Below are positions 1 through 64,000 of a stretch of DNA of 64,000 nucleotides, piece after piece. The position numbers and the translations under genes were made by a program. The DNA comes from Fulvivirga marina (lineage in GTDB: Bacteria; Bacteroidota; Bacteroidia; Cytophagales; Cyclobacteriaceae). The stretch's first letter is position 1; each line of letters starts with the position of its first letter. Where the stretch lies: positions 1 through 64,000 of the forward strand of contig NZ_JAEUGD010000053.1 of assembly GCF_016775155.1 (NCBI RefSeq). The letters run 5' to 3'. A model generated the notes under the pieces. The model was not told the origin of the DNA, did no database searches, and saw nothing but the letters and a program-made list of their open reading frames with translations.

Positions 1-3000
1 GGAGTCTTTACAGTTTATTCAGATAAGAAAGACTTTATTTTCGGACCGCTTTACAGAAACTGGGGACATTTTGCTTACAACGGCAACAGAGACAGAGCCT
101 CACAGCCCATTAACGAAGCCGACCTGAAGCTCAGTGATAAACTTGAAAACGGTTACCAGTCCGGAGACGTGCAGAGTCCCGATGACCTGTCAGGGCAAGA
201 CCCTTATGATCCGGCTGCAGAGAATTTCATCATGATGTTTACCAAAGGTGAAACCCGGGTATGGTCAGGGTATGATGAGTTTACTTACCTAAACGGAACC
301 ATGATCAGTAGCTCCCGGATGGGTGATGATGATATTCGTCCCTTCCAGGGATTCGATGGGTCTGGAGGAAGTACAATTCGTGCTATTAATAAAATCAATA
401 AGAGTGAAACCATATCCGCTTCAGGCGGTGGTGGCGTAGGGAGTGTCAATGGTAGTGCCAATGCAAGTACAGGTTGGTCAAAGCTGATAAGCGATTTTAT
501 GGATATGAATGGTGACCGATATCCCGACATCGTTACAGAAAAAGGTGTGCAGTTTACCTTACCAACCGGTAGGTTGGAGGATACTTATGGAAACCTCAAT
601 AGTGGAGTGATCAATAAAACCACGACTGATGCCGCAGGCGCATCCATAGGAGGCTTTTATAAAACTGAACCAAAAGCTACTAATACAAACGCCAGAGCAA
701 CACGTTCCGATGCCGGAGGAGCCAAAGTAAGCGGTACGATCAGTGGAAATTTCGGTGTTGGTACCAATGAAGGAGATTACACCTGGGCTGATGTGAACGG
801 TGACGGCCTGCCCGATAGGGTAAAATCCAATGGTATGGTAGCCCTCAACCTTGGATACAAATTAACACAAGAAGAGCCCTGGGGACATAATAGAATTCAG
901 GACTCAAAAAGTAAAAGTACAGGGGGAGGCTTAGGTTTTAGTAAAGGAGTAGGTAGCGAGTCGTCATCTATTTCCGGAGGAATTGGCGTATCACTGTCTG
1001 AAAATAGTGTTACACATTCCCTGCAAGATGTAAACGGAGACGGCCTGGCCGATGATGTATTAGTTGATGGTGGTGTTAAAGTGAAATTAAACACGGGTAA
1101 TGGCTTCCAGACCACTTACCAAGATTGGAGCGGGGCTGAGAAAATTACAGAAAGTTCAACTACAGGTGAGTCAGCCAATGCAGCATTTACCGGATGTATA
1201 CCTCTTCCTCCCATTGCACCAGTGGTTAAACTATGTTTCAATCCAAGCGGTCATGTTGGGCAAAGCATGAGCCGGGACCTGGAGAAATTTACAGATATAG
1301 ATGGAGATGGCTTCCCTGATTACTTAAAATCCACCCGAGATGATAACCTCACAGTAAAGCGGTCTACCATTGGTAAAACCAATATGCTTAGAAAAGTAAA
1401 CAGGCCTTTGGGAGCAACTTTTACAGTAGATTATGAGCTGAAAGGAAGCACTTATGAAATGCCCAATAATGTGTGGGCATTGAGTGAAGTAAAGGTATTT
1501 GATGGTTTTTCTGGAGATGGAGTAGACGAAAATCCCGAGCTGGATACTATGCTTACAACCTTTGCCTATAACAATGGGCTTTACAATCGCCACGAACGGG
1601 AATTCTATGGCTTCGATGAAGTGGTAACAACCACCCACGATACTGGCAATGGTGATGCACCCTATATTGGTGTGACACAAACATTTGCCAACAAAAACTA
1701 CTATGAAAAAGGCCTTTTATTAAAAGAAGTAATGGCCGATGCGGATGGCAATCTGTTTATAGAAAAGACCAATACATACGAACTGCACGACTTGGATGGT
1801 AACGTGTTGGATGAAAGTTTCACCTCTTCAGACGATGGCATTGCCTTCCCGGCAATGGTAGAAACCACTCAGAAGTTCTACGAAGGACAGTCAGAAGCAG
1901 GGAAAAGTACGCACATGCAATATGAATATAGTGCTATAGGTAATGTTACTACATATACCGACTTTGGTGACGAGGGAGAAAATGATGACCTCTTTGCCAC
2001 TATAGTATATCATGACCTGGATGGCCCTTATATCAAATCTATGCCATCATCCATTGAAGTGGAAAGCACCGAGGGTACGCTCAGGAAAAGAGAGGCTGAT
2101 ATCAACAGTACGGGTAATGTTACTCAAATACGTCAATATTTGGAAAATGAGTCAATGGCTGTCCACGATATGACCTATGACAAGTATGGCAACCTGGAGA
2201 CTATCACCCGTCCGGGAAATAGTAATGGAGAGCGGTTGTCCATTGAATATACATATGACGATGAAGTTCATACCTATGTAGAGTCTGTTACCAATAGCTA
2301 CGGCTATACTTCTGAAGCCAAGTATGATTTTAGTTTTGGTCAGGTACTAGAAAGTATAGACCTGAATGGTAATAAGATTTCATATGAACTGGATGATTTG
2401 GGTAGAGTAACAAAAATTATTGGCCCCTATGAACAACAAGGAGCTCCTTATACTATTATGTTTGACTATCATCCAGATGCCGAAGTGCCATGGGCATGGA
2501 CGAAACACTATGACCCACAGAATAATGGCAATGACATGGAGACTGCCATATTTGTTGATGGCTTGGGTCGAGTACTTCAAACCAAGAAAGATGCTGCTAT
2601 CTACCAAGGAGAGGGCAAACCAGATGAAGAGATGATGGTGGTTTCTGGTCGAGTGTTGTTTGATGCATTTGGCCGTACCGCAGAAGCTTATTATCCAACC
2701 TTAGAAGCTACCAACCACCAGGGAGATTTTAATGGTGCTTTTGATACAGTAGACCCGACAGTCACCACTTACGATGTACTCAATAGGGCACTTACAGTAA
2801 CCTTACCGGACGGGGCGACAACTTCTACTAAGTATAGTTTTGGTGCTGACCGTGAAGGGGATGATCAATTCAGCACCCTAACTACAGATGCCAATGGTGT
2901 GAAGACGGAACAATTTACCGATGTGCGAGGTAGGGTAACTGCAGTGAAAAACTACACTTCAGATGGTAGTGTATGGACTAGCTTTAAATACAACGCCATC

Positions 3001-5550
3001 AATGAGCAAATAGAGGCTACTGATGATATCGAAGCGACCACCTATTCTGAATATGACTGGTTTGGCAGAAGAGTAGAAAGAAAACACCCGGATGCAGGGA
3101 CCACAACTTACAGCTACGACCTGGCAGGCAACCTAATCGAATTGGTAACCGCGAATCTGGCAGAGAGCGGTGAAGCTATAAATTATACTTATGAGTATGA
3201 AAGGCTTGCCGACATCACATACCCAGAAAATCCGGAAAATAATGTACATTATACTTATGGTGGTCCTGATGCTGAACATAACCGGGCAGGCAGGATTGTG
3301 ATACAGGAGGATGCCTCGGGAGCCCAGGAATTTTTCTATGGTCCACTGGGAGAAGTAATTAAAAACATCCGCACGGTAGTAATCCCTCAGTTTGATGCCC
3401 AGACCTATGTGACGGAATGGAAATACGATACCTGGAACAGACTGGAGACTATGACTTACCCAGATGGGGAAGAAGTAAAATACCACTACAATGTAGGAGG
3501 GTTACTTAAGAGCATGGATGGAAAGAAGAAAGGTGCTAAATTTAATTATGTGGAGCAGTTGGGTTATGACAAGTTTGAGCAACGAGTATTCCTAAAATAT
3601 GGAAATGGAACAAAAACCAATTATACTTACGAGTCGGATCGCAGAAGGTTGAAAAATATGACGGCAGCTACAGCTTCAAATCGTAACTTCATGGATAATG
3701 TGTATGAGTATGATAAAGTAAATAACATATTGAGCCTCAAGAATAATGCTCCAGTGCCTACGAGTGACTTGATGGGCGGTAGCTCAGAATATACGTATGA
3801 GTATGACGACCTCTATAGGCTAACTTCAGCGGAAGGCCATTATACAGGCAGTAATGAACAGCATCGTTATACTTTAGAGATGAGTTACAACACGGTAGGA
3901 AGCATATTGCAGAAAAACCAGCTACACGAGCGAGCTGGAGGTAATGGTGGTTCGTTTACTGAGCAGCATAAAACCACATATAATAATGTATATGCCTATG
4001 GAGATGAGCAACCTCATGCTGCGAAGCATATCGGTGACCAAAGCTATACTTATGATGAGAATGGTAACCAGACTGGCTGGACACATGATGTCAGTGGGCA
4101 ACGCAGAGAAATACTTTGGGACGAAGAGAATAGAATCAGAGCGATTTCTGATAATGGAGCCAATTTTCACTACACTTATGATGCCTCAGGTACAAGAGTG
4201 CTGAAAGGCAAGAGTAGTGGCCAATCTATTTACAAAAATGGTAAGTGGAAAACCGGCTCCGGTCAGATGGGCAATTATACGGTTTATGTAAACCCTTACA
4301 TTGTGCTGAAAAGCGGTGGTTATACTAAACACTATTATATAGAGGGTCAACGAATCGTGAGTAAGTTGGGGGGAGGCTTCGATAATAATGGACAAGGACC
4401 ACTGAAAGCTGGAGCAGGAAAAGTAAGCTACAATACTAAACATCAGGAGTTGTTTGATGGCATAGTGCGAAATCTCAAATTCCTGGCAGATGATGGCTCG
4501 ATACTTACTGCTGGTAAAAGTGGCAAGGTGCCTCCCGGCCAGATATTAGGAGATAGCCCTTCTACAAAAGCTGAACAGTTTCAATACTTTTATCATCCTG
4601 ACCATTTGGGAAGTACAAGTTACATTACGGATGCAAGTGGTGAAGTGTATCAACACCTGGAGTACTTTGCTTTTGGGGAGACATTTGTAGAGGAGCATAG
4701 TAATACACATAGAACACCTTATTTGTTTAATGGTAAAGAGCTGGATGAAGAGACTGGGTTGTATTACTACGGTGCCAGGTACTACGATGTTCAAACGAGT
4801 ATTTGGTTGTCTGTTGACCCCAGAGCAGATGAGCGGGAATGGCTCTCACCCTACAATTTTGTGAGCAATAACCCGATCATGAGAATCGACCCTACAGGAG
4901 CTCTTGACGGTGATTATTTTGATAAGGAAGGAAACCACTTAGGAAATGATGGTATTGATGACGGTAAGGTGCATGTAGTAGATGGGGCTTCTAAGTTTAA
5001 TGAATCGGACTTTCAGGAAGGCGGGAAATATCATAACAATCAGGCTGAATATTATGAAAATAATGGCGATGGATACTCTGTAACTGAAGTTGGAGCGGAC
5101 TCTGACTTAGGAAAAATGATAAGGACTGTTTATGCTGAAGCGGCAGGACAAGGGTCAGAGTCTAAATTAGCCGTGGCAGAAGTAATTCGTAACCGTGCTA
5201 ATGACAATACAGCACCTTCAGCAGCAAATAAATACACAGCACAGTTTTCCGGAGTAGATACTTATGGTGAAGTAGTTGAGCAGCGGGGCCAATTTGAAAG
5301 TGTACAAAGTGGAGCGGCCCGGTATACAAACCCTCTATCAGTTACAAGCGGAAATGTTCTTGAGCAACGAGCATTTGTTGGAAGTGCAGGGGCTTCGATT
5401 AAAGCCCACTATCAGAATACAAATACAGCAAATGGGGCATTGTTCTTTTATAGCCCATATATCAAAGCTCCTAGTTGGACCTCTGTTCTGCAAAAGGTGG
5501 ATGTATCAGGAGTTAGTAATAGTGATTTCAGGTTCTATAAATACAAGTAA
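1..5550 (+). CDS. TcB/SpvB-like RHS polymorphic toxin with C-terminal SleB-type cell-wall hydrolase (5' end outside window)
   Basis: The frame is open from base 1, so the gene starts upstream and ATG/GTG codons inside are not the start. The visible part begins with a beta-propeller-like region carrying calcium-type repeats (DMNGDRYPD, DVNGDGLPD, DVNGDGLAD, DIDGDGFPD; about 500-1330). A TcdB-middle-like segment follows, ending near the EREFYGF motif (about 1600). Then come many YD/RHS repeats (YxYDxxGxL type, about 2150-4800). The RHS core closes with a conserved DPTG at about 4890. The region after it is the variable tip: about 5100-5500 resembles SleB-type hydrolases (VYAEAAGQG, then AVAEVIRNRA, then QF), which cut peptidoglycan; the Glu of YAEA is the likely catalytic residue. 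Family knowledge: RHS shells enclose and deliver such C-terminal toxins. The delivery route is unknown because the N-terminus is missing. The next gene, two bases downstream, is the likely immunity gene. Confidence 0.9.
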   Translation, partial: GVFTVYSDKKDFIFGPLYRNWGHFAYNGNRDRASQPINEADLKLSDKLENGYQSGDVQSPDDLSGQDPYDPAAENFIMMFTKGETRVWSGYDEFTYLNGTMISSSRMGDDDIRPFQGFDGSGGSTIRAINKINKSETISASGGGGVGSVNGSANASTGWSKLISDFMDMNGDRYPDIVTEKGVQFTLPTGRLEDTYGNLNSGVINKTTTDAAGASIGGFYKTEPKATNTNARATRSDAGGAKVSGTISGNFGVGTNEGDYTWADVNGDGLPDRVKSNGMVALNLGYKLTQEEPWGHNRIQDSKSKSTGGGLGFSKGVGSESSSISGGIGVSLSENSVTHSLQDVNGDGLADDVLVDGGVKVKLNTGNGFQTTYQDWSGAEKITESSTTGESANAAFTGCIPLPPIAPVVKLCFNPSGHVGQSMSRDLEKFTDIDGDGFPDYLKSTRDDNLTVKRSTIGKTNMLRKVNRPLGATFTVDYELKGSTYEMPNNVWALSEVKVFDGFSGDGVDENPELDTMLTTFAYNNGLYNRHEREFYGFDEVVTTTHDTGNGDAPYIGVTQTFANKNYYEKGLLLKEVMADADGNLFIEKTNTYELHDLDGNVLDESFTSSDDGIAFPAMVETTQKFYEGQSEAGKSTHMQYEYSAIGNVTTYTDFGDEGENDDLFATIVYHDLDGPYIKSMPSSIEVESTEGTLRKREADINSTGNVTQIRQYLENESMAVHDMTYDKYGNLETITRPGNSNGERLSIEYTYDDEVHTYVESVTNSYGYTSEAKYDFSFGQVLESIDLNGNKISYELDDLGRVTKIIGPYEQQGAPYTIMFDYHPDAEVPWAWTKHYDPQNNGNDMETAIFVDGLGRVLQTKKDAAIYQGEGKPDEEMMVVSGRVLFDAFGRTAEAYYPTLEATNHQGDFNGAFDTVDPTVTTYDVLNRALTVTLPDGATTSTKYSFGADREGDDQFSTLTTDANGVKTEQFTDVRGRVTAVKNYTSDGSVWTSFKYNAINEQIEATDDIEATTYSEYDWFGRRVERKHPDAGTTTYSYDLAGNLIELVTANLAESGEAINYTYEYERLADITYPENPENNVHYTYGGPDAEHNRAGRIVIQEDASGAQEFFYGPLGEVIKNIRTVVIPQFDAQTYVTEWKYDTWNRLETMTYPDGEEVKYHYNVGGLLKSMDGKKKGAKFNYVEQLGYDKFEQRVFLKYGNGTKTNYTYESDRRRLKNMTAATASNRNFMDNVYEYDKVNNILSLKNNAPVPTSDLMGGSSEYTYEYDDLYRLTSAEGHYTGSNEQHRYTLEMSYNTVGSILQKNQLHERAGGNGGSFTEQHKTTYNNVYAYGDEQPHAAKHIGDQSYTYDENGNQTGWTHDVSGQRREILWDEENRIRAISDNGANFHYTYDASGTRVLKGKSSGQSIYKNGKWKTGSGQMGNYTVYVNPYIVLKSGGYTKHYYIEGQRIVSKLGGGFDNNGQGPLKAGAGKVSYNTKHQELFDGIVRNLKFLADDGSILTAGKSGKVPPGQILGDSPSTKAEQFQYFYHPDHLGSTSYITDASGEVYQHLEYFAFGETFVEEHSNTHRTPYLFNGKELDEETGLYYYGARYYDVQTSIWLSVDPRADEREWLSPYNFVSNNPIMRIDPTGALDGDYFDKEGNHLGNDGIDDGKVHVVDGASKFNESDFQEGGKYHNNQAEYYENNGDGYSVTEVGADSDLGKMIRTVYAEAAGQGSESKLAVAEVIRNRANDNTAPSAANKYTAQFSGVDTYGEVVEQRGQFESVQSGAARYTNPLSVTSGNVLEQRAFVGSAGASIKAHYQNTNTANGALFFYSPYIKAPSWTSVLQKVDVSGVSNSDFRFYKYK

Positions 5551-5551
5551 G

Positions 5552-6184
5552 ATGAAGATTATGATGGGACTTACAGGATCATTGTTGTTACTTGTTGCAA
5601 TTAGCTGCGGAAGCAGTACAGATCCGGAAGGAAAGCAAGATAAATCAATTATCAAACGTGAGCTTTTGAATGTTGATACTACAAAAACTGAAGTTGTTCT
5701 GAATGAAGGTAGGATATATTTTGAGTTGGAGTATGTGGGATATTCTGAATATATAGCAAGGTGGGGGGAATCTTCCAACGCTTTATTCCAAGACACTATC
5801 AAGATATTGGAAAGTGGAAACCCTAAGATGATGGCTTTAGAAAGTAGTGGTATCTACATTAGTCAGGGTTGTGGAACAGCCTGTTCTTTTGCCTACGTAC
5901 TTCCATTTAGGACTGATGCAAAGGTGAAGTACTACTTGTACCCGTTAGCGATTGATTTAAAGAATAATCTGATAGCTTATAATGGTGAAGAGACAGAATC
6001 GTTGGCGGTAGTGGAAAGCTATCTTACAGGTGAAAGCGAACTGATAAAAGCAGATTTTTTACCAGGTCCTTATCCAGGGTATTCGATAGATAGTATATTC
6101 CTATCAGGTGAAAAAATGTTTATTGAGTGGAAAAGCTCTAACGGAAAGTTGCAACAAAAGCAGTTTGAAATTACAATCAAATAA
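5552..6184 (+). CDS. lipoprotein, candidate immunity protein for the SleB-tipped RHS toxin
   Basis: 210 aa from ATG 5552, one base after the toxin stop codon; the same frame is open further upstream inside the toxin gene but that is overlap. The N-terminus is a short lysine-containing start, a hydrophobic run (GSLLLLVA) and a lipobox ending ISC followed by GSS, so a lipid-anchored periplasmic protein is expected. The rest has no family I recognise; a Cys-containing stretch (GCGTACSF) lies mid-protein. The toxin tip should attack peptidoglycan, so a periplasmic lipoprotein encoded directly behind it fits the position and location of an immunity protein. That role is inference from context, not from homology. 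Confidence 0.7.
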   Translation: MKIMMGLTGSLLLLVAISCGSSTDPEGKQDKSIIKRELLNVDTTKTEVVLNEGRIYFELEYVGYSEYIARWGESSNALFQDTIKILESGNPKMMALESSGIYISQGCGTACSFAYVLPFRTDAKVKYYLYPLAIDLKNNLIAYNGEETESLAVVESYLTGESELIKADFLPGPYPGYSIDSIFLSGEKMFIEWKSSNGKLQQKQFEITIK

Positions 6185-6186
6185 AT

Positions 6187-6552
6187 CCGGGGAATTTCTT
6201 AAAAGAAATAATTGCTGATGATAGAAAATGGGAAGTGATATGTGAGTTAATCAAATCCCATGGGATTATTAAATATCAACCAGCGACTGAATTATTGCGA
6301 CCAATGATAGATGAAAAGAGACAGTATGATATGGTAAGTATGGTAGCTTCTACTGCGTATGTACGTTTGAAAAGGAAGGATATAAATGATCTTCAACCCA
6401 TGGTTGAATTGCTCCAGCAAAATTGTTATTCGATTTCAGAAGGGGCTTTAGAGGCTTAGGGATATGATAAGATGATTCCGGGAGAATCAACTCAATCTCA
6501 AATTATTGAGTTATGTTGGGATTTAGGTGATGATAGGAATAAAGATGCCTAA
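6187..6552 (+). pseudogene. remnant of a HEAT-repeat-like (immunity-type) protein, broken by an in-frame stop
   Basis: Frame 1 reads as protein-like sequence with no start codon of its own (NPGNFLKEIIADDRKWEVIC) through KYQPATELLRP and VASTAYVRLKRKD, up to a TAG at 6457-6459. After it the same frame continues sensibly (GYDKMIPGESTQSQIIELCW) to a TAA at 6550-6552. Only one GTG at 6235 could start the first half. The pattern of helical pairs resembles HEAT-like proteins often found behind RHS and other polymorphic toxins in Bacteroidota. I read this as a decayed orphan immunity gene left behind when an earlier toxin tip was replaced. The family assignment is from memory of similar sequences and is tentative. 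Confidence 0.45.
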
Positions 6553-6638
6553 GCTGAATAATGTAGCTAAAAACACCCTCAATGGTAGATATGTGAAATT
6601 GAGATAAACCTTTAGATAATGAAACAATTGAACAAACT

Positions 6639-7070
6639 ATGAAAATCAACAACCTAATTTTTTATGTTGCTCTACTAGTTGGCGTTAGTTTAGGGTTAGC
6701 ATCTTGTAGTGAGGATGATGAACCAGAAGTGTTGATCGATCCAAGTGTGCTTATAGGTACCTGGAATGCTGTAAGTCAGCAGTATAAAGATTGCCCTGAT
6801 GCAGCCAACAATGCTACTAATACCTGTGGAACTCAAGATTTTTGCTTTATCATTTCCTTTAATGAAGATGGTACATATACTGAGCAACAGTTTGGGAGTG
6901 CCACTGTGGATGATGGCAATTATAATGCAATGGAAGGTATATTAAGTGGGTGCTTTACTTATAAAGGGTGCCAAAACTGGATATTTAGTGTGAGTGGTGA
7001 TAAGCTGACTCTTCAACAAGTAAATTCTACGGAGTGCTCAGAAGTATTGACTTTTACTAAAGGAAGTTGA
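6639..7070 (+). CDS. lipocalin-like lipoprotein
   Basis: 143 aa. The signal peptide ends in a lipobox (LGLASC) followed by an acidic SEDDEPE linker, typical of Bacteroidota surface or periplasmic lipoproteins. The mature part begins LIGTWNAVSQQYKDC, followed by FNEDGTYTEQ and, after a Cys pair, SGDKLTLQQV and EVLTF: the G-T-W start and alternating strands of lipocalin-like domains (the lipocalin_4/DUF4923-type architecture). Six cysteines in the mature domain suggest disulphides. It sits in the tail region behind the RHS toxin, so it could be a second immunity-type protein, but lipocalin-like lipoproteins are also common as stand-alone genes. No ligand can be inferred. Confidence 0.7.
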   Translation: MKINNLIFYVALLVGVSLGLASCSEDDEPEVLIDPSVLIGTWNAVSQQYKDCPDAANNATNTCGTQDFCFIISFNEDGTYTEQQFGSATVDDGNYNAMEGILSGCFTYKGCQNWIFSVSGDKLTLQQVNSTECSEVLTFTKGS

Positions 7071-7104
7071 TCTTAACATAAGATTTTTTTAAAGAGAAAT
7101 GAGG

Positions 7105-7138
7105 CCGTCTCAAATGTTACGTTTGAGATGGTTTTTTT
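7105..7138 (+). terminator. Rho-independent terminator
   Basis: A 10-bp stem, ccgtctcaaa paired with tttgagatgg (one G-T pair), with a 7-base loop, is followed by seven T. It lies 35 bp after the lipocalin-like lipoprotein and would stop rightward transcription before the oppositely oriented Tc operon. Its left arm matches the end of the 76-bp inverted repeat at 51384. Confidence 0.8.
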
Positions 7139-7180
7139 GGTGTTTTTTCATCTCCGCTTTTGAATTGCTTGAAAAACTCA

Positions 7181-7438
7181 TCATTGGATGTGCTCATCTT
7201 TTAATTCTTGATACATTTTTTTAAGGTAATAATTAGTTCTTAAATTGTCAGGATTGGCCCTAGTTGCCCTGTTTTCATCTACCAGGAATTTCAGGCTATT
7301 GCATATCAATTGTTTATATTTTTCTGGTTTCAGAAGAAGTTTCCATTTGTAAATTGAGGCAGTGTAGTAACCGATGTTTTGGTTTTTGGTGAAAACACCA
7401 ACAACGGGAGTGTCAATCTTCGTGAGATAATGCGCCAT
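7181..7438 (-). pseudogene. possible truncated REP-associated (Y1-type) transposase fragment overlapping the TcA 3' end
   Basis: 85 codons on the minus strand, starting inside the last 26 bases of the TcA-like gene. The stretch YYTASIYKWKLLLKPEKYKQ followed by SLKFLVDENR resembles the N-terminal part of REP-associated tyrosine transposases of Bacteroidota, in which this segment normally runs on into an MPNHxH metal-binding motif. Here that motif and everything after it are missing and an unrelated tail follows, so it would be non-functional. The overlap could also make it a small translationally coupled gene of unknown role. The resemblance is from memory and weak. Confidence 0.35.
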
Positions 7439-10400
7439 TCAGCCTATAGCTAAATAACATATAGACATTTTCATGTCCATCCAACTCGGACAAATCTATG
7501 GTTAATATACCCTCTTGAGCATCTGAATTAAGACTGTTGGTCAAGTCAGATAAATTACCGGCCTTAATTGTGCCAAGTAGAATCAGGTCTCCTTGCTGCA
7601 TCTCAACAATTTGAATACTAATTTCTGCAATCGCCATTTGTTGACTCAAATAATCCAATCTGTTACGCGAGAACTTAGCGGTAAAATTATTGCTATCTCC
7701 GATTGAAAATTGATGCCATTCATTGGGAAAATCATGTTTAAGACTAAACAAGCGGGTAAAAGTCCCTATTTTATTAATAACTTCATCTTTTATGAATTTT
7801 GTAGACCCATCTGACAGTTTTGTGCCCCCTTGCTTTGCAGTATAACGTATATGTAGAATCACATCCGAAATAGTATCATAATTAAACTGCCTGATCTCTG
7901 AAGGCAGATCCAGGCGCCAACTACTGATTACCCCGGCTTTTTCAAAAGGTAGGAAACGCTGATCATTCAGGTTGACCTCAAACATTCCACTATCATTTTG
8001 TCCACTACTAGTCACAATAGATTGAACCTCCCCGGAATAATCAACAAAGCGGGAATCTTCGGGTTGCCTGCCATAGTTATCACCAACAATTGAGGAAATC
8101 CGGACACTACTGGATTGCAGCGTCAACGAACAGTTTATACTTGTATATGGCCCGCTAATACAGGGTATCGATACGGCAATCGATTTTATGCGCCTCATAT
8201 ACTGCCCGGGAGTGTCCAGGTCAAATAACCATTCCGGTAGATTTATGGTGGCAGAGCCGGTAGCCTTGAGGTCAAGCAAAGCTTGCGGGGTGAGCTGGCG
8301 AATGGATATGTGCTTTGTCATTTCTAACTGGCGCTTATTTTTATCCATGAAGCTACGTTCCATCTGACGCAAAGCCAGATGAAGTTGCTCTCCTGCCATC
8401 AGCCCTTCTTTATTGCTTTCCCAGTATCCAAAACGAATGAAGTTGGATGCTGATTCTCCCAATTCTAATCGATAGAGCTTTTCAGCCTTTTTGGCTAATT
8501 CATAACTTAGCTGATAAAATTGCTTGTAGACACTGAATAACTGGTCTTTCATCCAGGCATAGAGCTCAACATTAGTGAACTTATTTTTCAGGTATTCTTC
8601 TACCTCTTTCGCCCTTGAAATTTGATTTTCGTGATTGGACAATTCATTTTCAGCAATATGGATGCGAATATCTGCAGCCGTGATGTCACTGTCCAGGCGA
8701 GATATTTCTTTGATCAACTGATTAGCCTGATGGGTCCACTCTTGTTCTCTGCGGATATGAGAGGCCATGCGTGATGCCTGGGAGGATTCAAAACTCAGGT
8801 GGGAGGCCATTATATCAAATCTTTCTGCCATAGAGGTAAGAGCAGTACCCAGGTTTGAACCTCCGTAGGTTATAGTTGCACCTATGCCAAATGGTTCTAC
8901 ATTTACAGAAGCATTAGGTATGAGGTGGGCCAAATTAGCTGAGTTTTTGATTACACTAGCAGTAAGTCTTAGGTTGTTCGCGTCATTTGCTTTAGTTAAC
9001 TCCTGTAATTCTTTAGGGATAAGTTTTACACCTGTAGTATCGCTATCTGCCAGGCTAACATCCACATCTACTTCAAGCTCCGTTATTGCTTCCCCAATCT
9101 CAGGTTCTTGTGGCTCTTCGATTCCTAATAGTGTTTGGTAATAGACGAAATTGGAAACCAGGGTTTCTCTATTTTTAAGTAGACTTTCCTTTGCCAGCTT
9201 AGCTTCGCCAAGTTGCTGCTCTCTGACCAGTTTAATTTCATTGAGCATGGTCACCTCATGGGTAGCCCTGATTTGTGCGATATCTTCCGAATCCCTTTTC
9301 TCAATTGCAGATAATAATGTGCCTCCAAGGCTTCGACATTCCTGGCATTGCTCTATGGCTTTATTGAAAATATACTGGAATCGGTAATGCGGTAAAGGTG
9401 CATTAAGATCACCGAGGATACTGCCCAAACTTAGTCCCTGAGCAGTTGCCTGAACCAATAAGGCGGGATCAATTGGAGGTTGGAATAAGGCTAGCTGTCT
9501 TTCTATACCTTCAATATTCATGCAATGCCTGATTTTGAACAACCGGTCTTCAATAACCTCCCAATATTCAAGTAATTTATCGTTTGAAGGAATCCCAAAA
9601 TATTTCGTGGCGCTTGCTCCCAGTAGTGAGCCGGGGCTATCATCAACCGAAGGTACAGATATGTCGCCCGAGTAGGGGAAAGTGTGCTCCAATATTACCT
9701 CAGCGTTGGAAAAGCCATCCAGTCGGTTTTTTAAACTATGATAGGTTTCTGGTCTAATGGTTCCCCGGGCAGGTATTTCCTGTGGTTTAGGCCCCAAGAT
9801 ATGCGAAGCGATAATATAAAGTTGGGTAGCCTCGTTGATACTTTCAATGGTGTCTTGACGAAAAAGACTATCCGCCCACGCAATCGTGTTGTCCAGGTAT
9901 TTCATTACCGTTAGCTTCTTATATTTATTCGGAAGCATTTGGGCAATGAGGTGTGGACGGAATGGGTTATTACGCCATTCATCCAACAGGGTGTTTTTTT
10001 TGCCAATTGAATTTAAGTATTCGCGAATATTTTCCAGTTCCTTTTTAAACGGCTTGCACTTCCAATAGCGCTCTGCCGGATATTCAGGTGAGGTAGTAGC
10101 CTCATCAGTAGTAGGGTTAAAAATGTAATGAAACCATTTCATGGCCTCTGCATATTTGCTGTTTTTGCTAAGCTGTCCGGCAATATGTAATGGTAAGTGA
10201 AAGAATAATTCCCAGTTGTACAATGAATATGCCCCCGTAGCATCAAAGTCTATTTTTTCTTCAGGTAAGAATTTAGATTTCCTTACAGAATTTGTCGGAT
10301 TGTGATGGCTTTTAAATTCATGACCATCGTCACTCTCTATTTCTAAATCCAATGCCAGCAATTCCTGTATCCCTTTTCGATTCATGGTGGCCAAAAATTC

Positions 10401-13400
10401 ATCAGCAAAAGGATGGTAAAAGGTGTGAAATTGAAGCGATGTGATATTTATCCAGGGACTTGATTTTTTATGTGTTTGTGCAAATGCTCCGGCCACCTTG
10501 GTTGTGATTCCATTTTTCCGGGCTTTGCCATTTGCCAGTCGACCGGCATTATTTCCATTTAATGTCATCGTATCGAGTCTGGCTTCTGTAGCAATGCTCC
10601 GGTTATTCTCCCGGATATTATTTATATCAAAACCATTATGGTGCTCCAGGAAAGGTATGATCGGTCGAGCGTATTCAGGATCAATTGATTCATCCAGATT
10701 TACAAAATAATTATGAGGTGTTACATAATAGGCATGAGCCGTATCCTGATAAAAAAAGGATTTTTTGTTGGTTTGAGAATATCCAATGGACTCAGGCTTT
10801 AGGAGAACATCGGATGAAAACAACGTGTGAAAAGAACTTTTAACATCTTCTAAAATTTTAGAATTATCTAAATAGAACTCTTCCTCTACTTCTTTTATCT
10901 TATTATAGCTATTGAGAAAATTTGCGTAATGATGTTCCTCCCTGTCATTTAATAAAACAGTTGGATTTTCATAAATACTATTAATTTCAAATTCGCCTAA
11001 TACTAATCGGTTGAGTTCACTTGAATGGCTATTTAGTGTTTCTAATTCTTTTCTTAAATTTTCTTTATGTATTTCGCGTATTGTGGGACTATTAAGAAGT
11101 GCTTCGATTAAGCGCTCAAACAAATCAATAGTTTTATAACTTCTGTTATATCTATTGGAAAACTTCTTAATCTGTAAAGACTCACCATTCTTCTCGACTT
11201 TGAATAAAAAATCCTCAGGTTTGAAAAACTTCTTAAACAAACTTGTATCAAGGTCTTCTTCTGACACCTTCATGGCCGGTGATAATTCATGACTAGCCGA
11301 CCATAGCCCATTTTTATATTCACTGTAAACCAGTTTGATTTTCCAAAATATATCTGGTTCCAGGTTTTCTATATTGGTCCTTGAGGCATTATAAATGGAC
11401 CGGTTATTGTCTTTTTTAATTTGAGTTTCCTCAAATATTGGCCAAAACAAAAATAGTCTTCCTTTCCATACTACCGGGAGCAAGTGAATGCCACTATTCT
11501 CACCGCCATTTTCATGGTCTTCAACTCCCTGAATGTTTATGTCTACTGGTTCCCATGGAGACCATGTTTCCGTGTCAATTTTATATCTCTGGTAATAGTA
11601 CTTGTATGGAGTTGAGGAGGTTCTGCCAAATATATGGGCAATGTTTTCATCATTATCTTCATAATAGCCGCAAATATCTAATTTGGCTACTTCTGCCAGG
11701 TCAAAGAGATAGTTTCTGAAAGCGGTCTCCACATTATCCGGTGTAATGTCGTTTTTAGCAAGAAATGACTCTGCGGCTTTGTAGGCTGCACTTTTATTGA
11801 GACGAAGCTCAGGTAAGGCCCAGTTTTCGGCATAGAGCAAAACTTTTCGGTTAGCTTCCCATACGCGATAATTTTTCATCCATTTCCACTCAGGGCCGGA
11901 AAGGTAGTCAGGGCTTACACCGGTTTCTCTACCGTCTTCATCCTGATGGCTCTCAAGGTTCAGAAAACAGCGGTTTATAAATAGCTGAACGGATGAAATG
12001 GCTTGCTTGATCCTGGAAGTATCCATACAAGCATCCATTTGGACATCTAATAGGAAATATTCGAACAGACCGTTAGCATCTTGTATTCTGCCGTTGTCCC
12101 ACAAGCGTAGTGTTGGGTGAACCAAAAGGTATTGAATTAGCGCTTGTTTTTGATTTTCTCTTAAAACATCACTTATGGCAGGAGCTACCTGTAGCCAGGT
12201 TTGTTCTTTATACTTTGATTTAACGGTATTTTTGATGCTTAAAGCAACTTCATTTAATTGATTGAAATTTTCATCCCAATGAGTGATGTCATCTTCAACA
12301 GGGCACCAGCTTATGGCAGTAGATGCTGATATGCCTAATTTCCTGATTAATTGTACCGCCTCATGAATTTGTTTCAGATGGGAAGGTGTAATTAAATCAG
12401 AGGGAGAGTAGCTCAGGTGCTCAGCCATTGCCCTGAAATGCTCAGACTTACCGGTAAACATGTTGGCTAGTTTGGCATATAATTCATCAACTGTCGATTC
12501 GGGGAGCTGCGCCTGAGCAAAGAATTCTACTAACGAGTTGGTGTCTGTAATTAGTCTATTTTTTAGATAAGAATAGTTGTGTAGGGATATCCACGAGTCT
12601 ATAGTTGGGTTAAAAAAGTCTAATCCTGCAAAATCGAGGTTGTTATTTTTTATGTAGTTGATTTCAATAGCGCTAAGTGCAAAGCGGTCAGAGATAATTC
12701 TGGCTTTATTCCAACCGTCAACAGCCTCTCCAAAACTTTCGTGTTCCGAAAAAAGGAATTGAGCATGGATAAGCTCTTTCGGAATACTTGAAGATTTCCA
12801 ACTTAAATTTATACCACCACTTTCAATACCATTACTTTGATAACTTAAATGGATTGGATATAACTCTCCGGCTTTCAAATCGCTGGATGTAACTTCTATT
12901 TTAGTGTTATCTGAGGCACTTCTGCTTGCCAGTGCTGTGTCATTTAACCAAAGAGTAAATGTTTCTGCATCTTGTTCTACGTCTATGATGAAGGTGAATT
13001 TTTCATTGTTGGGTACGCGAATCCATCCTTTCCACGAAATTTCATCCGGAATGTCACTGTCCCAATGAAAATCAATCGTAGGGTCTATCTGCGTACTGGT
13101 GGTGCCGGAATGGAGATAGGTTGCTTTAAGACCAAACTGTGACAACTTTTCTGCCCAGTAATTTAACTCTCCACCAGCCAGTTCGTTTAGACGGACTTCA
13201 TCCAGGGAGGTCAGTTTTGAGAGGGAGGCCAATAAGCTATCACTTTGCAAAGTTGTTTTTATGATGGGTAAGAGGTAGCTATGGATATACTTAAAGTTTG
13301 TTCTGTTGTTTTCCTGTTCACCCTCTAAAGGCCGATCACGAAGGCTTTCATAAGCTTCATTCTGTAGGGTGTCATTCGGGAAAATTCCATAAAGTATATC

Positions 13401-16400
13401 TTTTATAAATTGCCGGGGTTGTTGGTAAAGCGCATTCGTAGCATCAGCGATAACACCACCGTCAATCGAGCGCAGGTAATCCCTTTCAGCCGCTGTCATC
13501 ATGCCTCTAAATACTAACTGACCGGAGTCACGTAAATAGGTGGTTTTTTCCTTTATATCAGCTGCTGTATCAGGTATAGTGATGTCAAGACCTGAAGACG
13601 CTGTAGTCCTAAAGTTTAAATTACCTTTCGCTAAATCAATAATTTGATCTATAATATCAGGTTCATAAATAAGCCCAAGCTTTTCGCGGAGTGTTTCCTC
13701 ATCTACCGGGTCTAAAAAGGTATGTTGTTCTTCTATGGATATGAATGAGGATCGAATCCCGAGCAAAGCTTTTTGTATCTGTCCGACATCCACGGAGAGT
13801 TTTTGGTCTTCCTGTTCAAGGTTTAAAATCAGATATTGGAGTTCGGATATAGAGGCCCCTGCTTTTTTGATATTATCCACTAGTTCAATAAAGGCAAGGG
13901 TTTGTGCCGGATTTTGTTCTCCAAATTCACCAGTTGGTTCATGCCATAGGCTAAAAGGGGTAAATCGATCAGCAAGGCTACTGTCACTGCGTATGATTGC
14001 TAACAATACTGCTATTTCTTCTATGCTTAATTTTAGTGCTCTGGCAAGTACCACATGTCGATAAATTCTACTCAGATTAGGGATGGTAAGGATGGAATCC
14101 TCTTCGTCTAATTCTTCAGTCTGTAATATCTGTGACAATTCGGAGTCTTCCAGGCTAAATGCCGCCAAAAGGCTCGGCTTATGGTCTGTGATAAGCAAAC
14201 TTGGGCTTTCCTCTTCCGGGAGAGAAGATTCCACAGGTTTCTCATCCAAAAATCTGCCCAGCGGATCAGGTAGATAAATGCTGTCTATTTCTTGCAAGGC
14301 TTTATTAAGGAAAAGCTTACCGTAGAGGGCTTTTTCACCACGAGACTCAATGTTTCCCCAAAGCGTTATCAGGGATGTAATGGGAACATTCAGCTTATGC
14401 TTTACCTGTTGGATATGGTGGATTTGTTCTAATACACCGGCATTAATATCATCAGCATGTAACTCTTTAAGTACCAGGTCTAGTTCGGTGATACTCCACC
14501 CTAACTTTGGATAAAGTCGTACAAAACGATGAAGCTTACTAAAAGGGCTATCAGGGATTTTAATGTTTTCCGCTTCATAAATATCTTGAAGCGACCTCAA
14601 TCGCGTATTTTCAAGGCTGCATTCGGAAATGGGGTTACCTTCTTCATCCGAATCAGGGGCATGAAGTGTGATTACATTTTTAATGCCCGGGAAATTTTCC
14701 GATACCCAGGGCTGAAAGCCTGACAGAACGCTTTCCGGTATTACTTCCTGAAGATCGGGGTCGGTTGTAGGATCTAAAGTTCCCGCTGCAATTTCATTTA
14801 ATTTATCATACAGGTCTTTCTCGGGAAGATCACTATGGAGTAAAAGCTTGTTTAAATAATTGAAAGCTGTAGCCTTTGGATTAATGTAATGTGTATCTAA
14901 AAGCGTGAGAACATCCTTGTAGTCTAAATTTGTCCTTTTGAGCAATTCTGGTACGTATATCAGGCTGTCTTTCCAATCTGAGGTTTCCGTATTGTATCCA
15001 TAAAAATTTTGTAGTGGAATGGATTCACCTCCTTCTTCCAGTTGAATTTCATTTCCCGCTATGATATGATAACTTATTGGGTTTAACCCAAGACATTCTA
15101 TGGTCTTATTTATTACGCCGGACTCTGAATGAATCTCCGGATTGAGGGTATTGATCAATTCACACCGGCTACTTTTGAGGTGGTTGAGGTATATGCGGAT
15201 GGTGTCTAAGGGTTGGTGGTAGGGGAGCGAAAGCGGATATATGGATTTAGCCAATTTACGATAGGCCTCACTTATCGTGAATTGAGGAGTAGCCTGTAAT
15301 TCTTCTGTAGAAATATCATCTATATTTTTAGCAGTTTCTGCATTAAGTTCATCATGAGCTACATAGAACTCCATCACCTCATTGGCCAAATCGATATAAG
15401 GAATAATGGTGTTGGTGTTTTCACAAGTAAGGTGTAAATGGGCCAAATCCGGCCTGCGCTTTAGCAATACGTCCAGCGGAGTTTCATTGCTACTATTTAC
15501 TTTACTGCCTTCCATATTCAGGTAGGAGTGCATCAAGTCTACCAGGTAGGCTGCCGGGCTTAGTACCGATCGACAGTGCTTGCATTCACAAAAATCTACC
15601 GGCCCAATGAGATTGCGCCAATCAGGCAGTACCTCTTCTATGGCTTCTCTGACACTTTCATCTTCTGTTGATCCTCCTGTTTTTTTTATGGCACCTCCTA
15701 TGAGCGCAGGAGAATAATGGTTACTGATCTCATGGAAGTTGATCAGGTGTAGTTCATTTTGAAGAACTATATTTTTGGCCCTTCCATGAATGATCAAGGC
15801 CTGTTTAGTTTCTAGCTTTTTACCATATTCTTGAAGGAAGATATCTTTTGGAATGCTGGCAATTTGCTTTGCATTACCGATGTTCCTTTCGAGCAAAACA
15901 GCCATGGACTGAGGGTCAGGACAGAGTTGAAGCAGCCGCTTCAGTTTGTTTGTTTCTTCCTTTAACTCGGTAACCCGGTCGGGGTCAACCTTTCGAAAAA
16001 GATCTTCATAATCTTCAACGCGTGATTTACGCAGATCGAAACCATTGGGGATAGCCTCATCAAAAAAAGCGGACAGATTTTCCTGCATTCCATTACTGGG
16101 GAAAGTACCCTTTTGGATATTATGGGCTACAGTATCGGTGGGGTAGGAGGCCTGTAAAGCATGGGTGATCCTTGAGAGGTAATTGGCTTGCTTTTCCTTT
16201 TTATTCTTACCCGGTATATGCGGTGGGATTTCAGTGCTTTCAACGGCAGCTTTCAGTTCTTCAGGACGGTAAATAATTTCCCTTGGATGAGTGATCCCCT
16301 GATCTTTTTGAAGTTTTTTTACCAGTGTAAAATTGTTTTCGGAGAGCAGAGAAAGCTCATTCGTGAGCCTAAGCTGACTTACAGCTTCCGGGTTGTTTTC

Positions 16401-17945
16401 AAATGCGGGTAACTTGGGGACTACATCTTGCCAAAATTCAATAGCATTACCCTGATGATTGGCATAGGCGTTGAGTAATTGATTATGGCTCTCCGTTTGG
16501 TTAGGTAATGCCAGGTTGAGGAATTCTCTTGCGGGTACCTGGTTTTCTGAAGGAGGACGATCCAAAGCGAACTCTGTAGCCACTTTTTCTAAAGCAGTTA
16601 AGAATATTTCCAGCGTTTCTTCTTTATATTCTTTAATGATTTGCTCTTTCATGGCCTTACTCAACGCTTGTTTTAGATGGATTCGGGGTGTCTTAGCCAG
16701 GTTAAACCAGGTAAGTGTAACCTGCTTGCGACCCAGGGCATACATAAATCCTTGAAAGAGCGAGTCGTTCTGACTTTCTGCGAGTAAGCTGGCTCCGGTA
16801 GCCAGAATGGTAACATAGGCTACCGGCCATTCAATCTCTTCTGCCACTAGCTTCAACTGTTCTTCAGAGGCAGCTATATCGGAAAGCTTTAGTTTAGCCT
16901 CTTCAACGAAGCTTTTTGCGGCAGGGTAAATTTGATCATATTCGGAGAGCGTTTGGTCTGGCTCACTCAGGGCAATGTTAAGGTTGTTGATTTTATTTTC
17001 TGAGGAATATTCGCGCTTGAAGGCTAGTCTCGATCGACCCACAATCTCATTTTTCCGGATGGCAAAGGCGACTACATCGGCCTTTCCACGCTCGTTTGCT
17101 TTGAACGCTTCAGAAGAAAAACTGACTTCATATTCTCCATTATCATCAATCGAACTCGTTCCCAAAAATTCAATGCCTTGAGTGCCCTTCAGTTCCTTTA
17201 CCGTCTGTACAGACTTATAATGAGCAGCTCCCAACAGATCAATGTCATAAACATGGACCGTAACTTCAGATTTGCTGCTATTTTCTAAATTCAAGACATG
17301 CCCTGAAACCGTGAATTCTTCGATTTCATCCTTTTCTTTCAAGGCTACCTCATAAGTATGTTTTCCCGGAGGTACATTATTGTACGCTTCACCTTCTTCC
17401 AGTCCATCATAGAATAGGGTATCCTCATCATATATCCGGAAATATAGTTGGGGGCTTTCACCATTATTATTTAGATCTTCCCGGGTAAACTGAAAGGTAG
17501 CAATCCCTTTTTCTGAGATTTTATTGGCTTGTATTGGGTAAGTATTTTGACCTACAACATTCCGGCATTCAGCTCTTAGCAACTTAAAATCCAGTGAAAA
17601 TTCGCTTTTTACCTGTAAGCCAATCGTAAATACTTCTTTGGGTTTTGCCTCTCGGCTTACTGGAATTTTAATGGAGACGAAACGATTGGAGCTTTTTAAC
17701 GGATGGACATAGCGATTGGGTAATATTTTTCCTTTGTTGTCCTTAACCTCAAAGGTAGCTTTAGTGCCGTTGGGTATAAATTCATCATGAAATGAAAGCT
17801 TGAAAAAACCATCATTACCCACCTTGGCGGATTGTTTTGGGACTTTCTTTCCTAACTGCGTTACAAGCAATGTCACGGTTACGTTTTTAATGATTTTTTG
17901 GGATTTTTGGTCAATTACTTGGCCTTTGAGCTTGAAGGTTGCCAT
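7413..17945 (-). CDS. TcA-like subunit of a Tc (ABC) toxin, with PA14 and neuraminidase-like regions
   Basis: 3510 aa, larger than the roughly 2400-2500 aa of Photorhabdus TcA proteins. In Tc toxins TcA forms the pentameric cell-binding and translocation pore onto which the TcB-TcC cocoon docks. Visible regions: two transthyretin/carboxypeptidase-regulatory-like beta domains at the N-terminus (about 1-100 and 205-310); a VRP1/SpvA-type segment with CECKHCRSVLSPAAYLVDLM (about 780-810); a PA14-like beta domain (about 1610-1725, containing WKGWIRVP); the neuraminidase-like region (about 2100-2200, with WKGRLFLFWP); long alpha-helical stretches of the pore module (about 2870-3150); and a C-terminal TcB-binding-like region (from about 3210). 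It starts at ATG 17945, 200 bp after the TcB-TcC gene, in one leftward unit. No signal peptide is seen, as usual for TcA. The N-terminal TTR-like domains and the PA14 insert are additions to the classic TcA plan. Confidence 0.92.
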   Translation of the reverse strand: MATFKLKGQVIDQKSQKIIKNVTVTLLVTQLGKKVPKQSAKVGNDGFFKLSFHDEFIPNGTKATFEVKDNKGKILPNRYVHPLKSSNRFVSIKIPVSREAKPKEVFTIGLQVKSEFSLDFKLLRAECRNVVGQNTYPIQANKISEKGIATFQFTREDLNNNGESPQLYFRIYDEDTLFYDGLEEGEAYNNVPPGKHTYEVALKEKDEIEEFTVSGHVLNLENSSKSEVTVHVYDIDLLGAAHYKSVQTVKELKGTQGIEFLGTSSIDDNGEYEVSFSSEAFKANERGKADVVAFAIRKNEIVGRSRLAFKREYSSENKINNLNIALSEPDQTLSEYDQIYPAAKSFVEEAKLKLSDIAASEEQLKLVAEEIEWPVAYVTILATGASLLAESQNDSLFQGFMYALGRKQVTLTWFNLAKTPRIHLKQALSKAMKEQIIKEYKEETLEIFLTALEKVATEFALDRPPSENQVPAREFLNLALPNQTESHNQLLNAYANHQGNAIEFWQDVVPKLPAFENNPEAVSQLRLTNELSLLSENNFTLVKKLQKDQGITHPREIIYRPEELKAAVESTEIPPHIPGKNKKEKQANYLSRITHALQASYPTDTVAHNIQKGTFPSNGMQENLSAFFDEAIPNGFDLRKSRVEDYEDLFRKVDPDRVTELKEETNKLKRLLQLCPDPQSMAVLLERNIGNAKQIASIPKDIFLQEYGKKLETKQALIIHGRAKNIVLQNELHLINFHEISNHYSPALIGGAIKKTGGSTEDESVREAIEEVLPDWRNLIGPVDFCECKHCRSVLSPAAYLVDLMHSYLNMEGSKVNSSNETPLDVLLKRRPDLAHLHLTCENTNTIIPYIDLANEVMEFYVAHDELNAETAKNIDDISTEELQATPQFTISEAYRKLAKSIYPLSLPYHQPLDTIRIYLNHLKSSRCELINTLNPEIHSESGVINKTIECLGLNPISYHIIAGNEIQLEEGGESIPLQNFYGYNTETSDWKDSLIYVPELLKRTNLDYKDVLTLLDTHYINPKATAFNYLNKLLLHSDLPEKDLYDKLNEIAAGTLDPTTDPDLQEVIPESVLSGFQPWVSENFPGIKNVITLHAPDSDEEGNPISECSLENTRLRSLQDIYEAENIKIPDSPFSKLHRFVRLYPKLGWSITELDLVLKELHADDINAGVLEQIHHIQQVKHKLNVPITSLITLWGNIESRGEKALYGKLFLNKALQEIDSIYLPDPLGRFLDEKPVESSLPEEESPSLLITDHKPSLLAAFSLEDSELSQILQTEELDEEDSILTIPNLSRIYRHVVLARALKLSIEEIAVLLAIIRSDSSLADRFTPFSLWHEPTGEFGEQNPAQTLAFIELVDNIKKAGASISELQYLILNLEQEDQKLSVDVGQIQKALLGIRSSFISIEEQHTFLDPVDEETLREKLGLIYEPDIIDQIIDLAKGNLNFRTTASSGLDITIPDTAADIKEKTTYLRDSGQLVFRGMMTAAERDYLRSIDGGVIADATNALYQQPRQFIKDILYGIFPNDTLQNEAYESLRDRPLEGEQENNRTNFKYIHSYLLPIIKTTLQSDSLLASLSKLTSLDEVRLNELAGGELNYWAEKLSQFGLKATYLHSGTTSTQIDPTIDFHWDSDIPDEISWKGWIRVPNNEKFTFIIDVEQDAETFTLWLNDTALASRSASDNTKIEVTSSDLKAGELYPIHLSYQSNGIESGGINLSWKSSSIPKELIHAQFLFSEHESFGEAVDGWNKARIISDRFALSAIEINYIKNNNLDFAGLDFFNPTIDSWISLHNYSYLKNRLITDTNSLVEFFAQAQLPESTVDELYAKLANMFTGKSEHFRAMAEHLSYSPSDLITPSHLKQIHEAVQLIRKLGISASTAISWCPVEDDITHWDENFNQLNEVALSIKNTVKSKYKEQTWLQVAPAISDVLRENQKQALIQYLLVHPTLRLWDNGRIQDANGLFEYFLLDVQMDACMDTSRIKQAISSVQLFINRCFLNLESHQDEDGRETGVSPDYLSGPEWKWMKNYRVWEANRKVLLYAENWALPELRLNKSAAYKAAESFLAKNDITPDNVETAFRNYLFDLAEVAKLDICGYYEDNDENIAHIFGRTSSTPYKYYYQRYKIDTETWSPWEPVDINIQGVEDHENGGENSGIHLLPVVWKGRLFLFWPIFEETQIKKDNNRSIYNASRTNIENLEPDIFWKIKLVYSEYKNGLWSASHELSPAMKVSEEDLDTSLFKKFFKPEDFLFKVEKNGESLQIKKFSNRYNRSYKTIDLFERLIEALLNSPTIREIHKENLRKELETLNSHSSELNRLVLGEFEINSIYENPTVLLNDREEHHYANFLNSYNKIKEVEEEFYLDNSKILEDVKSSFHTLFSSDVLLKPESIGYSQTNKKSFFYQDTAHAYYVTPHNYFVNLDESIDPEYARPIIPFLEHHNGFDINNIRENNRSIATEARLDTMTLNGNNAGRLANGKARKNGITTKVAGAFAQTHKKSSPWINITSLQFHTFYHPFADEFLATMNRKGIQELLALDLEIESDDGHEFKSHHNPTNSVRKSKFLPEEKIDFDATGAYSLYNWELFFHLPLHIAGQLSKNSKYAEAMKWFHYIFNPTTDEATTSPEYPAERYWKCKPFKKELENIREYLNSIGKKNTLLDEWRNNPFRPHLIAQMLPNKYKKLTVMKYLDNTIAWADSLFRQDTIESINEATQLYIIASHILGPKPQEIPARGTIRPETYHSLKNRLDGFSNAEVILEHTFPYSGDISVPSVDDSPGSLLGASATKYFGIPSNDKLLEYWEVIEDRLFKIRHCMNIEGIERQLALFQPPIDPALLVQATAQGLSLGSILGDLNAPLPHYRFQYIFNKAIEQCQECRSLGGTLLSAIEKRDSEDIAQIRATHEVTMLNEIKLVREQQLGEAKLAKESLLKNRETLVSNFVYYQTLLGIEEPQEPEIGEAITELEVDVDVSLADSDTTGVKLIPKELQELTKANDANNLRLTASVIKNSANLAHLIPNASVNVEPFGIGATITYGGSNLGTALTSMAERFDIMASHLSFESSQASRMASHIRREQEWTHQANQLIKEISRLDSDITAADIRIHIAENELSNHENQISRAKEVEEYLKNKFTNVELYAWMKDQLFSVYKQFYQLSYELAKKAEKLYRLELGESASNFIRFGYWESNKEGLMAGEQLHLALRQMERSFMDKNKRQLEMTKHISIRQLTPQALLDLKATGSATINLPEWLFDLDTPGQYMRRIKSIAVSIPCISGPYTSINCSLTLQSSSVRISSIVGDNYGRQPEDSRFVDYSGEVQSIVTSSGQNDSGMFEVNLNDQRFLPFEKAGVISSWRLDLPSEIRQFNYDTISDVILHIRYTAKQGGTKLSDGSTKFIKDEVINKIGTFTRLFSLKHDFPNEWHQFSIGDSNNFTAKFSRNRLDYLSQQMAIAEISIQIVEMQQGDLILLGTIKAGNLSDLTNSLNSDAQEGILTIDLSELDGHENVYMLFSYRLNGALSHED

Positions 17946-18145
17946 GGTATTTGATGGTTATAGGTTAGAAGAAATAGTTTGCTTGTAGTTTCTATTGTTT
18001 ATTAAAGGTTTTGTATGAGTCACGATTTAATTTGAATGGAATATTTGGCTTTCATGATTTTTCTGTTTTAAGTCTTTTTTAAAGAGGCACAAATGAGCCC
18101 TTGAATCAGCTTGGCTTTTAAATATTCCAGCTTTCATTCAAATTT

Positions 18146-21100
18146 TCATTCTCTATGAAATCCAATCAATGAATCTAAGGCTTCGCTTTCTGCAACTATC
18201 GTAGTACCGTGAACTCGTCGAATATCTGTACCAGAACTCACAGTTTCATTCTCAGGAACTCCAGGTAACTCGTTTATGCTTAAACCACTATTTAGGTGTT
18301 GGCGAAGCAATCTTCTTGAACTTTCTGAAGCGCCAAAGAATGATGCAGTCCAAAACCGTCTAGCTTCAGTAGATATGTCATCTTCGATCTCAAGATTTAA
18401 TTCCTCTGAAATTCTTCTATAATTGCTCATAAATGCAGTATGTGCTAATGTTAACTTAGCTGCGACTACTTCTAATATTCTGTCTGTGGGTAAAAGAGCT
18501 GGAAAAATAAATTCGCCCGCTTCATTTAATGTACCAATTACCCGTCCACCTCTTCTTGTTGTCGCTGCGTTTAGACTTGGAAAATCATTAGGTAGTAACC
18601 CTTGTCTTCTTAATCTCCCCATTCTACGACTCCTACTCATTTCACCAAATCTTTCGGCACGATCATGATTTTCTTCACCTTCTTGCTCAGCAAATCCTTC
18701 GCTTAATTCATTTAAATATCGTCTAAACAGTGGTATTTGCCTTCTAGTCGCAATGTCAAAAAACAAATTATCCAAGCCACCACCATAAAAACTATTAACT
18801 CTACCATTGGCGAAAATATTTGCACCAAACTCCCTATGAGCAATAGTTAAAATTAGTGAAGGATCATAAATTGAATTGGTCTCTCTTATGCGATTAAGTT
18901 GGGTAGCTACCCGGTTAGCATTTTCTATACTAGTTAGACTTGTTATTAATTCTTCATTTGGAACACGATCACCTCTTCTTGCCCCTACTCGCCTAGGTCT
19001 ATTTCGGTCGCGAATGAGCCAACCTCTTTCTGGATGATTTCGTAATGCCCCAAAATAAATAGAAGAAGATCTTGCTATGGGCATCATTCGGCCTGCTCTT
19101 TCTGAAAGTTGGAAACCATCAATTGGCTGTTCCCCATTCGGGTCGAAAATGTTAATTGAATTACCCCTAGAATATTCATATAAATTACCTCCCCCCTCAA
19201 CCCCAATCGGATCAGAACTACACCACCGCCCTAACCAGGGCAAATAGTACCTGGCAGTATGATAATTCAAGCCAGTTTCCTCATCACGCTCCATCCCGGT
19301 ATATCGGTAGCGTTTGGCTTTTGCTTCAATGGCGCTGTTTTTTGCTCGGTAGGCCGGAGTGCCATAGGGATGGTATTCCTCATAGGAAATGATTTGCCTT
19401 TCTTCGTTTAGTTCCAATCCAACCGAACCGAGGTGGTTGCTGTACTGGTAGCGAAACAAAGTACCTTCAGAAAGCCTTTCTGTTCCAGAAACTCGCACAT
19501 CTTCTACTATCAAAATTTTCTGGTCATCAGCAAAGAGGTGGTGGGTTTCAATTACCTCATCCCGAACTACACCGTTGCCTTGTCTTCGGTACACTTCCAT
19601 ACCTTCCAGGTAAATGCGTTCTTCTATGATTCCTCCATTCTTGCGGATGTGTTTTCGTGTTCGCTGTTTGCTTGCATCATACTGGTACCAGGCATCCCCA
19701 CCACCTCCAAGGTCGATATGCGAGATCATATCCCTGTAATCCCAATCGGGCAGGTAGGGAGCCGCTTCGTTTCCGAAGTTTAGCATGCTGCCATGGGGAT
19801 CATAACCATAGCTAATTCCTCCGGGGTCACTATTGGTATAGGTGCGATCGAGCCGGTTGCTATCTGAGGCGGTTTCATAGTGACGGGTCCATCCATTGCC
19901 TCTGGCTACATGTTGCATGAAATTGAAATTCCCCACTGCATCGTAGCTGTATATTTGAGTGTAATTCCGGATTTCATTGGGAGAGTTCAGATGAATTACC
20001 GGAGGCTCCTGGCGATTGGGCGCTTCATTATAGGTATTATTTTCACGTCCGGTAGCTTTGATCAGGCGATAGAGGCTATCGTAGGTATAACGGGACCGGG
20101 CCACTACCTCCTGGCTATCATGAAAAACAGTTTCATAGGCGTCATCATAAACTTCGGTGATATTGCCTACAGGGTCATAGGTGTAGTTAAGGTCCTGTAA
20201 AACCTGAAGATCTTTTAACCCAAAATGAGATGCCGGAAAATCGGTATAGCCACTGCCATGCGGTGAACGAGTGGTCCTTAATTTGATTAACCGAAAGGTT
20301 TTAGGGTCATAGCTATATTGGGTAACGGTATCATTCCCATAGTGAATACGTTGGCGCTGCCCCTTTTCATTATATTGTATATCACGGATAGCAGGTGTGT
20401 CGGTGCCGTTGAGTGATAATGTTTCACTTTGAAGAACACCACGCTCGTTGTAATGAGGTAAATAAATGCCTGTTCCAGTGTTTACACTATGCCAGTTGTG
20501 CATTTCTGCCATGCGGTTCAGGGCATCATACGTAGTGGTTTTAATAAAAATTTCTTCCTCCAACAGAGATTCCCGGGTAATGGTGTCGTCAGCCCAATCT
20601 GTAACTTCTGCTTGAGCATCCAGGAGTAATCTGCGCCAGGCAATCAACAGGTTTCCTTTAAAATCCAGCCGCTCATTTTGAACTAGCCCACTGGAATCAA
20701 ATTGCTGGTATACCTGTCCCCGAAGGTTGCGGTTGATAGCATCGGTTAACCCTTCTCCATAGATCGTGCGCGCTATGGTATGGTCTAAACCGCTATCCCC
20801 CCCGGTAATATGTGTGCTAATGGGGCGCTGTAATTCACCATAAGTATGCCTTAGCATATGCCCTTTCTCATCCCAGGATATAATGGGGTTTCCGGCTACA
20901 TTATTGAGCATCCATCGCCTTCCGGCATCCATGCTTTCCTGAAATACCCTGTGTCCAAGCATATCATATTGCCAGCACATGACTGGGTTATCCCGGGCAT
21001 CTATTACTTTCCGGGTGTTGCCTTCAATATCCAAATCAATATATGTGCTATATAATTCCTCAAAATCAGAGGTTGTGCCTGCATCGTTGTTTTGCCACTT

Positions 21101-24100
21101 ATTATGTTCTATACTGAGTATAGGGCGACCCAGGGTATCCAGAAAGACCCGGTTGGGGGAGTTATTATGTATAACTGATTTTTCGGCTGCTTCCCTTGCC
21201 GCTGATCCTAACCCACCAGAAACTCTGTCGGTATACCAGGTACTTTGCAGGATATTGTCGTTTTGATCAAATGTGCGCTGCTGCCAGGTATCAAACTCTA
21301 CAGCAGTAAATGTTCCATTCGGCAACTCGGTATAGACATTACGTCCCAGGGCGTCATAATGGATTACAGGTGTTACTTCCCCTTCTACCAACTCTTTTGC
21401 ATCCTCGTAAAATGGATTTACTGAAAAATAGGGTTCGTACTGTTTTACCGGATTTCCTTTATTGTTTAGAATAGTGCGGCCATTACCAATCCAGCGCAGT
21501 TGATTAGAATCTGAAGTATCAATCGTTTCCAATCTGTAATCGCAATCCGGTTGAATTTGTAACTGAAGCGCTTCACCCGGTTCAGCCTGTGCTTTGGTCA
21601 TCACCACATTGCCCATGCCATCTGTGTATTCGAAGCTTAGTTGCAAATTACTCAACTCGCCAGCTGCCAATACAGCAACATGTTTTTCCCGCATAATACT
21701 TCCCACTGTGGTAGGTATGAGTTTGGGAATAGTGCATGGTGCAGCTTCCGCATCATGAAGATCACGGTTTTCCATGGATGACTGATAGCGCTTAAAATCA
21801 TAGACAAAGCGAGCGGTGGCATTCTGTAGAAACTCGCGGGCCTGTCTTCTTAAATCCTCGGTAGTTTCAAATACAAAATAATCTCGAATACTTTCTTCAT
21901 TCGCTTCGGTAGTAATTTCGCTTATTCCATGCAAATTATCGGCTTCATCTCCTTTGCCCATTACGGCCATGGCCTTAACCAGGCCCAGTTCATCCACGAA
22001 TACCTCTGACAGGTTGTGGTTGATATCCCGCATGAAGGTGGGGGAGAGGGTGCGAAAATTAAAGCGTTGAACCTCCGTCTGGTTATCCAGTGCATCAGTA
22101 GTGCTATCCGTCATCATGAAATAATCACGGTAGTAAGTTACCCAGGTCTCCGAACCAAAGGGATCAAGATAAGACTGTGGGGTAAAGAAACGATGTTCGA
22201 TATCTCTAATTGACTCAGTGCGCTCATCAAGATAAAAGCGGGTTACCCCCGATCGTATCCACCAGTTGTTATCATCCCGATGTACAAAGCGGCATTGGCT
22301 ATATTGATTATCTCCATCTGTATCATTGTCGCTAAGCAGGTTTTCCAACTCAGAAGGGTCGGAGGGGAGCTTGTCGCCAAAGATTGTATCCAGTAACTCG
22401 GGAGTGTAGGCGAGTTGATAGCCTTGGTAGGGGATACCGTGTTGCCCATGCTCATAAAGTCCTAATTCAGTGGTCAGGTCATCATTGTAATAAGTAGTTT
22501 GGATATGTTCGATCAACCTTCTTTGTAATCCGGAAGAGGACTCTTCATGGTAAGCGATCTCATTGTCGGGGTCCATTACACCGTCAAACTCTCCAATTTG
22601 AAACAAGGTATCTGAAGGTTGCAGTCCGGTAATTTCAAAGGTCTGATTTTCAGCCGGAAGTCGAAGAAGATACAGATCTGAATCTATCAGATCCTCCGTA
22701 AATTTATTACAAGTAAAAGTGATTAGTGTCTTCTGCTGCTCTGCATCCAATTCATCCAGATGGGCAAGGCATGCGTCTTGTTCCTCCGGGCGGGCATAAT
22801 CCAGATTACGAACTTCTTCCTGAATGGCATTGATCGCACTTGCTCTGGCTGCATTTTGTCTGGGATATACCACGGATGCCGTTTTCAGGATATTTCCCAG
22901 GTCATCGAATTCAATATTCAGGGTATGGGCAATACGAGGATCCTTTTCATTACGCTCATAATGTATGCTCAATGCCTCGCTTTCCGTAGGCATAAAAACG
23001 GCATAGCGATTAGCTGCACGAGGTTGCAGGAGCTGGATATTACAAGTATGGGTGGCTATGGTATAAGGTTTTGCCTGAAGTTGAAGGGAGTCCGTATCCG
23101 CTTCCTTTCCATCAAGCGCAAATACTTCCTGTCGGAGTGTCATTCCCTTGCAGGCTCGCAACGCTTCCCGCCATTCCTCGGTACGGAGGTTTTCAATATC
23201 AAAATCCAATCCCTCAACACTGACTACCCTGGCAACAGGCAGAACGGGTTCGTTGACGGTAAGCATTGCCTCAGGAAAAGTATTGTTATAAACCTCATAC
23301 CAATACTCTTTTTCGAATTGGGTGAGAATACGCTCACGATCCAAAAATGCTCCGGTATGGAACCAGGTTTTGGTGAGCACCGGAGGTTGGTATAACTCCT
23401 CTGATTTTTCTAAGCGTGTATCCGAATTGGCTTTATTCCAGGTATCATAAAACTCAGTATCCTGTTGCTCTACCATACCAAATCCCCGGAACTCTCGTTC
23501 GGCATGGTCATAATAACCATGATGGTAGCGGTATTGGGAGGCAAACCGAACCTGGGTAATTTTGTCTTCAACTATGTTGCGGGCAATGACCTGGACGGGA
23601 AAAGGCAGTTTTGTAATCCAGGGCAGTCCTTCTGCCTTGTCTTTCAAATAGTAATAAGTCGAGCTTTTGTATTCCAGAGCGGTTTCCTTTCCCATATTAT
23701 TGCGATACCCCACCATGACATGAGGCTTTTTGCTATCCATCAGGTCAATGTATCGCATGGGAGTCTGCCTGTCGGCTGGTAAATCAGAAGACCAGACCAG
23801 GCAAGAGGTGCCAGTTCCCAAAAGGTCAGTTACAGTGACCTGTGCATTCCGATTGATAGGAAAGAAAGGGTTGATTTTATGGGCATCACTCCATCCATTA
23901 CCGGAGAGGTTGATATAAGCGTTAAATGTATTTTGCCCCAGGTAAATGATGTCGGCAGCACCCGTTCCGCTAATATCAGCCAGTTGAATGTATTGTGTGT
24001 TGAACTGGTCAGGGTAGTCAAAAACGGGGGCATTGGCCATCGTGATTTTCGCGCTAAAATTACCGTACCCTTTGTTGGCCCAGTAACAAATCTCACCATT

Positions 24101-26056
24101 GCGCACCCGCACAATATCGGTTAGGCCATCTCCGGTAAAATCTGCCAAATATACCGCCTCACTTTGATCACTATCGGCAAAAATCAAAGCAGGTCCTCGT
24201 TCTTCATCGTAGGGTTTAGGGCTGCGCTCTGCCGCTTTATGCCCCAATTTTCCGTTAGCAGCATGCCAGGTGAATACATTTTCTTCCGTCATGACCAGGT
24301 CAGGTTGTCCATCACCAGTGAGATCCAGCATTCGTGTATTGGGGTCCCGAAGATCAATACTGGCAGTTTCTGTAAAAGCCTGAAAAGGTTCCCAATCATT
24401 ACCTTCGGTGAGTTCGAAGAAACCCTGCAAGCCTGGGCGGTTCACTACAACCTGTTTTTTCCCATTCGCTTCCAGGTCTTGTAAGCTGAGTGCTCCGTTG
24501 GCCAGTCCGGTCAGCGATGGTTTGGGAATGACCGGTTTGGCTTCGGCCAAGGTTACCCGCCCATCTTCATCGATATCTCCCAGGTTGCTTTTGTAAAACC
24601 AGCCTTCTCCCTGTTCGGTCAGGATACCGGAAATTCCTTCTGCATAAAAGTCGGTGAATTGGTAGTTGTTGGTGAGGCCTACAGGTGTATGAACCAGGTT
24701 TTGCTGACTGACATTTCTGACTTCAGTGTTCCATTGAAGTTGTTGGTAATCAAATTCTAAGGGAGGTAAAGCTTTGCGAGAATAGCCGATGGGAGTACTT
24801 TCCTCATCATAAAGCCGTATATAACCGGCCTGTGTGATTGAAATTAAATAATTGACTTCAGTCTGTCCGGAATCATTAATAGAAGAGCCTTTGTGGTCCA
24901 GTTCGAGGGTACGAACAAGGTAATTCCGCCCAAAAGGATGACTGATTTGATCTCCATTTTCTTCATATCCCTGCATGTCAGTCTCATCTTCAAAATGATG
25001 AAACATCATGATTCTCCTGCAAAGCCGTTGGGTTCTGATTTCAAAACCAGCGCGAAAGGAAGAAAACGGATCATCACGGTAGTCCCACACATCGTTCTCT
25101 ATATGCGGCTCAATTTCATGGGTATGCTCTCCATAATCCAGGACCAACTCAAAGAGGTATTCACTATCGCCAGGATCTGATAGATCATAAGGCTGGGTTG
25201 GGTCCGGATAATACGCTTGCCTATTTCCATAGGCTACACGCTTGAGATACGAATTGGTAAAGGGGGCTAACCCTGATTTTCTATTTCTTTCATGTACATG
25301 GTTAGGGATACTGGAATCTTCATGGATGGAGCCGTCATCATCAATGTTATAATCCCTTTTATAATAATAGCGGATCCAGTTGCCTTTATTGTCAAAACTA
25401 AATTCGGGAAGCCATTGATAGATCCGGGTAACGTCTTCAGGATCAGCAATACGAGAATGGGTGCTTCTGCCAAAAAAAGTCACTATATTCTCTTTAGTGG
25501 TCACTTTCCAGTAAGTATCATGATCAGGGTGGGTGATCTTTTCAATTCGTGCAAACCCACCCTCGACTCGTGGCCGATACCGTTTAACCTGATAGTCCCC
25601 CGATGCAAATTCAACAGGTTCCCAGTCTCCTGCAGTTTGCTTTTGCAGATAGGGTACCAAGTCTTCAGCACCGGAGAACATGAAGATATCTTCCTCATTA
25701 CCTTCTCTATACCTTGGAAGCTGCTTGTCTGATTTTCTAATGATGGAAGGATATTGCAGAGACCACCCGAGACCAAAAGGGCTGTTGCCTGAGCCTGAGT
25801 TGTAGCCAAGAGCTAGTGATGGCGTAAATCCATTTCTCCCAGGGGTTAGTGGGAGTGGAATGGAAAAGGAAGCAGTGCCATTGGCGGCGTTCACCTCAAA
25901 TTTTTCGTCTATTCCTTTTAAAGCTCCACCACCTTTAGGTAGTGATACAGAGGGAATATCAATTGCGTTAGATTCGGTAGCCCGTTCCTGGGTAAGGGTG
26001 TCTAGCTGATTTTTGGGCTTCTTTTGAGTTGTGTTTTCAGCATCTTTTGTATTCAT
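18146..26056 (-). CDS. fused TcB-TcC (SpvB/RHS) toxin cocoon with unrecognised C-terminal effector domain
   Basis: 2636 aa. The N-terminus has the SpvB signature (SLPKGGGALKGIDEKFEVN, then GYNSGSGNSPFGLGWSL). Residues about 480-800 are the TcB propeller with FG-GAP/VCBS-type repeats (DIDEDG, DLTGDGQPD, DFTGDGLTD). The TcdB-middle region ends at YYDHAEREFRGFG. YD repeats follow, and the RHS core closes with WCSSDPIGVEGGGNLYEY and IFDPNG (D2305), the aspartyl-protease self-cleavage region of TcC-type proteins. The last 328 residues (bases 18146-19132) are the cargo. They are Arg-rich, match no toxin family I know, and contain YDPSLILTIAHREFGAN (E2409), which looks like the catalytic-helix pattern of lysozyme-like transglycosylases. 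TcB and TcC are separate genes in many species; here they are one protein encoded upstream of TcA. The effector's activity is unknown. Confidence 0.9.
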   Translation of the reverse strand: MNTKDAENTTQKKPKNQLDTLTQERATESNAIDIPSVSLPKGGGALKGIDEKFEVNAANGTASFSIPLPLTPGRNGFTPSLALGYNSGSGNSPFGLGWSLQYPSIIRKSDKQLPRYREGNEEDIFMFSGAEDLVPYLQKQTAGDWEPVEFASGDYQVKRYRPRVEGGFARIEKITHPDHDTYWKVTTKENIVTFFGRSTHSRIADPEDVTRIYQWLPEFSFDNKGNWIRYYYKRDYNIDDDGSIHEDSSIPNHVHERNRKSGLAPFTNSYLKRVAYGNRQAYYPDPTQPYDLSDPGDSEYLFELVLDYGEHTHEIEPHIENDVWDYRDDPFSSFRAGFEIRTQRLCRRIMMFHHFEDETDMQGYEENGDQISHPFGRNYLVRTLELDHKGSSINDSGQTEVNYLISITQAGYIRLYDEESTPIGYSRKALPPLEFDYQQLQWNTEVRNVSQQNLVHTPVGLTNNYQFTDFYAEGISGILTEQGEGWFYKSNLGDIDEDGRVTLAEAKPVIPKPSLTGLANGALSLQDLEANGKKQVVVNRPGLQGFFELTEGNDWEPFQAFTETASIDLRDPNTRMLDLTGDGQPDLVMTEENVFTWHAANGKLGHKAAERSPKPYDEERGPALIFADSDQSEAVYLADFTGDGLTDIVRVRNGEICYWANKGYGNFSAKITMANAPVFDYPDQFNTQYIQLADISGTGAADIIYLGQNTFNAYINLSGNGWSDAHKINPFFPINRNAQVTVTDLLGTGTSCLVWSSDLPADRQTPMRYIDLMDSKKPHVMVGYRNNMGKETALEYKSSTYYYLKDKAEGLPWITKLPFPVQVIARNIVEDKITQVRFASQYRYHHGYYDHAEREFRGFGMVEQQDTEFYDTWNKANSDTRLEKSEELYQPPVLTKTWFHTGAFLDRERILTQFEKEYWYEVYNNTFPEAMLTVNEPVLPVARVVSVEGLDFDIENLRTEEWREALRACKGMTLRQEVFALDGKEADTDSLQLQAKPYTIATHTCNIQLLQPRAANRYAVFMPTESEALSIHYERNEKDPRIAHTLNIEFDDLGNILKTASVVYPRQNAARASAINAIQEEVRNLDYARPEEQDACLAHLDELDAEQQKTLITFTCNKFTEDLIDSDLYLLRLPAENQTFEITGLQPSDTLFQIGEFDGVMDPDNEIAYHEESSSGLQRRLIEHIQTTYYNDDLTTELGLYEHGQHGIPYQGYQLAYTPELLDTIFGDKLPSDPSELENLLSDNDTDGDNQYSQCRFVHRDDNNWWIRSGVTRFYLDERTESIRDIEHRFFTPQSYLDPFGSETWVTYYRDYFMMTDSTTDALDNQTEVQRFNFRTLSPTFMRDINHNLSEVFVDELGLVKAMAVMGKGDEADNLHGISEITTEANEESIRDYFVFETTEDLRRQAREFLQNATARFVYDFKRYQSSMENRDLHDAEAAPCTIPKLIPTTVGSIMREKHVAVLAAGELSNLQLSFEYTDGMGNVVMTKAQAEPGEALQLQIQPDCDYRLETIDTSDSNQLRWIGNGRTILNNKGNPVKQYEPYFSVNPFYEDAKELVEGEVTPVIHYDALGRNVYTELPNGTFTAVEFDTWQQRTFDQNDNILQSTWYTDRVSGGLGSAAREAAEKSVIHNNSPNRVFLDTLGRPILSIEHNKWQNNDAGTTSDFEELYSTYIDLDIEGNTRKVIDARDNPVMCWQYDMLGHRVFQESMDAGRRWMLNNVAGNPIISWDEKGHMLRHTYGELQRPISTHITGGDSGLDHTIARTIYGEGLTDAINRNLRGQVYQQFDSSGLVQNERLDFKGNLLIAWRRLLLDAQAEVTDWADDTITRESLLEEEIFIKTTTYDALNRMAEMHNWHSVNTGTGIYLPHYNERGVLQSETLSLNGTDTPAIRDIQYNEKGQRQRIHYGNDTVTQYSYDPKTFRLIKLRTTRSPHGSGYTDFPASHFGLKDLQVLQDLNYTYDPVGNITEVYDDAYETVFHDSQEVVARSRYTYDSLYRLIKATGRENNTYNEAPNRQEPPVIHLNSPNEIRNYTQIYSYDAVGNFNFMQHVARGNGWTRHYETASDSNRLDRTYTNSDPGGISYGYDPHGSMLNFGNEAAPYLPDWDYRDMISHIDLGGGGDAWYQYDASKQRTRKHIRKNGGIIEERIYLEGMEVYRRQGNGVVRDEVIETHHLFADDQKILIVEDVRVSGTERLSEGTLFRYQYSNHLGSVGLELNEERQIISYEEYHPYGTPAYRAKNSAIEAKAKRYRYTGMERDEETGLNYHTARYYLPWLGRWCSSDPIGVEGGGNLYEYSRGNSINIFDPNGEQPIDGFQLSERAGRMMPIARSSSIYFGALRNHPERGWLIRDRNRPRRVGARRGDRVPNEELITSLTSIENANRVATQLNRIRETNSIYDPSLILTIAHREFGANIFANGRVNSFYGGGLDNLFFDIATRRQIPLFRRYLNELSEGFAEQEGEENHDRAERFGEMSRSRRMGRLRRQGLLPNDFPSLNAATTRRGGRVIGTLNEAGEFIFPALLPTDRILEVVAAKLTLAHTAFMSNYRRISEELNLEIEDDISTEARRFWTASFFGASESSRRLLRQHLNSGLSINELPGVPENETVSSGTDIRRVHGTTIVAESEALDSLIGFHRE

Positions 26057-26619
26057 TACACTGGTATGTTATCGGTGAAAATGACCTTCAAGAAAGGTAT
26101 CCATTAGTATAGGTTGTCAGCAAGAAATGCCTGCTAATAGGATTGTGTAAGAGTAACACCAGCTAGTTGATAAAGTTATGTGTTTTGTGTTTTTACTGTT
26201 TAGTGTAGAGCTTCAGCTCTCGTGATGCTTGTTACTCGACCGTTAGTGTGTTTCTACATACTTGATAGTTTGAAAGGTGAATATTCATTTTGTATTTTCA
26301 ATATCATTATCATACTAACTTTTTAAAGCTCGATTTTAGCCAAACCAGAGATGAAAAGGTTCGGTTTGTCCCGTTGGGGCTATGAAGAGTTGATTGTGAT
26401 GCTAACTATTTGGTAGTCAGTTTGTTTGTGTCTATGTTTTTAGTTTAAACAGCCTTCCACTTAGAATCTTCTGAATTTTCTTTAATTCAATAATTGGCTG
26501 ATAATCAATGTGCACTAAAAATTGACAAAGATCCAAATACAATTACAGGTTTTCTCCACTGACTATTTATTGAAAGGAAATATTCAAAATCTGTTAAAAG
26601 CATTTTGAACATTTTAAGT
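26057..26619. promoter_or_regulatory. intergenic region between divergent Tc and RiPP-like operons
   Basis: About 560 bp, A+T rich, with no coding sequence I can support. It must hold the promoter of the leftward Tc operon and probably part of the control of the rightward oxygenase/peptide/rSAM operon. I could not place a convincing Bacteroidota -33/-7 pair. A 22-bp stretch at 26410-26431 (ttggtagtcagtttgtttgt followed by gt) recurs with a one-base indel at 32681-32702, upstream of the other leftward candidate toxin operon. Confidence 0.5.
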
Positions 26620-26699
26620 TGTTATGAGTTAGTAACGGTGGATAGGGAGGCAGCTCACTCTCCCAAATGATTTTATAGTGCAAGACCGTTAGGCACAAC
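26620..26699. repeat. attC-like imperfect inverted repeat upstream of the RiPP-like operon
   Basis: The left arm (about 26620-26638) contains gttatg and taacgg; the right arm (26686-26699) is ccgttaggcacaac, ending 7 bp before the first ATG. The arms pair with an unpaired insertion, and an inner gggag/ctccc hairpin lies between them. The right arm contains GTTAGGC, which fits the GTTRRRY end of integron attC sites. A similar element lies before the gene at 37706. Recognition as a cassette site is inference. Confidence 0.4.
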
Positions 26700-26706
26700 T
26701 ATAGAC

Positions 26707-27291
26707 ATGGAAAAAAATGACATTAGAATAGTTGATAATTTTTTTGCAGACCCTTTATGGATTCGTGAAAATGTTTTACACTCAAAGTTTTCGCCAAATA
26801 CTAACTCTGAGTTTTCGTCAAAAAAATTAGGCTTATCAATAGCATTTAAAAATCAATTTCGCAGGCAGGTATCCACATACATTGACAATGTTCAGTCGTA
26901 TAATTTTATTGATAGCGAATTTTGTTACTATACTTTAGAAGACGAGCATATAAATAAAAAAAATGGACATTGGATACACTCTGACAGATGTCGGCATATT
27001 GGAATTGTGTTTCTTACTCCGAACATTGATTCTAGTCTTGGTGGATTGAGCTTCTACCAGCACATTGCTTCAGGGGCAACATCTTGGTATGATGTGGAAA
27101 ATGATCCTGCTAATCAAAATTTGATTTATTCCGACTCGGTAGACTTAACAAAATGGCATGAATACTTCTATGTAGAGTGGAAATTCAATCGACTTGTGAT
27201 ATTCAACTCGTATTATTTCCATCAAGCAAGAGCCTATTTCGGAAACAATATTTTCAATAGTAGAATTACCCTAAATATTTTCTTCAACTAA
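26707..27291 (+). CDS. 2OG-Fe(II) oxygenase-like protein (DUF6445-like), putative peptide hydroxylase
   Basis: 194 aa. The fold signature of Fe(II)/2-oxoglutarate dioxygenases is visible: an HxD pair (H91-S-D93 in GHWIHSDRCRHIGIVFLTP), a GGLSFYQH strand pair (about 112-119), a distal His (H172 in YYFHQAR) and an Arg (R186 in NSRITLNIFF) positioned to bind 2-oxoglutarate. The HSD, GGxSFYxH and FHxA spacing resembles DUF6445-type proteins and prolyl/asparaginyl hydroxylase relatives. It is the first gene of a tight rightward trio, 12 bp before the small repeat-bearing peptide gene and followed by a cobalamin-type radical SAM enzyme. I infer that it hydroxylates the peptide; substrate and residue are unknown. 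No signal peptide, so it should act in the cytoplasm. Confidence 0.7.
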   Translation: MEKNDIRIVDNFFADPLWIRENVLHSKFSPNTNSEFSSKKLGLSIAFKNQFRRQVSTYIDNVQSYNFIDSEFCYYTLEDEHINKKNGHWIHSDRCRHIGIVFLTPNIDSSLGGLSFYQHIASGATSWYDVENDPANQNLIYSDSVDLTKWHEYFYVEWKFNRLVIFNSYYFHQARAYFGNNIFNSRITLNIFFN

Positions 27292-27303
27292 AACAAAAAT
27301 AAA

Positions 27304-27564
27304 ATGGCAAAAAAAGTAACCAGTGGTGAAAACAAAGAGAACCCAATCACCAGTGAATCAGTTCAGACCCAATACGCAATGGAGGAACATTCTAATCCAA
27401 TAACGAATGAAAATGTTCAAACTCAGTACGCTCGCATTATGGATAACACAAGCGACCTAAAAGGTGTAGTCTTAGAAGTTGACCAAATGGTTAAAGATGT
27501 TTTTCCAAATGCTTCCGAAGAATCCAGGATTACCTTGATAACTAAACTCATGGATAAAATATAG
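27304..27564 (+). CDS. small peptide with duplicated motif, candidate RiPP precursor
   Basis: 86 aa. Residues 13-25 (NPITSESVQTQYA) and 31-43 (NPITNENVQTQYA) are a tandem duplication with an 18-residue period, differing only by two Ser-to-Asn changes. At DNA level seven of the 13 codons differ synonymously, so the peptide, not merely the DNA, is conserved between copies. Residues 44-86 look helical (LKGVVLEVDQMVKDVF and SRITLITKLMDKI) and could be a recognition or follower segment; the first 12 residues are Lys/Glu-rich. The gene sits between an oxygenase-like gene and a RiPP-type radical SAM gene with gaps of 12 and 7 bp. I read the repeats as the modified cores. No GG-type cleavage site, signal peptide or Cys is present. 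An alternative is a small accessory or recognition protein. Function is inference from context. Confidence 0.7.
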   Translation: MAKKVTSGENKENPITSESVQTQYAMEEHSNPITNENVQTQYARIMDNTSDLKGVVLEVDQMVKDVFPNASEESRITLITKLMDKI

Positions 27565-27571
27565 TTGTGAA

Positions 27572-29335
27572 ATGAAAAAAACCAATGTCGCTTTGATAGC
27601 AAGTATGCCTTGGCCCACGTACAACATGCCCTCAATTCAGGTTGGAGTATTAAAGTCATTCATTGAAAGAGATGGGCACAAATGCATTGGAGCGCATTGG
27701 TTTTTAGATATTTACAAATACCTGGGACATGATTTATATACATCCATAAGTTCTGAGTACTTAATTGTTGGGGAAGCAATATATTCAAGCTTATATTTTG
27801 AAGAGCACAGAGAAGAGATTGTTAAATCAAACCCTCTATTGCAGAAGACCCTTTCTTCTGATCCAACCTTTTTAGAAAAACTAGATCAAAAACATGATGA
27901 AATTCTATTGAGATATAATTGGAATGAAATTGATCTAGTTGGCTTTACACTAAATTTTTCCCAAACAATGCCATCCATTTATATGGCTGCTAAAATCAAA
28001 AGGTTAAACCCTAAAATCAAGATCATTATTGGCGGAGCTGAAGGGACTTCAGAAATGGGTGCTTCTCTAATAGATCAATTTGACTGTATCGATTTTGCCT
28101 GCAATGGAGAAGGAGAGCAGCTATTACTGGAATTAGTTAAATCTGACCTCGTTGACTTAACAAACATTAAGAAAATAAATAGTTTAATTTATCGTGAAAA
28201 CGGTAAAACTTACACTAACCCTTCCTCTCAATTAGATTCATTGAGAAACTTACCTGTTCCTAATCTCGATGAGTATTTTACTGGACTGGCCCTTAATAAC
28301 TTAAATCCATATGATTTATCTGTTGTACTGCCAATAGAATCTTCTAGAGGCTGTTATTATTCATGTAGTTTTTGCTCACTAAATATACAGTGGGATGGTA
28401 CTCGATTTCAATACCCTGAAACCGTAAAAAATAACATCAGTGAGCTTGTCGCCAAATACAAGATTCTTGACTTTTTCTTTGTAGACAACATTACGCCAAT
28501 AAACAGTAAAGAAATATTCAGTGAAGTTCAATCCTTAAACTTTGATATAAGATTTTTTTATGAGATGAGAGCGAACATATCGTACGACTCACTTAAGGCT
28601 ATGCATAAGGCTGGTTTAAAACGGGTGCAAATCGGAACTGAAGCAATGTCTTCATCACTGCTTCGTAAATTCAATAAAAAGAGTTTGACTATTCACAATA
28701 TTCAGGGTCTTAAAAATTGTGAAGAGTTAGGCATTATAGTCTCATCGAATTTCATAATAAATCATCCTAGTACTGATCAAAATGATATAAATGAAACTAT
28801 CAAAAATATTAGTTACTGTTATCACTTGCGTCCACCAAGCGCTTTTTCAGAATTTGGTTTAATGTTTGGATCACCAGATTACAATAGTCCTAAGGATACT
28901 TTTTCTATTAAGGGAAACCATAAAGATTATCGCAAGATATACCCTCGGAAACAATTCGACGCTTTGAATCTTCCAGTCAAAGAATATATAACAAAATCAA
29001 AACCGCCAGACTGGTCATCTATTAAACAGATCGTAGAACACTGGAAAAAAACCTACAATAATAAAACCACCCACCTGCTCTCAATGCAAGACGGAGGTAC
29101 ATTCCTAAAGATTGAAGATCGAAGATATGGCCCTGTTGATGTTTTCATTTTGGATAAAACAGAAAGAGATTTGTATCTCCTCATTAGTCAAATAACGCCC
29201 TTCGCAAAAATTAAAAATAAATACCCAGACAAAAATGAAAATGAGCTAAGAACTTGTTTACAAGGTCTAATAGATCTCAAATTAGTTTTTGAGGAAGATG
29301 ACAAATTCTTAAGTCTTGCAATTAGGTCTGATTAG
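27572..29335 (+). CDS. cobalamin-binding radical SAM protein, RiPP-maturation C-methyltransferase type
   Basis: 587 aa. The N-terminus (ALIASMPWPTYNMPSIQVGV, then LGHDLYTSISSEY and GEAIY) matches the opening I know from the RiPP maturation radical SAM protein 1 family (TIGR03975). Residues about 120-210 form a cobalamin-binding-like Rossmann segment (DLVGFTLNFSQTMPSIYMAA, then IIIGGAEGT). The radical SAM cluster motif CxxxCxxC is C261/C265/C268 in SRGCYYSCSFCSLN, with the downstream barrel to about 450 (RVQIGTEAMSSSLLRKFNK). A C-terminal region follows with a winged-helix-like end (KNKYPDKNENELRTCLQGLI). Family knowledge: these enzymes use SAM and methylcobalamin to methylate unactivated carbons in peptides. 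It ends the operon, 7 bp after the peptide gene, and faces the lectin-protein gene convergently with a 13-bp gap. The specific reaction here is unknown. Confidence 0.85.
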   Translation: MKKTNVALIASMPWPTYNMPSIQVGVLKSFIERDGHKCIGAHWFLDIYKYLGHDLYTSISSEYLIVGEAIYSSLYFEEHREEIVKSNPLLQKTLSSDPTFLEKLDQKHDEILLRYNWNEIDLVGFTLNFSQTMPSIYMAAKIKRLNPKIKIIIGGAEGTSEMGASLIDQFDCIDFACNGEGEQLLLELVKSDLVDLTNIKKINSLIYRENGKTYTNPSSQLDSLRNLPVPNLDEYFTGLALNNLNPYDLSVVLPIESSRGCYYSCSFCSLNIQWDGTRFQYPETVKNNISELVAKYKILDFFFVDNITPINSKEIFSEVQSLNFDIRFFYEMRANISYDSLKAMHKAGLKRVQIGTEAMSSSLLRKFNKKSLTIHNIQGLKNCEELGIIVSSNFIINHPSTDQNDINETIKNISYCYHLRPPSAFSEFGLMFGSPDYNSPKDTFSIKGNHKDYRKIYPRKQFDALNLPVKEYITKSKPPDWSSIKQIVEHWKKTYNNKTTHLLSMQDGGTFLKIEDRRYGPVDVFILDKTERDLYLLISQITPFAKIKNKYPDKNENELRTCLQGLIDLKLVFEEDDKFLSLAIRSD

Positions 29336-29348
29336 GGAAAAGTGCAAC

Positions 29349-31313
29349 CTATATTTCTTTCATTTCTTCTGTGGTGATAATCCCTAAACCAATCATGTAA
29401 TTTCTGAAGGTTCCATGGAACCCAATGATATGACTATTCCCATGAGCTCTTAGCTTATGATGAAAGCCTTCATATTCATTCAAATACTCATCATAGTGTT
29501 CCCCAACTTTAATTGTAGGCTTTTTGCCTACTACTTTTCCTTTTTCATCTAGTTTTACAATTTCAAAACCTAAATACCTAATTGCAGAATGTCCCTTGTA
29601 CTTTTTCGGGTTTCCAAATTGAACTGACTTTAAGATTTCTCCTTTTTCAAAATTGATGGTAGTTTTGTGCTTGCTTTTCTTCCCTCCATGTAATGAACCA
29701 GTGATTACTTCATTATCTAGTTGATATTCAATTTGTATATTTGTAATCACCTCTTTGCCATAAACATGTATTCTTTTAATACTTGCTTGTTGCAAGAGTT
29801 CTTTTCTTTCTCCCTTCAGTTTCTTGCGATCCTCTGTAAACCAGACATCTTTATCTTGTGGAAACCTATCATTAAAATAGTACCCTAGTTCATCACCTCT
29901 TACGGAAGATTCTCTCAACACATACGGTTCGTGCTTTGGAGTGGAAAAAAGACCGTTATTAATGATCTCAACAAGTCCTTTATGAGCATTCAGGATTGGC
30001 TCATATTCAACAATATGAAACCAATATTTTGCCTGAGAATAACAATAGATTCTCCAATTATTTACCTCTTCAAATCCATGTTTTTTTACCGGGTCAGTGT
30101 TTATGTGATAGAAGTATACATAATCACCATTTCCATCGTAAATACTTTTATCAATGGCTGTAGCATACCTGCTATGGGAGATTGGCCCATCCTTTCTTAA
30201 TTCAACACCAAACCTCCAGTCAAACTCAGAACCATTAAGACCCTTATAAAATCCAAAATCTATCTTACAGTCCCTGGTACCCATCTTTGACTTTTGCTTA
30301 AAGATCATTTCCGAACCTGAATAGCTATACCCAAATTTGGAAGCTTCGCTATTTTCGTCTGCGCCAGAATAATCAAATTCTCTACCATCCGCATCATATT
30401 TTGGTAAACTCTTCTTATACAAGTGTGTATGAATCATACTCCTTAGAATACCTTCAAGCTCTTCAAGGTTTCCTTTAATGGTGCTGTACTCATCTAATGA
30501 TGTAATCCTTCTAAGGTTTCTATCTGAATACCAATCATCTTCTTTAACATTATTATCTATACATTTTTTTATCCAAAATGCTCGGATAAAAGCCTTTCCG
30601 TGGATCACAAACTGAGATACTCCCGTCAAAAAAGTTCCAATTGCGGTAACGCCAGTAAACGCTGCCAATTGTTTTAGAGACGCAAATAAATTGGTCCTTA
30701 ACTGCTCTAGTTTATTTTCGAGATTTTGCCATTCAAATTCATTTAAACAAACTGCGTGATGACTATTCCAAAATGCTTTTTTTATAGCTCTGGAGTAATC
30801 ATTTACCTCACCTATTGGAGCAAGGTGATAATCTTTTATTGCCTGAGTATGCTTCCAGGTGTCTTTAATATTTTGATTATCATTTTGAGCATCAATCAAT
30901 TTAGATATTGCATCAAATAACATCGAAAACGGATTTTCTTCCTCACCACCAAACACCCAGTTTCGAAGAACGCCATCCATAGCTGCCAAAGAGGTAGCTC
31001 CGATCACATCCTTCTTCTTACCTAAACCCCAAACTGCTGTTTGGAGAATGGGCATCATAAAATCATAAACTTGCCTTAAATCATCTTTCTGATTGGAACT
31101 TCTATGCCTATACCGATCATACTTCCAGTTTGGAACATAATAGTTCATAATGAAATCTTCATAACTCCAATTCCATCTTTTTTCATCCCTATATCTTGGC
31201 CTATTGAAGGTAAAATTGAATGTAGCACTATATTTGTCATAGATATCATCTATTTTATCTGTAAATAGATAACTTAACTTTTCATCGATTAGCTTACCAG
31301 TTTTATGTCCCAT
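29349..31313 (-). CDS. protein with C-terminal jacalin-like lectin domain, candidate toxin subunit
   Basis: 654 aa, no signal peptide. Residues about 60-200 are mostly helical and aromatic-rich. About 205-245 includes a hydrophobic helix pair (LFASLKQLAAFTGVTAIGTF and onward) that could insert into membranes. The middle is beta-rich with many Tyr/Trp. From about 505 the sequence follows the jacalin-like lectin pattern: ITNIQIEYQLDNEVI, GSLHGGKKS, GEILKSVQFG, IRYLGFEIV and finally GNSHIIGFHGTFRNYMIGLG. Such domains bind carbohydrates. The partner gene ends one base upstream, so the two are co-transcribed. Helical N-terminus, hydrophobic hairpin and sugar-binding tail are consistent with a pore-forming or receptor-binding toxin next to the Tc operon, but I do not recognise the N-terminal family. 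Confidence 0.6.
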   Translation of the reverse strand: MGHKTGKLIDEKLSYLFTDKIDDIYDKYSATFNFTFNRPRYRDEKRWNWSYEDFIMNYYVPNWKYDRYRHRSSNQKDDLRQVYDFMMPILQTAVWGLGKKKDVIGATSLAAMDGVLRNWVFGGEEENPFSMLFDAISKLIDAQNDNQNIKDTWKHTQAIKDYHLAPIGEVNDYSRAIKKAFWNSHHAVCLNEFEWQNLENKLEQLRTNLFASLKQLAAFTGVTAIGTFLTGVSQFVIHGKAFIRAFWIKKCIDNNVKEDDWYSDRNLRRITSLDEYSTIKGNLEELEGILRSMIHTHLYKKSLPKYDADGREFDYSGADENSEASKFGYSYSGSEMIFKQKSKMGTRDCKIDFGFYKGLNGSEFDWRFGVELRKDGPISHSRYATAIDKSIYDGNGDYVYFYHINTDPVKKHGFEEVNNWRIYCYSQAKYWFHIVEYEPILNAHKGLVEIINNGLFSTPKHEPYVLRESSVRGDELGYYFNDRFPQDKDVWFTEDRKKLKGERKELLQQASIKRIHVYGKEVITNIQIEYQLDNEVITGSLHGGKKSKHKTTINFEKGEILKSVQFGNPKKYKGHSAIRYLGFEIVKLDEKGKVVGKKPTIKVGEHYDEYLNEYEGFHHKLRAHGNSHIIGFHGTFRNYMIGLGIITTEEMKEI

Positions 31314-31314
31314 C

Positions 31315-32340
31315 TCAGCTTACTGTATAATTTTTAAATAGATCCTTTAAATAATTAAAACTTAACCTTCTTCCCTCACTCCTTAAATCTAACAGGTAGT
31401 AGAGCACGTCCTTATAGTTTCTAATTCCTATCTTTTTAATGTCATGAGTGATTTTTTGGTATTGATCATCTGGTATATCTGGAGTAAAGTATTGAAGATC
31501 TAAATAGGCGGTAATCATCAATAGAATATCTACTTCCATTCTTTCTACTACAAAAGAAGAGGAATCAAAATACTCTTTAATCAATTTCACAAACTCAAAA
31601 TAAAGATCATCATCAATTTCGAGTTGAGGTTCTTCAGAGGACTTTTTATATGCCATTTTGTTGATTACCTCATGTTCTGTCAAGTAAGTAATGGCTGCGG
31701 AGATTGCTCCTACTATAGCATAGGCTACTGCTTTATTAATTTTTGTTTTTTCATTATTCTTTAGAAAAGTATCCTTGAATTTCCCCCAGTAAATATTAAA
31801 GTCTGATAATTGACTTCGATCATACAACCTTGTGTTTTTAAACAAATCTTGAATTTTTGTATACTGGTTTGTATTCAGGTTCTCATGATCTATTAATTCG
31901 CGGGATATTTTTAACAAACGAACGGTTTCTCTTACGTGAGACATTCTGCTTAAAAACGAAAACAACGTTTCAGGGTCTTTGCGTAAAATTTCGGCTCTCC
32001 TACTAAGAATATCCGGCCGATCGTCGGGGGCGGCCTCGTCTAATTCACGAAATATGGAAAATAGTTCATCTCTATAAGTTTTATCATAACTGTTGAGATC
32101 GATTTTTATGCTCTCTAACTCTGTAGAAACTCTATCGGAACATTCTTTTATTTCTGTAGATACGCCCTCAGGTATTGTACCTTCCCCAGCCTTTAGTACA
32201 GTCCATCTTTCAATATCCTTTTTCCATTCTAGGTGATCACTATAAAGTGATTCTAACATAGACCGTTCTTCTTTTACTTTTTCAGAGTGTCTTTCCATGG
32301 AGTCATTATGTTCCTCTCCAATATGTCTTGGCTCCTTCAT
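31315..32340 (-). CDS. helical protein of unknown function, partner of the jacalin-like-domain protein
   Basis: 341 aa, not recognised. The first ~115 residues are charged and coiled-coil-like (SEKVKEERSMLESLYSDHLE and onward). A single hydrophobic stretch (AVAYAIVGAISAAITYLT) lies near residues 205-222; the remainder is helical and ends RLSFNYLKDLFKNYTVS. It is translated first in the leftward pair, with only one base between its stop and the next ATG, so the two products are probably made in fixed proportion and may interact. Possible roles are the second component of a binary alpha-helical toxin (as in XaxAB/YaxAB architecture), a chaperone, or an immunity protein. None is supported by a motif. 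Confidence 0.55.
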   Translation of the reverse strand: MKEPRHIGEEHNDSMERHSEKVKEERSMLESLYSDHLEWKKDIERWTVLKAGEGTIPEGVSTEIKECSDRVSTELESIKIDLNSYDKTYRDELFSIFRELDEAAPDDRPDILSRRAEILRKDPETLFSFLSRMSHVRETVRLLKISRELIDHENLNTNQYTKIQDLFKNTRLYDRSQLSDFNIYWGKFKDTFLKNNEKTKINKAVAYAIVGAISAAITYLTEHEVINKMAYKKSSEEPQLEIDDDLYFEFVKLIKEYFDSSSFVVERMEVDILLMITAYLDLQYFTPDIPDDQYQKITHDIKKIGIRNYKDVLYYLLDLRSEGRRLSFNYLKDLFKNYTVS

Positions 32341-33023
32341 AAAATACGTTAAATAGTTGATGGTGATTTAAAATCGAAAAAAATCCAGTCAAGAAGTTAA
32401 ATATCTCACATAATAATTACTGTCATTTGAGAAAAAATGACATCATATTATGATGCTGGAAAAATACAATTAGCGAGGTTTTGACACTTCTCTAATGCTT
32501 ATGATATTTGAAGTTACCCCGAACATCATAGTTAAAAATACAAAACATGGAGGTCAACCAGCAACTTGTCAATTACTTTCTTTTCTTCCCCCGTGAAATT
32601 GTGGATAGTTGTGTTAATGAATACGGGAGGATCGCTACTAAGTCGATTGTATTGAGATGATCGACTTTTATTTTAGTGTATTGGTAGTCAGTTGTTTGTG
32701 TTTGATTTGTGGTGCTGATGATCTTCGAGTCAAGTTATGTAAAACCTTATCCTATTGTGTAATTTATTGATATTTAGTCAATTATGAGATTGGGCTTCTT
32801 TGTGGAGTATCACCATTTCATTACCTTATTCTCTTAAAATGCCAAAGGTTGGACATTGATACACTTTTTTATAGCCGTAGCGTTAAATTTTTCGTAAACG
32901 TTAAAAGAACTTTTGGCAAGTAATAAGTACTATTGGGAAAGTTTTGAGAGCCTAATGCTAAAAGTTATTAACTTGTAATGTTTGCTGCCCTCGATTTTAG
33001 TCGGTTGTAAGCATTTTTAAAAA
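32341..33023. other. A+T-rich intergenic region
   Basis: About 680 bp with no coding sequence I can support on either strand. It should contain the promoter for the leftward two-gene unit. It contains a second copy (32681-32702) of the 22-bp stretch found at 26410-26431, and near its right end gctaaaagttattaacttg. Nothing else recognisable. Confidence 0.4.
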
Positions 33024-33051
33024 AACCTACTGATTTAGCTATCAGTAGGTT
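33024..33051 (-). terminator. strong hairpin, reads as a leftward terminator without an obvious gene
   Basis: A perfect 10-bp stem (aacctactga / tcagtaggtt) with an 8-base loop is preceded on the plus strand by an A-run, so on the minus strand the hairpin is followed by T residues. The gene to its right is on the plus strand, so no leftward gene now feeds it. It may be left over from a lost gene, or act as an insulator before the monooxygenase gene. Confidence 0.55.
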
Positions 33052-33138
33052 AGTATTATAATAGCTATATTGGATATAATATGAATATCACAATGCTGTG
33101 ATGTTCAGGTGTTGCCACTAACTAGAACAAACAATAAG

Positions 33139-34272
33139 ATGACAGTAAATATAATCGGAGCAGGAATAGGTGGTTTGACCACTGCGGTTGCCCTTCAACG
33201 AAAAGGAATTAAGGTTCAGGTTTTTGAACAAGCAGCGGAATTGAAACCTGTAGGTGCCGGAATAATTTTGGCTAACAATGCAATGCAGGTTTACGAGAAA
33301 TTAGGACTAAAGCCTCAAATCGAGAACCATGGAAATCCAATATCTTCAATGAAGATTACAGCCCCTAGTTTATCACCATTGTCATGTGTTGACTTAAAAT
33401 ATTTCGAGACAAAATATAATTGCCAGAATATTGCAATTCACCGGGGAGCATTACAGCAAATTTTGATAGAGGCATTAGAGCCAAATACCTTGAAATTAGG
33501 ATATAAGCTCGCAGGAATTGAAGCCTCCGACAAAGAGAGTCTCTTAAAATTTGAAAATAGCAAAGAAATAAGCTCGCAGGTTACATTAGGGGCTGATGGA
33601 CTTAGCTCCACTGTGAGAAAAAACCTGTTTCCTAACACAAAAATCCGAAGTGCATCTCAAGTCTGTTGGCGTGGAGTTGTTGATATTTCTTTACCTCCGA
33701 AATTTCAAAATGAACTCAATGAAGCGTGGGGGAAAGGCGAAAGGTTTGGGTTTGTCCAAATTCAGTCGAATAAAGTGTACTGGTATGCCTTAAAGTCGTT
33801 CAAAACTAATCCTAGTGAACATTCCGTCGAAAAGTTATCCCACTATTTCTCAGTTTATAATGATATAATCAGAAATATAATAGAAAGCACTCCAACCAAA
33901 AATATTCATACAGCAACTATTGATGACTTGAAACCTATTAAAACTTGGTTTAAGGGAAATATTTGTCTTATTGGGGATGCCGCCCATGCAACAACTCCAA
34001 ATATGGGACAAGGTGCTTGTCAAGCCATTGAAGATGCTCGTGTTCTTTCGGAATGTCTAAGTAAATATGGTGTAATAAAAGCATTTGAGGAGTATCAAAA
34101 ATTACGACTACCTAAAGCCCATCAAGTAGTGAATACAAGTTGGCAAATTGGGAAGATGGCTCACTGGAAAAATCCAATGGCAACAAAATTAAGGGATCAA
34201 CTGATTAAAATGACACCAAGAAATATCAGCCGGAAGCAGTCAGAACAGATATTTAAACTTGAAACGGTTTGA
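33139..34272 (+). CDS. FAD-dependent monooxygenase (TetX/salicylate-hydroxylase-like family)
   Basis: 377 aa from ATG 33139; a GTG 30 bases upstream is in frame but MTVNIIGAGIGG places the FAD-binding GxGxxG directly at the N-terminus, as is usual. The Rossmann motif GAGIGG (7-12), the EQA end of beta 2 (binding the ribose), the DGxxSxxR-type motif (GADGLSSTVR) and the second FAD motif (GDAAHATTPNMGQGACQAIE) are all present, so a functional class A flavoprotein hydroxylase is expected. It would hydroxylate an aromatic or polyketide-like small molecule using NAD(P)H. Some relatives inactivate antibiotics such as tetracyclines, but substrate cannot be read from sequence. Stand-alone gene in the cassette-like zone, followed by the first copy of a 60-bp repeat. 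Confidence 0.85.
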   Translation: MTVNIIGAGIGGLTTAVALQRKGIKVQVFEQAAELKPVGAGIILANNAMQVYEKLGLKPQIENHGNPISSMKITAPSLSPLSCVDLKYFETKYNCQNIAIHRGALQQILIEALEPNTLKLGYKLAGIEASDKESLLKFENSKEISSQVTLGADGLSSTVRKNLFPNTKIRSASQVCWRGVVDISLPPKFQNELNEAWGKGERFGFVQIQSNKVYWYALKSFKTNPSEHSVEKLSHYFSVYNDIIRNIIESTPTKNIHTATIDDLKPIKTWFKGNICLIGDAAHATTPNMGQGACQAIEDARVLSECLSKYGVIKAFEEYQKLRLPKAHQVVNTSWQIGKMAHWKNPMATKLRDQLIKMTPRNISRKQSEQIFKLETV

Positions 34273-34340
34273 CAAAATAGTAACTTTTGGGAACAATGTA
34301 TATGAAATCGTAGCAGCTATCGACAGTAAGTTGTTGGTAG

Positions 34341-34400
34341 CTATGCTTTTGAATACCTGAACCAAGTGAGTAAACTTACCTCTGCATGGGTGTAGACGTA
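34341..34400. repeat. 60-bp structured repeat, copy 1
   Basis: It matches 35679-35738 at 53 of 60 positions. Two small hairpins can form: gtgag-taaa-cttac, and tctgca-tggg-tgtaga. Differences between copies inside the first stem keep pairing (G-C versus G-T). It lies about 70 bp after the monooxygenase stop codon. Just upstream is gtaagttgttggtag, similar to the left arm of the attC-like element at 37561. Confidence 0.7.
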
Positions 34401-34408
34401 CAAACCCT

Positions 34409-34669
34409 TTAAGAATAGTTATAGATAACTGCAGCAAAAACGGCCGCCATCAATTTATCGAGAATAGAAAATAAGTAAGCAGCTTCATACTCGGCAGGAA
34501 TGAGCAGGTAGAAGGATAGTTCAACTATCCCACCTGCCATAATGAAGAAAAGTATCTTATAAAGTGATCTGACATGAAATTTTTTAAATAGTATAAAGGT
34601 AACTACGATGTAGACGGAGAAACCTATGACTTGATCTCTGTCATTGGAGGGTAATGATATTTGTTTGGC
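34409..34669 (-). pseudogene. remnant of a small membrane protein
   Basis: The minus strand is open for 86 codons between a stop at 34670-34672 and a TAA at 34409-34411. It reads as plausible membrane protein: VIGFSVYIVVTFILFKKF, then FFIMAGGIVELSFYLLIP, then LDKLMAAVFAAVIYNYS at the end. There is no ATG before residue 44, so it has either lost its 5' end or uses a rare start codon. The hydrophobic periodicity suggests three helices. I do not recognise the family. Confidence 0.4.
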
Positions 34670-34958
34670 TCATTATAAAACGACTTGTTACGCCAATAAT
34701 TTATATTTTCTACCACAGGCTGTGCCCTCACCGACTACTAACCCAATTGAATAACTAACAAAATCATTTCCGGGATATTTTTGAAAGACAATATTGCTCT
34801 TCATGTTTTTCGTTTCTGGCATTTTTAGGGATAGTATGGTCATAATATTAATATTAATCGACCAATTAGAATCATTGCACAACAAGAGTTTTGGGAAATA
34901 TAGATACGTATAACAAACTATGCCATATCAGTGTTATTAGGCATAAAATATATAGAGA

Positions 34959-35627
34959 ATGGAAGATATAGAAGAAAAACAAGTTTTTACTCAAATACCC
35001 AGAATTGGTGATAAGGCACCTGATTTTAAGGCAAAAACAACGAAAGGAGAAATAACGTTTTCAGAATTTGCTAAGGGTAAGTGGGTGGTAATGTTCTCAC
35101 ATCCAGCAGACTTTACTCCTGTGTGTACTACAGAAATGAGCGGGTTTGCTACACGAAAATCAGAGTTTGATGCACTTAATACGGAGTTGCTTGGGTTGAG
35201 TATTGATAGTATACATGCTCACTTAGGTTGGGTAAACAACGTTAGAAAAAATACGGGTGTCTATTTTGATTTCCCGATCATAGCAGATTTGGATATGAAA
35301 GTATCAAAACTCTATGGTATGCTGCAACCAAACGAAAGTGAAACAGCCGCTGTAAGAGCAGTATTTTTTATTGACCCAGCAAAAAAGGTAAGGCTTATCA
35401 TGTATTATCCTCTGAATGTAGGAAGAAATATGGACGAGATTCTGCGGGCCTTAGAGGCATTACAAATATCTGACCAGTACGAGGTAGCCATGCCGCTTGA
35501 TTGGAAGAAAGGAGACAAAGTCATTGTACCTCCTCCAAAGACATTGGATGAATTAGAAGCACGTTTGAAAGATGACTCAGTGGAAAAAGTGGATTGGTAT
35601 TTGGCCAAAAAGGAACTGGGCAAGTAA
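34959..35627 (+). CDS. 1-Cys peroxiredoxin (Prx6-type)
   Basis: 222 aa. The peroxidatic motif is HPADFTPVCTTE with C56 and there is no second cysteine in the protein, the pattern of Prx6-family 1-Cys peroxiredoxins. The long C-terminal extension with LDWKKGDKVIVPPP, then AKKELGK, is typical of that group and contributes to the dimer. It reduces hydrogen peroxide and organic peroxides in the cytoplasm; the reductant for 1-Cys forms is usually external. It is a single gene with its own upstream region and a copy of the 60-bp repeat 50 bp downstream. The full length matches family size. Confidence 0.92.
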   Translation: MEDIEEKQVFTQIPRIGDKAPDFKAKTTKGEITFSEFAKGKWVVMFSHPADFTPVCTTEMSGFATRKSEFDALNTELLGLSIDSIHAHLGWVNNVRKNTGVYFDFPIIADLDMKVSKLYGMLQPNESETAAVRAVFFIDPAKKVRLIMYYPLNVGRNMDEILRALEALQISDQYEVAMPLDWKKGDKVIVPPPKTLDELEARLKDDSVEKVDWYLAKKELGK

Positions 35628-35678
35628 GGTTAGATTTAATAGTTAGGGAAGTGTTAAGCTTCCCTTTTACTTTACAGA

Positions 35679-35738
35679 CTATGCTTTTAAAAGCCTGAAC
35701 CAAGTGAGCAAACTCACCTCTGCATGGGTGTAGATGTA
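35679..35738. repeat. 60-bp structured repeat, copy 2
   Basis: Second copy of the element at 34341-34400, same orientation, again shortly after the stop codon of a plus-strand gene (the peroxiredoxin). The first stem here is gtgag-caaa-ctcac with full Watson-Crick pairing; the second hairpin is unchanged. The two copies bracket a unit of about 1.3 kb containing the membrane-protein remnant and the peroxiredoxin. Confidence 0.7.
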
Positions 35739-35904
35739 TGACAATGAAAGTCCACATAATGATAGCTGAAGATCTTTAATTTTAAATGTTCCTAGCTAAG
35801 TAAAGCTTGCAGTACAGCATTGGTATACAACACCTTCCGATAATATATTACCCCATTTGTGTAACCTACATTCGTTTTATTGTTGTCTAATGGGCAAACT
35901 TAAA

Positions 35905-36999
35905 ATGAAACAAATGAAGAAAAAATATTATCCTAAATCCAGCACATTAATTATCCTTTTTATTTTTCTGTTTGCACAATCCAAAATCTATGGTCAATCA
36001 ATAGGTTCCAAGATTGATAGTTTACTAAATAATAAATATACAGACAGCTCTACGGGTGGCGTATTTTTAGTATCTATAGATGGAAAATCTATTTATAAAA
36101 AGGCTTTTGGGCTCTCAAACCTGGAGTTAAAAACGCCTATGAAAATAAACAATGTATTTGAAATAGGTTCTCTAACTAAACAGTTTACAGCAATATCTAT
36201 TTTAATTCTTGCAGAGCAAGGAAAATTGAATTTAAACGATACAATTAAAAAGTTCATTCCTGACTATCCAAATGGTGAATTAATAACCATACATGAATTA
36301 CTAACTCACACCTCGGGCATTAAAGACTTCACAAAAGTCAAAGGGTTAAATACTATCGCAAAAGAGGATTTAACGCCAAATGAATTGATTGATTTTTTTA
36401 AAAGTGAACCGATGAATTTTAAACCAGGAGAAAAGTTTGAATATTGTAATGCTGGTTATATTCTTCTTGGGTATATCATTGAGTTGGTCAGTGGCAAAAG
36501 TTATAATGATTTTGTCGAGCAAAATATCTTCAAAAAGCTAGATATGGTTAACTCATATTATGCAAGTCATGATAAAATTATACCTAATAGAGCCTTAGGC
36601 TATAGCCAAAAGAATGACCATTATGTAAATACTAGATATATAAGTTTTTCTATACCTTATTCTTCCGGGTCACTAATGTCAACCGTTGAAGATATGTTGA
36701 AATGGCAAAAGGCTATAGAAAAACATATTCTAATCAGTGAGGAATCAACTGTTAAAGCATTTACAAATTATAGGCTAAATAATGGAGAACCCATAAACTA
36801 TGGCTATGGGTGGCATATAAAATCAATAAATGGGATGCCTAGTTATGAACATGGAGGTTCAATTTTTGGATATAAATCAATGGGAGTGTACTTGCCAGAC
36901 AATGACATTTATGTCATTGCATTAAGTAACTGTGGATGTAATTCTCCAACCGAGGTTACGCGAAAAATAGCAGAAATAGTTGGAGAAAGTTTAAACTAA
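35905..36999 (+). CDS. secreted serine hydrolase, beta-lactamase/DD-peptidase superfamily
   Basis: 364 aa from ATG 35905 (TTG 35857 and ATG 35890 are also in frame, and ATG 35914 is a close alternative). The chosen start gives a Lys-rich N-terminus and a hydrophobic helix (TLIILFIFLFAQ), i.e. a signal peptide. Class C beta-lactamase-like motifs are present: SxxK as SLTK (S89, K92), YxN as YCN in KFEYCNAGY, and HGG in YEHGGSIFG near the end. ELLTHTSGI is the usual conserved helix of this superfamily. Such enzymes are peptidases or esterases; true beta-lactamase activity cannot be inferred. Stand-alone gene in the accessory zone. Confidence 0.85.
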   Translation: MKQMKKKYYPKSSTLIILFIFLFAQSKIYGQSIGSKIDSLLNNKYTDSSTGGVFLVSIDGKSIYKKAFGLSNLELKTPMKINNVFEIGSLTKQFTAISILILAEQGKLNLNDTIKKFIPDYPNGELITIHELLTHTSGIKDFTKVKGLNTIAKEDLTPNELIDFFKSEPMNFKPGEKFEYCNAGYILLGYIIELVSGKSYNDFVEQNIFKKLDMVNSYYASHDKIIPNRALGYSQKNDHYVNTRYISFSIPYSSGSLMSTVEDMLKWQKAIEKHILISEESTVKAFTNYRLNNGEPINYGYGWHIKSINGMPSYEHGGSIFGYKSMGVYLPDNDIYVIALSNCGCNSPTEVTRKIAEIVGESLN

Positions 37000-37149
37000 A
37001 ACGCTGTTCAATACATGGTATAGTGTAGCGGGTTTTTCAAGCGTTTTGGCTCCATCTTAAATTGTAAGAAATAGCTTCGAACTCCCGCACGCCACCATGT
37101 CAGCACCCCGAAAAGAGAGAAGTGGTTGGTGTTGATATGGAATCGGGAC

Positions 37150-37275
37150 TTTTCATTATGCCAATTCTCAGAAAAAGGTTTTATAGCTCAAGGGGTTCAG
37201 GAAGGCCACCACTTACAATTCATCGAGAGATTTGGTATGCCAAAACAAATAAAACAGTTATTGGTTTTTCAATAA
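37150..37275 (+). pseudogene. 3' fragment of an oxidoreductase-like gene
   Basis: One frame reads as a coherent C-terminal piece (CQFSEKGFIAQGVQEGHHLQ, then FIERFGMPKQIKQ) up to a TAA at 37273-37275, with no start codon and no sensible sequence further upstream in that frame. The FIAQG..GHH..F...FGMP pattern reminds me of small NAD(P)H- or quinone-oxidoreductases but the piece is too short to be sure. Its tail overlaps the tail of the MarR fragment on the other strand, an arrangement expected of two formerly convergent genes. Confidence 0.35.
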
Positions 37276-37446
37276 AAGCTGCACTCTACCTAATAAATCG
37301 ACAAGTTCTAATTGCTCATCATCGTTTAAGTGAGCTATATTGGATGTTACCATGTCTGAAGAAAGATTATCTAATTTCTGATATTCTCTTTTCCCTTTAT
37401 CCGTGAGATTGATAATGTACACTCGGTTATAAAAAATAGCGATTGT
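37258..37446 (-). pseudogene. 3' fragment of a MarR-family transcriptional regulator
   Basis: The minus strand, ending with TAA at 37258-37260, reads FYNRVYIINLTDKGKREYQK, then LNDDEQLELVDLLGRVQLLL. The R-x-Y-x-I-x-L-T-x-K-G wing followed by the C-terminal dimerisation helix is diagnostic of MarR regulators. The DNA-recognition helices and start codon are missing: the frame is stopped just upstream. It is therefore a decayed regulator, perhaps once paired with the oxidoreductase fragment. Confidence 0.6.
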
Positions 37447-37560
37447 TTAATGTAATTTGTTTTAGACTACAGTTTATGTTGACGGACATTGCCGTGCATT
37501 CTTCAGGGTATTATGACGAACAAAACATAGTGGAGAGATACCTGACGGTTAACTGTAAGT

Positions 37561-37695
37561 TGTTGCTAATCTGAAATATATATAGAAATTGTAAGGGCAG
37601 TGGGCTTGGCAAGTTCAGTTCTTTACAGTTAATTTACAACGAGGAACAACGACTCACCTCTATATATCCCTGTCTTAGCCGAGTGTTAGTAACAA
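37561..37695. repeat. attC-like inverted-repeat element upstream of the TIKI-like lipoprotein gene
   Basis: Outer arms ttgttgctaa (37561-37570) and ttagtaacaa (37686-37695) pair with one mismatch; inner arms atatatag and ctatatat pair too. The right side reads cttagccgagtgttagtaac and ends 10 bp before the ATG of the next gene. Similar sequences precede single accessory genes in other Bacteroidota, as I remember them. A true integron attC assignment is not established. Confidence 0.45.
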
Positions 37696-37705
37696 ATTAG
37701 AAACC

Positions 37706-38527
37706 ATGCATAAAACCATAATATCATTACTGTTAGCAATTACATTTTTTTCGTGTGAACCTCAGAAGGCAACTGAAATTATTGTTATTGGGACCCAACA
37801 CAAACCCGTACCGAATTTTAACCCGGAGACTCTTTTTAATATATTGGAAAATGTAAAACCTGATTTAATTTTACATGAACTAGATTCCTCGTCTTTTAAT
37901 TCAAAGTTTGAATTTAAAGATGCTCCCTCCGAAAATGAAGGAATAGCTTCTTCAAAATACATCGAAAAATACCCAACTACTCAATTAAGACCCTACGAAT
38001 TTGAAGGCAGAAACCAATATAGAATAGACAAAGGAATGCGGCCTACGGATGGGTTAACCCTAAAGTTAGTAGACAGTCTTTATAGAGTTGACTTGTTAAC
38101 CACGTCAGAAGCTAAAATTTTTGAAGCGTACAGGGAGGCTTTAGAACCGTTAAAAATAATTGCTGCAAAAAGTCCGGAAGCCTGGAACAACTCAATAGCA
38201 GATAGCTTATGTGAAAATCGCCAGTTTTACCAATATCAAATGGTTCCCAAAATCACTAATACGCGAGAGGAATTTGCTAATAGATTTTTAACAAAGCCGA
38301 ATGGGGAAAAAATAAGTTACAGGGATGGGTATCAACTTTGGGCTGATTTTTGGGATTTAAGAAATCAAACGATGGCAAAAAACATCATGATAATTTCTGA
38401 ACAAAATGAAGGGAAAAGAATTGTTGTCATGGCAGGTTTTATGCATCGCTACTACTTATTAAGGGAATTAAAAGAGTTAATAAAAGGGAAAAATATAGAG
38501 ATAAAAGAGTTTTATAAAATAAACTAA
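37706..38527 (+). CDS. TIKI/TraB-superfamily-like lipoprotein
   Basis: 273 aa. The short signal peptide ends in a lipobox (ITFFSC) followed by EPQ, so a lipoprotein is expected. The domain opens with EIIVIGTQHKP and continues VKPDLILHELDS, the GTxH and (H/V)ELD pattern of the TIKI/TraB/ChaN-like haem-binding-uptake superfamily, some members of which are metalloproteases. Near the end KRIVVMAGFMHRYYLLRELK supplies the last conserved His and helix. The proposed metal ligands are H in GTQH, H/E in LHE and the C-terminal H. Substrate unknown. Single gene behind an attC-like element, no operon partner. Confidence 0.55.
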   Translation: MHKTIISLLLAITFFSCEPQKATEIIVIGTQHKPVPNFNPETLFNILENVKPDLILHELDSSSFNSKFEFKDAPSENEGIASSKYIEKYPTTQLRPYEFEGRNQYRIDKGMRPTDGLTLKLVDSLYRVDLLTTSEAKIFEAYREALEPLKIIAAKSPEAWNNSIADSLCENRQFYQYQMVPKITNTREEFANRFLTKPNGEKISYRDGYQLWADFWDLRNQTMAKNIMIISEQNEGKRIVVMAGFMHRYYLLRELKELIKGKNIEIKEFYKIN

Positions 38528-38817
38528 GAACAGCTACTATACACCTGCATAACTTACTACCTGATTTAAGTGACACTTTTCTGTACTCATACAATGTTAG
38601 CAGGGGAAGCGGACCTATTGTTAGCATATGATTTGAAGTGAGCAAGAAATCCAATGGAGCTACTTACTAAGGTAAGTCAGCAATAACCATGTTTCAAGGC
38701 TAATATCTGGCAATAGAAACAAAGTGTGGTGTGGTAAGGAAAGTGTAATTGGCCCAAGGGTAGCCTCTCCAATAGGAGTGCTCCCCCTGGAACCATTGGG
38801 TTTTGAACGATCGAAAG
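38528..38817. other. intergenic region with a short hairpin
   Basis: 290 bp between the lipoprotein gene and the end of the convergent metal-efflux operon. It contains a perfect 6-bp dyad, acttac-taag-gtaagt (38662-38677), and a G/C-rich structured stretch at about 38755-38805 that could end leftward transcription, although it lacks a clear T-run. No coding sequence seen. Confidence 0.35.
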
Positions 38818-41800
38818 TTATTTGCCTGGTATATAATTTTTAATGTCCCTTTGGGAGACTAATTCATAAACACAAGGGATTACTACCAGATTCAATAAGG
38901 TAGCTGAAAATAATCCACCCAGAATTACTACAGCCATGGGGCTTTGAATTTCATTGCCAGGTTCACCGCCCTTCATTGCCAGAGGGATTAGCGCCAGGCC
39001 GGTAGTGAAAGCTGTCATTAAAATAGGATTCAGTCTGTCCAGGACACCGGCTTTGAGTAGTTCAAGGCCATGCATCCCTTCCTTTCGCAAGTCCTCATAG
39101 CGAGATACCAGCAATATACCATTCCTTGTAGCTATACCAAACAAGCTGATGAAGCCTATGGTAGCCGCAATACTGATGATACCGCCGGTAAAATACACGA
39201 TCAATATACCGCCAATCAAAGCCAGAGGCAGATTGATCAGTACAATGAAGGATAGCTTTGCGTCCTGAAACTCGAAGTAGAGTAAAAGGAAAATGATGAG
39301 AATGGCTATCACAGCAGTTATTACAAGCAGTTGTGATGCCTTGGCTTCACTTTCAAACTGCCCGCCATATGCTACACGGTACCCTTCAGGGATTTCAATA
39401 TTGCTATTGATTATTTCCTTAATATCATTCACCACGCTTCTCAGGTCACGGCCCTGAACATTGGCGGCTACCACAATTTTGCGCTGCACACTTTCTCGAC
39501 TGATGGTGTTGGGGCTGCTCACAGAAGCAACTTTTGCCAGTTGATTTAATGTAGTATGGCCTCCGTTTGGCAGGCTAATCAAAGCAGTTCTGATATTGTT
39601 AATACTATTTCGGGATTCTTTGCGGAATCGGACCACCAGATCAAAATATTGTTGTCCCTCATAGATTTCTCCCACTTTCTCACCTGCAAAAGCAATATCT
39701 ACCTGCTCCATCAGGTTGCCCACCGTCATACCATAAGCGGCTAGCATCTGGCGGTTGGGAGTAACCCTGATCTGAGGAACTTCTATTTGCTGGTCTACAG
39801 CTACGTCGGCAATTCCATCGATAGATTTGATACCCGATTCTACACTTTTGCCCAACTCAAATAAGCGCTGTAGGTCGGAGCCAAAGATCTTGATGGCGAT
39901 GTTGGCACGGGTACCGGATAGCATGTGATCAATACGGTGAGCAATTGGTTGTCCCAAGGTGATATTAACCCCGGGAACTACACTCAGTTTTGTTCGCACT
40001 TCCTCAAAGAATTGTTCCTTCGACTTGCCATCGAGTGTAAATGGTACATCTATTTCAGCAGCATTCACACCTTGGGCATGTTCGTCCAGTTCGGCACGTC
40101 CCGTCCTTCGGGTTATCACATCCACTTCAGGCATTTCCAAGAGCAGCTTTTCAATCAACTGACCATTTTTATTGCTCTCTTCCAAAGACATACCAGGCAC
40201 GCCCACTGCACTAATTACTAAAGATCCTTCATTGAACTCGGGCAGGAAACTACGACCTAGTTGTGTTAGCAAAATCAAACTGATCATAAAAGCTCCAACA
40301 GTCAACCCTATCACCGTTTTGGGAAATTTCAATACTTGTTCCAGCATCTCTGCACACCGGGCTTGAAGCCAACGTTCTACCTTAGTTCCTTTCACTTGTT
40401 TGGTGAGCACACTTTCACTTTTTAGCAAATAAGAACACAGAACCGGGGTTACAGTCACTGCCACAATCAAAGAGGTTAATACTGAAGTAATGAAAGCGAT
40501 ACCAAGTGGCCGCAACAATCTGCCTTCCATTCCGCTCAGGAAAAACAAAGGTACAAATGATACTATGATGATGAGTGTTGCAATGATGATCGAACTACGG
40601 ATTTCTACCGAAGCATCTTTTACCACCGTGAGCACAGGTAATCGCTCAGCTTTGGGTTTTCGAATGTTCTCCCTCAATCGTTTAAACACATTCTCTACAT
40701 CGATGATTGCATCATCTACCAAGGCACCTATGGCAATAGCCATACCGCCCAAACTCATCGTGTTGATGGTATATCCTAATAATTTTAATACGATGATGGA
40801 AACTAACAGGGAAACCGGAATCGCTACCAATGAAATAACAGTTGTTCGCCAGTTCATCAAAAAGATGAACAATACAATCAACACAAAGAAAGCACCTTCC
40901 AACAGTGTTTGGTTCAGGTTGTCAATAGACGCTTCAATGAAATTGGCCTGACGGAATATACGGCTTTTGATTTCCACACTTTCAGGCAAAGTATTATTCA
41001 AATCAGCAATTGCCTCATCCAATCTATTCGTCAACTCTAAAGTGTTGACATCAGGTTGTTTGGAAATCGTGAGGATTACCGCAGGAGCAGCATTCAATGA
41101 ACCATCACCTATTTTGTCAGCAGCTGCAATCTTTACTTCTGCCACATCCTTAACCTTGACCGACTGGCTGTTGATATTCTTGAGAACAGCTTCTTCCAAA
41201 TGTTCTACCGAATAAGCTCTTCCGCTCCCTTTGATGATGTATTGATTGCCATACTCATTCAAAAATCCACCTGGAGCATTCACATTGCTTTCCTGCACTT
41301 TTTTCAGAAGTTCGCCAAGGCTCACACCGTAATATTTCAGTTTCTCAGGATTGACAAGTACCTGGTATTGCTTGTAGTCTCCACCGATCACAATCACATT
41401 GGAGATACCCCCAATGGATTTGATTCTTGGTCTGATCGTCCAGTCAGCAAGTGTTCGCAATTCCATTGGAGACAAACTATCGGAACGTACACCCAATAGC
41501 ATTACTTCACCCATAATAGACGATATAGGGGCCATCGTAGGCGTACCTACCTCAGAAGGTAAGTTTTCTCGTACCAGAGGGATACGCTCACTCACAATTT
41601 GTCTTGCTCTATAGATATCAGTTCCCCATTCAAATTCTACCCAAACAATAGAAATTCCGGCAGCAGATGAAGAGCGGATTCTACGCACATTGGGCGAACC
41701 ATTCATAGCAGTTTCCAATTGGTAAGTCACCAATTTTTCCACCTCTTCGGGTTCCATTCCGTGAGCTTCGGTCAGGATGGTCACCGTTGGAGCCGTTAAA

Positions 41801-41922
41801 TCTGGAAACACATCCACATTCATATTACGGGCTATGTACAAGCCAACTACACTCAGCACTATTGCACCCAACAGCACCATCAATCGGTTTTGTAATGAAA
41901 TTGATAATATCTTATTCAACAT
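38818..41922 (-). CDS. CusA/CzcA-family heavy-metal efflux RND transporter
   Basis: 1034 aa, normal length for the family. Two six-helix halves and two large periplasmic loops are visible. It opens MLNKILSISLQNRLMVLLGA with the N-terminal helix, then VDVFPDLTAPTVTI. The TM4 region at about residues 393-412 reads AIAIGALVDDAIIDVENV. Czc-type Zn/Co/Cd pumps typically have DFG-x3-DGA-x3-VEN here and Cus-type Cu/Ag pumps AIG-x3-DAA-x3-IEN, so this is closer to, but not identical with, the Cus pattern. It uses the proton gradient to export metal ions across the envelope with the adaptor and TolC-like channel encoded just upstream. Last gene of a leftward five-gene operon. Confidence 0.93.
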   Translation of the reverse strand: MLNKILSISLQNRLMVLLGAIVLSVVGLYIARNMNVDVFPDLTAPTVTILTEAHGMEPEEVEKLVTYQLETAMNGSPNVRRIRSSSAAGISIVWVEFEWGTDIYRARQIVSERIPLVRENLPSEVGTPTMAPISSIMGEVMLLGVRSDSLSPMELRTLADWTIRPRIKSIGGISNVIVIGGDYKQYQVLVNPEKLKYYGVSLGELLKKVQESNVNAPGGFLNEYGNQYIIKGSGRAYSVEHLEEAVLKNINSQSVKVKDVAEVKIAAADKIGDGSLNAAPAVILTISKQPDVNTLELTNRLDEAIADLNNTLPESVEIKSRIFRQANFIEASIDNLNQTLLEGAFFVLIVLFIFLMNWRTTVISLVAIPVSLLVSIIVLKLLGYTINTMSLGGMAIAIGALVDDAIIDVENVFKRLRENIRKPKAERLPVLTVVKDASVEIRSSIIIATLIIIVSFVPLFFLSGMEGRLLRPLGIAFITSVLTSLIVAVTVTPVLCSYLLKSESVLTKQVKGTKVERWLQARCAEMLEQVLKFPKTVIGLTVGAFMISLILLTQLGRSFLPEFNEGSLVISAVGVPGMSLEESNKNGQLIEKLLLEMPEVDVITRRTGRAELDEHAQGVNAAEIDVPFTLDGKSKEQFFEEVRTKLSVVPGVNITLGQPIAHRIDHMLSGTRANIAIKIFGSDLQRLFELGKSVESGIKSIDGIADVAVDQQIEVPQIRVTPNRQMLAAYGMTVGNLMEQVDIAFAGEKVGEIYEGQQYFDLVVRFRKESRNSINNIRTALISLPNGGHTTLNQLAKVASVSSPNTISRESVQRKIVVAANVQGRDLRSVVNDIKEIINSNIEIPEGYRVAYGGQFESEAKASQLLVITAVIAILIIFLLLYFEFQDAKLSFIVLINLPLALIGGILIVYFTGGIISIAATIGFISLFGIATRNGILLVSRYEDLRKEGMHGLELLKAGVLDRLNPILMTAFTTGLALIPLAMKGGEPGNEIQSPMAVVILGGLFSATLLNLVVIPCVYELVSQRDIKNYIPGK

Positions 41923-41934
41923 AACTTCAACCTT

Positions 41935-43446
41935 TTAATGTGCGTGTCCATGAGCAGGAGCCTGACCAGACATAGATGCCATTTTTACCTGATAAGCACC
42001 TTTACTTACTACTACTTCACCCAAAGACAAACCTTTGGTGATTTCTACTTCACTGCCATTTCGCTTGCCGAGTGTCACATTTCTGCGTTCAAAACTTTCG
42101 CCGGATATTTGGACAATTACTGAGTAATTGCCATAATCCTCCATCAGGCAGGAAGCAGGAACCACCAAGCTTTCAGAAGAAGTACCAACAGCCAGTTGTG
42201 CTTCCGTGAAACTGCCTTCCGGCATTTCCACACCTTCATTCACTTCAGCAAAAACTGAGATCAATGGTTTATTGGCTTCTACCTCTTTGCTCACAGACAA
42301 GATTTTTCCCCTCTTTTCATTCAGGCTTGACCATGACCCTGCTTTAGGCTGATACCAGATATTTTGAATGTTTTGAAGTTCGGCATTGTATATAGGGCTG
42401 ACCTGAATCTCCAGCAAACTACTCTTTTGACTTGTAACCGTCACTAAAGGGCTCCCCTGGCTGGCAAAACCCCCATTTACGGCCTGAATGGATTTAATGA
42501 AACCATCAAACGGAGTCGTGATCTGCTTGCCTCCGGCGCTATATCCTTTGCTCAATGTTTGATAATTGGTTTTTGCTACCTGGTATCTTTGCTCTACCTG
42601 TTCAAACTCCGCCTTAGGTACAATCTTGGAATGGTATAACTCCTTCTTCCGTTCGTATTCCGCCTTAGCTTGTTTATAATCAGCTTTTGCTTTTTGGATC
42701 TCTGCACCCAGGTTATTAGATGTGAGACCTACACTGCTTACAGTCATCAAAACCTGACCTTTCTTCACCAGGCTACCTTCTGTCAACACACCTGAGCTGA
42801 AGTTTATTCGTCCTGTTGCAGGGGCTACCAATGTTTGATAATCAGAAGGAGCTACTTTCCAAACACCAGAAGTGGGAATGGTTTGATATACCGCTTTTTT
42901 CAATACAGCTGCTGTTTGAAATTCCATTTTCCATGCTTGTTCTTTTAGGAACGTGATGACATTGCCATTCTCTTCCTCTTTGCCCAAAGCCTTTTCAGCT
43001 TCTTCTGCGGTGGCAAAAACTTGAATTTCTTTCAGCACAATCCGATCAGAATAAGAAGGAGTTTTCAATTCAAAGACCAATTGATGAATCCCTGCTTCTT
43101 TTGGCTGTAGTGATGGCCCAAAGATCCCAGGAGAAGAAGGAGCGTCCACGGAATGGCGAATACCCTTATCACCTTTTATCAAGCTCACACTTACACTTCC
43201 CTTTCTCACCGGTTGGTGTCCATCCAGTATCGTGAAGTGTGCAGCAAACCGGCTCGTTTCACCTACTACCAGAGCAGGAAACTCTACGAACAATTCAGTT
43301 TGATCTGTCCAAATCGTATAATCTATAGCGGGCTTACCGTCATTTGCATGAGAATGACCGCCTTCTTCGTCATGGCTATGTCCATGATCTTCCGCTGATT
43401 GGCAGGAAAACACCATCAACGAAAGCAATACCATTATATATCGCAT
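41935..43446 (-). CDS. efflux RND periplasmic adaptor subunit (CzcB/CusB-like lipoprotein)
   Basis: 503 aa. The lipobox (LMVFSC) is followed by a His-rich linker (EDHGHSHDEEGGHSHAND), a metal-binding feature of CzcB-type adaptors. An Ig-like domain (about 40-150), barrel-sandwich/lipoyl halves (VAPATGRINF, DGFIKSIQAVNGGF) separated by an alpha hairpin (ADYKQAKAEYERKKELYHSK), and a beta-barrel/membrane-proximal end (VVSKGAYQVKM) follow in the usual order. It links pump and outer-membrane channel. It lies 12 bp before the pump gene. The C-terminus ends in another His cluster (APAHGHAH). Confidence 0.92.
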   Translation of the reverse strand: MRYIMVLLSLMVFSCQSAEDHGHSHDEEGGHSHANDGKPAIDYTIWTDQTELFVEFPALVVGETSRFAAHFTILDGHQPVRKGSVSVSLIKGDKGIRHSVDAPSSPGIFGPSLQPKEAGIHQLVFELKTPSYSDRIVLKEIQVFATAEEAEKALGKEEENGNVITFLKEQAWKMEFQTAAVLKKAVYQTIPTSGVWKVAPSDYQTLVAPATGRINFSSGVLTEGSLVKKGQVLMTVSSVGLTSNNLGAEIQKAKADYKQAKAEYERKKELYHSKIVPKAEFEQVEQRYQVAKTNYQTLSKGYSAGGKQITTPFDGFIKSIQAVNGGFASQGSPLVTVTSQKSSLLEIQVSPIYNAELQNIQNIWYQPKAGSWSSLNEKRGKILSVSKEVEANKPLISVFAEVNEGVEMPEGSFTEAQLAVGTSSESLVVPASCLMEDYGNYSVIVQISGESFERRNVTLGKRNGSEVEITKGLSLGEVVVSKGAYQVKMASMSGQAPAHGHAH

Positions 43447-43466
43447 ATCAACTTTTAGTTCAAGAA

Positions 43467-43712
43467 TTAATGATCGTGATGAGTTGACCCGTCATCATGT
43501 GTATGAGTGCCTTCCTCAGTATTAGTGGAGTCATTTGTTACTGTAAACTCTTCTTGTTCTTGATGCTCGGCATGCTCATGAGAATGATCAGCATCATCAT
43601 GTGTGTGTGTCTCAGTGTCGTGTGAATGGCCATGTTCTGATTCTGACTTCTTCTCTGAACAGGCAATGGCGAAAACAAAAGTTAATGCGATAAGAATATT
43701 TGAAATTTTCAT
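43467..43712 (-). CDS. small His/Asp/Glu-rich lipoprotein, probable periplasmic metal binder
   Basis: 81 aa. The signal peptide ends FAIAC followed by SEKK (lipobox AIAC). Nearly all the mature part is HxH-type metal-binding sequence (HGHSHDTETHTHDDADHSHE) with an acidic linker and a terminal THHDH. Such small peptides sit in metal-efflux operons and are thought to buffer or pass Zn, Ni or Cu ions to the adaptor. It lies between the channel and adaptor genes with short gaps (21 bp each side), so it is co-transcribed with them. Confidence 0.85.
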   Translation of the reverse strand: MKISNILIALTFVFAIACSEKKSESEHGHSHDTETHTHDDADHSHEHAEHQEQEEFTVTNDSTNTEEGTHTHDDGSTHHDH

Positions 43713-43733
43713 AATAATTTGATTTTTAAGATT

Positions 43734-44918
43734 TTACAATTGATGTTTTAATATTTGATTTTGCGATATATAAAGTTGGTATTGCATATCTAACATAGCG
43801 TCGTAAGCCTTTCGGTAAAACTGAAGCTCCATATAATATTCAAGAAACGACAACTCACCCAACTGATAGGCTTGCAGCAACAACTCATCACTATTGAGCC
43901 CTGAAAGTGTAGCCTCATATTCTTGAAATTTGGAAAGCATGATTTGATAATCACTGAATTGCTTTTCAAATGAAGCATGTGCTTGTAGAGTTCTTGATGA
44001 AGTAACAGTTTGCTGAAAATTCAGTTGAGACTGAGCGGCTTTTACTTTATTGCGATTACTCCATAACGGTATCGTCACTCCTGCATAAATGCCGGAAAAC
44101 CGCTCACCTGCAACTCCTTGATTATTGTAACCAGCAATGAGATCGGGTAAGGATTTGTTTTTGGCTAATTTTAACGTTTGCTGAGCAATAACCTCTAGTT
44201 GTTTCAACTGAGTCATTTCCGGGTCTTGTACCTGTTTTTCTTGCCAGATGGAATCTTTGCCAGTCAAAAGCAATGTAGTACTATATTCGTCTAAATAGAA
44301 GCTTATTTCATTACCTCCATTCAAATTGGTGAGTTGCAACAATGCATTTTTGATATCGCTCTCAATCTGCAGAACCTTAAACTGCTCCTGCATCCACGCT
44401 ACTTTAGCTTTATTGAGTTCCAGGATACCAACTTGTTCCTTTTCATATAGCTCTTGTACTTGTTCGAACACTTGCCTGGCCTGTTTAACCCGGATCGATT
44501 CAGTATCCAATCGCTTATTCAAATAGATCAGGTTCAGGCAGTAGCTTTTGGCCTCTGCAAGTATTTTTTGTCTTTTGGTTTGATAGTCTAATGCCAGTTG
44601 ATTCGATTGTTGATCGATAAGGCTGCCACGAGCACTGTAAACCGTTGGAAATTCAAAAGACTGACTAATTTGAAACTCGGTATAATCACCCGTGCTATGT
44701 TCTCCAAAAGGGAGGTAGTAAGCTCCTATTTGGGGGGCAGGTAAATTGTTATCGGATTTCAACTCAAGTCTTTTGCTCTCCACATATTCGGACAGAGCCT
44801 TTAGCTCTTGGTTGTTTTGTTCTACTTGTTTGAGAGTGCTTTCAATAGATGAAGATTGGGCAAAACCACCCAACGACAGCAAGCATCCGCACAAGACGAA
44901 CACAATATCTTTATACAT
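43734..44918 (-). CDS. TolC-family outer-membrane efflux protein (CzcC/CusC-like)
   Basis: 394 aa. A signal peptide (MYKDIVFVLCGCLLSLGGFA) precedes SSSIESTLKQVEQNNQELKA, the characteristic first helix of TolC-family channels; the two structural repeats follow, each with long helices (about 40-190 and 230-390) and the strand NKSLPDLIAGYNNQGVAGER. It provides the outer-membrane exit duct for the RND pump encoded downstream. Length is slightly short but usual for Bacteroidota Czc-type channels. Confidence 0.88.
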   Translation of the reverse strand: MYKDIVFVLCGCLLSLGGFAQSSSIESTLKQVEQNNQELKALSEYVESKRLELKSDNNLPAPQIGAYYLPFGEHSTGDYTEFQISQSFEFPTVYSARGSLIDQQSNQLALDYQTKRQKILAEAKSYCLNLIYLNKRLDTESIRVKQARQVFEQVQELYEKEQVGILELNKAKVAWMQEQFKVLQIESDIKNALLQLTNLNGGNEISFYLDEYSTTLLLTGKDSIWQEKQVQDPEMTQLKQLEVIAQQTLKLAKNKSLPDLIAGYNNQGVAGERFSGIYAGVTIPLWSNRNKVKAAQSQLNFQQTVTSSRTLQAHASFEKQFSDYQIMLSKFQEYEATLSGLNSDELLLQAYQLGELSFLEYYMELQFYRKAYDAMLDMQYQLYISQNQILKHQL

Positions 44919-45000
44919 GTAAATTGATTTTAGGATGAATCAAATAATGAACTGCATACAATGTATGCATCTATGGCAAGGCAATTCTTGCACAGAATAA

Positions 45001-45432
45001 TTATCCTAAAGAAGGAGGGCCACGGTGTGGGTATGCCTGTAAATAAGGCGGTTGGTGTGTTAGTAAGTTCGTATAGAGGGTAAATTTCTGTAAGTCTGAG
45101 TCAATATACCCACTTCTGATACTCCAGTATTCTTTTTGTATGATGGTTATAACACCAAACTCTTTAGCAGATTTTGTTGAGAAAGTAGTTGTAGGTGTGG
45201 AAGTAAATTGATGCGTATGCCCCGAATGAGAGTGGTTTTTGCTAAGGAGATCAAGTAAAATATTATATTCAGTTGAATTTTCTTCTGAATGATGGTGACT
45301 TCCTTGGTGCTCCGTATGAGGTGCATGCTCTTCATTATGCTGATGATGCACATGGGGAAAAGCATTATGAGCCGTAAAAACGCTAATAATGATTAAAAAC
45401 AGGTATGCTTTAATTTGCGAAGCTTTCCTCAT
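45001..45432 (-). CDS. secreted His-rich protein at the head of the metal-efflux operon
   Basis: 143 aa, first gene of the leftward operon, 82 bp before the channel gene. The N-terminal hydrophobic segment (AYLFLIIISVFTA) is followed by HVHHQHNEEHAPHTEHQGSH and a second His cluster (NHSHSGHTHQ). The C-terminal HRGPPSLG is an ending I have seen in similar proteins of Bacteroidota efflux operons. A sensor or buffer role for Zn/Cu/Ni in the envelope is likely but unproven. The remainder has no recognised domain. Confidence 0.7.
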   Translation of the reverse strand: MRKASQIKAYLFLIIISVFTAHNAFPHVHHQHNEEHAPHTEHQGSHHHSEENSTEYNILLDLLSKNHSHSGHTHQFTSTPTTTFSTKSAKEFGVITIIQKEYWSIRSGYIDSDLQKFTLYTNLLTHQPPYLQAYPHRGPPSLG

Positions 45433-45858
45433 ATTTTGTGAAAATAATAAATTTAGAACTAATGGAAAGTATTAATCTTAGCAAATGGCAGAAATATAAC
45501 TAGAGGAAAGGGGTATTTACGTGACTTTCTCAAGCTAAGGGTGAGTGTTTTGGTAGGCGTGTACTATGAGTGCAAAATATATCCCCAAAATGATAAGTGT
45601 TTAAAATTTACAATTAAACTACTTATACAGAATATATCTTTGTGGCTGATTATTAACTGGTTCCAGTTGTTTGTTTGCACTTTTTCGGTAGGAGGGTAAC
45701 TAGTAGAGGAGGTTGGCTTTTGGGGAGGCATACTGTTTGGCAATTGTCAGGTGAGCCGTTAAAAACATGACGCCTTCCAAGAAATGGAAAATGCTATTAT
45801 TCAGAAGGTGCATTTACACAGATTTATAAATTAAGAAAGGGGAAAAGAAGTTCCTGAA
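45433..45858. other. intergenic region, probable metal-operon promoter
   Basis: 426 bp between divergent genes, with no coding sequence supported. It must carry the promoter of the leftward efflux operon. I could not identify an operator for a metal-responsive regulator, and no regulator gene is adjacent. Confidence 0.35.
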
Positions 45859-46350
45859 ATGGAACAATCCAAGTTTAATAGACTGATGAAAACCTGTATC
45901 AAATGCCAGGAGTCAATAGAAATAGAGACTCGGTTCTGTCCAAAGTGTGGATTAGATCAAAATCAAATAACTTTAGTAGCCAGTTCTTCATTTCTTATTA
46001 CGTTGTGTATTCTAACAATTGTTGGGTCAGTAATAACAATAGGAAGAGCCCTTCTATATGAAATAGTGGCCTCGGCAGTGGAACAAGACTATTATCGTGG
46101 GTGGATATATTTTTGGTCTTCGGGAGGCACCCTTATTGGAGCAATAATGATGCTTCAAAAGAAAATTAATGGGTTATATGTCTATTCCATCTCTCAGGTG
46201 ATATACTTGATTACTATTGTTGTAGCATCATTTTCATATGGAGATGTGTCCGCAGAGATTGCATTTTTCGTTGCGATGTGCTTTTTCCTTCCTTCTTTGG
46301 TGATGCTATACCTGTATTGGCTGAAAGTGGTTAGACAACACCTGAACTAA
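45859..46350 (+). CDS. zinc-ribbon membrane protein
   Basis: 163 aa. The N-terminus carries a CxxC...CxxC zinc ribbon (MKTCIKCQ, then RFCPKCGLDQ). Four hydrophobic helices follow (SSFLITLCILTIVGSVITI; WIYFWSSGGTLIGAIMML; YVYSISQVIYLITIVVASF; IAFFVAMCFFLPSLVMLYLY). Small zinc-ribbon plus multi-helix proteins are common and mostly uncharacterised. It is alone on its strand with long spacers on both sides, so no context helps. Confidence 0.7.
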   Translation: MEQSKFNRLMKTCIKCQESIEIETRFCPKCGLDQNQITLVASSSFLITLCILTIVGSVITIGRALLYEIVASAVEQDYYRGWIYFWSSGGTLIGAIMMLQKKINGLYVYSISQVIYLITIVVASFSYGDVSAEIAFFVAMCFFLPSLVMLYLYWLKVVRQHLN

Positions 46351-47037
46351 ATTAAATATTAGAAAATCAGACCTATTGCCAGTTAGTCATTGATTGGGCA
46401 TATGTCTTAGTGCCCTTCTAGGAACTGTGGTACGGCTTGACCATAACGTAAACCTTCACATAAAGGTGTCAAGCTGCTTTCTGCCATTTTATACGATGAA
46501 TCTAAGGTTTATTTATGAGCCATGCCTCAACATGGCCGCTATCCAGTTTGATTTTTTAAGCATCTGCTTTGACCTTGTTCTTTATACAAACACATGCCTG
46601 ATAATCTGTGTTTTACATTAATGTTTTGTGAATTCACAGCGTCCTTTTTCATGGCCATATTTTAGTGCTGTATCATATCGGCTTTTAAAAGTTGAAGCAG
46701 CCATAAAGCTAACTGATGTAGAAGGTGCACTAAAATGACTTATCAGCCGGAGAACTCGATTTTCCCTTTACAGTGAGGAAGTTAGGTGATAGTTTGCCAT
46801 TCTTTTCCTTAAAGAATAAAATCTTTTCCCCGGATGTCACTCTCTTTTTAGCGGTGAAAATTGGAATTAATTTCCTTCTAAGGAGTAACTCATCTCACTT
46901 CACTCCTGATCATAGTAAATAAGGGTGACAAATAGGTGGACAATTTATTATGAGGCATAAGTTTTCTAAAGCTCTGATGTAATTTGAACGCTTGTATGAA
47001 GATTATTAAGTAGTTAACCTAACCAATTGTAGTAAAT
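46351..47037. other. intergenic region
   Basis: About 690 bp upstream of the secreted protease. A short frame at about 46628-46738 (ending VEAAIKLTDVEGALK) looks mildly protein-like and may be a worn remnant, but nothing is recognisable. The protease promoter should lie near the right end. Confidence 0.3.
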
Positions 47038-50000
47038 ATGAATGTACAATTACGTCTTTTTTTAACATTTTTATTCACGTCTGTGCTTCTTTCGAACATA
47101 GGCTTTGCTCAAAAGGAAAGTCTGATCAAAAGATTTAATCCTCCGACCAGTAAGTTAGATTTAGTAGAGCCTCAAAGGTTACAGAGTACCTCCTCTGACC
47201 AAGGGTCCGGAGTTACGTATTCAATAGGTAATTCCGGTATAGATGAAGAACCAATTGTTGGTGGTACAGGAGTTGATATTTCAGAGCGTCCCTGGCAAGT
47301 TGCTCTGATTGCTAAATCCAATGGGTTTCAGTTTTGTGGGGGAACAATCATTGATGAAAATTGGATTGTGTCAGCCAATCATTGTATAAATGGAGCTACA
47401 GCAGATGCAGTTCAGATCTTTGCAGGGAGCACGGATAAAACTGACTTTGCAGGAGGACAGCTTATCGATGTGGATGAGATCATCATGTACCCGGGCTTTG
47501 ATAATGTAGGTGGAGGGTACGACCTCGCGCTACTTCACCTGGCGGAACCTTTAGATCTAAGTGGTCCTAATGCACAAAAAGTAGGTTATGTAACCAAAAT
47601 AGATGAGGCCAACGGTCTTATTGATCCAGGTGTGATCGCTACTGTTTCAGGGTGGGGTACACTAGAGTCAAACGGGAGTGCATCTGATGTATTGATGTCA
47701 GTTGATGTGCCCATCGTGAGTAATGAAACTGCGAACTCGCTGGATTATGATGGAAAGATCACGGAGACTATGCTGGCTGCGGGAGATATCGTAAATGGTG
47801 GATCAGATGCTTGCCAGGGAGATAGCGGGGGACCCCTTGTGGTGCCCAATGCATCAGGTTCCGGGTATTTACTTGCAGGTGTAACAAGCTGGGGCAATGG
47901 CTGTGGAGTGGCTAGTGCTCCGGGGATTTATGCCAGAGTTCCATATTTTGCTGACTGGATTGCTGAGACTACCGGGGTGCTTAATAATCAATACCCAGGC
48001 TTGATTATAAGCGAAATAGTTGAGGGTGATGAGATGGGAGAGGATTTACCAAAGTATGTTGAAATATTCAATGCCTCGAAGGAAAGTTATAATCTGGATA
48101 GCGTGGCAATTGAGATCTATACGGATGCAAATCATGAATCACCAATTACAATAGCTCTTTCCGGGGTTCTTGCTCCGGAATCTACTTATATAATCTCAAA
48201 ATTAGAATTTGATCCATCAATGGCCGTTTTTTTCCCTGGAGCCAGTGCCGATCTAATTGATGGGACACTTGATTTTGATGGTAATGATGTAATACGATTG
48301 GTAGCAGCGAACGAAGGGTATACTATTGATCAGTATGGAGTAACTGATGCAGACGTAACCGGGGCATTCTTTTGGAGTTATGAAAACTCTATTGCAATCC
48401 GGAAACCTTTCGTGCGGAAAAGTAACTCGGGAGGTTTTCTCGAAAATACTTTCGCTGAGTGGGAGTTGAAGTCATATTTACTGTTTGATATTACCCCGGG
48501 AACGCATACATCTGCGTTGCCTGCTAATGATGTAACACTTAACTCCATCGCTAATATTTCTAATGGTAAAGAATTTATAACATGTGGTACGGGTTATACC
48601 GTGACCCCTGAGGTAAGTATTAAAAACAGTGGTTCATCAGAAATCACGTCTTTAAAACTATCTTTTACATCTAATGTTGGGGATAGCATTATGACTTATG
48701 ATTTGACGGGTAGTCCCTTGGCAGTGGGAGCAGTAAGCACCATCTCAGGACCAGAAGTGGATTTTGGAGCGTCTGGGGCCTATTCTTTCTCTGTTGAAGT
48801 TGTTTCTGTTAATGGAGGAACGGATGGTAACCCAATCAATAGCGCAGCCCTTGAAGTTGGTTTTAGTTTGACAAAAGGATACCCGGTGACATTTTCTATG
48901 ATTTTTGATGATGAATCTGTAGAAAATACTTTTTTTATCTATGATGAAAACATGGAGAATGTTATTTATGAAGGCAACGGTGGAGAGTTTTTTAACGGGT
49001 ATGCATCCGGGGAGACCTACGAGGAGATAATGTGTCTGCCGGAAGGGTTTTATAACTTTGTGTTCTATGACCTTGAAGCAGGTTTTTTTGGGTATGATGC
49101 AGGTGAAGGATTGCATGATCCCGGAGTGGCCACTCTTACCATTAATTCAGGTACAAATGGCGATGTTGAAGTTGTAGAAGTATCAGGCTTATTTAGTGGA
49201 GGGATACTAACTTATGGGTTTAAATTACCTTATGAAAGTGTAACTGACGCCTCTGTTGAAATTGTGAATCCTGTTACAGGGGATTATAGAATGAGATGTG
49301 ATGCAGCTCAACCGGTTACTGTAGAGGTTAAAAATGTTAACTCGATAGCGATTAATCAATTTAGTTTGAGTTATGGGCTTACGGGGGCTACTACGTTGAC
49401 CTATGATTATTCCGGGAAGCCACTTTTATCAGGCGAATCTGCCACAATAACATTAGATGATATTCCATTTGCAGAAGGTGTTAATTCATTTGAAGTAAAT
49501 ATAGCTTCAATAAATGGAGGTGCGGACGATAATGCTGCGAATAACTCATCGACAGAAAGTGTTGAAATTATAATACCCGACACCCCTGAGACACTTACCC
49601 TGGGAATTACTCCGGATGATTACCCTACTGAGGTTTCCTGGGAGCTTTTAGATGATAGCGGGAAATTGATCGCACAAGGGACATTAACAAAGGAGAGTGC
49701 CAATATACTACAGGAAGAGACGCTGTGTCTGGTTGAAGGCACATATACTATCAGGTTGTTAGATGGACATGGTGACGGAGGAGCAATGGCTGTTGCCACT
49801 GATGCTGACGGAAATATTATATTTAGAATCGGGCCGAATTATAAAACTGAAATCGAACAGGAATTTTCGTTACCGTTCGTACCTCGTGTAGATGGTTCAA
49901 TTCAACTGGCCAGCCCTGAAAGCGGAAACAGCTATACCTTTTGTTCAACTTTATCAAATGTCCCTGCCAAGGTACAATTTGTAAACAAAGGAAATGTACC

Positions 50001-51363
50001 GGTAACTGGGTTTGAGCTTACCTATGGTTTTGGAAACCTGAATCAGACTTATACTTTTGATACGGAGGAAGTGGGGGTTGCCATTCAAGTAGGACAGTTG
50101 GCAAATGTTTTTTTGGAGGTGCCTGTAGCAGTAGGTAGTGATTCACTCAAATTTGAGCTGGTTTCTGTTAACGGAGCTAGTGATGCAGATGAAAGTAATG
50201 ATTTTGCAGGGGCTAATATCGAAGTGGCAATAGATAATTCATTGAATAGTCTGCACGCTGAATATACCACCGATAATTATCCTGATGAGTTTTCGTATGA
50301 GATTATAGATGCAAGTGAAAATGTTGTTGCTTCTTCTGCCGGATTGAGTGAATTTTACACTACTATAAAACAAGAATTCTGTCTGGCTGATGGAAGCTAT
50401 ATCTTCAAGTTTCATGATGACTATGGAGATGGCGGTACCGCTGTAAAATTGACCAACGGTCATTCAGGAGTTCTTTTTGATGAAGTTAGTAGTTCGGGTT
50501 ATACAACTGATGGACAAATCCCATTCTGTTTTGGCTGTGGAGAAGTAAAAGTACCTCTTAATCCTTTAGCGGAAGCCACGGACAGTGGAGTACTGCTGAC
50601 ATGGACGGACAATTCTGATAATGAAGAAGGATTCAACATAGAAAGATCATTGGATAAAGCAAGCTGGAATTCTTTAGGAACCGTTAACCCGGATGTGGTC
50701 TCTTACCTGGATGCAGCAGTGACAGCCGGAACTACCTACTATTATCGTTTGGAAGCTTTTAAAGGAGATACAGTTTCCGGATATAGTACCATTGCCGAAG
50801 CAACTGCTATTGCAATAAAAGTTGGTATAGCAACTCCCGGAAGCTTAACAGCTGAAGCTACAAGTGCCAAAGTTACTCTAAGCTGGGAAGATAATTCTGA
50901 TAATGAAGAAGGGTTTGGTATAGAAAGGTCTTTGGATAAAGCAACTTGGGAAGTAATAGATACTGTTGCTGCCAATACCACAACAGCTGTTGATAATACA
51001 GTGACCTCAGCTACTACTTATTTCTACCGTGTAAGTGCATTTTCGGGTGGTGATTCTTCTGATTATAGCAATGTAGTTGAAGTAAAGACAGGTGTTGTTT
51101 TAGGATTGGGCAACGAATTTGAAATAGGTATGTATCCCAATCCGGTTGAGCGTGGAAGTGTGCTTACCGTGAAGTTACCAAACAAAGCGACTGTAAGCTC
51201 TGTAGTAGTAGTAGATGTTACCGGAAGATCGCAGAGTGTGGACACGAAAATAACTCAAAACAGTCTTTTGATCGATACAGGTGCAATACCTGCTAACATT
51301 TACCAACTGATTATTAAATATAAAAGTGGAGACATATCTTTTGGTAAGTTTGTAATAAAATAA
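47038..51363 (+). CDS. secreted trypsin-like (S1) protease with lamin-tail, repeat and FN3 domains and T9SS sorting signal
   Basis: 1441 aa. A signal peptide (LFLTFLFTSVLLSNIGFA) is followed by a propeptide and a chymotrypsin-fold domain (about 73-315) with the triad H115 (SANHC), D162 (DLALLHL) and S263 (GDSGGPL). A lamin-tail-like domain follows (about 320-460). Three related modules each end in a C-(L)-x-E/D-G-x-Y-x-F type segment (about 510-1160). Two FN3 domains share WxDNSDNEEGFxIERSLDKA (about 1171-1255 and 1263-1350). The last ~80 residues start MYPNPVERG and end GKFVIK, a type IX secretion type-A sorting domain. It should be exported across the outer membrane and attached to the surface or released. 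The activation junction reads EEP before IVGG rather than Lys/Arg, so another protease must release it. Confidence 0.92.
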   Translation: MNVQLRLFLTFLFTSVLLSNIGFAQKESLIKRFNPPTSKLDLVEPQRLQSTSSDQGSGVTYSIGNSGIDEEPIVGGTGVDISERPWQVALIAKSNGFQFCGGTIIDENWIVSANHCINGATADAVQIFAGSTDKTDFAGGQLIDVDEIIMYPGFDNVGGGYDLALLHLAEPLDLSGPNAQKVGYVTKIDEANGLIDPGVIATVSGWGTLESNGSASDVLMSVDVPIVSNETANSLDYDGKITETMLAAGDIVNGGSDACQGDSGGPLVVPNASGSGYLLAGVTSWGNGCGVASAPGIYARVPYFADWIAETTGVLNNQYPGLIISEIVEGDEMGEDLPKYVEIFNASKESYNLDSVAIEIYTDANHESPITIALSGVLAPESTYIISKLEFDPSMAVFFPGASADLIDGTLDFDGNDVIRLVAANEGYTIDQYGVTDADVTGAFFWSYENSIAIRKPFVRKSNSGGFLENTFAEWELKSYLLFDITPGTHTSALPANDVTLNSIANISNGKEFITCGTGYTVTPEVSIKNSGSSEITSLKLSFTSNVGDSIMTYDLTGSPLAVGAVSTISGPEVDFGASGAYSFSVEVVSVNGGTDGNPINSAALEVGFSLTKGYPVTFSMIFDDESVENTFFIYDENMENVIYEGNGGEFFNGYASGETYEEIMCLPEGFYNFVFYDLEAGFFGYDAGEGLHDPGVATLTINSGTNGDVEVVEVSGLFSGGILTYGFKLPYESVTDASVEIVNPVTGDYRMRCDAAQPVTVEVKNVNSIAINQFSLSYGLTGATTLTYDYSGKPLLSGESATITLDDIPFAEGVNSFEVNIASINGGADDNAANNSSTESVEIIIPDTPETLTLGITPDDYPTEVSWELLDDSGKLIAQGTLTKESANILQEETLCLVEGTYTIRLLDGHGDGGAMAVATDADGNIIFRIGPNYKTEIEQEFSLPFVPRVDGSIQLASPESGNSYTFCSTLSNVPAKVQFVNKGNVPVTGFELTYGFGNLNQTYTFDTEEVGVAIQVGQLANVFLEVPVAVGSDSLKFELVSVNGASDADESNDFAGANIEVAIDNSLNSLHAEYTTDNYPDEFSYEIIDASENVVASSAGLSEFYTTIKQEFCLADGSYIFKFHDDYGDGGTAVKLTNGHSGVLFDEVSSSGYTTDGQIPFCFGCGEVKVPLNPLAEATDSGVLLTWTDNSDNEEGFNIERSLDKASWNSLGTVNPDVVSYLDAAVTAGTTYYYRLEAFKGDTVSGYSTIAEATAIAIKVGIATPGSLTAEATSAKVTLSWEDNSDNEEGFGIERSLDKATWEVIDTVAANTTTAVDNTVTSATTYFYRVSAFSGGDSSDYSNVVEVKTGVVLGLGNEFEIGMYPNPVERGSVLTVKLPNKATVSSVVVVDVTGRSQSVDTKITQNSLLIDTGAIPANIYQLIIKYKSGDISFGKFVIK

Positions 51364-51383
51364 AAGTAATATTTAAACTAAAT

Positions 51384-51459
51384 GGGGCCGTCTCAAAAGG
51401 CTATGGAATCTCTGGTTTTTTCAGGGGTTGACCTGTGAATGTCTTTTGAGATGAGCCCC
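51384..51459. repeat. 76-bp inverted-repeat element, terminator or IS-end-like
   Basis: The left arm ggggccgtctcaaaag (51384-51399) pairs with the right arm at 51443-51459 with few mismatches; 43 bases lie between. The left arm shares ggccgtctcaaa with the terminator stem at 7104-7114. This motif resembles terminal repeats of insertion sequences in Bacteroidota, as I remember them, so it may be a MITE-like remnant now ending transcription of the protease gene. Confidence 0.5.
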
Positions 51460-51477
51460 TAATTATTATCTGTCATT

Positions 51478-51909
51478 ATGAAAAATATCTTAATAATTCT
51501 CGTGCTGTTTGCATCATGTAAGGGTGCCAAACCGCAGGATGGACAAAAGAGTGAGACTGAGAATATGAAGAAGCAGTTAAGTAAATCGTGGTCGATTATA
51601 TCTATTGGAGGGGAAAGTCTTAAGGGCTATAAGTTTACTAAAAAAGCACCTGAGCTGATCCTGGATCTGGAGGACAAAAAACTAAGCGGTTTTGGCGGCT
51701 GCAACATGCTTTCAGGGACGGTGGACTTCAGTGAGAACCACCTTAATTTTGGAGTAATCTCTTCATCAAGGATGATTTGCCCTGACATTGAGATAGAACA
51801 AAGCCTATTGAAACTATTGAGCAACCAGTCATATGCATACGAAATAGGGCATGATCAACTTATACTTACTGGAGCTTCGGGCAGCGAGATTATAATGAAA
51901 GGTAATTAA
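51478..51909 (+). CDS. META/HslJ-domain lipoprotein
   Basis: 143 aa. The signal peptide ends LVLFASC followed by KGAKPQ (lipobox FASC). The mature domain follows the META/HslJ pattern: SWSIISIGGESL, ELILDLEDKKLSGFGGCNML (the GxxGCN core), then SSSRMICPDIEIEQSLLKLL and a C-terminal YEIGHDQLILTG. META-domain proteins are envelope proteins linked to stress or heat-shock responses; the precise role is unknown. It follows the inverted-repeat element by 18 bp and probably has its own promoter. Confidence 0.85.
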   Translation: MKNILIILVLFASCKGAKPQDGQKSETENMKKQLSKSWSIISIGGESLKGYKFTKKAPELILDLEDKKLSGFGGCNMLSGTVDFSENHLNFGVISSSRMICPDIEIEQSLLKLLSNQSYAYEIGHDQLILTGASGSEIIMKGN

Positions 51910-52007
51910 CCAAGCGTCAACCTTTTTCAAATTTAAAAATACTTTCTGTTGCTGAATAAATGTGCAGTTTCATGTCTTATATTTTAACCTTATAAGGTGT
52001 CTTTTTT

Positions 52008-52038
52008 ATGGCAGTCTGGCACATGTGTGCACTGCCAT
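52008..52038. promoter_or_regulatory. 31-bp near-perfect palindrome in the gap 51910-52458
   Basis: Arms atggcagt and actgccat enclose ctg and the inner palindrome gcacatgtgtgc. It is not followed by a T-run, so it is not a typical terminator; a protein-binding dyad is more likely. It lies about 420 bp upstream of the hydrolase-AraC fusion. The rest of this 549-bp gap shows no supported gene. Confidence 0.4.
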
Positions 52039-52458
52039 GAGTTATAAAGTGCGAAGAACCTCTCACCTCATTCAAGGTAATGATCAACGATGGTTTCCCC
52101 CGGAGTTGAAGTACATGTACTTAATTACCCTTACAATAAGTTTTCTCCCTCTGGTCAGAACCTTAGCATGATTAAAACAGATTTAAAATCAATGTAAGGA
52201 TTCGATGCCGTTACTTGTTCATAACACCGATAATTTTGAGTTGGGGTATGGCCCAACAAAACACTTGAAAATTATTTTCTGGTTACTTACTTGATATTCA
52301 GTCTGCTATAGAGCCGTTGGCTTACCCCATAATTTTCCAGGCAACTCTAAAAATGAGGTTGCCGTACTTTTTACGATGGTCAATGAGCAGGCATGACACA
52401 TTTCTTACCTGGTTGTGCTTTGGTATGCAAGGGTATTTATTTAAAGAAAGCCAAACTT

Positions 52459-54126
52459 ATGAAGCCAGTCACTCAATACACAAAAAGCGGTCGCATCAAT
52501 ATTGCCTATCAGGTATTCGGTTCCGGACCGGTTGACCTCGTTTACATTCCGGGATGGGTTTCCAATATCGATTGCATGTGGGCATGTCCCGAGTTGGTTG
52601 ATTTTCTGTTGGAATTGGGCAAAGTCTGTAGGGTCATTCTTTTTGATAAGAGAGGGACAGGGCTATCCGATCGAATAGTGGAGCTATCCACACTAGAGGA
52701 ACGAATGGATGACATAAGAGCGGTTATGGATGCTGTCGGTTCAGTGAAAGCCATACTATTTGGGCATTCCGAAGGAGGATGTGTATCCACTTTGTTTGCA
52801 GCTACCTACCCAGACCGGGTGATCTCCCTGATCACGTTTGGGATATTTGCCAAACGAAGGTACTCTCCTGATTATCCGTGGGCACCTACCGATGAAGAAC
52901 GTCAGGAGATCTATGATATGATCGAAAATGGCTGGGGAAGTGGGGAGATGTACCTGGAGTCACTGGCACCTTCAAAGGCCAATGACAAAGAGTTTATGGA
53001 TTGGCTGGTCAATTATTTCCGCTCCGGAGCCAGCCCGAGTGCAGCAATGGTACTCACAAAAATGAATACCGAGGTGGATATTATTGACGTATTGGGTTCG
53101 GTAAAAGTGCCTACCCTGATGATACAACGCACCCATGATATAGATGTTAAAATTGAAGAAGGGAGATTTATTGCAGAGCGCATTCAAGGAGCTGAATTAG
53201 CAGAGTTTGAAGGAGAAGATCATCTTTTCTGGACAGGTAATACCAAGGAAATATTGCGTGAAATGCGAGCATTTATATTAGGTGTTAAGCCAAAAGTACA
53301 TTATGAAGAGAAGCTGTTTACATTTGTAGTTGCCAGGGCCATTTCTTCTACGCTATTGTCTGCTGATCTGGAACTTATAGATCAGTATGTAACACAATAC
53401 CGTGGAAAGGTTATACGGCATAATCAGGAAACTTTCATAGCTATTTTTGAAGGACCAAGCAAAGCCGTCCATTGTAGTTTAGACCTGGCCAAGGCCTTTC
53501 GGGGAATGGACGCAAAATTGGCAGTTGGAATTCACCTCAAAGAAGCCACAGTGGATGAGGTCCATCTTGTGAGTAGTGAAACTGAAGAATGCCTTGTGGC
53601 AGTGCTTAAGCAGGCAAATACCAATCAAATACTGATTACTCAGACAGTAAAGAGCCTTTTATCAGGTTCGGGGCTGAATTTTACTCAAGTTAGACCGTCT
53701 TTTGAAACAAGGTCTTGCGAACCCGTTTTGCTGTATCAGGTATCAGATCATGCGTTAACCTATGGACCATTGAACGGTATGCCTCACGTACAGTTGCCAC
53801 AAAACGATTCATTTCTGGAAAATGTGCTTCAAAGTATTGAGACCCATCTCGATGATACCTGTTTTGGCGTGGAAATGCTATGCAGGGAAGTAGCCATGAG
53901 TGAGCGACAGTTGCAGCGAAAGCTCAAAGCCATTACCAATAAGTCTCCTAACCAATTGATCACCTCCGTGCGCCTGCACCGGGCGAAAGAATTCATGCTC
54001 TACAGTCAGGATAATATTGCTGAAGTGGCATATCAAACAGGCTTTTCTAACCCCTCATACTTTTCAAAGTGCTTTAAAAAGGAGTTTGGACTGAGTCCAT
54101 CCTCATTACTTCAAAGCCAAAATTAA
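52459..54126 (+). CDS. alpha/beta hydrolase fused to a degenerate adenylate-cyclase-like domain and an AraC DNA-binding domain
   Basis: 555 aa from ATG 52459; the frame is open upstream to 52393 but MKPVTQYTKSGRINIAYQVF is the standard opening of this hydrolase group. Residues 1-275: hydrolase with DKRGTGLSDR and nucleophile S104 in GHSEGG; the His is in GEDHLFW. Residues ~280-440: matches the class III cyclase domain usually found after such hydrolases, but the metal-binding FTDIVGS motif is FTFVVARA, so catalysis is unlikely. Residues ~455-555: AraC HTH pair (MSERQLQRKLKAITNKSPNQ and VAYQTGFSNPSYFSKCFKKE). It is probably a ligand- or metabolite-sensing regulator. The two dyads just downstream (54189-54228) could be its sites, by inference. 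Confidence 0.85.
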   Translation: MKPVTQYTKSGRINIAYQVFGSGPVDLVYIPGWVSNIDCMWACPELVDFLLELGKVCRVILFDKRGTGLSDRIVELSTLEERMDDIRAVMDAVGSVKAILFGHSEGGCVSTLFAATYPDRVISLITFGIFAKRRYSPDYPWAPTDEERQEIYDMIENGWGSGEMYLESLAPSKANDKEFMDWLVNYFRSGASPSAAMVLTKMNTEVDIIDVLGSVKVPTLMIQRTHDIDVKIEEGRFIAERIQGAELAEFEGEDHLFWTGNTKEILREMRAFILGVKPKVHYEEKLFTFVVARAISSTLLSADLELIDQYVTQYRGKVIRHNQETFIAIFEGPSKAVHCSLDLAKAFRGMDAKLAVGIHLKEATVDEVHLVSSETEECLVAVLKQANTNQILITQTVKSLLSGSGLNFTQVRPSFETRSCEPVLLYQVSDHALTYGPLNGMPHVQLPQNDSFLENVLQSIETHLDDTCFGVEMLCREVAMSERQLQRKLKAITNKSPNQLITSVRLHRAKEFMLYSQDNIAEVAYQTGFSNPSYFSKCFKKEFGLSPSSLLQSQN

Positions 54127-54188
54127 TGCTTGGTTTTACGGAGATGTAAGGCTACTGAGGATAGGGCTGGTGTCGTCTAAAATGATTG

Positions 54189-54228
54189 AACTTACCGAAA
54201 GTTAAAAAATGCTAAACTTCCGAAAGTT
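54189..54228. promoter_or_regulatory. paired dyads in the gap 54127-54604
   Basis: aacttaccgaaagtt (54189-54203) and aacttccgaaagtt (54215-54228) are two near-identical dyads 26 bp apart, with a degenerate third (aagcttaccgttaag) following at 54235. They lie 63 bp past the AraC-fusion gene. Repeated dyads suggest a regulator-binding site; the regulator is unknown. Confidence 0.4.
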
Positions 54229-54432
54229 TGGTAAAGCTTACCGTTAAGTGGCACAAGGATAAGGCAATTACCCTTATTGCAGTAATTCTCCCTTTTGGTC
54301 CGGATTGAGCGATTCAAAAGTGGCGCTGAACTGAGGAAACAAAATTCCATGAGATGTCATAACAAACTCATTATGAGATAGTCTTATATATAGAGGGCAA
54401 TAAGAGGGTTGAATTTTTGAAAGCCGAAAATT

Positions 54433-54460
54433 GATATTAATGAGATCGTCTCGTGATATC
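54433..54460 (+). terminator. imperfect hairpin followed by TTTT, possible terminator
   Basis: gatat...atatc outer arms and gaga-tcg-tctc inner arms form an imperfect stem, followed by ttttatt. It could end rightward transcription from the regulator gene, although it lies some 300 bp beyond the stop codon. Confidence 0.35.
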
Positions 54461-54604
54461 TTTTATTGGCAGATCTAACAAAATAAGCGATAGAAGTGAC
54501 CGAAGGGTAGCCCCAGGAGACGCCAACAAATATCGGTGGTTTGAGTGACGGATGTCATATGAAAAAGGAAAATGATTATCTAGATTCATCGAAAATCAAC
54601 AAAA

Positions 54605-55111
54605 ATGACTATGAAGAAAAATGAAATAAAGGCTGGTGTTGATGTTGAACAATTTATTGACATAGTGCAGAAATTTTACAACCTCATTATGCAGGAGCAG
54701 AGGGAGCTACCTGTGATCTTGCATGAGGTGAAGGACCTACAACTTGTTATTGCCGTTAACCATCAACTGAATTTAGCTAAAAATCAGGTGCATCATACTG
54801 AGGTGATACTTCAGGAGATGGGCATAACCCTTCATGACTATGGCGAGGATGTAGAAGTCTTCAAGCAGAAAATAAGCGAATTGATAACTACCTATACCGA
54901 TCACAAAAGACAAGATTTATTTATAATCCACTTGATCCAAAAAATAAATCGTCAAAAAACGGTTTATCTGAACCTGCTCATGGACTATGCTGATAGCCTT
55001 GAAACGACGACATTAAAAGACTTTTTAAACAATACTCGTAAGGAAGAAAAGGCTACCTCGCGCACACTCGCGAAATTAGCGCAATTACTCAGACGTCGCG
55101 GTGACAAATAG
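54605..55111 (+). CDS. four-helix-bundle protein of unknown function
   Basis: 168 aa from ATG 54605 (ATG 54611 is equally possible). No signal peptide, no cysteine. The composition is strongly helical with heptad-like stretches (VEQFIDIVQKFYNLIMQEQR; EVFKQKISELITTYTDHKRQ; KTVYLNLLMDYADSLETTT) and a basic C-terminus (RTLAKLAQLLRRRGDK). The pattern recalls ferritin-like DUF892 or DUF2383 bundles, but the E-x-x-H iron ligands are not clear, so I do not assign it. Stand-alone gene. Confidence 0.6.
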   Translation: MTMKKNEIKAGVDVEQFIDIVQKFYNLIMQEQRELPVILHEVKDLQLVIAVNHQLNLAKNQVHHTEVILQEMGITLHDYGEDVEVFKQKISELITTYTDHKRQDLFIIHLIQKINRQKTVYLNLLMDYADSLETTTLKDFLNNTRKEEKATSRTLAKLAQLLRRRGDK

Positions 55112-55443
55112 CTATTATGCCAACCCTCTGAAGATGCTTAGACTGTAAAAGGTGGTTTTATAAAAGGTAACTAACTCAAAGAGACGGAATAAACTTCCGG
55201 ACCAGGTGCGTAGCATTAACCTCTTCCTAAAAAATAAAGGATCATAAAGAAAAAAGCTTGAATTTAGAGTGGTCCGTAAGGCTTCATAAGCAACTGCAAA
55301 TATAATAGGAGTGTGAGCGGTCGGCATGGTCCAGCCATTATTCCAGGTTGAACCACATCAAAACGATAATTTTCTGCTATGGATTTTCGACAGTTTTGTC
55401 GTTTGATTAAAAATTAATTCAGTAAAGCATTAAAAACATTTCA
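55112..55443. promoter_or_regulatory. gap with a dyad upstream of the AraC regulator
   Basis: 332 bp with no supported gene. cgaca-gttt-tgtcg (55388-55401) is a perfect 5-bp dyad 43 bp before the AraC gene start, in an A+T-rich promoter-like stretch; it could be an operator for autoregulation. Confidence 0.35.
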
Positions 55444-56355
55444 ATGGAAAAAATAGTCCATCATAAAATATCAGACCTGTATAAAACCCTCAGCTTGCCC
55501 TTTGAGCAGGAATTAGATTTTACTATTCTAAGCATCCCGGATATTCACCCTCAAATTCCCTTTAAATCCCCCATTTTACAAGCAGATTATTTTTCTTTTA
55601 TATTAACAAAAGATGGTTCAGGGGTTTATTATCTCGATGATAACAGGTTTCCTTTCGGTTCCGGAACTGTTTATTTTACGAACCCGGGACATATTAAATC
55701 ATATGAATTAAATGAATCAAATGATGCCTATATAATAACTCTCACAGAAAACTTTTTACGTGAAAACGTACATTCAGAAATCTACAGTGAGTTTCCTTTT
55801 CTGTTGGCCGAAATAGTCCCCCCACAAAAATTATCTCAAACCGATTTTGAGGAGTTTGATATTCTTTACAAGCAAATAGAAACCGAATTCAAAAAAGATT
55901 CTAAATACAAAAACAAAATTCTCGGGCATATGTTTTTAGTGTTCCTACTAAAAATAAAAGAGAAATTTTGGTTGGATTACGATGCAATTGAAGAAGGTAA
56001 CAGGAATTCTCAAATAGTCAGGTCTTTCAAGCAGATTTTGGAGGCAGAGTTCAGGAACGTTATGGAAAAGAAGCAAAACAATGACAAATTGCAGGTTCAG
56101 GATTTTGCCAAAAGATTGAATCTACACCCTAATTATCTGAATTCGGTAATAAAAAGTAAAACAGGTAGAACTGTGAATGATTGGATTTCTAAAAGAACCC
56201 TGGCCGTTTCAAAGAACCTACTTATAAGTACTTCATGTTCTTCAAAGGAAATCGCCTATAAATTAGGCTTTAGCGAACCTACTCATTTTAGTCGGTTCTT
56301 TAAAAAGCACACCCAGCTTTCCCCGGGAGCATACAGAAAGTCAAATAAGTTATAG
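55444..56355 (+). CDS. AraC-family transcriptional regulator
   Basis: 303 aa. The N-terminal half is a cupin-like ligand-binding domain (SFILTKDGSGVYYLDDNRFP and FGSGTVYFTNPGHIKSYELN). The C-terminal ~100 residues hold the two AraC helix-turn-helix motifs: LQVQDFAKRLNLHPNYLNSV, then KEIAYKLGFSEPTHFSRFFK, ending KKHTQLSPGAYRKS. It sits 117 bp before a co-directional aldo/keto reductase gene, and AraC regulators next to such reductases commonly control them; that link is inference. Confidence 0.88.
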   Translation: MEKIVHHKISDLYKTLSLPFEQELDFTILSIPDIHPQIPFKSPILQADYFSFILTKDGSGVYYLDDNRFPFGSGTVYFTNPGHIKSYELNESNDAYIITLTENFLRENVHSEIYSEFPFLLAEIVPPQKLSQTDFEEFDILYKQIETEFKKDSKYKNKILGHMFLVFLLKIKEKFWLDYDAIEEGNRNSQIVRSFKQILEAEFRNVMEKKQNNDKLQVQDFAKRLNLHPNYLNSVIKSKTGRTVNDWISKRTLAVSKNLLISTSCSSKEIAYKLGFSEPTHFSRFFKKHTQLSPGAYRKSNKL

Positions 56356-56472
56356 GTGAATCTTTGAAATTGGTCATTTATTGTTTGGTTGAGGTTGTTA
56401 TATAAGGCCTCAATATCCCGAACCTTTGCATAGTAAACTTTAGAAGTCAGAAATAATTAAAAAAAGCGAATC

Positions 56473-57444
56473 ATGAAAAGAAGAATCGGGAACAGCGACC
56501 TGGAAGTTTTTCCAATCGGATTAGGAACAATGGGAATGTCTGAGTTTTACGGACAAACAAATGAAGAACAGTCTATCAGTACAATTCACAAGGCTATCGA
56601 ACTTGGTGTTGATTTTTTCGATACGGCCGATATGTATGGTAGTGGGCATAACGAAGAGCTTCTGGGCAAAGCTTTAAAAGGCAAGTTTGATAAAATTACC
56701 CTTGCTACAAAATTTGCAAATATGCGTGGGCCAAACGGTGAGTTTTTAGGCATAAACGGTAAGCCTGAGTATGTTAGGCAAGCCTGTGAAGCTAGCTTAA
56801 AAAGGTTGGGTATTGATACAATAGATCTGTATTATTATCACAGGGTTGATCCTGAAGTTCCAATTGAGGAAACTGTTGGTGCAATGGCAGAGCTTGTAAA
56901 AGAAGGAAAAGTGAGATATCTGGGACTTTCGGAGGTTAATGGAGAAACACTACGAAGAGCCCATGCCGTCCATCCCATTTCTGCTGTCCAATCGGAATAT
57001 TCAATCTGGACACGAGATATTGAAGAAGCAAACTTGAAAGAATGCCGTGAATTGGGTGTTACCACAGTTGCTTACAGTCCGTTGGGCAGAGGTATCTTAA
57101 CCGGGAAATTCAATAAAATAGAAGACCCTAATGATTACAGGTATCATTTACCCAGAATGCAAACAGAAAATTTTAATTCAAATAAAAAGATAGTTGAAAA
57201 GGTAGAAGAAATTGCGGCTTCAAAAAATGCAAAAGCTTCGCAGATTGCTCTCGCCTGGGTTTTGGCAAAAGGCAAAGATATTATTCCTATTCCAGGCACC
57301 AAACGGGAAAAATATTTGATTGAAAATCTGGGGGCTCTTAAAATTGAATTAACCAACGACGAAATAAGTGCATTGGATGAATTATACGGGCTTGTAAAAG
57401 GTAATCGTTACGATGACTACTCCATGACCAGTACACTACAATAA
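56473..57444 (+). CDS. aldo/keto reductase
   Basis: 323 aa, usual length. It is NADPH-dependent, cytoplasmic, with a (beta/alpha)8 barrel. The catalytic tetrad is visible as D50 (FFDTADMYG), Y55, K80 (LATKFA) and H123 (LYYYHRVDP). The cofactor end has [19 protein letters not shown], typical of this family (YakC/AKR13-like). Substrate could be aldehydes, including methylglyoxal or quinones, but cannot be read from the sequence. Controlled, probably, by the AraC gene upstream. It starts ATG 56473. Confidence 0.92.
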
Positions 57445-57570
57445 AATTGTTAGGTGACTTATGTAACCCATTAAAGAAAAATGTTGAATAGGTCATTTAT
57501 TGCGGTTACTATTAAAGCTGTTGATTGTGGTAAAGCCATGGGCGGGTTTGCGCAGGGGCTTTTCCATGGT

Positions 57571-57669
57571 TCACAGCTTTCTCCAGTATATAGCTAATGC
57601 CTCATGGTTAAAGTCGTCAGTGATGTTTAATATGCTGTGTTTTCTGCCGTCAGTTATAACCTCGCCCAT
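57571..57669 (-). pseudogene. remnant of an IS3-family transposase (orfB)
   Basis: The minus strand reads MGEVITDGRKHSILNITDDF followed by NHEALAIYWRKL and a stop. This is the start of the DDE catalytic core of IS3-type transposases, whose usual form is WSMDFMxD...DGRKxRxLNVxDD.NREAL. Flanking bases to about 57510 and 57770 look like further frame-shifted pieces. No ends or direct repeats are visible, so it is a fragment. It fills the 592-bp gap before the subtilisin-like gene; the rest of that gap holds nothing I recognise. Confidence 0.6.
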
Positions 57670-58036
57670 AAAATGATGCTTCCTGCATCATTCTTTGCAA
57701 ATCGTTTGATGGCTACTTTTCCTCATCTGGAAGAAGCACCTGTAATTCGACATATGCTTTGCTTTTTAATGATATGACAGGGCATATCTTTCCACTCCGG
57801 ATGGATGAATACATTTTTCGGATTATAGGGTAATGGACACAAATCACTACCTGATCCTGCTTGAAAACAAACAGCATTCAGATTGATCATATTGCACCCC
57901 CTGCTTAATTCAATATCGGTTTATGATAACAATCCAAGTGGCTGACGATGGACATCATTGACTGCAATAGTGAAAAATCAAGTACTTGCACATAGCCAGT
58001 AATAAAGGCGATTAATTCAACTAAATTTTCTTTATT

Positions 58037-60445
58037 ATGAAAAACCAACATAACCTAAGTTGTTTTACTCTAGATCAGAGGAGAAAAACACGTCCGTACA
58101 TGAATGGCCATGGCAAGATAAAGCCCTATAGCGGTTTTATCATTGCCAGGTTTTCAGATCAGTTCGCATATATGGAGGGCGAGGACATCAAGGACTTCGC
58201 CAAAAAGAATAAAATAGATAGAATCTCAGCTTTACTGGAGAAACACCCACCAAGATCTGTGAGAAGAAGTATTAAGAGTGTGCCAGTATCACGGCTGAAG
58301 GAACTCGAAACTAAAGCCCAAAACTCAGACCTACCGCCTCTTAATAGCCTTTCTAATTACTGGAGACTAGACTACCGTAACTATGAAGGTGACCTTGATG
58401 AACTGGTGCAGGCATATCAGGATACATTTGAGATAGAGGTGGCGTACAAGGAATACTCTGTAACTGACCCGGTGATCAATGCAGCGGATGATACACTGGC
58501 AGCGCAACAAGGGTATTTGGAAGCAGCTCCGGATGGTATTGATGCAAGGTGGGCATGGACTCAGCCCAACAGCGAAGGTGTCGGGGTAGGACTCGTCGAC
58601 CTGGAGCAAGGCTGGATACCCGGGCATGAAGATTTGACTGCTGCTGGTCCTGCTCTGGTATTCAATGATAATCGGCACGGTGTAGGAACCTATCTCGGTG
58701 ACCACGGTACGGCTGTGCTGGGAGAAATCATAGGAGTTGATAATACCAGAGGGGTTGTAGGTATTGCTCCCTCTGTCAACTTTGTGAAAATGGTTTCTCA
58801 CTACGAAGCCGCTACGGGCACGGCGCTGCATGTAGCTGATGCCATTGTAGCAGCCATTACCAATATGAATGCCGGAGACGTGCTGTTGCTTGAAGTGCAA
58901 AGAAATTATTTTCCTACAGAAACAGATAGCGCTGATTTTGATGCCATTCGTTTGGCCGTAGCTAACGGTATCGTTGTGGTTGAAGCTGCAGGTAACGGCA
59001 ACAATGACCTGGATCTGTGGGTGAATGGTGCCGGTTTAAGCATTTTAAATAGGAGTAGTATGGATTTCCGTGACTCAGGAGCCATTATGGTAGGAGCTTC
59101 TACAGCAGCATTGCCGCATAACAGGGCATGGTTCTCCAATTACGGTACACGCATCGATTGTTACGCATGGGGAGAAGAAATTGTGACCTCCGGCTATAGC
59201 AACCGTCAGGGAAATACATCATTGGGAGGCGAAACTACCGGAACCTATAATGATGACTACACCAGCACCTTTGGAGGTACCAGCGGAGCTTCACCAATTA
59301 TTGTTGGAGCAGCCCTAACCTTGCAGGGCATGTATAAGGCCACAGCACTCACTCTTCTGTCGCCCCTGCAAATGCGGTCTCTGCTGGCAGATCCGGTTAC
59401 GGGTACCCCGCAAGGAGTAGCAGTAGCAGGTAATATAGGCGTGATGCCCGATTTAAGAGCTATTATCGAGAATACACTGGAACTTACGGCTGACGTTTAT
59501 ATGAGAGATTATGTAGGTGATATCGGAGTGGTACCTAGTACCGGAGCAATAAGTGCAAGCCCTGACATTATCGTTGCGTCAGCCCTCGTAGCTGACCCTA
59601 CAGTAGCTTTTGGAGAAGGTAGTGGTACCGAAAACTCAAATACGCTTGGCTATACGGTTGAGTTTGGCCAGGACAACTACATCTATGTGCGGGTGAAAAA
59701 CAGGGGAGGCAGCGATGCCAATGGTGTTACTTCTACCGTGTACTGGAGTGAAGTATCCACATTGGTCACTCCCAACATGTGGAACCTCATAGGTACATCA
59801 AGTCCGGTTAACGTTCCGGTAGGGGATACACTTGTGGTTACTGACCCGATAACCTGGGCAAGTGCCGATATTCCTGCCACCGGGCACTATTGTTTTGTGG
59901 GTATTTTGAACCATTCGCAGGATAGCGCTCCTCCGATTCCGGGTCCTGCCAACTTCGACTGGGATGATTTTACCAATTTCATTCGTAATTACAACAATGT
60001 GACCTGGAGAAACTTCAATGTAGTAGATGTTGACCCCAGCGAACCAAATGTTGCCATGGAGTTCAATATTACCGGTGCACCTGACAAGAGAAGGTACTTT
60101 GATCTGGAGTTGCAAAGAGCACTGCCTCGGGGAGCAAACCTTTGGCTGGAACTTCCATATAACTTGTATGCCGCAATGAACATCAAAGGCATAGAGGCTA
60201 AAATTGATAGAAGGAAGTTGTTGGCTAAAGTACTATTGCCTAACCTTAAAAGGATCAGGCTGTGCAATTTACTACTTCCTAAAGGAGCCAAGTATAAGTG
60301 CAGATTCATTGTATCTGGTGGTAGAGGATTCGAGAATGGAGTACACCAGGTTGCCATCAGGCAAATTTCTAAAAAGCTGGAGGTGGGCCGCATTAGCTGG
60401 GCCATCAGACCTGAACAGCGTAAACGAAGTAAAAAAGGAAAGTAA
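58037..60445 (+). CDS. subtilisin-like (S8) serine protease
   Basis: 802 aa. The triad is D188 (GVGLVDLEQGW), H223 (GDHGTAVLGEI) and S416 (FGGTSGASPI), with N320 (EAAGNGNN) in the oxyanion position. The first ~165 residues resemble an unusual propeptide, with a basic RRKTRPYMNGHGKIKPYSG near the start. After the catalytic domain, about 480-640 is a beta-rich CARDB-like region (YIYVRVKNRGGSDANGV), and the tail is Lys/Arg-rich (KRIRLCNLLLPKGAKYKCRF and RKRSKKGK). No signal peptide or T9SS domain is visible, which is odd for an S8 protease; it may be intracellular or delivered by another route. A strong terminator follows. Confidence 0.85.
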   Translation: MKNQHNLSCFTLDQRRKTRPYMNGHGKIKPYSGFIIARFSDQFAYMEGEDIKDFAKKNKIDRISALLEKHPPRSVRRSIKSVPVSRLKELETKAQNSDLPPLNSLSNYWRLDYRNYEGDLDELVQAYQDTFEIEVAYKEYSVTDPVINAADDTLAAQQGYLEAAPDGIDARWAWTQPNSEGVGVGLVDLEQGWIPGHEDLTAAGPALVFNDNRHGVGTYLGDHGTAVLGEIIGVDNTRGVVGIAPSVNFVKMVSHYEAATGTALHVADAIVAAITNMNAGDVLLLEVQRNYFPTETDSADFDAIRLAVANGIVVVEAAGNGNNDLDLWVNGAGLSILNRSSMDFRDSGAIMVGASTAALPHNRAWFSNYGTRIDCYAWGEEIVTSGYSNRQGNTSLGGETTGTYNDDYTSTFGGTSGASPIIVGAALTLQGMYKATALTLLSPLQMRSLLADPVTGTPQGVAVAGNIGVMPDLRAIIENTLELTADVYMRDYVGDIGVVPSTGAISASPDIIVASALVADPTVAFGEGSGTENSNTLGYTVEFGQDNYIYVRVKNRGGSDANGVTSTVYWSEVSTLVTPNMWNLIGTSSPVNVPVGDTLVVTDPITWASADIPATGHYCFVGILNHSQDSAPPIPGPANFDWDDFTNFIRNYNNVTWRNFNVVDVDPSEPNVAMEFNITGAPDKRRYFDLELQRALPRGANLWLELPYNLYAAMNIKGIEAKIDRRKLLAKVLLPNLKRIRLCNLLLPKGAKYKCRFIVSGGRGFENGVHQVAIRQISKKLEVGRISWAIRPEQRKRSKKGK

Positions 60446-60464
60446 GCCCTGATTAATTGACTTT

Positions 60465-60519
60465 AGCCGCTCGCCCCCTTGTAGCGTAAGTACTTTGCTA
60501 CAAGGGGTAGCGGCTTTTT
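60465..60519 (+). terminator. strong Rho-independent terminator
   Basis: A long stem (agccgctcgccccctt with gtagc, pairing with gctacaagggg and tagcggct) around a gtaagtacttt loop is followed by TTTTT. It is 20 bp past the protease stop codon. The rest of the gap to 60719 holds no feature I can support. Confidence 0.85.
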
Positions 60520-60719
60520 ATTTATTCAAACAATTGACCAACATGGTGTTAATAAAAAACATATTCTTAAATACTAACCGAATCAATATTCACCTGTTGT
60601 ATGTAATATGGACGATCGCAGTGCACCTATACTGAATAATGATTGGAAGCCTGTGCGTGCTTTTGGGCTAGTTTTCTTTATCAGGTGGCGTGGTCGTTTT
60701 TAAGAGTAAGCAAATTATT

Positions 60720-62282
60720 ATGAAGAAGAAAATTGACAGTTTGCTATGTGACCTTGATGGAGTACTGACCAAAACAGCCGATCTCCATGCCAGAGCGTGG
60801 AAGCTATTGTTTGATGATTTATTAGAGCAGGCATCAGAAGGAACCCTGGGAGTAGGGCAGAAGTTTGTTATTGCTACGGATTATCCAAAATTTATAGATG
60901 GGAAACCCCGCCTTGAAGGCATTAGAAGTTACCTGAAGGCTCGGAAACTGGATATTCCCGAAGGAGATAAGGATGACCCCGCGGAAATGAAAACGGTCCA
61001 TGGCCTGGGCAAAAAAAAGAACCAGCTTTTCCATAAATTGCTGAATGCAGAAGGAGTGAAAATATATGCGGCCTCAATCAAGGCAATTACAGCATGGAAA
61101 AACAAAGGTTTAAAAATAGCTGTGGTTTCTTCCAGTAAAAATTGCCTGTCTATACTGCAATCTGCTGGCATTGAACAGTTGTTTGATGCCATTGTGGATG
61201 GCAATGTTGCACAGGAAAAAGGTCTGGCCGGCAAACCCGAACCAGATGTCTTTTTATACGCAGCCTTCTTGCTTCAAACCAACCCGAAAAATGCTGCAGT
61301 GGCGGAAGATGCAGCAGTAGGTATTGAAGCTGCAAAGCGTGGAAAGTTTGCATTGTCCATCGGTATTTTGAAGGAAAATAACGCCCGCATTCTCTTGAAA
61401 TCCGAAGCAGATGTGACAGTCAGAGACCTTAGCGAGATTACCTATACAGGAGAAAGCATGAGATATCCGCTATCCCTTGAAAAACTTGATCATGCCTGTT
61501 TAAGTGAGTACCACATAAGCAGATCATTACAACTCTATGAACCGGTTTTCTTCTTTGATTATGATGGTACACTAACCCCTATTGTAGCTCACCCGGAAGA
61601 TGCTCTACTCTCACAAGCCACCAGGGAGAGACTCAAGACACTTTCAGAACGGGCCTCCGTAGCTGTAATCAGCGGCCGGGATAAGGATGATGTGAAGAAA
61701 CTGGTAGGGCTGGAGAATATCTTCTATGCGGGGAGCCATGGTTTTGACATAGAAGGCCCCGGCAGTGTCACTCATCATGTTCCTCATGCCCAGGATATCA
61801 TGCGGTCAGTGATAAAAGCAACCGCACTTTTACAGGAAAAATTACAAGCCACTGATGGCGTACAAATAGAACCGAAGAAATTTGCAGTGGCTGTACATTA
61901 CCGTAATACACCAAAGGATCTTTGGCAGGAGGTCAGGGAGGTATGCCAGCAGGTCGCTGACCAATTTTCAAACCTTAAAAACAGTGAAGGTAAAATGGTT
62001 ATGGAGTTACGCCCTGATGTAGACTGGGATAAGGGCAAAGCCATGGAATGGGTGGCCGGTAAACTGGGCGTTCAATCACCTCAATTTCATTATTTTTATA
62101 TGGGCGATGACTTCACAGATGAAGATGCCTTTAGAGCCTTGCCAGAAAATGGGACCGGTATTTTGGTGGGGAGCCATGAAGGCTATACCTATGCAGACTA
62201 CCATGTCAAAGGCCCTGAAGAAATAGACCAGCTACTTACGAGTTTCATCAATATTATTCAAAAACACCGAATGGATGTCTGA
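60720..62282 (+). CDS. fusion of beta-phosphoglucomutase-like HAD and trehalose-6-phosphate phosphatase (OtsB-like)
   Basis: 520 aa from ATG 60720 (the frame is open to 60690, but MKKKIDSLLCDLDGVLTK is the normal HAD start). The N-terminal half is a beta-phosphoglucomutase-type HAD: nucleophile D in CDLDGVLT, cap with HGLGKKKNQLFHKL, KAITAWKNKGLKIAVVSSSK and the metal motif (AEDAAVGIEAAKRGK). The C-terminal half, from about 275, is an OtsB-type phosphatase: FFDYDGTLTPIVAHPEDALL, VISGRDKDDVKKLV, and a metal motif GDDFTDEDAFRAL. The combination interconverts beta-glucose-1-phosphate and glucose-6-phosphate and dephosphorylates trehalose-6-phosphate. It overlaps the next gene by 8 bp. Confidence 0.9.
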   Translation: MKKKIDSLLCDLDGVLTKTADLHARAWKLLFDDLLEQASEGTLGVGQKFVIATDYPKFIDGKPRLEGIRSYLKARKLDIPEGDKDDPAEMKTVHGLGKKKNQLFHKLLNAEGVKIYAASIKAITAWKNKGLKIAVVSSSKNCLSILQSAGIEQLFDAIVDGNVAQEKGLAGKPEPDVFLYAAFLLQTNPKNAAVAEDAAVGIEAAKRGKFALSIGILKENNARILLKSEADVTVRDLSEITYTGESMRYPLSLEKLDHACLSEYHISRSLQLYEPVFFFDYDGTLTPIVAHPEDALLSQATRERLKTLSERASVAVISGRDKDDVKKLVGLENIFYAGSHGFDIEGPGSVTHHVPHAQDIMRSVIKATALLQEKLQATDGVQIEPKKFAVAVHYRNTPKDLWQEVREVCQQVADQFSNLKNSEGKMVMELRPDVDWDKGKAMEWVAGKLGVQSPQFHYFYMGDDFTDEDAFRALPENGTGILVGSHEGYTYADYHVKGPEEIDQLLTSFINIIQKHRMDV

Positions 62283-64000
62283 CTGGAAACTAATATATAC
62301 CGATTTGAAAAAGGAGCAGGAAGGGCTCAGGGAGTCTCTTTGCGCCCTTGGTAACGGCTATTTTGCCACCAGAGGTGCGGCAGAGGAGTCAGAAGCAGAC
62401 GGAGTACATTACCCGGGGACCTACCTGGCAGGGGGTTATAACCGGCTCAAATCAGAATTGGCAGGTAAAACAATTGAAAATGAGGACCTGGTCAATTGGC
62501 CCAACTGGCTACCCCTGAGCTTCAGGCTGGAAAATGACAAAAACTGGTTCCGTTTGGAAACCAAACAAGTGCTGAGCTACCGGCAAGAACTCGATCTTTC
62601 AGAGGGCCTTTTCAGGCGTGAGATGCATGTTAGGGACGAAAAAAACAGAGAAACAAGGATACTAAGTACCAGGATGGTAAGTATGGATAATCCTCATCTG
62701 GCTGCTATCCGGTGGGAATTTGAGCCTGTAAATTGGTCGGGAACGGTTATGATACGCTCTGCAATTGATGGCTCCGTAAAAAATGAAGGAGTGAAGCGGT
62801 ATCAGGCATTGAATAGCCAACACCTGAAAATTATTGAGCAAGGAGAAACGGACGATGTTATTTACCTTTTGGTTCAAAGTAACCAATCCCGAATTTATAT
62901 GGCTCAGGCGGCCAGGTGTCAGGTATTTTTTAAGAACAAAAGTGTAGCAACAAAGCGGGAATCGTTGCAGGAGGAAGGGAAAATCTCCGAACGGCTTTCC
63001 TTTCATGTTTCGCAAGGAAAAACAGTTAAAATTGAAAAGATAGTGGTACTCTCAACCTCCAAAGACCGGGCTACAAGTGACCCGCTAGACAATGCCCTGG
63101 AGGTGCTTTGTGACGAACCCGACTTTTCAACGTTGCAGGCAAGGCATTCAAGGGCATGGAAAAGGTTATGGAAGCAGTTTGGGATATCTCTAAAATCCCG
63201 GGGGAATTCTCAGTTTCTTTTACGGCTTCATATCTTTCATATTCTACAAACCAGCTCCGTACATACCATTGGCCGGGATGTGGGCATACCTGCACGGGGC
63301 TGGCACGGTGAAGCCTACCGTGGCCATATCTTTTGGGATGAGCTTTTTATATTTCCGTTATTGAATTACCGTTTGCCAGACCTCACACGCTCTTTATTGC
63401 TCTATCGTTACTACCGGCTGCGGGCAGCAAAAAAACTGGCCGCAAAGGAAGGTTTTGCAGGGGTAATGTTTCCCTGGCAGAGTGGTAGCAGTGGGCGTGA
63501 AGAAAGCCAGGTGATGCATTTGAACCCCAGATCGGGTAAATGGGTCCCGGATAATACTTACTTGCAACGTCATGTGAACCTTGCCATAGCGTATAACATC
63601 TGGCAATACTATGAGGTGACGGGCGACATGAACTTTATGAAATACTATGGGGTTGAAATGCTCCTCGAGATAGCCCGTTTCTTTGCCGGAATTACTACCT
63701 GGAGTGAATCCAAACAGCGCTATGAGATCAGAAAAGTAGTTGGGCCTGATGAATTCCACACGGCTTACCCCGAAAGTAACGAGCCTGGGATCGATAACAA
63801 TGCTTATACCAATGTGGTAACTTCCTGGCTCTTCTCTCATGCTTTGAAGGCATTTGACATTATTGACACTTCCCGTCAGGAAACATTGAAACAAAAGCTA
63901 CAGGTAGATGACCGGGAATTTCGAAAATGGGAAGAAATAAGTAAGAAGCTTTTCGTACCATTTATGGAAGAAGGGATTATTGCCCAGTTTGAGGGCTATG
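62275..64000 (+). CDS. glycoside hydrolase family 65 phosphorylase (3' end outside window)
   Basis: Open from ATG 62275 to the end of the window (575 codons visible). Start MSDWKLIYTDLKKEQEGLRE, then LCALGNGYFATRGA, the standard GH65 N-terminal opening. The catalytic acid is E493 in GPDEFHTAYPESNEPGIDNN; HGEAYRGHIFWDELF is the conserved (alpha/alpha)6-barrel motif. GH65 enzymes phosphorolyse trehalose, maltose, kojibiose or nigerose, mostly giving beta-glucose-1-phosphate. The overlap with the phosphoglucomutase/phosphatase fusion means the product flows directly to glucose-6-phosphate, so a trehalose or trehalose-phosphate substrate is most likely. The exact substrate is unproven. Confidence 0.9.
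   Translation, partial: MSDWKLIYTDLKKEQEGLRESLCALGNGYFATRGAAEESEADGVHYPGTYLAGGYNRLKSELAGKTIENEDLVNWPNWLPLSFRLENDKNWFRLETKQVLSYRQELDLSEGLFRREMHVRDEKNRETRILSTRMVSMDNPHLAAIRWEFEPVNWSGTVMIRSAIDGSVKNEGVKRYQALNSQHLKIIEQGETDDVIYLLVQSNQSRIYMAQAARCQVFFKNKSVATKRESLQEEGKISERLSFHVSQGKTVKIEKIVVLSTSKDRATSDPLDNALEVLCDEPDFSTLQARHSRAWKRLWKQFGISLKSRGNSQFLLRLHIFHILQTSSVHTIGRDVGIPARGWHGEAYRGHIFWDELFIFPLLNYRLPDLTRSLLLYRYYRLRAAKKLAAKEGFAGVMFPWQSGSSGREESQVMHLNPRSGKWVPDNTYLQRHVNLAIAYNIWQYYEVTGDMNFMKYYGVEMLLEIARFFAGITTWSESKQRYEIRKVVGPDEFHTAYPESNEPGIDNNAYTNVVTSWLFSHALKAFDIIDTSRQETLKQKLQVDDREFRKWEEISKKLFVPFMEEGIIAQFEGY

Follow-up and report, generated by a model that had tools for sequence, protein, structure and literature searches.

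The pairing of a cobalamin-dependent radical SAM (B12-rSAM) enzyme with a 2OG hydroxylase is already known and has precedents in RiPP biosynthesis. According to passages of PMC9505594, PoyB/PoyC with PoyI in the polytheonamide pathway, and EreB with EreI in the pythonamide pathway, direct a cobalamin rSAM C-methyltransferase and an Fe(II)/alpha-ketoglutarate hydroxylase at a single precursor. PbsB and BipD, as described in passages of PMC12257519 and PMC12707348, are also B12-rSAM enzymes; they cross-link aromatic rings, which changes the mass by -2 Da, and their clusters carry a cupin-like or alpha-ketoglutarate hydroxylase. Other B12-rSAM systems include ApyD, whose product is beta-methyltyrosine (in a passage of PMC11117315), and that of clavusporin, where the enzyme occurs with DUF5825 (as cited in a passage of PMC12257519).

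We analysed a window of 64,000 nucleotides at the start of a 290-kb contig in the 6.78-Mb genome of Fulvivirga marina, and found three genes on the plus strand that encode a DUF6445 (PF20043) Fe(II)/2-oxoglutarate oxygenase-like protein of 194 aa (26707..27291; Pfam, alignment and model), a candidate precursor peptide of 86 aa (27304..27564; open reading frame and repeat) and a cobalamin-type rSAM protein of 587 aa assigned to TIGR03975 (27572..29335; profile search and model). The first-pass annotation had described the trio as tightly packed, and re-deriving the coordinates returned the same gaps of 12 and 7 nt. A RiPP precursor is expected as a short gene beside a modifying enzyme, and both the position and the repeat of the peptide gene make it a candidate for that role. 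By enzyme type, the trio is like the polytheonamide and pythonamide proteusin pathways, which join an rSAM of C-methyltransferase type to a hydroxylase of 2OG type; the polytheonamide precursor, however, has a nitrile-hydratase-like leader and is served by more enzymes, whereas the window trio has two enzymes and no known leader family. It is also like the biphenomycin clusters (PbsB/BipD with PbsQ/BipG), where, in the passages cited above, a B12-rSAM and a cupin-like or alpha-ketoglutarate hydroxylase share one peptide, but the chemistry there is cross-linking while we propose methylation, and no MNIO, arginase or TldD-type protease is found among the Pfam-scanned genes of the window. In the sequences searched, this set of enzymes and peptide appears to have no close match, although the general principle is known. 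The earlier statement that no characterised product derives from such a gene set agrees with the literature searched, a scope that leaves out most subscription papers; within the same scope we found no paper naming DUF6445.

We propose that the trio is a compact RiPP operon in which the rSAM would modify, and the oxygenase would hydroxylate, the repeats of the small peptide. Judging from the sequence, we give this proposal about an even chance, and it is the best among the explanations that we weighed. It draws support from the TIGR03975 rSAM, the 2OG-oxygenase-like fold and the apparent selection on the peptide repeat. Under this proposal, the rSAM would hold the peptide, most likely by the last 43 residues of the latter, through the PqqD-like (RRE-like) domain at the enzyme's own C-terminus. 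Using a 4Fe-4S cluster, SAM and cobalamin, it would add methyl groups to unactivated carbons of both N-terminal repeats, NPIT(S/N)E(S/N)VQTQYA. The DUF6445 enzyme, with Fe(II) and 2-oxoglutarate, would hydroxylate residues of the same two repeats, and cleavage or export, if any, would fall to enzymes encoded elsewhere. We infer the peptide to be the substrate of both enzymes, and with it the chemistry, the sites, the order of events and the recognition segment.

The rSAM protein carries the cysteines C261/C265/C268 that had been claimed for it, and its placement in a RiPP maturation family holds, with a TIGR03975 (rSAM_ocin_1) score of 345.8 bits against a curated cut-off of 281.85. The match is nearly full-length (profile positions 3-606 of 606) and not limited to the N-terminus. 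A B12-binding domain lies ahead of the rSAM core, as in cobalamin-dependent radical SAM enzymes, with a PF02310 score slightly below the cut-off (30.4 versus 32.1). Like other TIGR03975 members, the window rSAM has B12-binding and rSAM folds and the shared C-terminal domain. Its relatives are distant: among the best 80 of 238 found in an alignment-based genome scan, identity is 25-29%, and the protein is a very divergent TIGR03975 member, at no more than 29% identity to the relatives found. A 45-row tree separates it, together with the TIGR03975 proteins, from two other rSAM proteins of its own genome by a branch with 100/100 support; its end branch is 3.67 long, so that the tree supports the side and does not allow a position within it to be read.

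The cysteine motif sets the protein further apart. Three residues separate its first two cysteines (CX3CX2C), whereas seven (CX7CX2C) do so in 92 other ORFs counted, some of them duplicate loci, and CX3CX2C was seen in only four ORFs, each a copy of the window gene itself. The count was confined to ORFs in which an RGC...C..C motif is joined by a GGA triplet, and CX7CX2C is an observed feature of TIGR03975 ORFs rather than an official defining one. Likewise, a W-W-G that follows the first cysteine and is nearly invariant in 38 aligned rows is replaced by Y-Y-S. The relatives also differ in their company: some sit beside Nif11, pheganomycin-type or DUF5825 genes, and beside the other rSAM loci examined no DUF6445 was detected. 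The one match of the rSAM in an anti-phage library, to PDC-M51A (26.3 bits, E 7.6e-7, residues 111-333), was read as shared B12-rSAM sequence; the library gave no other match for the locus.

As for the reaction, the rSAM modification of the repeats would most probably be C-methylation, as the name and score of TIGR03975 point to a C-methyltransferase family. The rSAM might instead introduce a cross-link (C-C or other, for example Y24-Y42 or within a repeat), with the oxygenase hydroxylating a neighbouring residue as in biphenomycin. PbsB and BipD set the precedent, each repeat of the peptide holds one Tyr (Y24, Y42), and the best match in a PDB fold comparison of the rSAM model, which left the C-terminal domain outside its coverage, was OxsB, described in passages of PMC12257519 and PMC12707348 as a ring-contraction enzyme and not a methylase. 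Against cross-linking, no single repeat contains an aromatic pair, and a Tyr is also a possible site of methylation by a B12-rSAM of RiPPs, as ApyD shows (in a passage of PMC11117315). Overall, we consider cross-linking unlikely, though an alternative to be taken seriously, and retain methylation as the working reaction.

The C-terminal domain of the rSAM bears on how the peptide might be held. PqqD is the type member of the RREs. According to a passage of PMC11117315, RREs hold precursor peptides and are built from three helices and a three-stranded sheet. Residues 503-581 of the window rSAM (29078..29314, plus strand) are predicted, by model and profile comparison, to form a beta3-alpha3-beta2 winged helix of PqqD/RRE-like type; this prediction has high confidence, comprises a hairpin as well as three strands and three helices, and is read by DSSP as beta3-alpha3 in the model. 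When the 38-row alignment of this region was turned into a profile and compared by hhalign with 30 PqqD-type domains, which PF05402 had retrieved from 118 genomes, the two matched with a probability of 93.4%, versus at most 1.3% for eleven other slices of the rSAM and at most 1.2% for 60 column shuffles. The relatives minus the window protein gave 93.1%, and the window protein alone a non-significant 2.2%; the PqqD likeness is thus one of the family, and reaches the window rSAM through the alignment and the predicted fold. Also against a PqqD-like domain, Pfam PqqD was not found in five C-terminal pieces of rSAM proteins, where three weak matches stayed below their cut-offs, and a PDB sequence search with the C-terminal piece of the window rSAM returned two matches only (E 0.69 and 1.5). 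The features of an RRE are found in two places, the three-stranded sheet with three helices on the model and the PqqD-like profile in the family. Because a predicted winged helix coincides with a PqqD-like family profile, the rSAM probably binds the peptide itself through this domain.

Next to be considered is the peptide. It contains the duplicated motif reported by the first-pass annotation, with NPITSESVQTQYA at residues 13-25 (27340..27378, plus strand) and NPITNENVQTQYA at residues 31-43 (27394..27432, plus strand), offset by 18 residues and identical at 11 of 13 positions; none of 20000 shuffles of the peptide contained an equally good repeat. At the DNA level there are 11 differences between the copies over 39 bases, and 8 of these fall at third codon positions. 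Eleven random substitutions leave on average 6.0 of the 13 residues unchanged, and 11 or more unchanged residues have P = 3e-5, a value that is somewhat optimistic given that the repeat was initially chosen for protein identity. In the other two forward frames, only 3 and 4 of 12 residues agree between the copies; the reverse frames give 4, 6 and 9, and the one with high agreement has a stop in both copies. From this third-position bias, we take the peptide sequence to be under selection following an old duplication.

These observations also speak to whether the small ORF is a gene at all. Were it not one, both enzymes would act on another target, and the homology searches would fit: no homologue of the peptide was found in plasmids, phages or viral contigs, and the query recovered only its own gene in 395 class genomes. 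In its own genome, the sole second match was at chance level (E 1.66); one PHROG match had E 0.08, and no Pfam or NCBIfam model matched the peptide. The silent-site bias in the peptide frame and the disagreement in the other forward frames nevertheless argue for a coding sequence, as does the way in which the ORF fills the space between the two enzyme genes, and we consider a non-coding ORF highly improbable. In the RiPP operon that we favour, the repeats lie at the N-terminal end, a difference from the relatives. Since the peptide has only 12 residues ahead of the repeats and 43 after them, the recognition part of the peptide is more likely C-terminal than N-terminal, and we propose residues 44-86 (27433..27561, plus strand) as the recognition (follower) segment.

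The second enzyme belongs to PF20043 (42 bits, cut-off 24), a family that the first-pass annotation had not named. The HxD...H site that it had reported is intact, with H91, D93 and H172, to which R186 can be added, and none of the four varies in an alignment of 43 DUF6445-type rows, of which 42 come from IMG/VR. The model has a pLDDT of 81.4, with PHD2 chains as best fold matches (E 2.7e-5, TM about 0.5) and bacterial 2OG enzymes, including one bacterial prolyl hydroxylase, at lower ranks. Identity to DUF6445 relatives is about 23-33% across the aligned length. Many of these relatives are phage genes without known role: they occur in 19 phage records, and in IMG/VR at least 360 stretches were confirmed with an alignment as query, while the single oxygenase sequence matched none of the viral contigs. 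In bacteria, the oxygenase query matched one plasmid record and 2 of 296 phylum genomes, its own included; the second of these proteins, by eye, has no adjoining rSAM or obvious precursor and, in a separate seven-row alignment, lacks the equivalent of D93. PHROG 1644, a DUF6445-like match, carries the label "minor coat protein"; in the viral DUF6445-like proteins (L105-L184, 42 of the 80 loci aligned), the Fe/2OG site is conserved, and the label looks questionable.

The oxygenase may simply be co-transcribed and serve a different substrate, leaving the rSAM alone to modify the peptide. The abundance of phage relatives is compatible with such independence, as is a phmmer search with one sequence (E up to 1) over 95 rSAM loci of limited length, which found DUF6445 or peptide relatives beside the rSAM in none except the window copies. 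On the other hand, 12 nt separate the oxygenase and peptide genes, the active site is intact, and DUF6445 also occurs in an apparent RiPP neighbourhood of Piscinibacter. The Piscinibacter relative lies on a plasmid (23.7% identity, E 2e-4), and its locus, fetched with the oxygenase query, was also matched in the 95-locus DUF6445 search. We therefore consider a separate substrate unlikely too, and keep the oxygenase as a putative hydroxylase of the repeats. At the Piscinibacter locus (L010:2118-9204), genes for DUF692, carbamoyltransferase, TfuA-like, DUF6445 and GNAT proteins stand in a row, and judging from these genes it is possibly another RiPP-type cluster that uses DUF6445.

Turning to the surroundings, the trio lies between a Tc-type toxin gene (18146-26056, minus strand) and a gene with a jacalin-like domain (29349-31313, minus strand). 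No protease or exporter gene directly adjoins it in a Pfam scan of the window genes; the nearest candidates are at least 6.5 kb off and begin with a beta-lactamase-family protein at 35857. This absence, together with the 43 residues C-terminal of the repeats, is what would be seen if the peptide stayed in the cell as a modified protein or scaffold, with no secreted product. Many RiPP pathways, however, rely on proteases and transporters whose genes lie at other loci, and candidates lie further along the window: RND transporter, HlyD-type and outer-membrane efflux genes in a row (38818-44918, minus strand), a trypsin-like protein (47038-51363) and a subtilase (58037-60445), all by Pfam and all at least 9.5 kb downstream of the trio. 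We consider an intracellular fate rather unlikely. The efflux set has small His-rich proteins close by and by its look is a metal-efflux set.

Elsewhere in the window, 7413-26056 (minus strand) and 169-5550 (plus strand) hold Tc-type toxin complex genes and an RHS/TcdB-like protein with a terminal cell-wall hydrolase domain; Pfam gives 393 bits for the TcA C-terminal TcB-binding domain and 321 bits for SpvB with TcdB middle domains. In 29349-32340 (minus strand), a 654-aa protein whose C-terminal part is a jacalin-like lectin domain (36 bits, cut-off 22) neighbours a 341-aa protein with no Pfam family above cut-off. The downstream neighbour gene of the trio at 33109 is present in 3 of 11 genus genomes, its own included. 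GC content is 33-37% in the trio and 40.5% in the window; the stretch at 33-36 kb is similarly low (35-38%), and horizontal transfer was dropped as a reading of base composition. Rfam gave no match, and promoter and terminator scans scored inside the shuffle spread.

We found no second trio in anything searched, which makes the locus a singleton there. In 291 order genomes (1e-40) and in 395 class genomes (1e-25), the rSAM query hit nothing beyond the gene it came from. Among genus genomes (1e-20) it matched 2 of 15, its own included, the second being a 29% match to residues 150-414 only, while the TIGR03975 profile (1e-60) matched 4 of 395 genomes of the phylum sample, again counting its own. 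By tblastn, 71 plasmid records matched, all below 60% identity (22.9-25.8% among the 30 matches listed); phages gave 3 partial matches and viral contigs none. A pattern-based genome scan with the rSAM alone contained no relative among 32 pattern matches, and the scan with the rSAM alignment, which gave the best 80 of 238 relatives, used a single pattern. Apart from that of the genus, each genome sample covers part of a larger group, and the two whole-collection scans used few patterns, so that absence from them is not proof.

It is possible, though we consider it only tentatively, that the locus represents a new RiPP class. In it, a strongly diverged B12-rSAM with canonical CX3CX2C and built-in recognition domain would work with a DUF6445 oxygenase on N-terminal cores arranged in tandem and guided by a C-terminal follower, and DUF6445 would be a new RiPP hydroxylase family, perhaps from a phage-type gene pool. 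If the proposed RiPP operon is right, the locus would be a minimal system in which two enzymes, one methylating or cross-linking and the other hydroxylating, act on a repeated core, and would provide, as far as the literature searched shows, the first function for any DUF6445 protein. The divergent B12-rSAM lineage would also be useful for the role of the CX7CX2C insert in its relatives.

The first-pass annotation had named rSAM homologues without an adjacent peptide gene as grounds for refutation. This was borne out in part: of 27 relatives inspected, 13 have no candidate small ORF, by a filter that can fail where GC-rich genomes contain long spurious ORFs. The test discriminates poorly because in other rSAM relatives a Nif11 or pheganomycin-type precursor is annotated. 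Only 3 of 78 relatives have a small ORF with a repeat at a distance of up to 400 nt from the rSAM, one of the three being just Gly-rich. In a Pyrinomonadaceae MAG, a 55-aa ORF with three KGILVGDN-like units (L018:5694-5861) lies just upstream of a TIGR03975-type rSAM gene and is a candidate repeat-core precursor. In two Nitrospirota genomes, a similar small protein (PFAA..VPFDEFLASGK; L017:2282-2611 and L071:7974-8324) follows the rSAM gene and is a possible partner or substrate.
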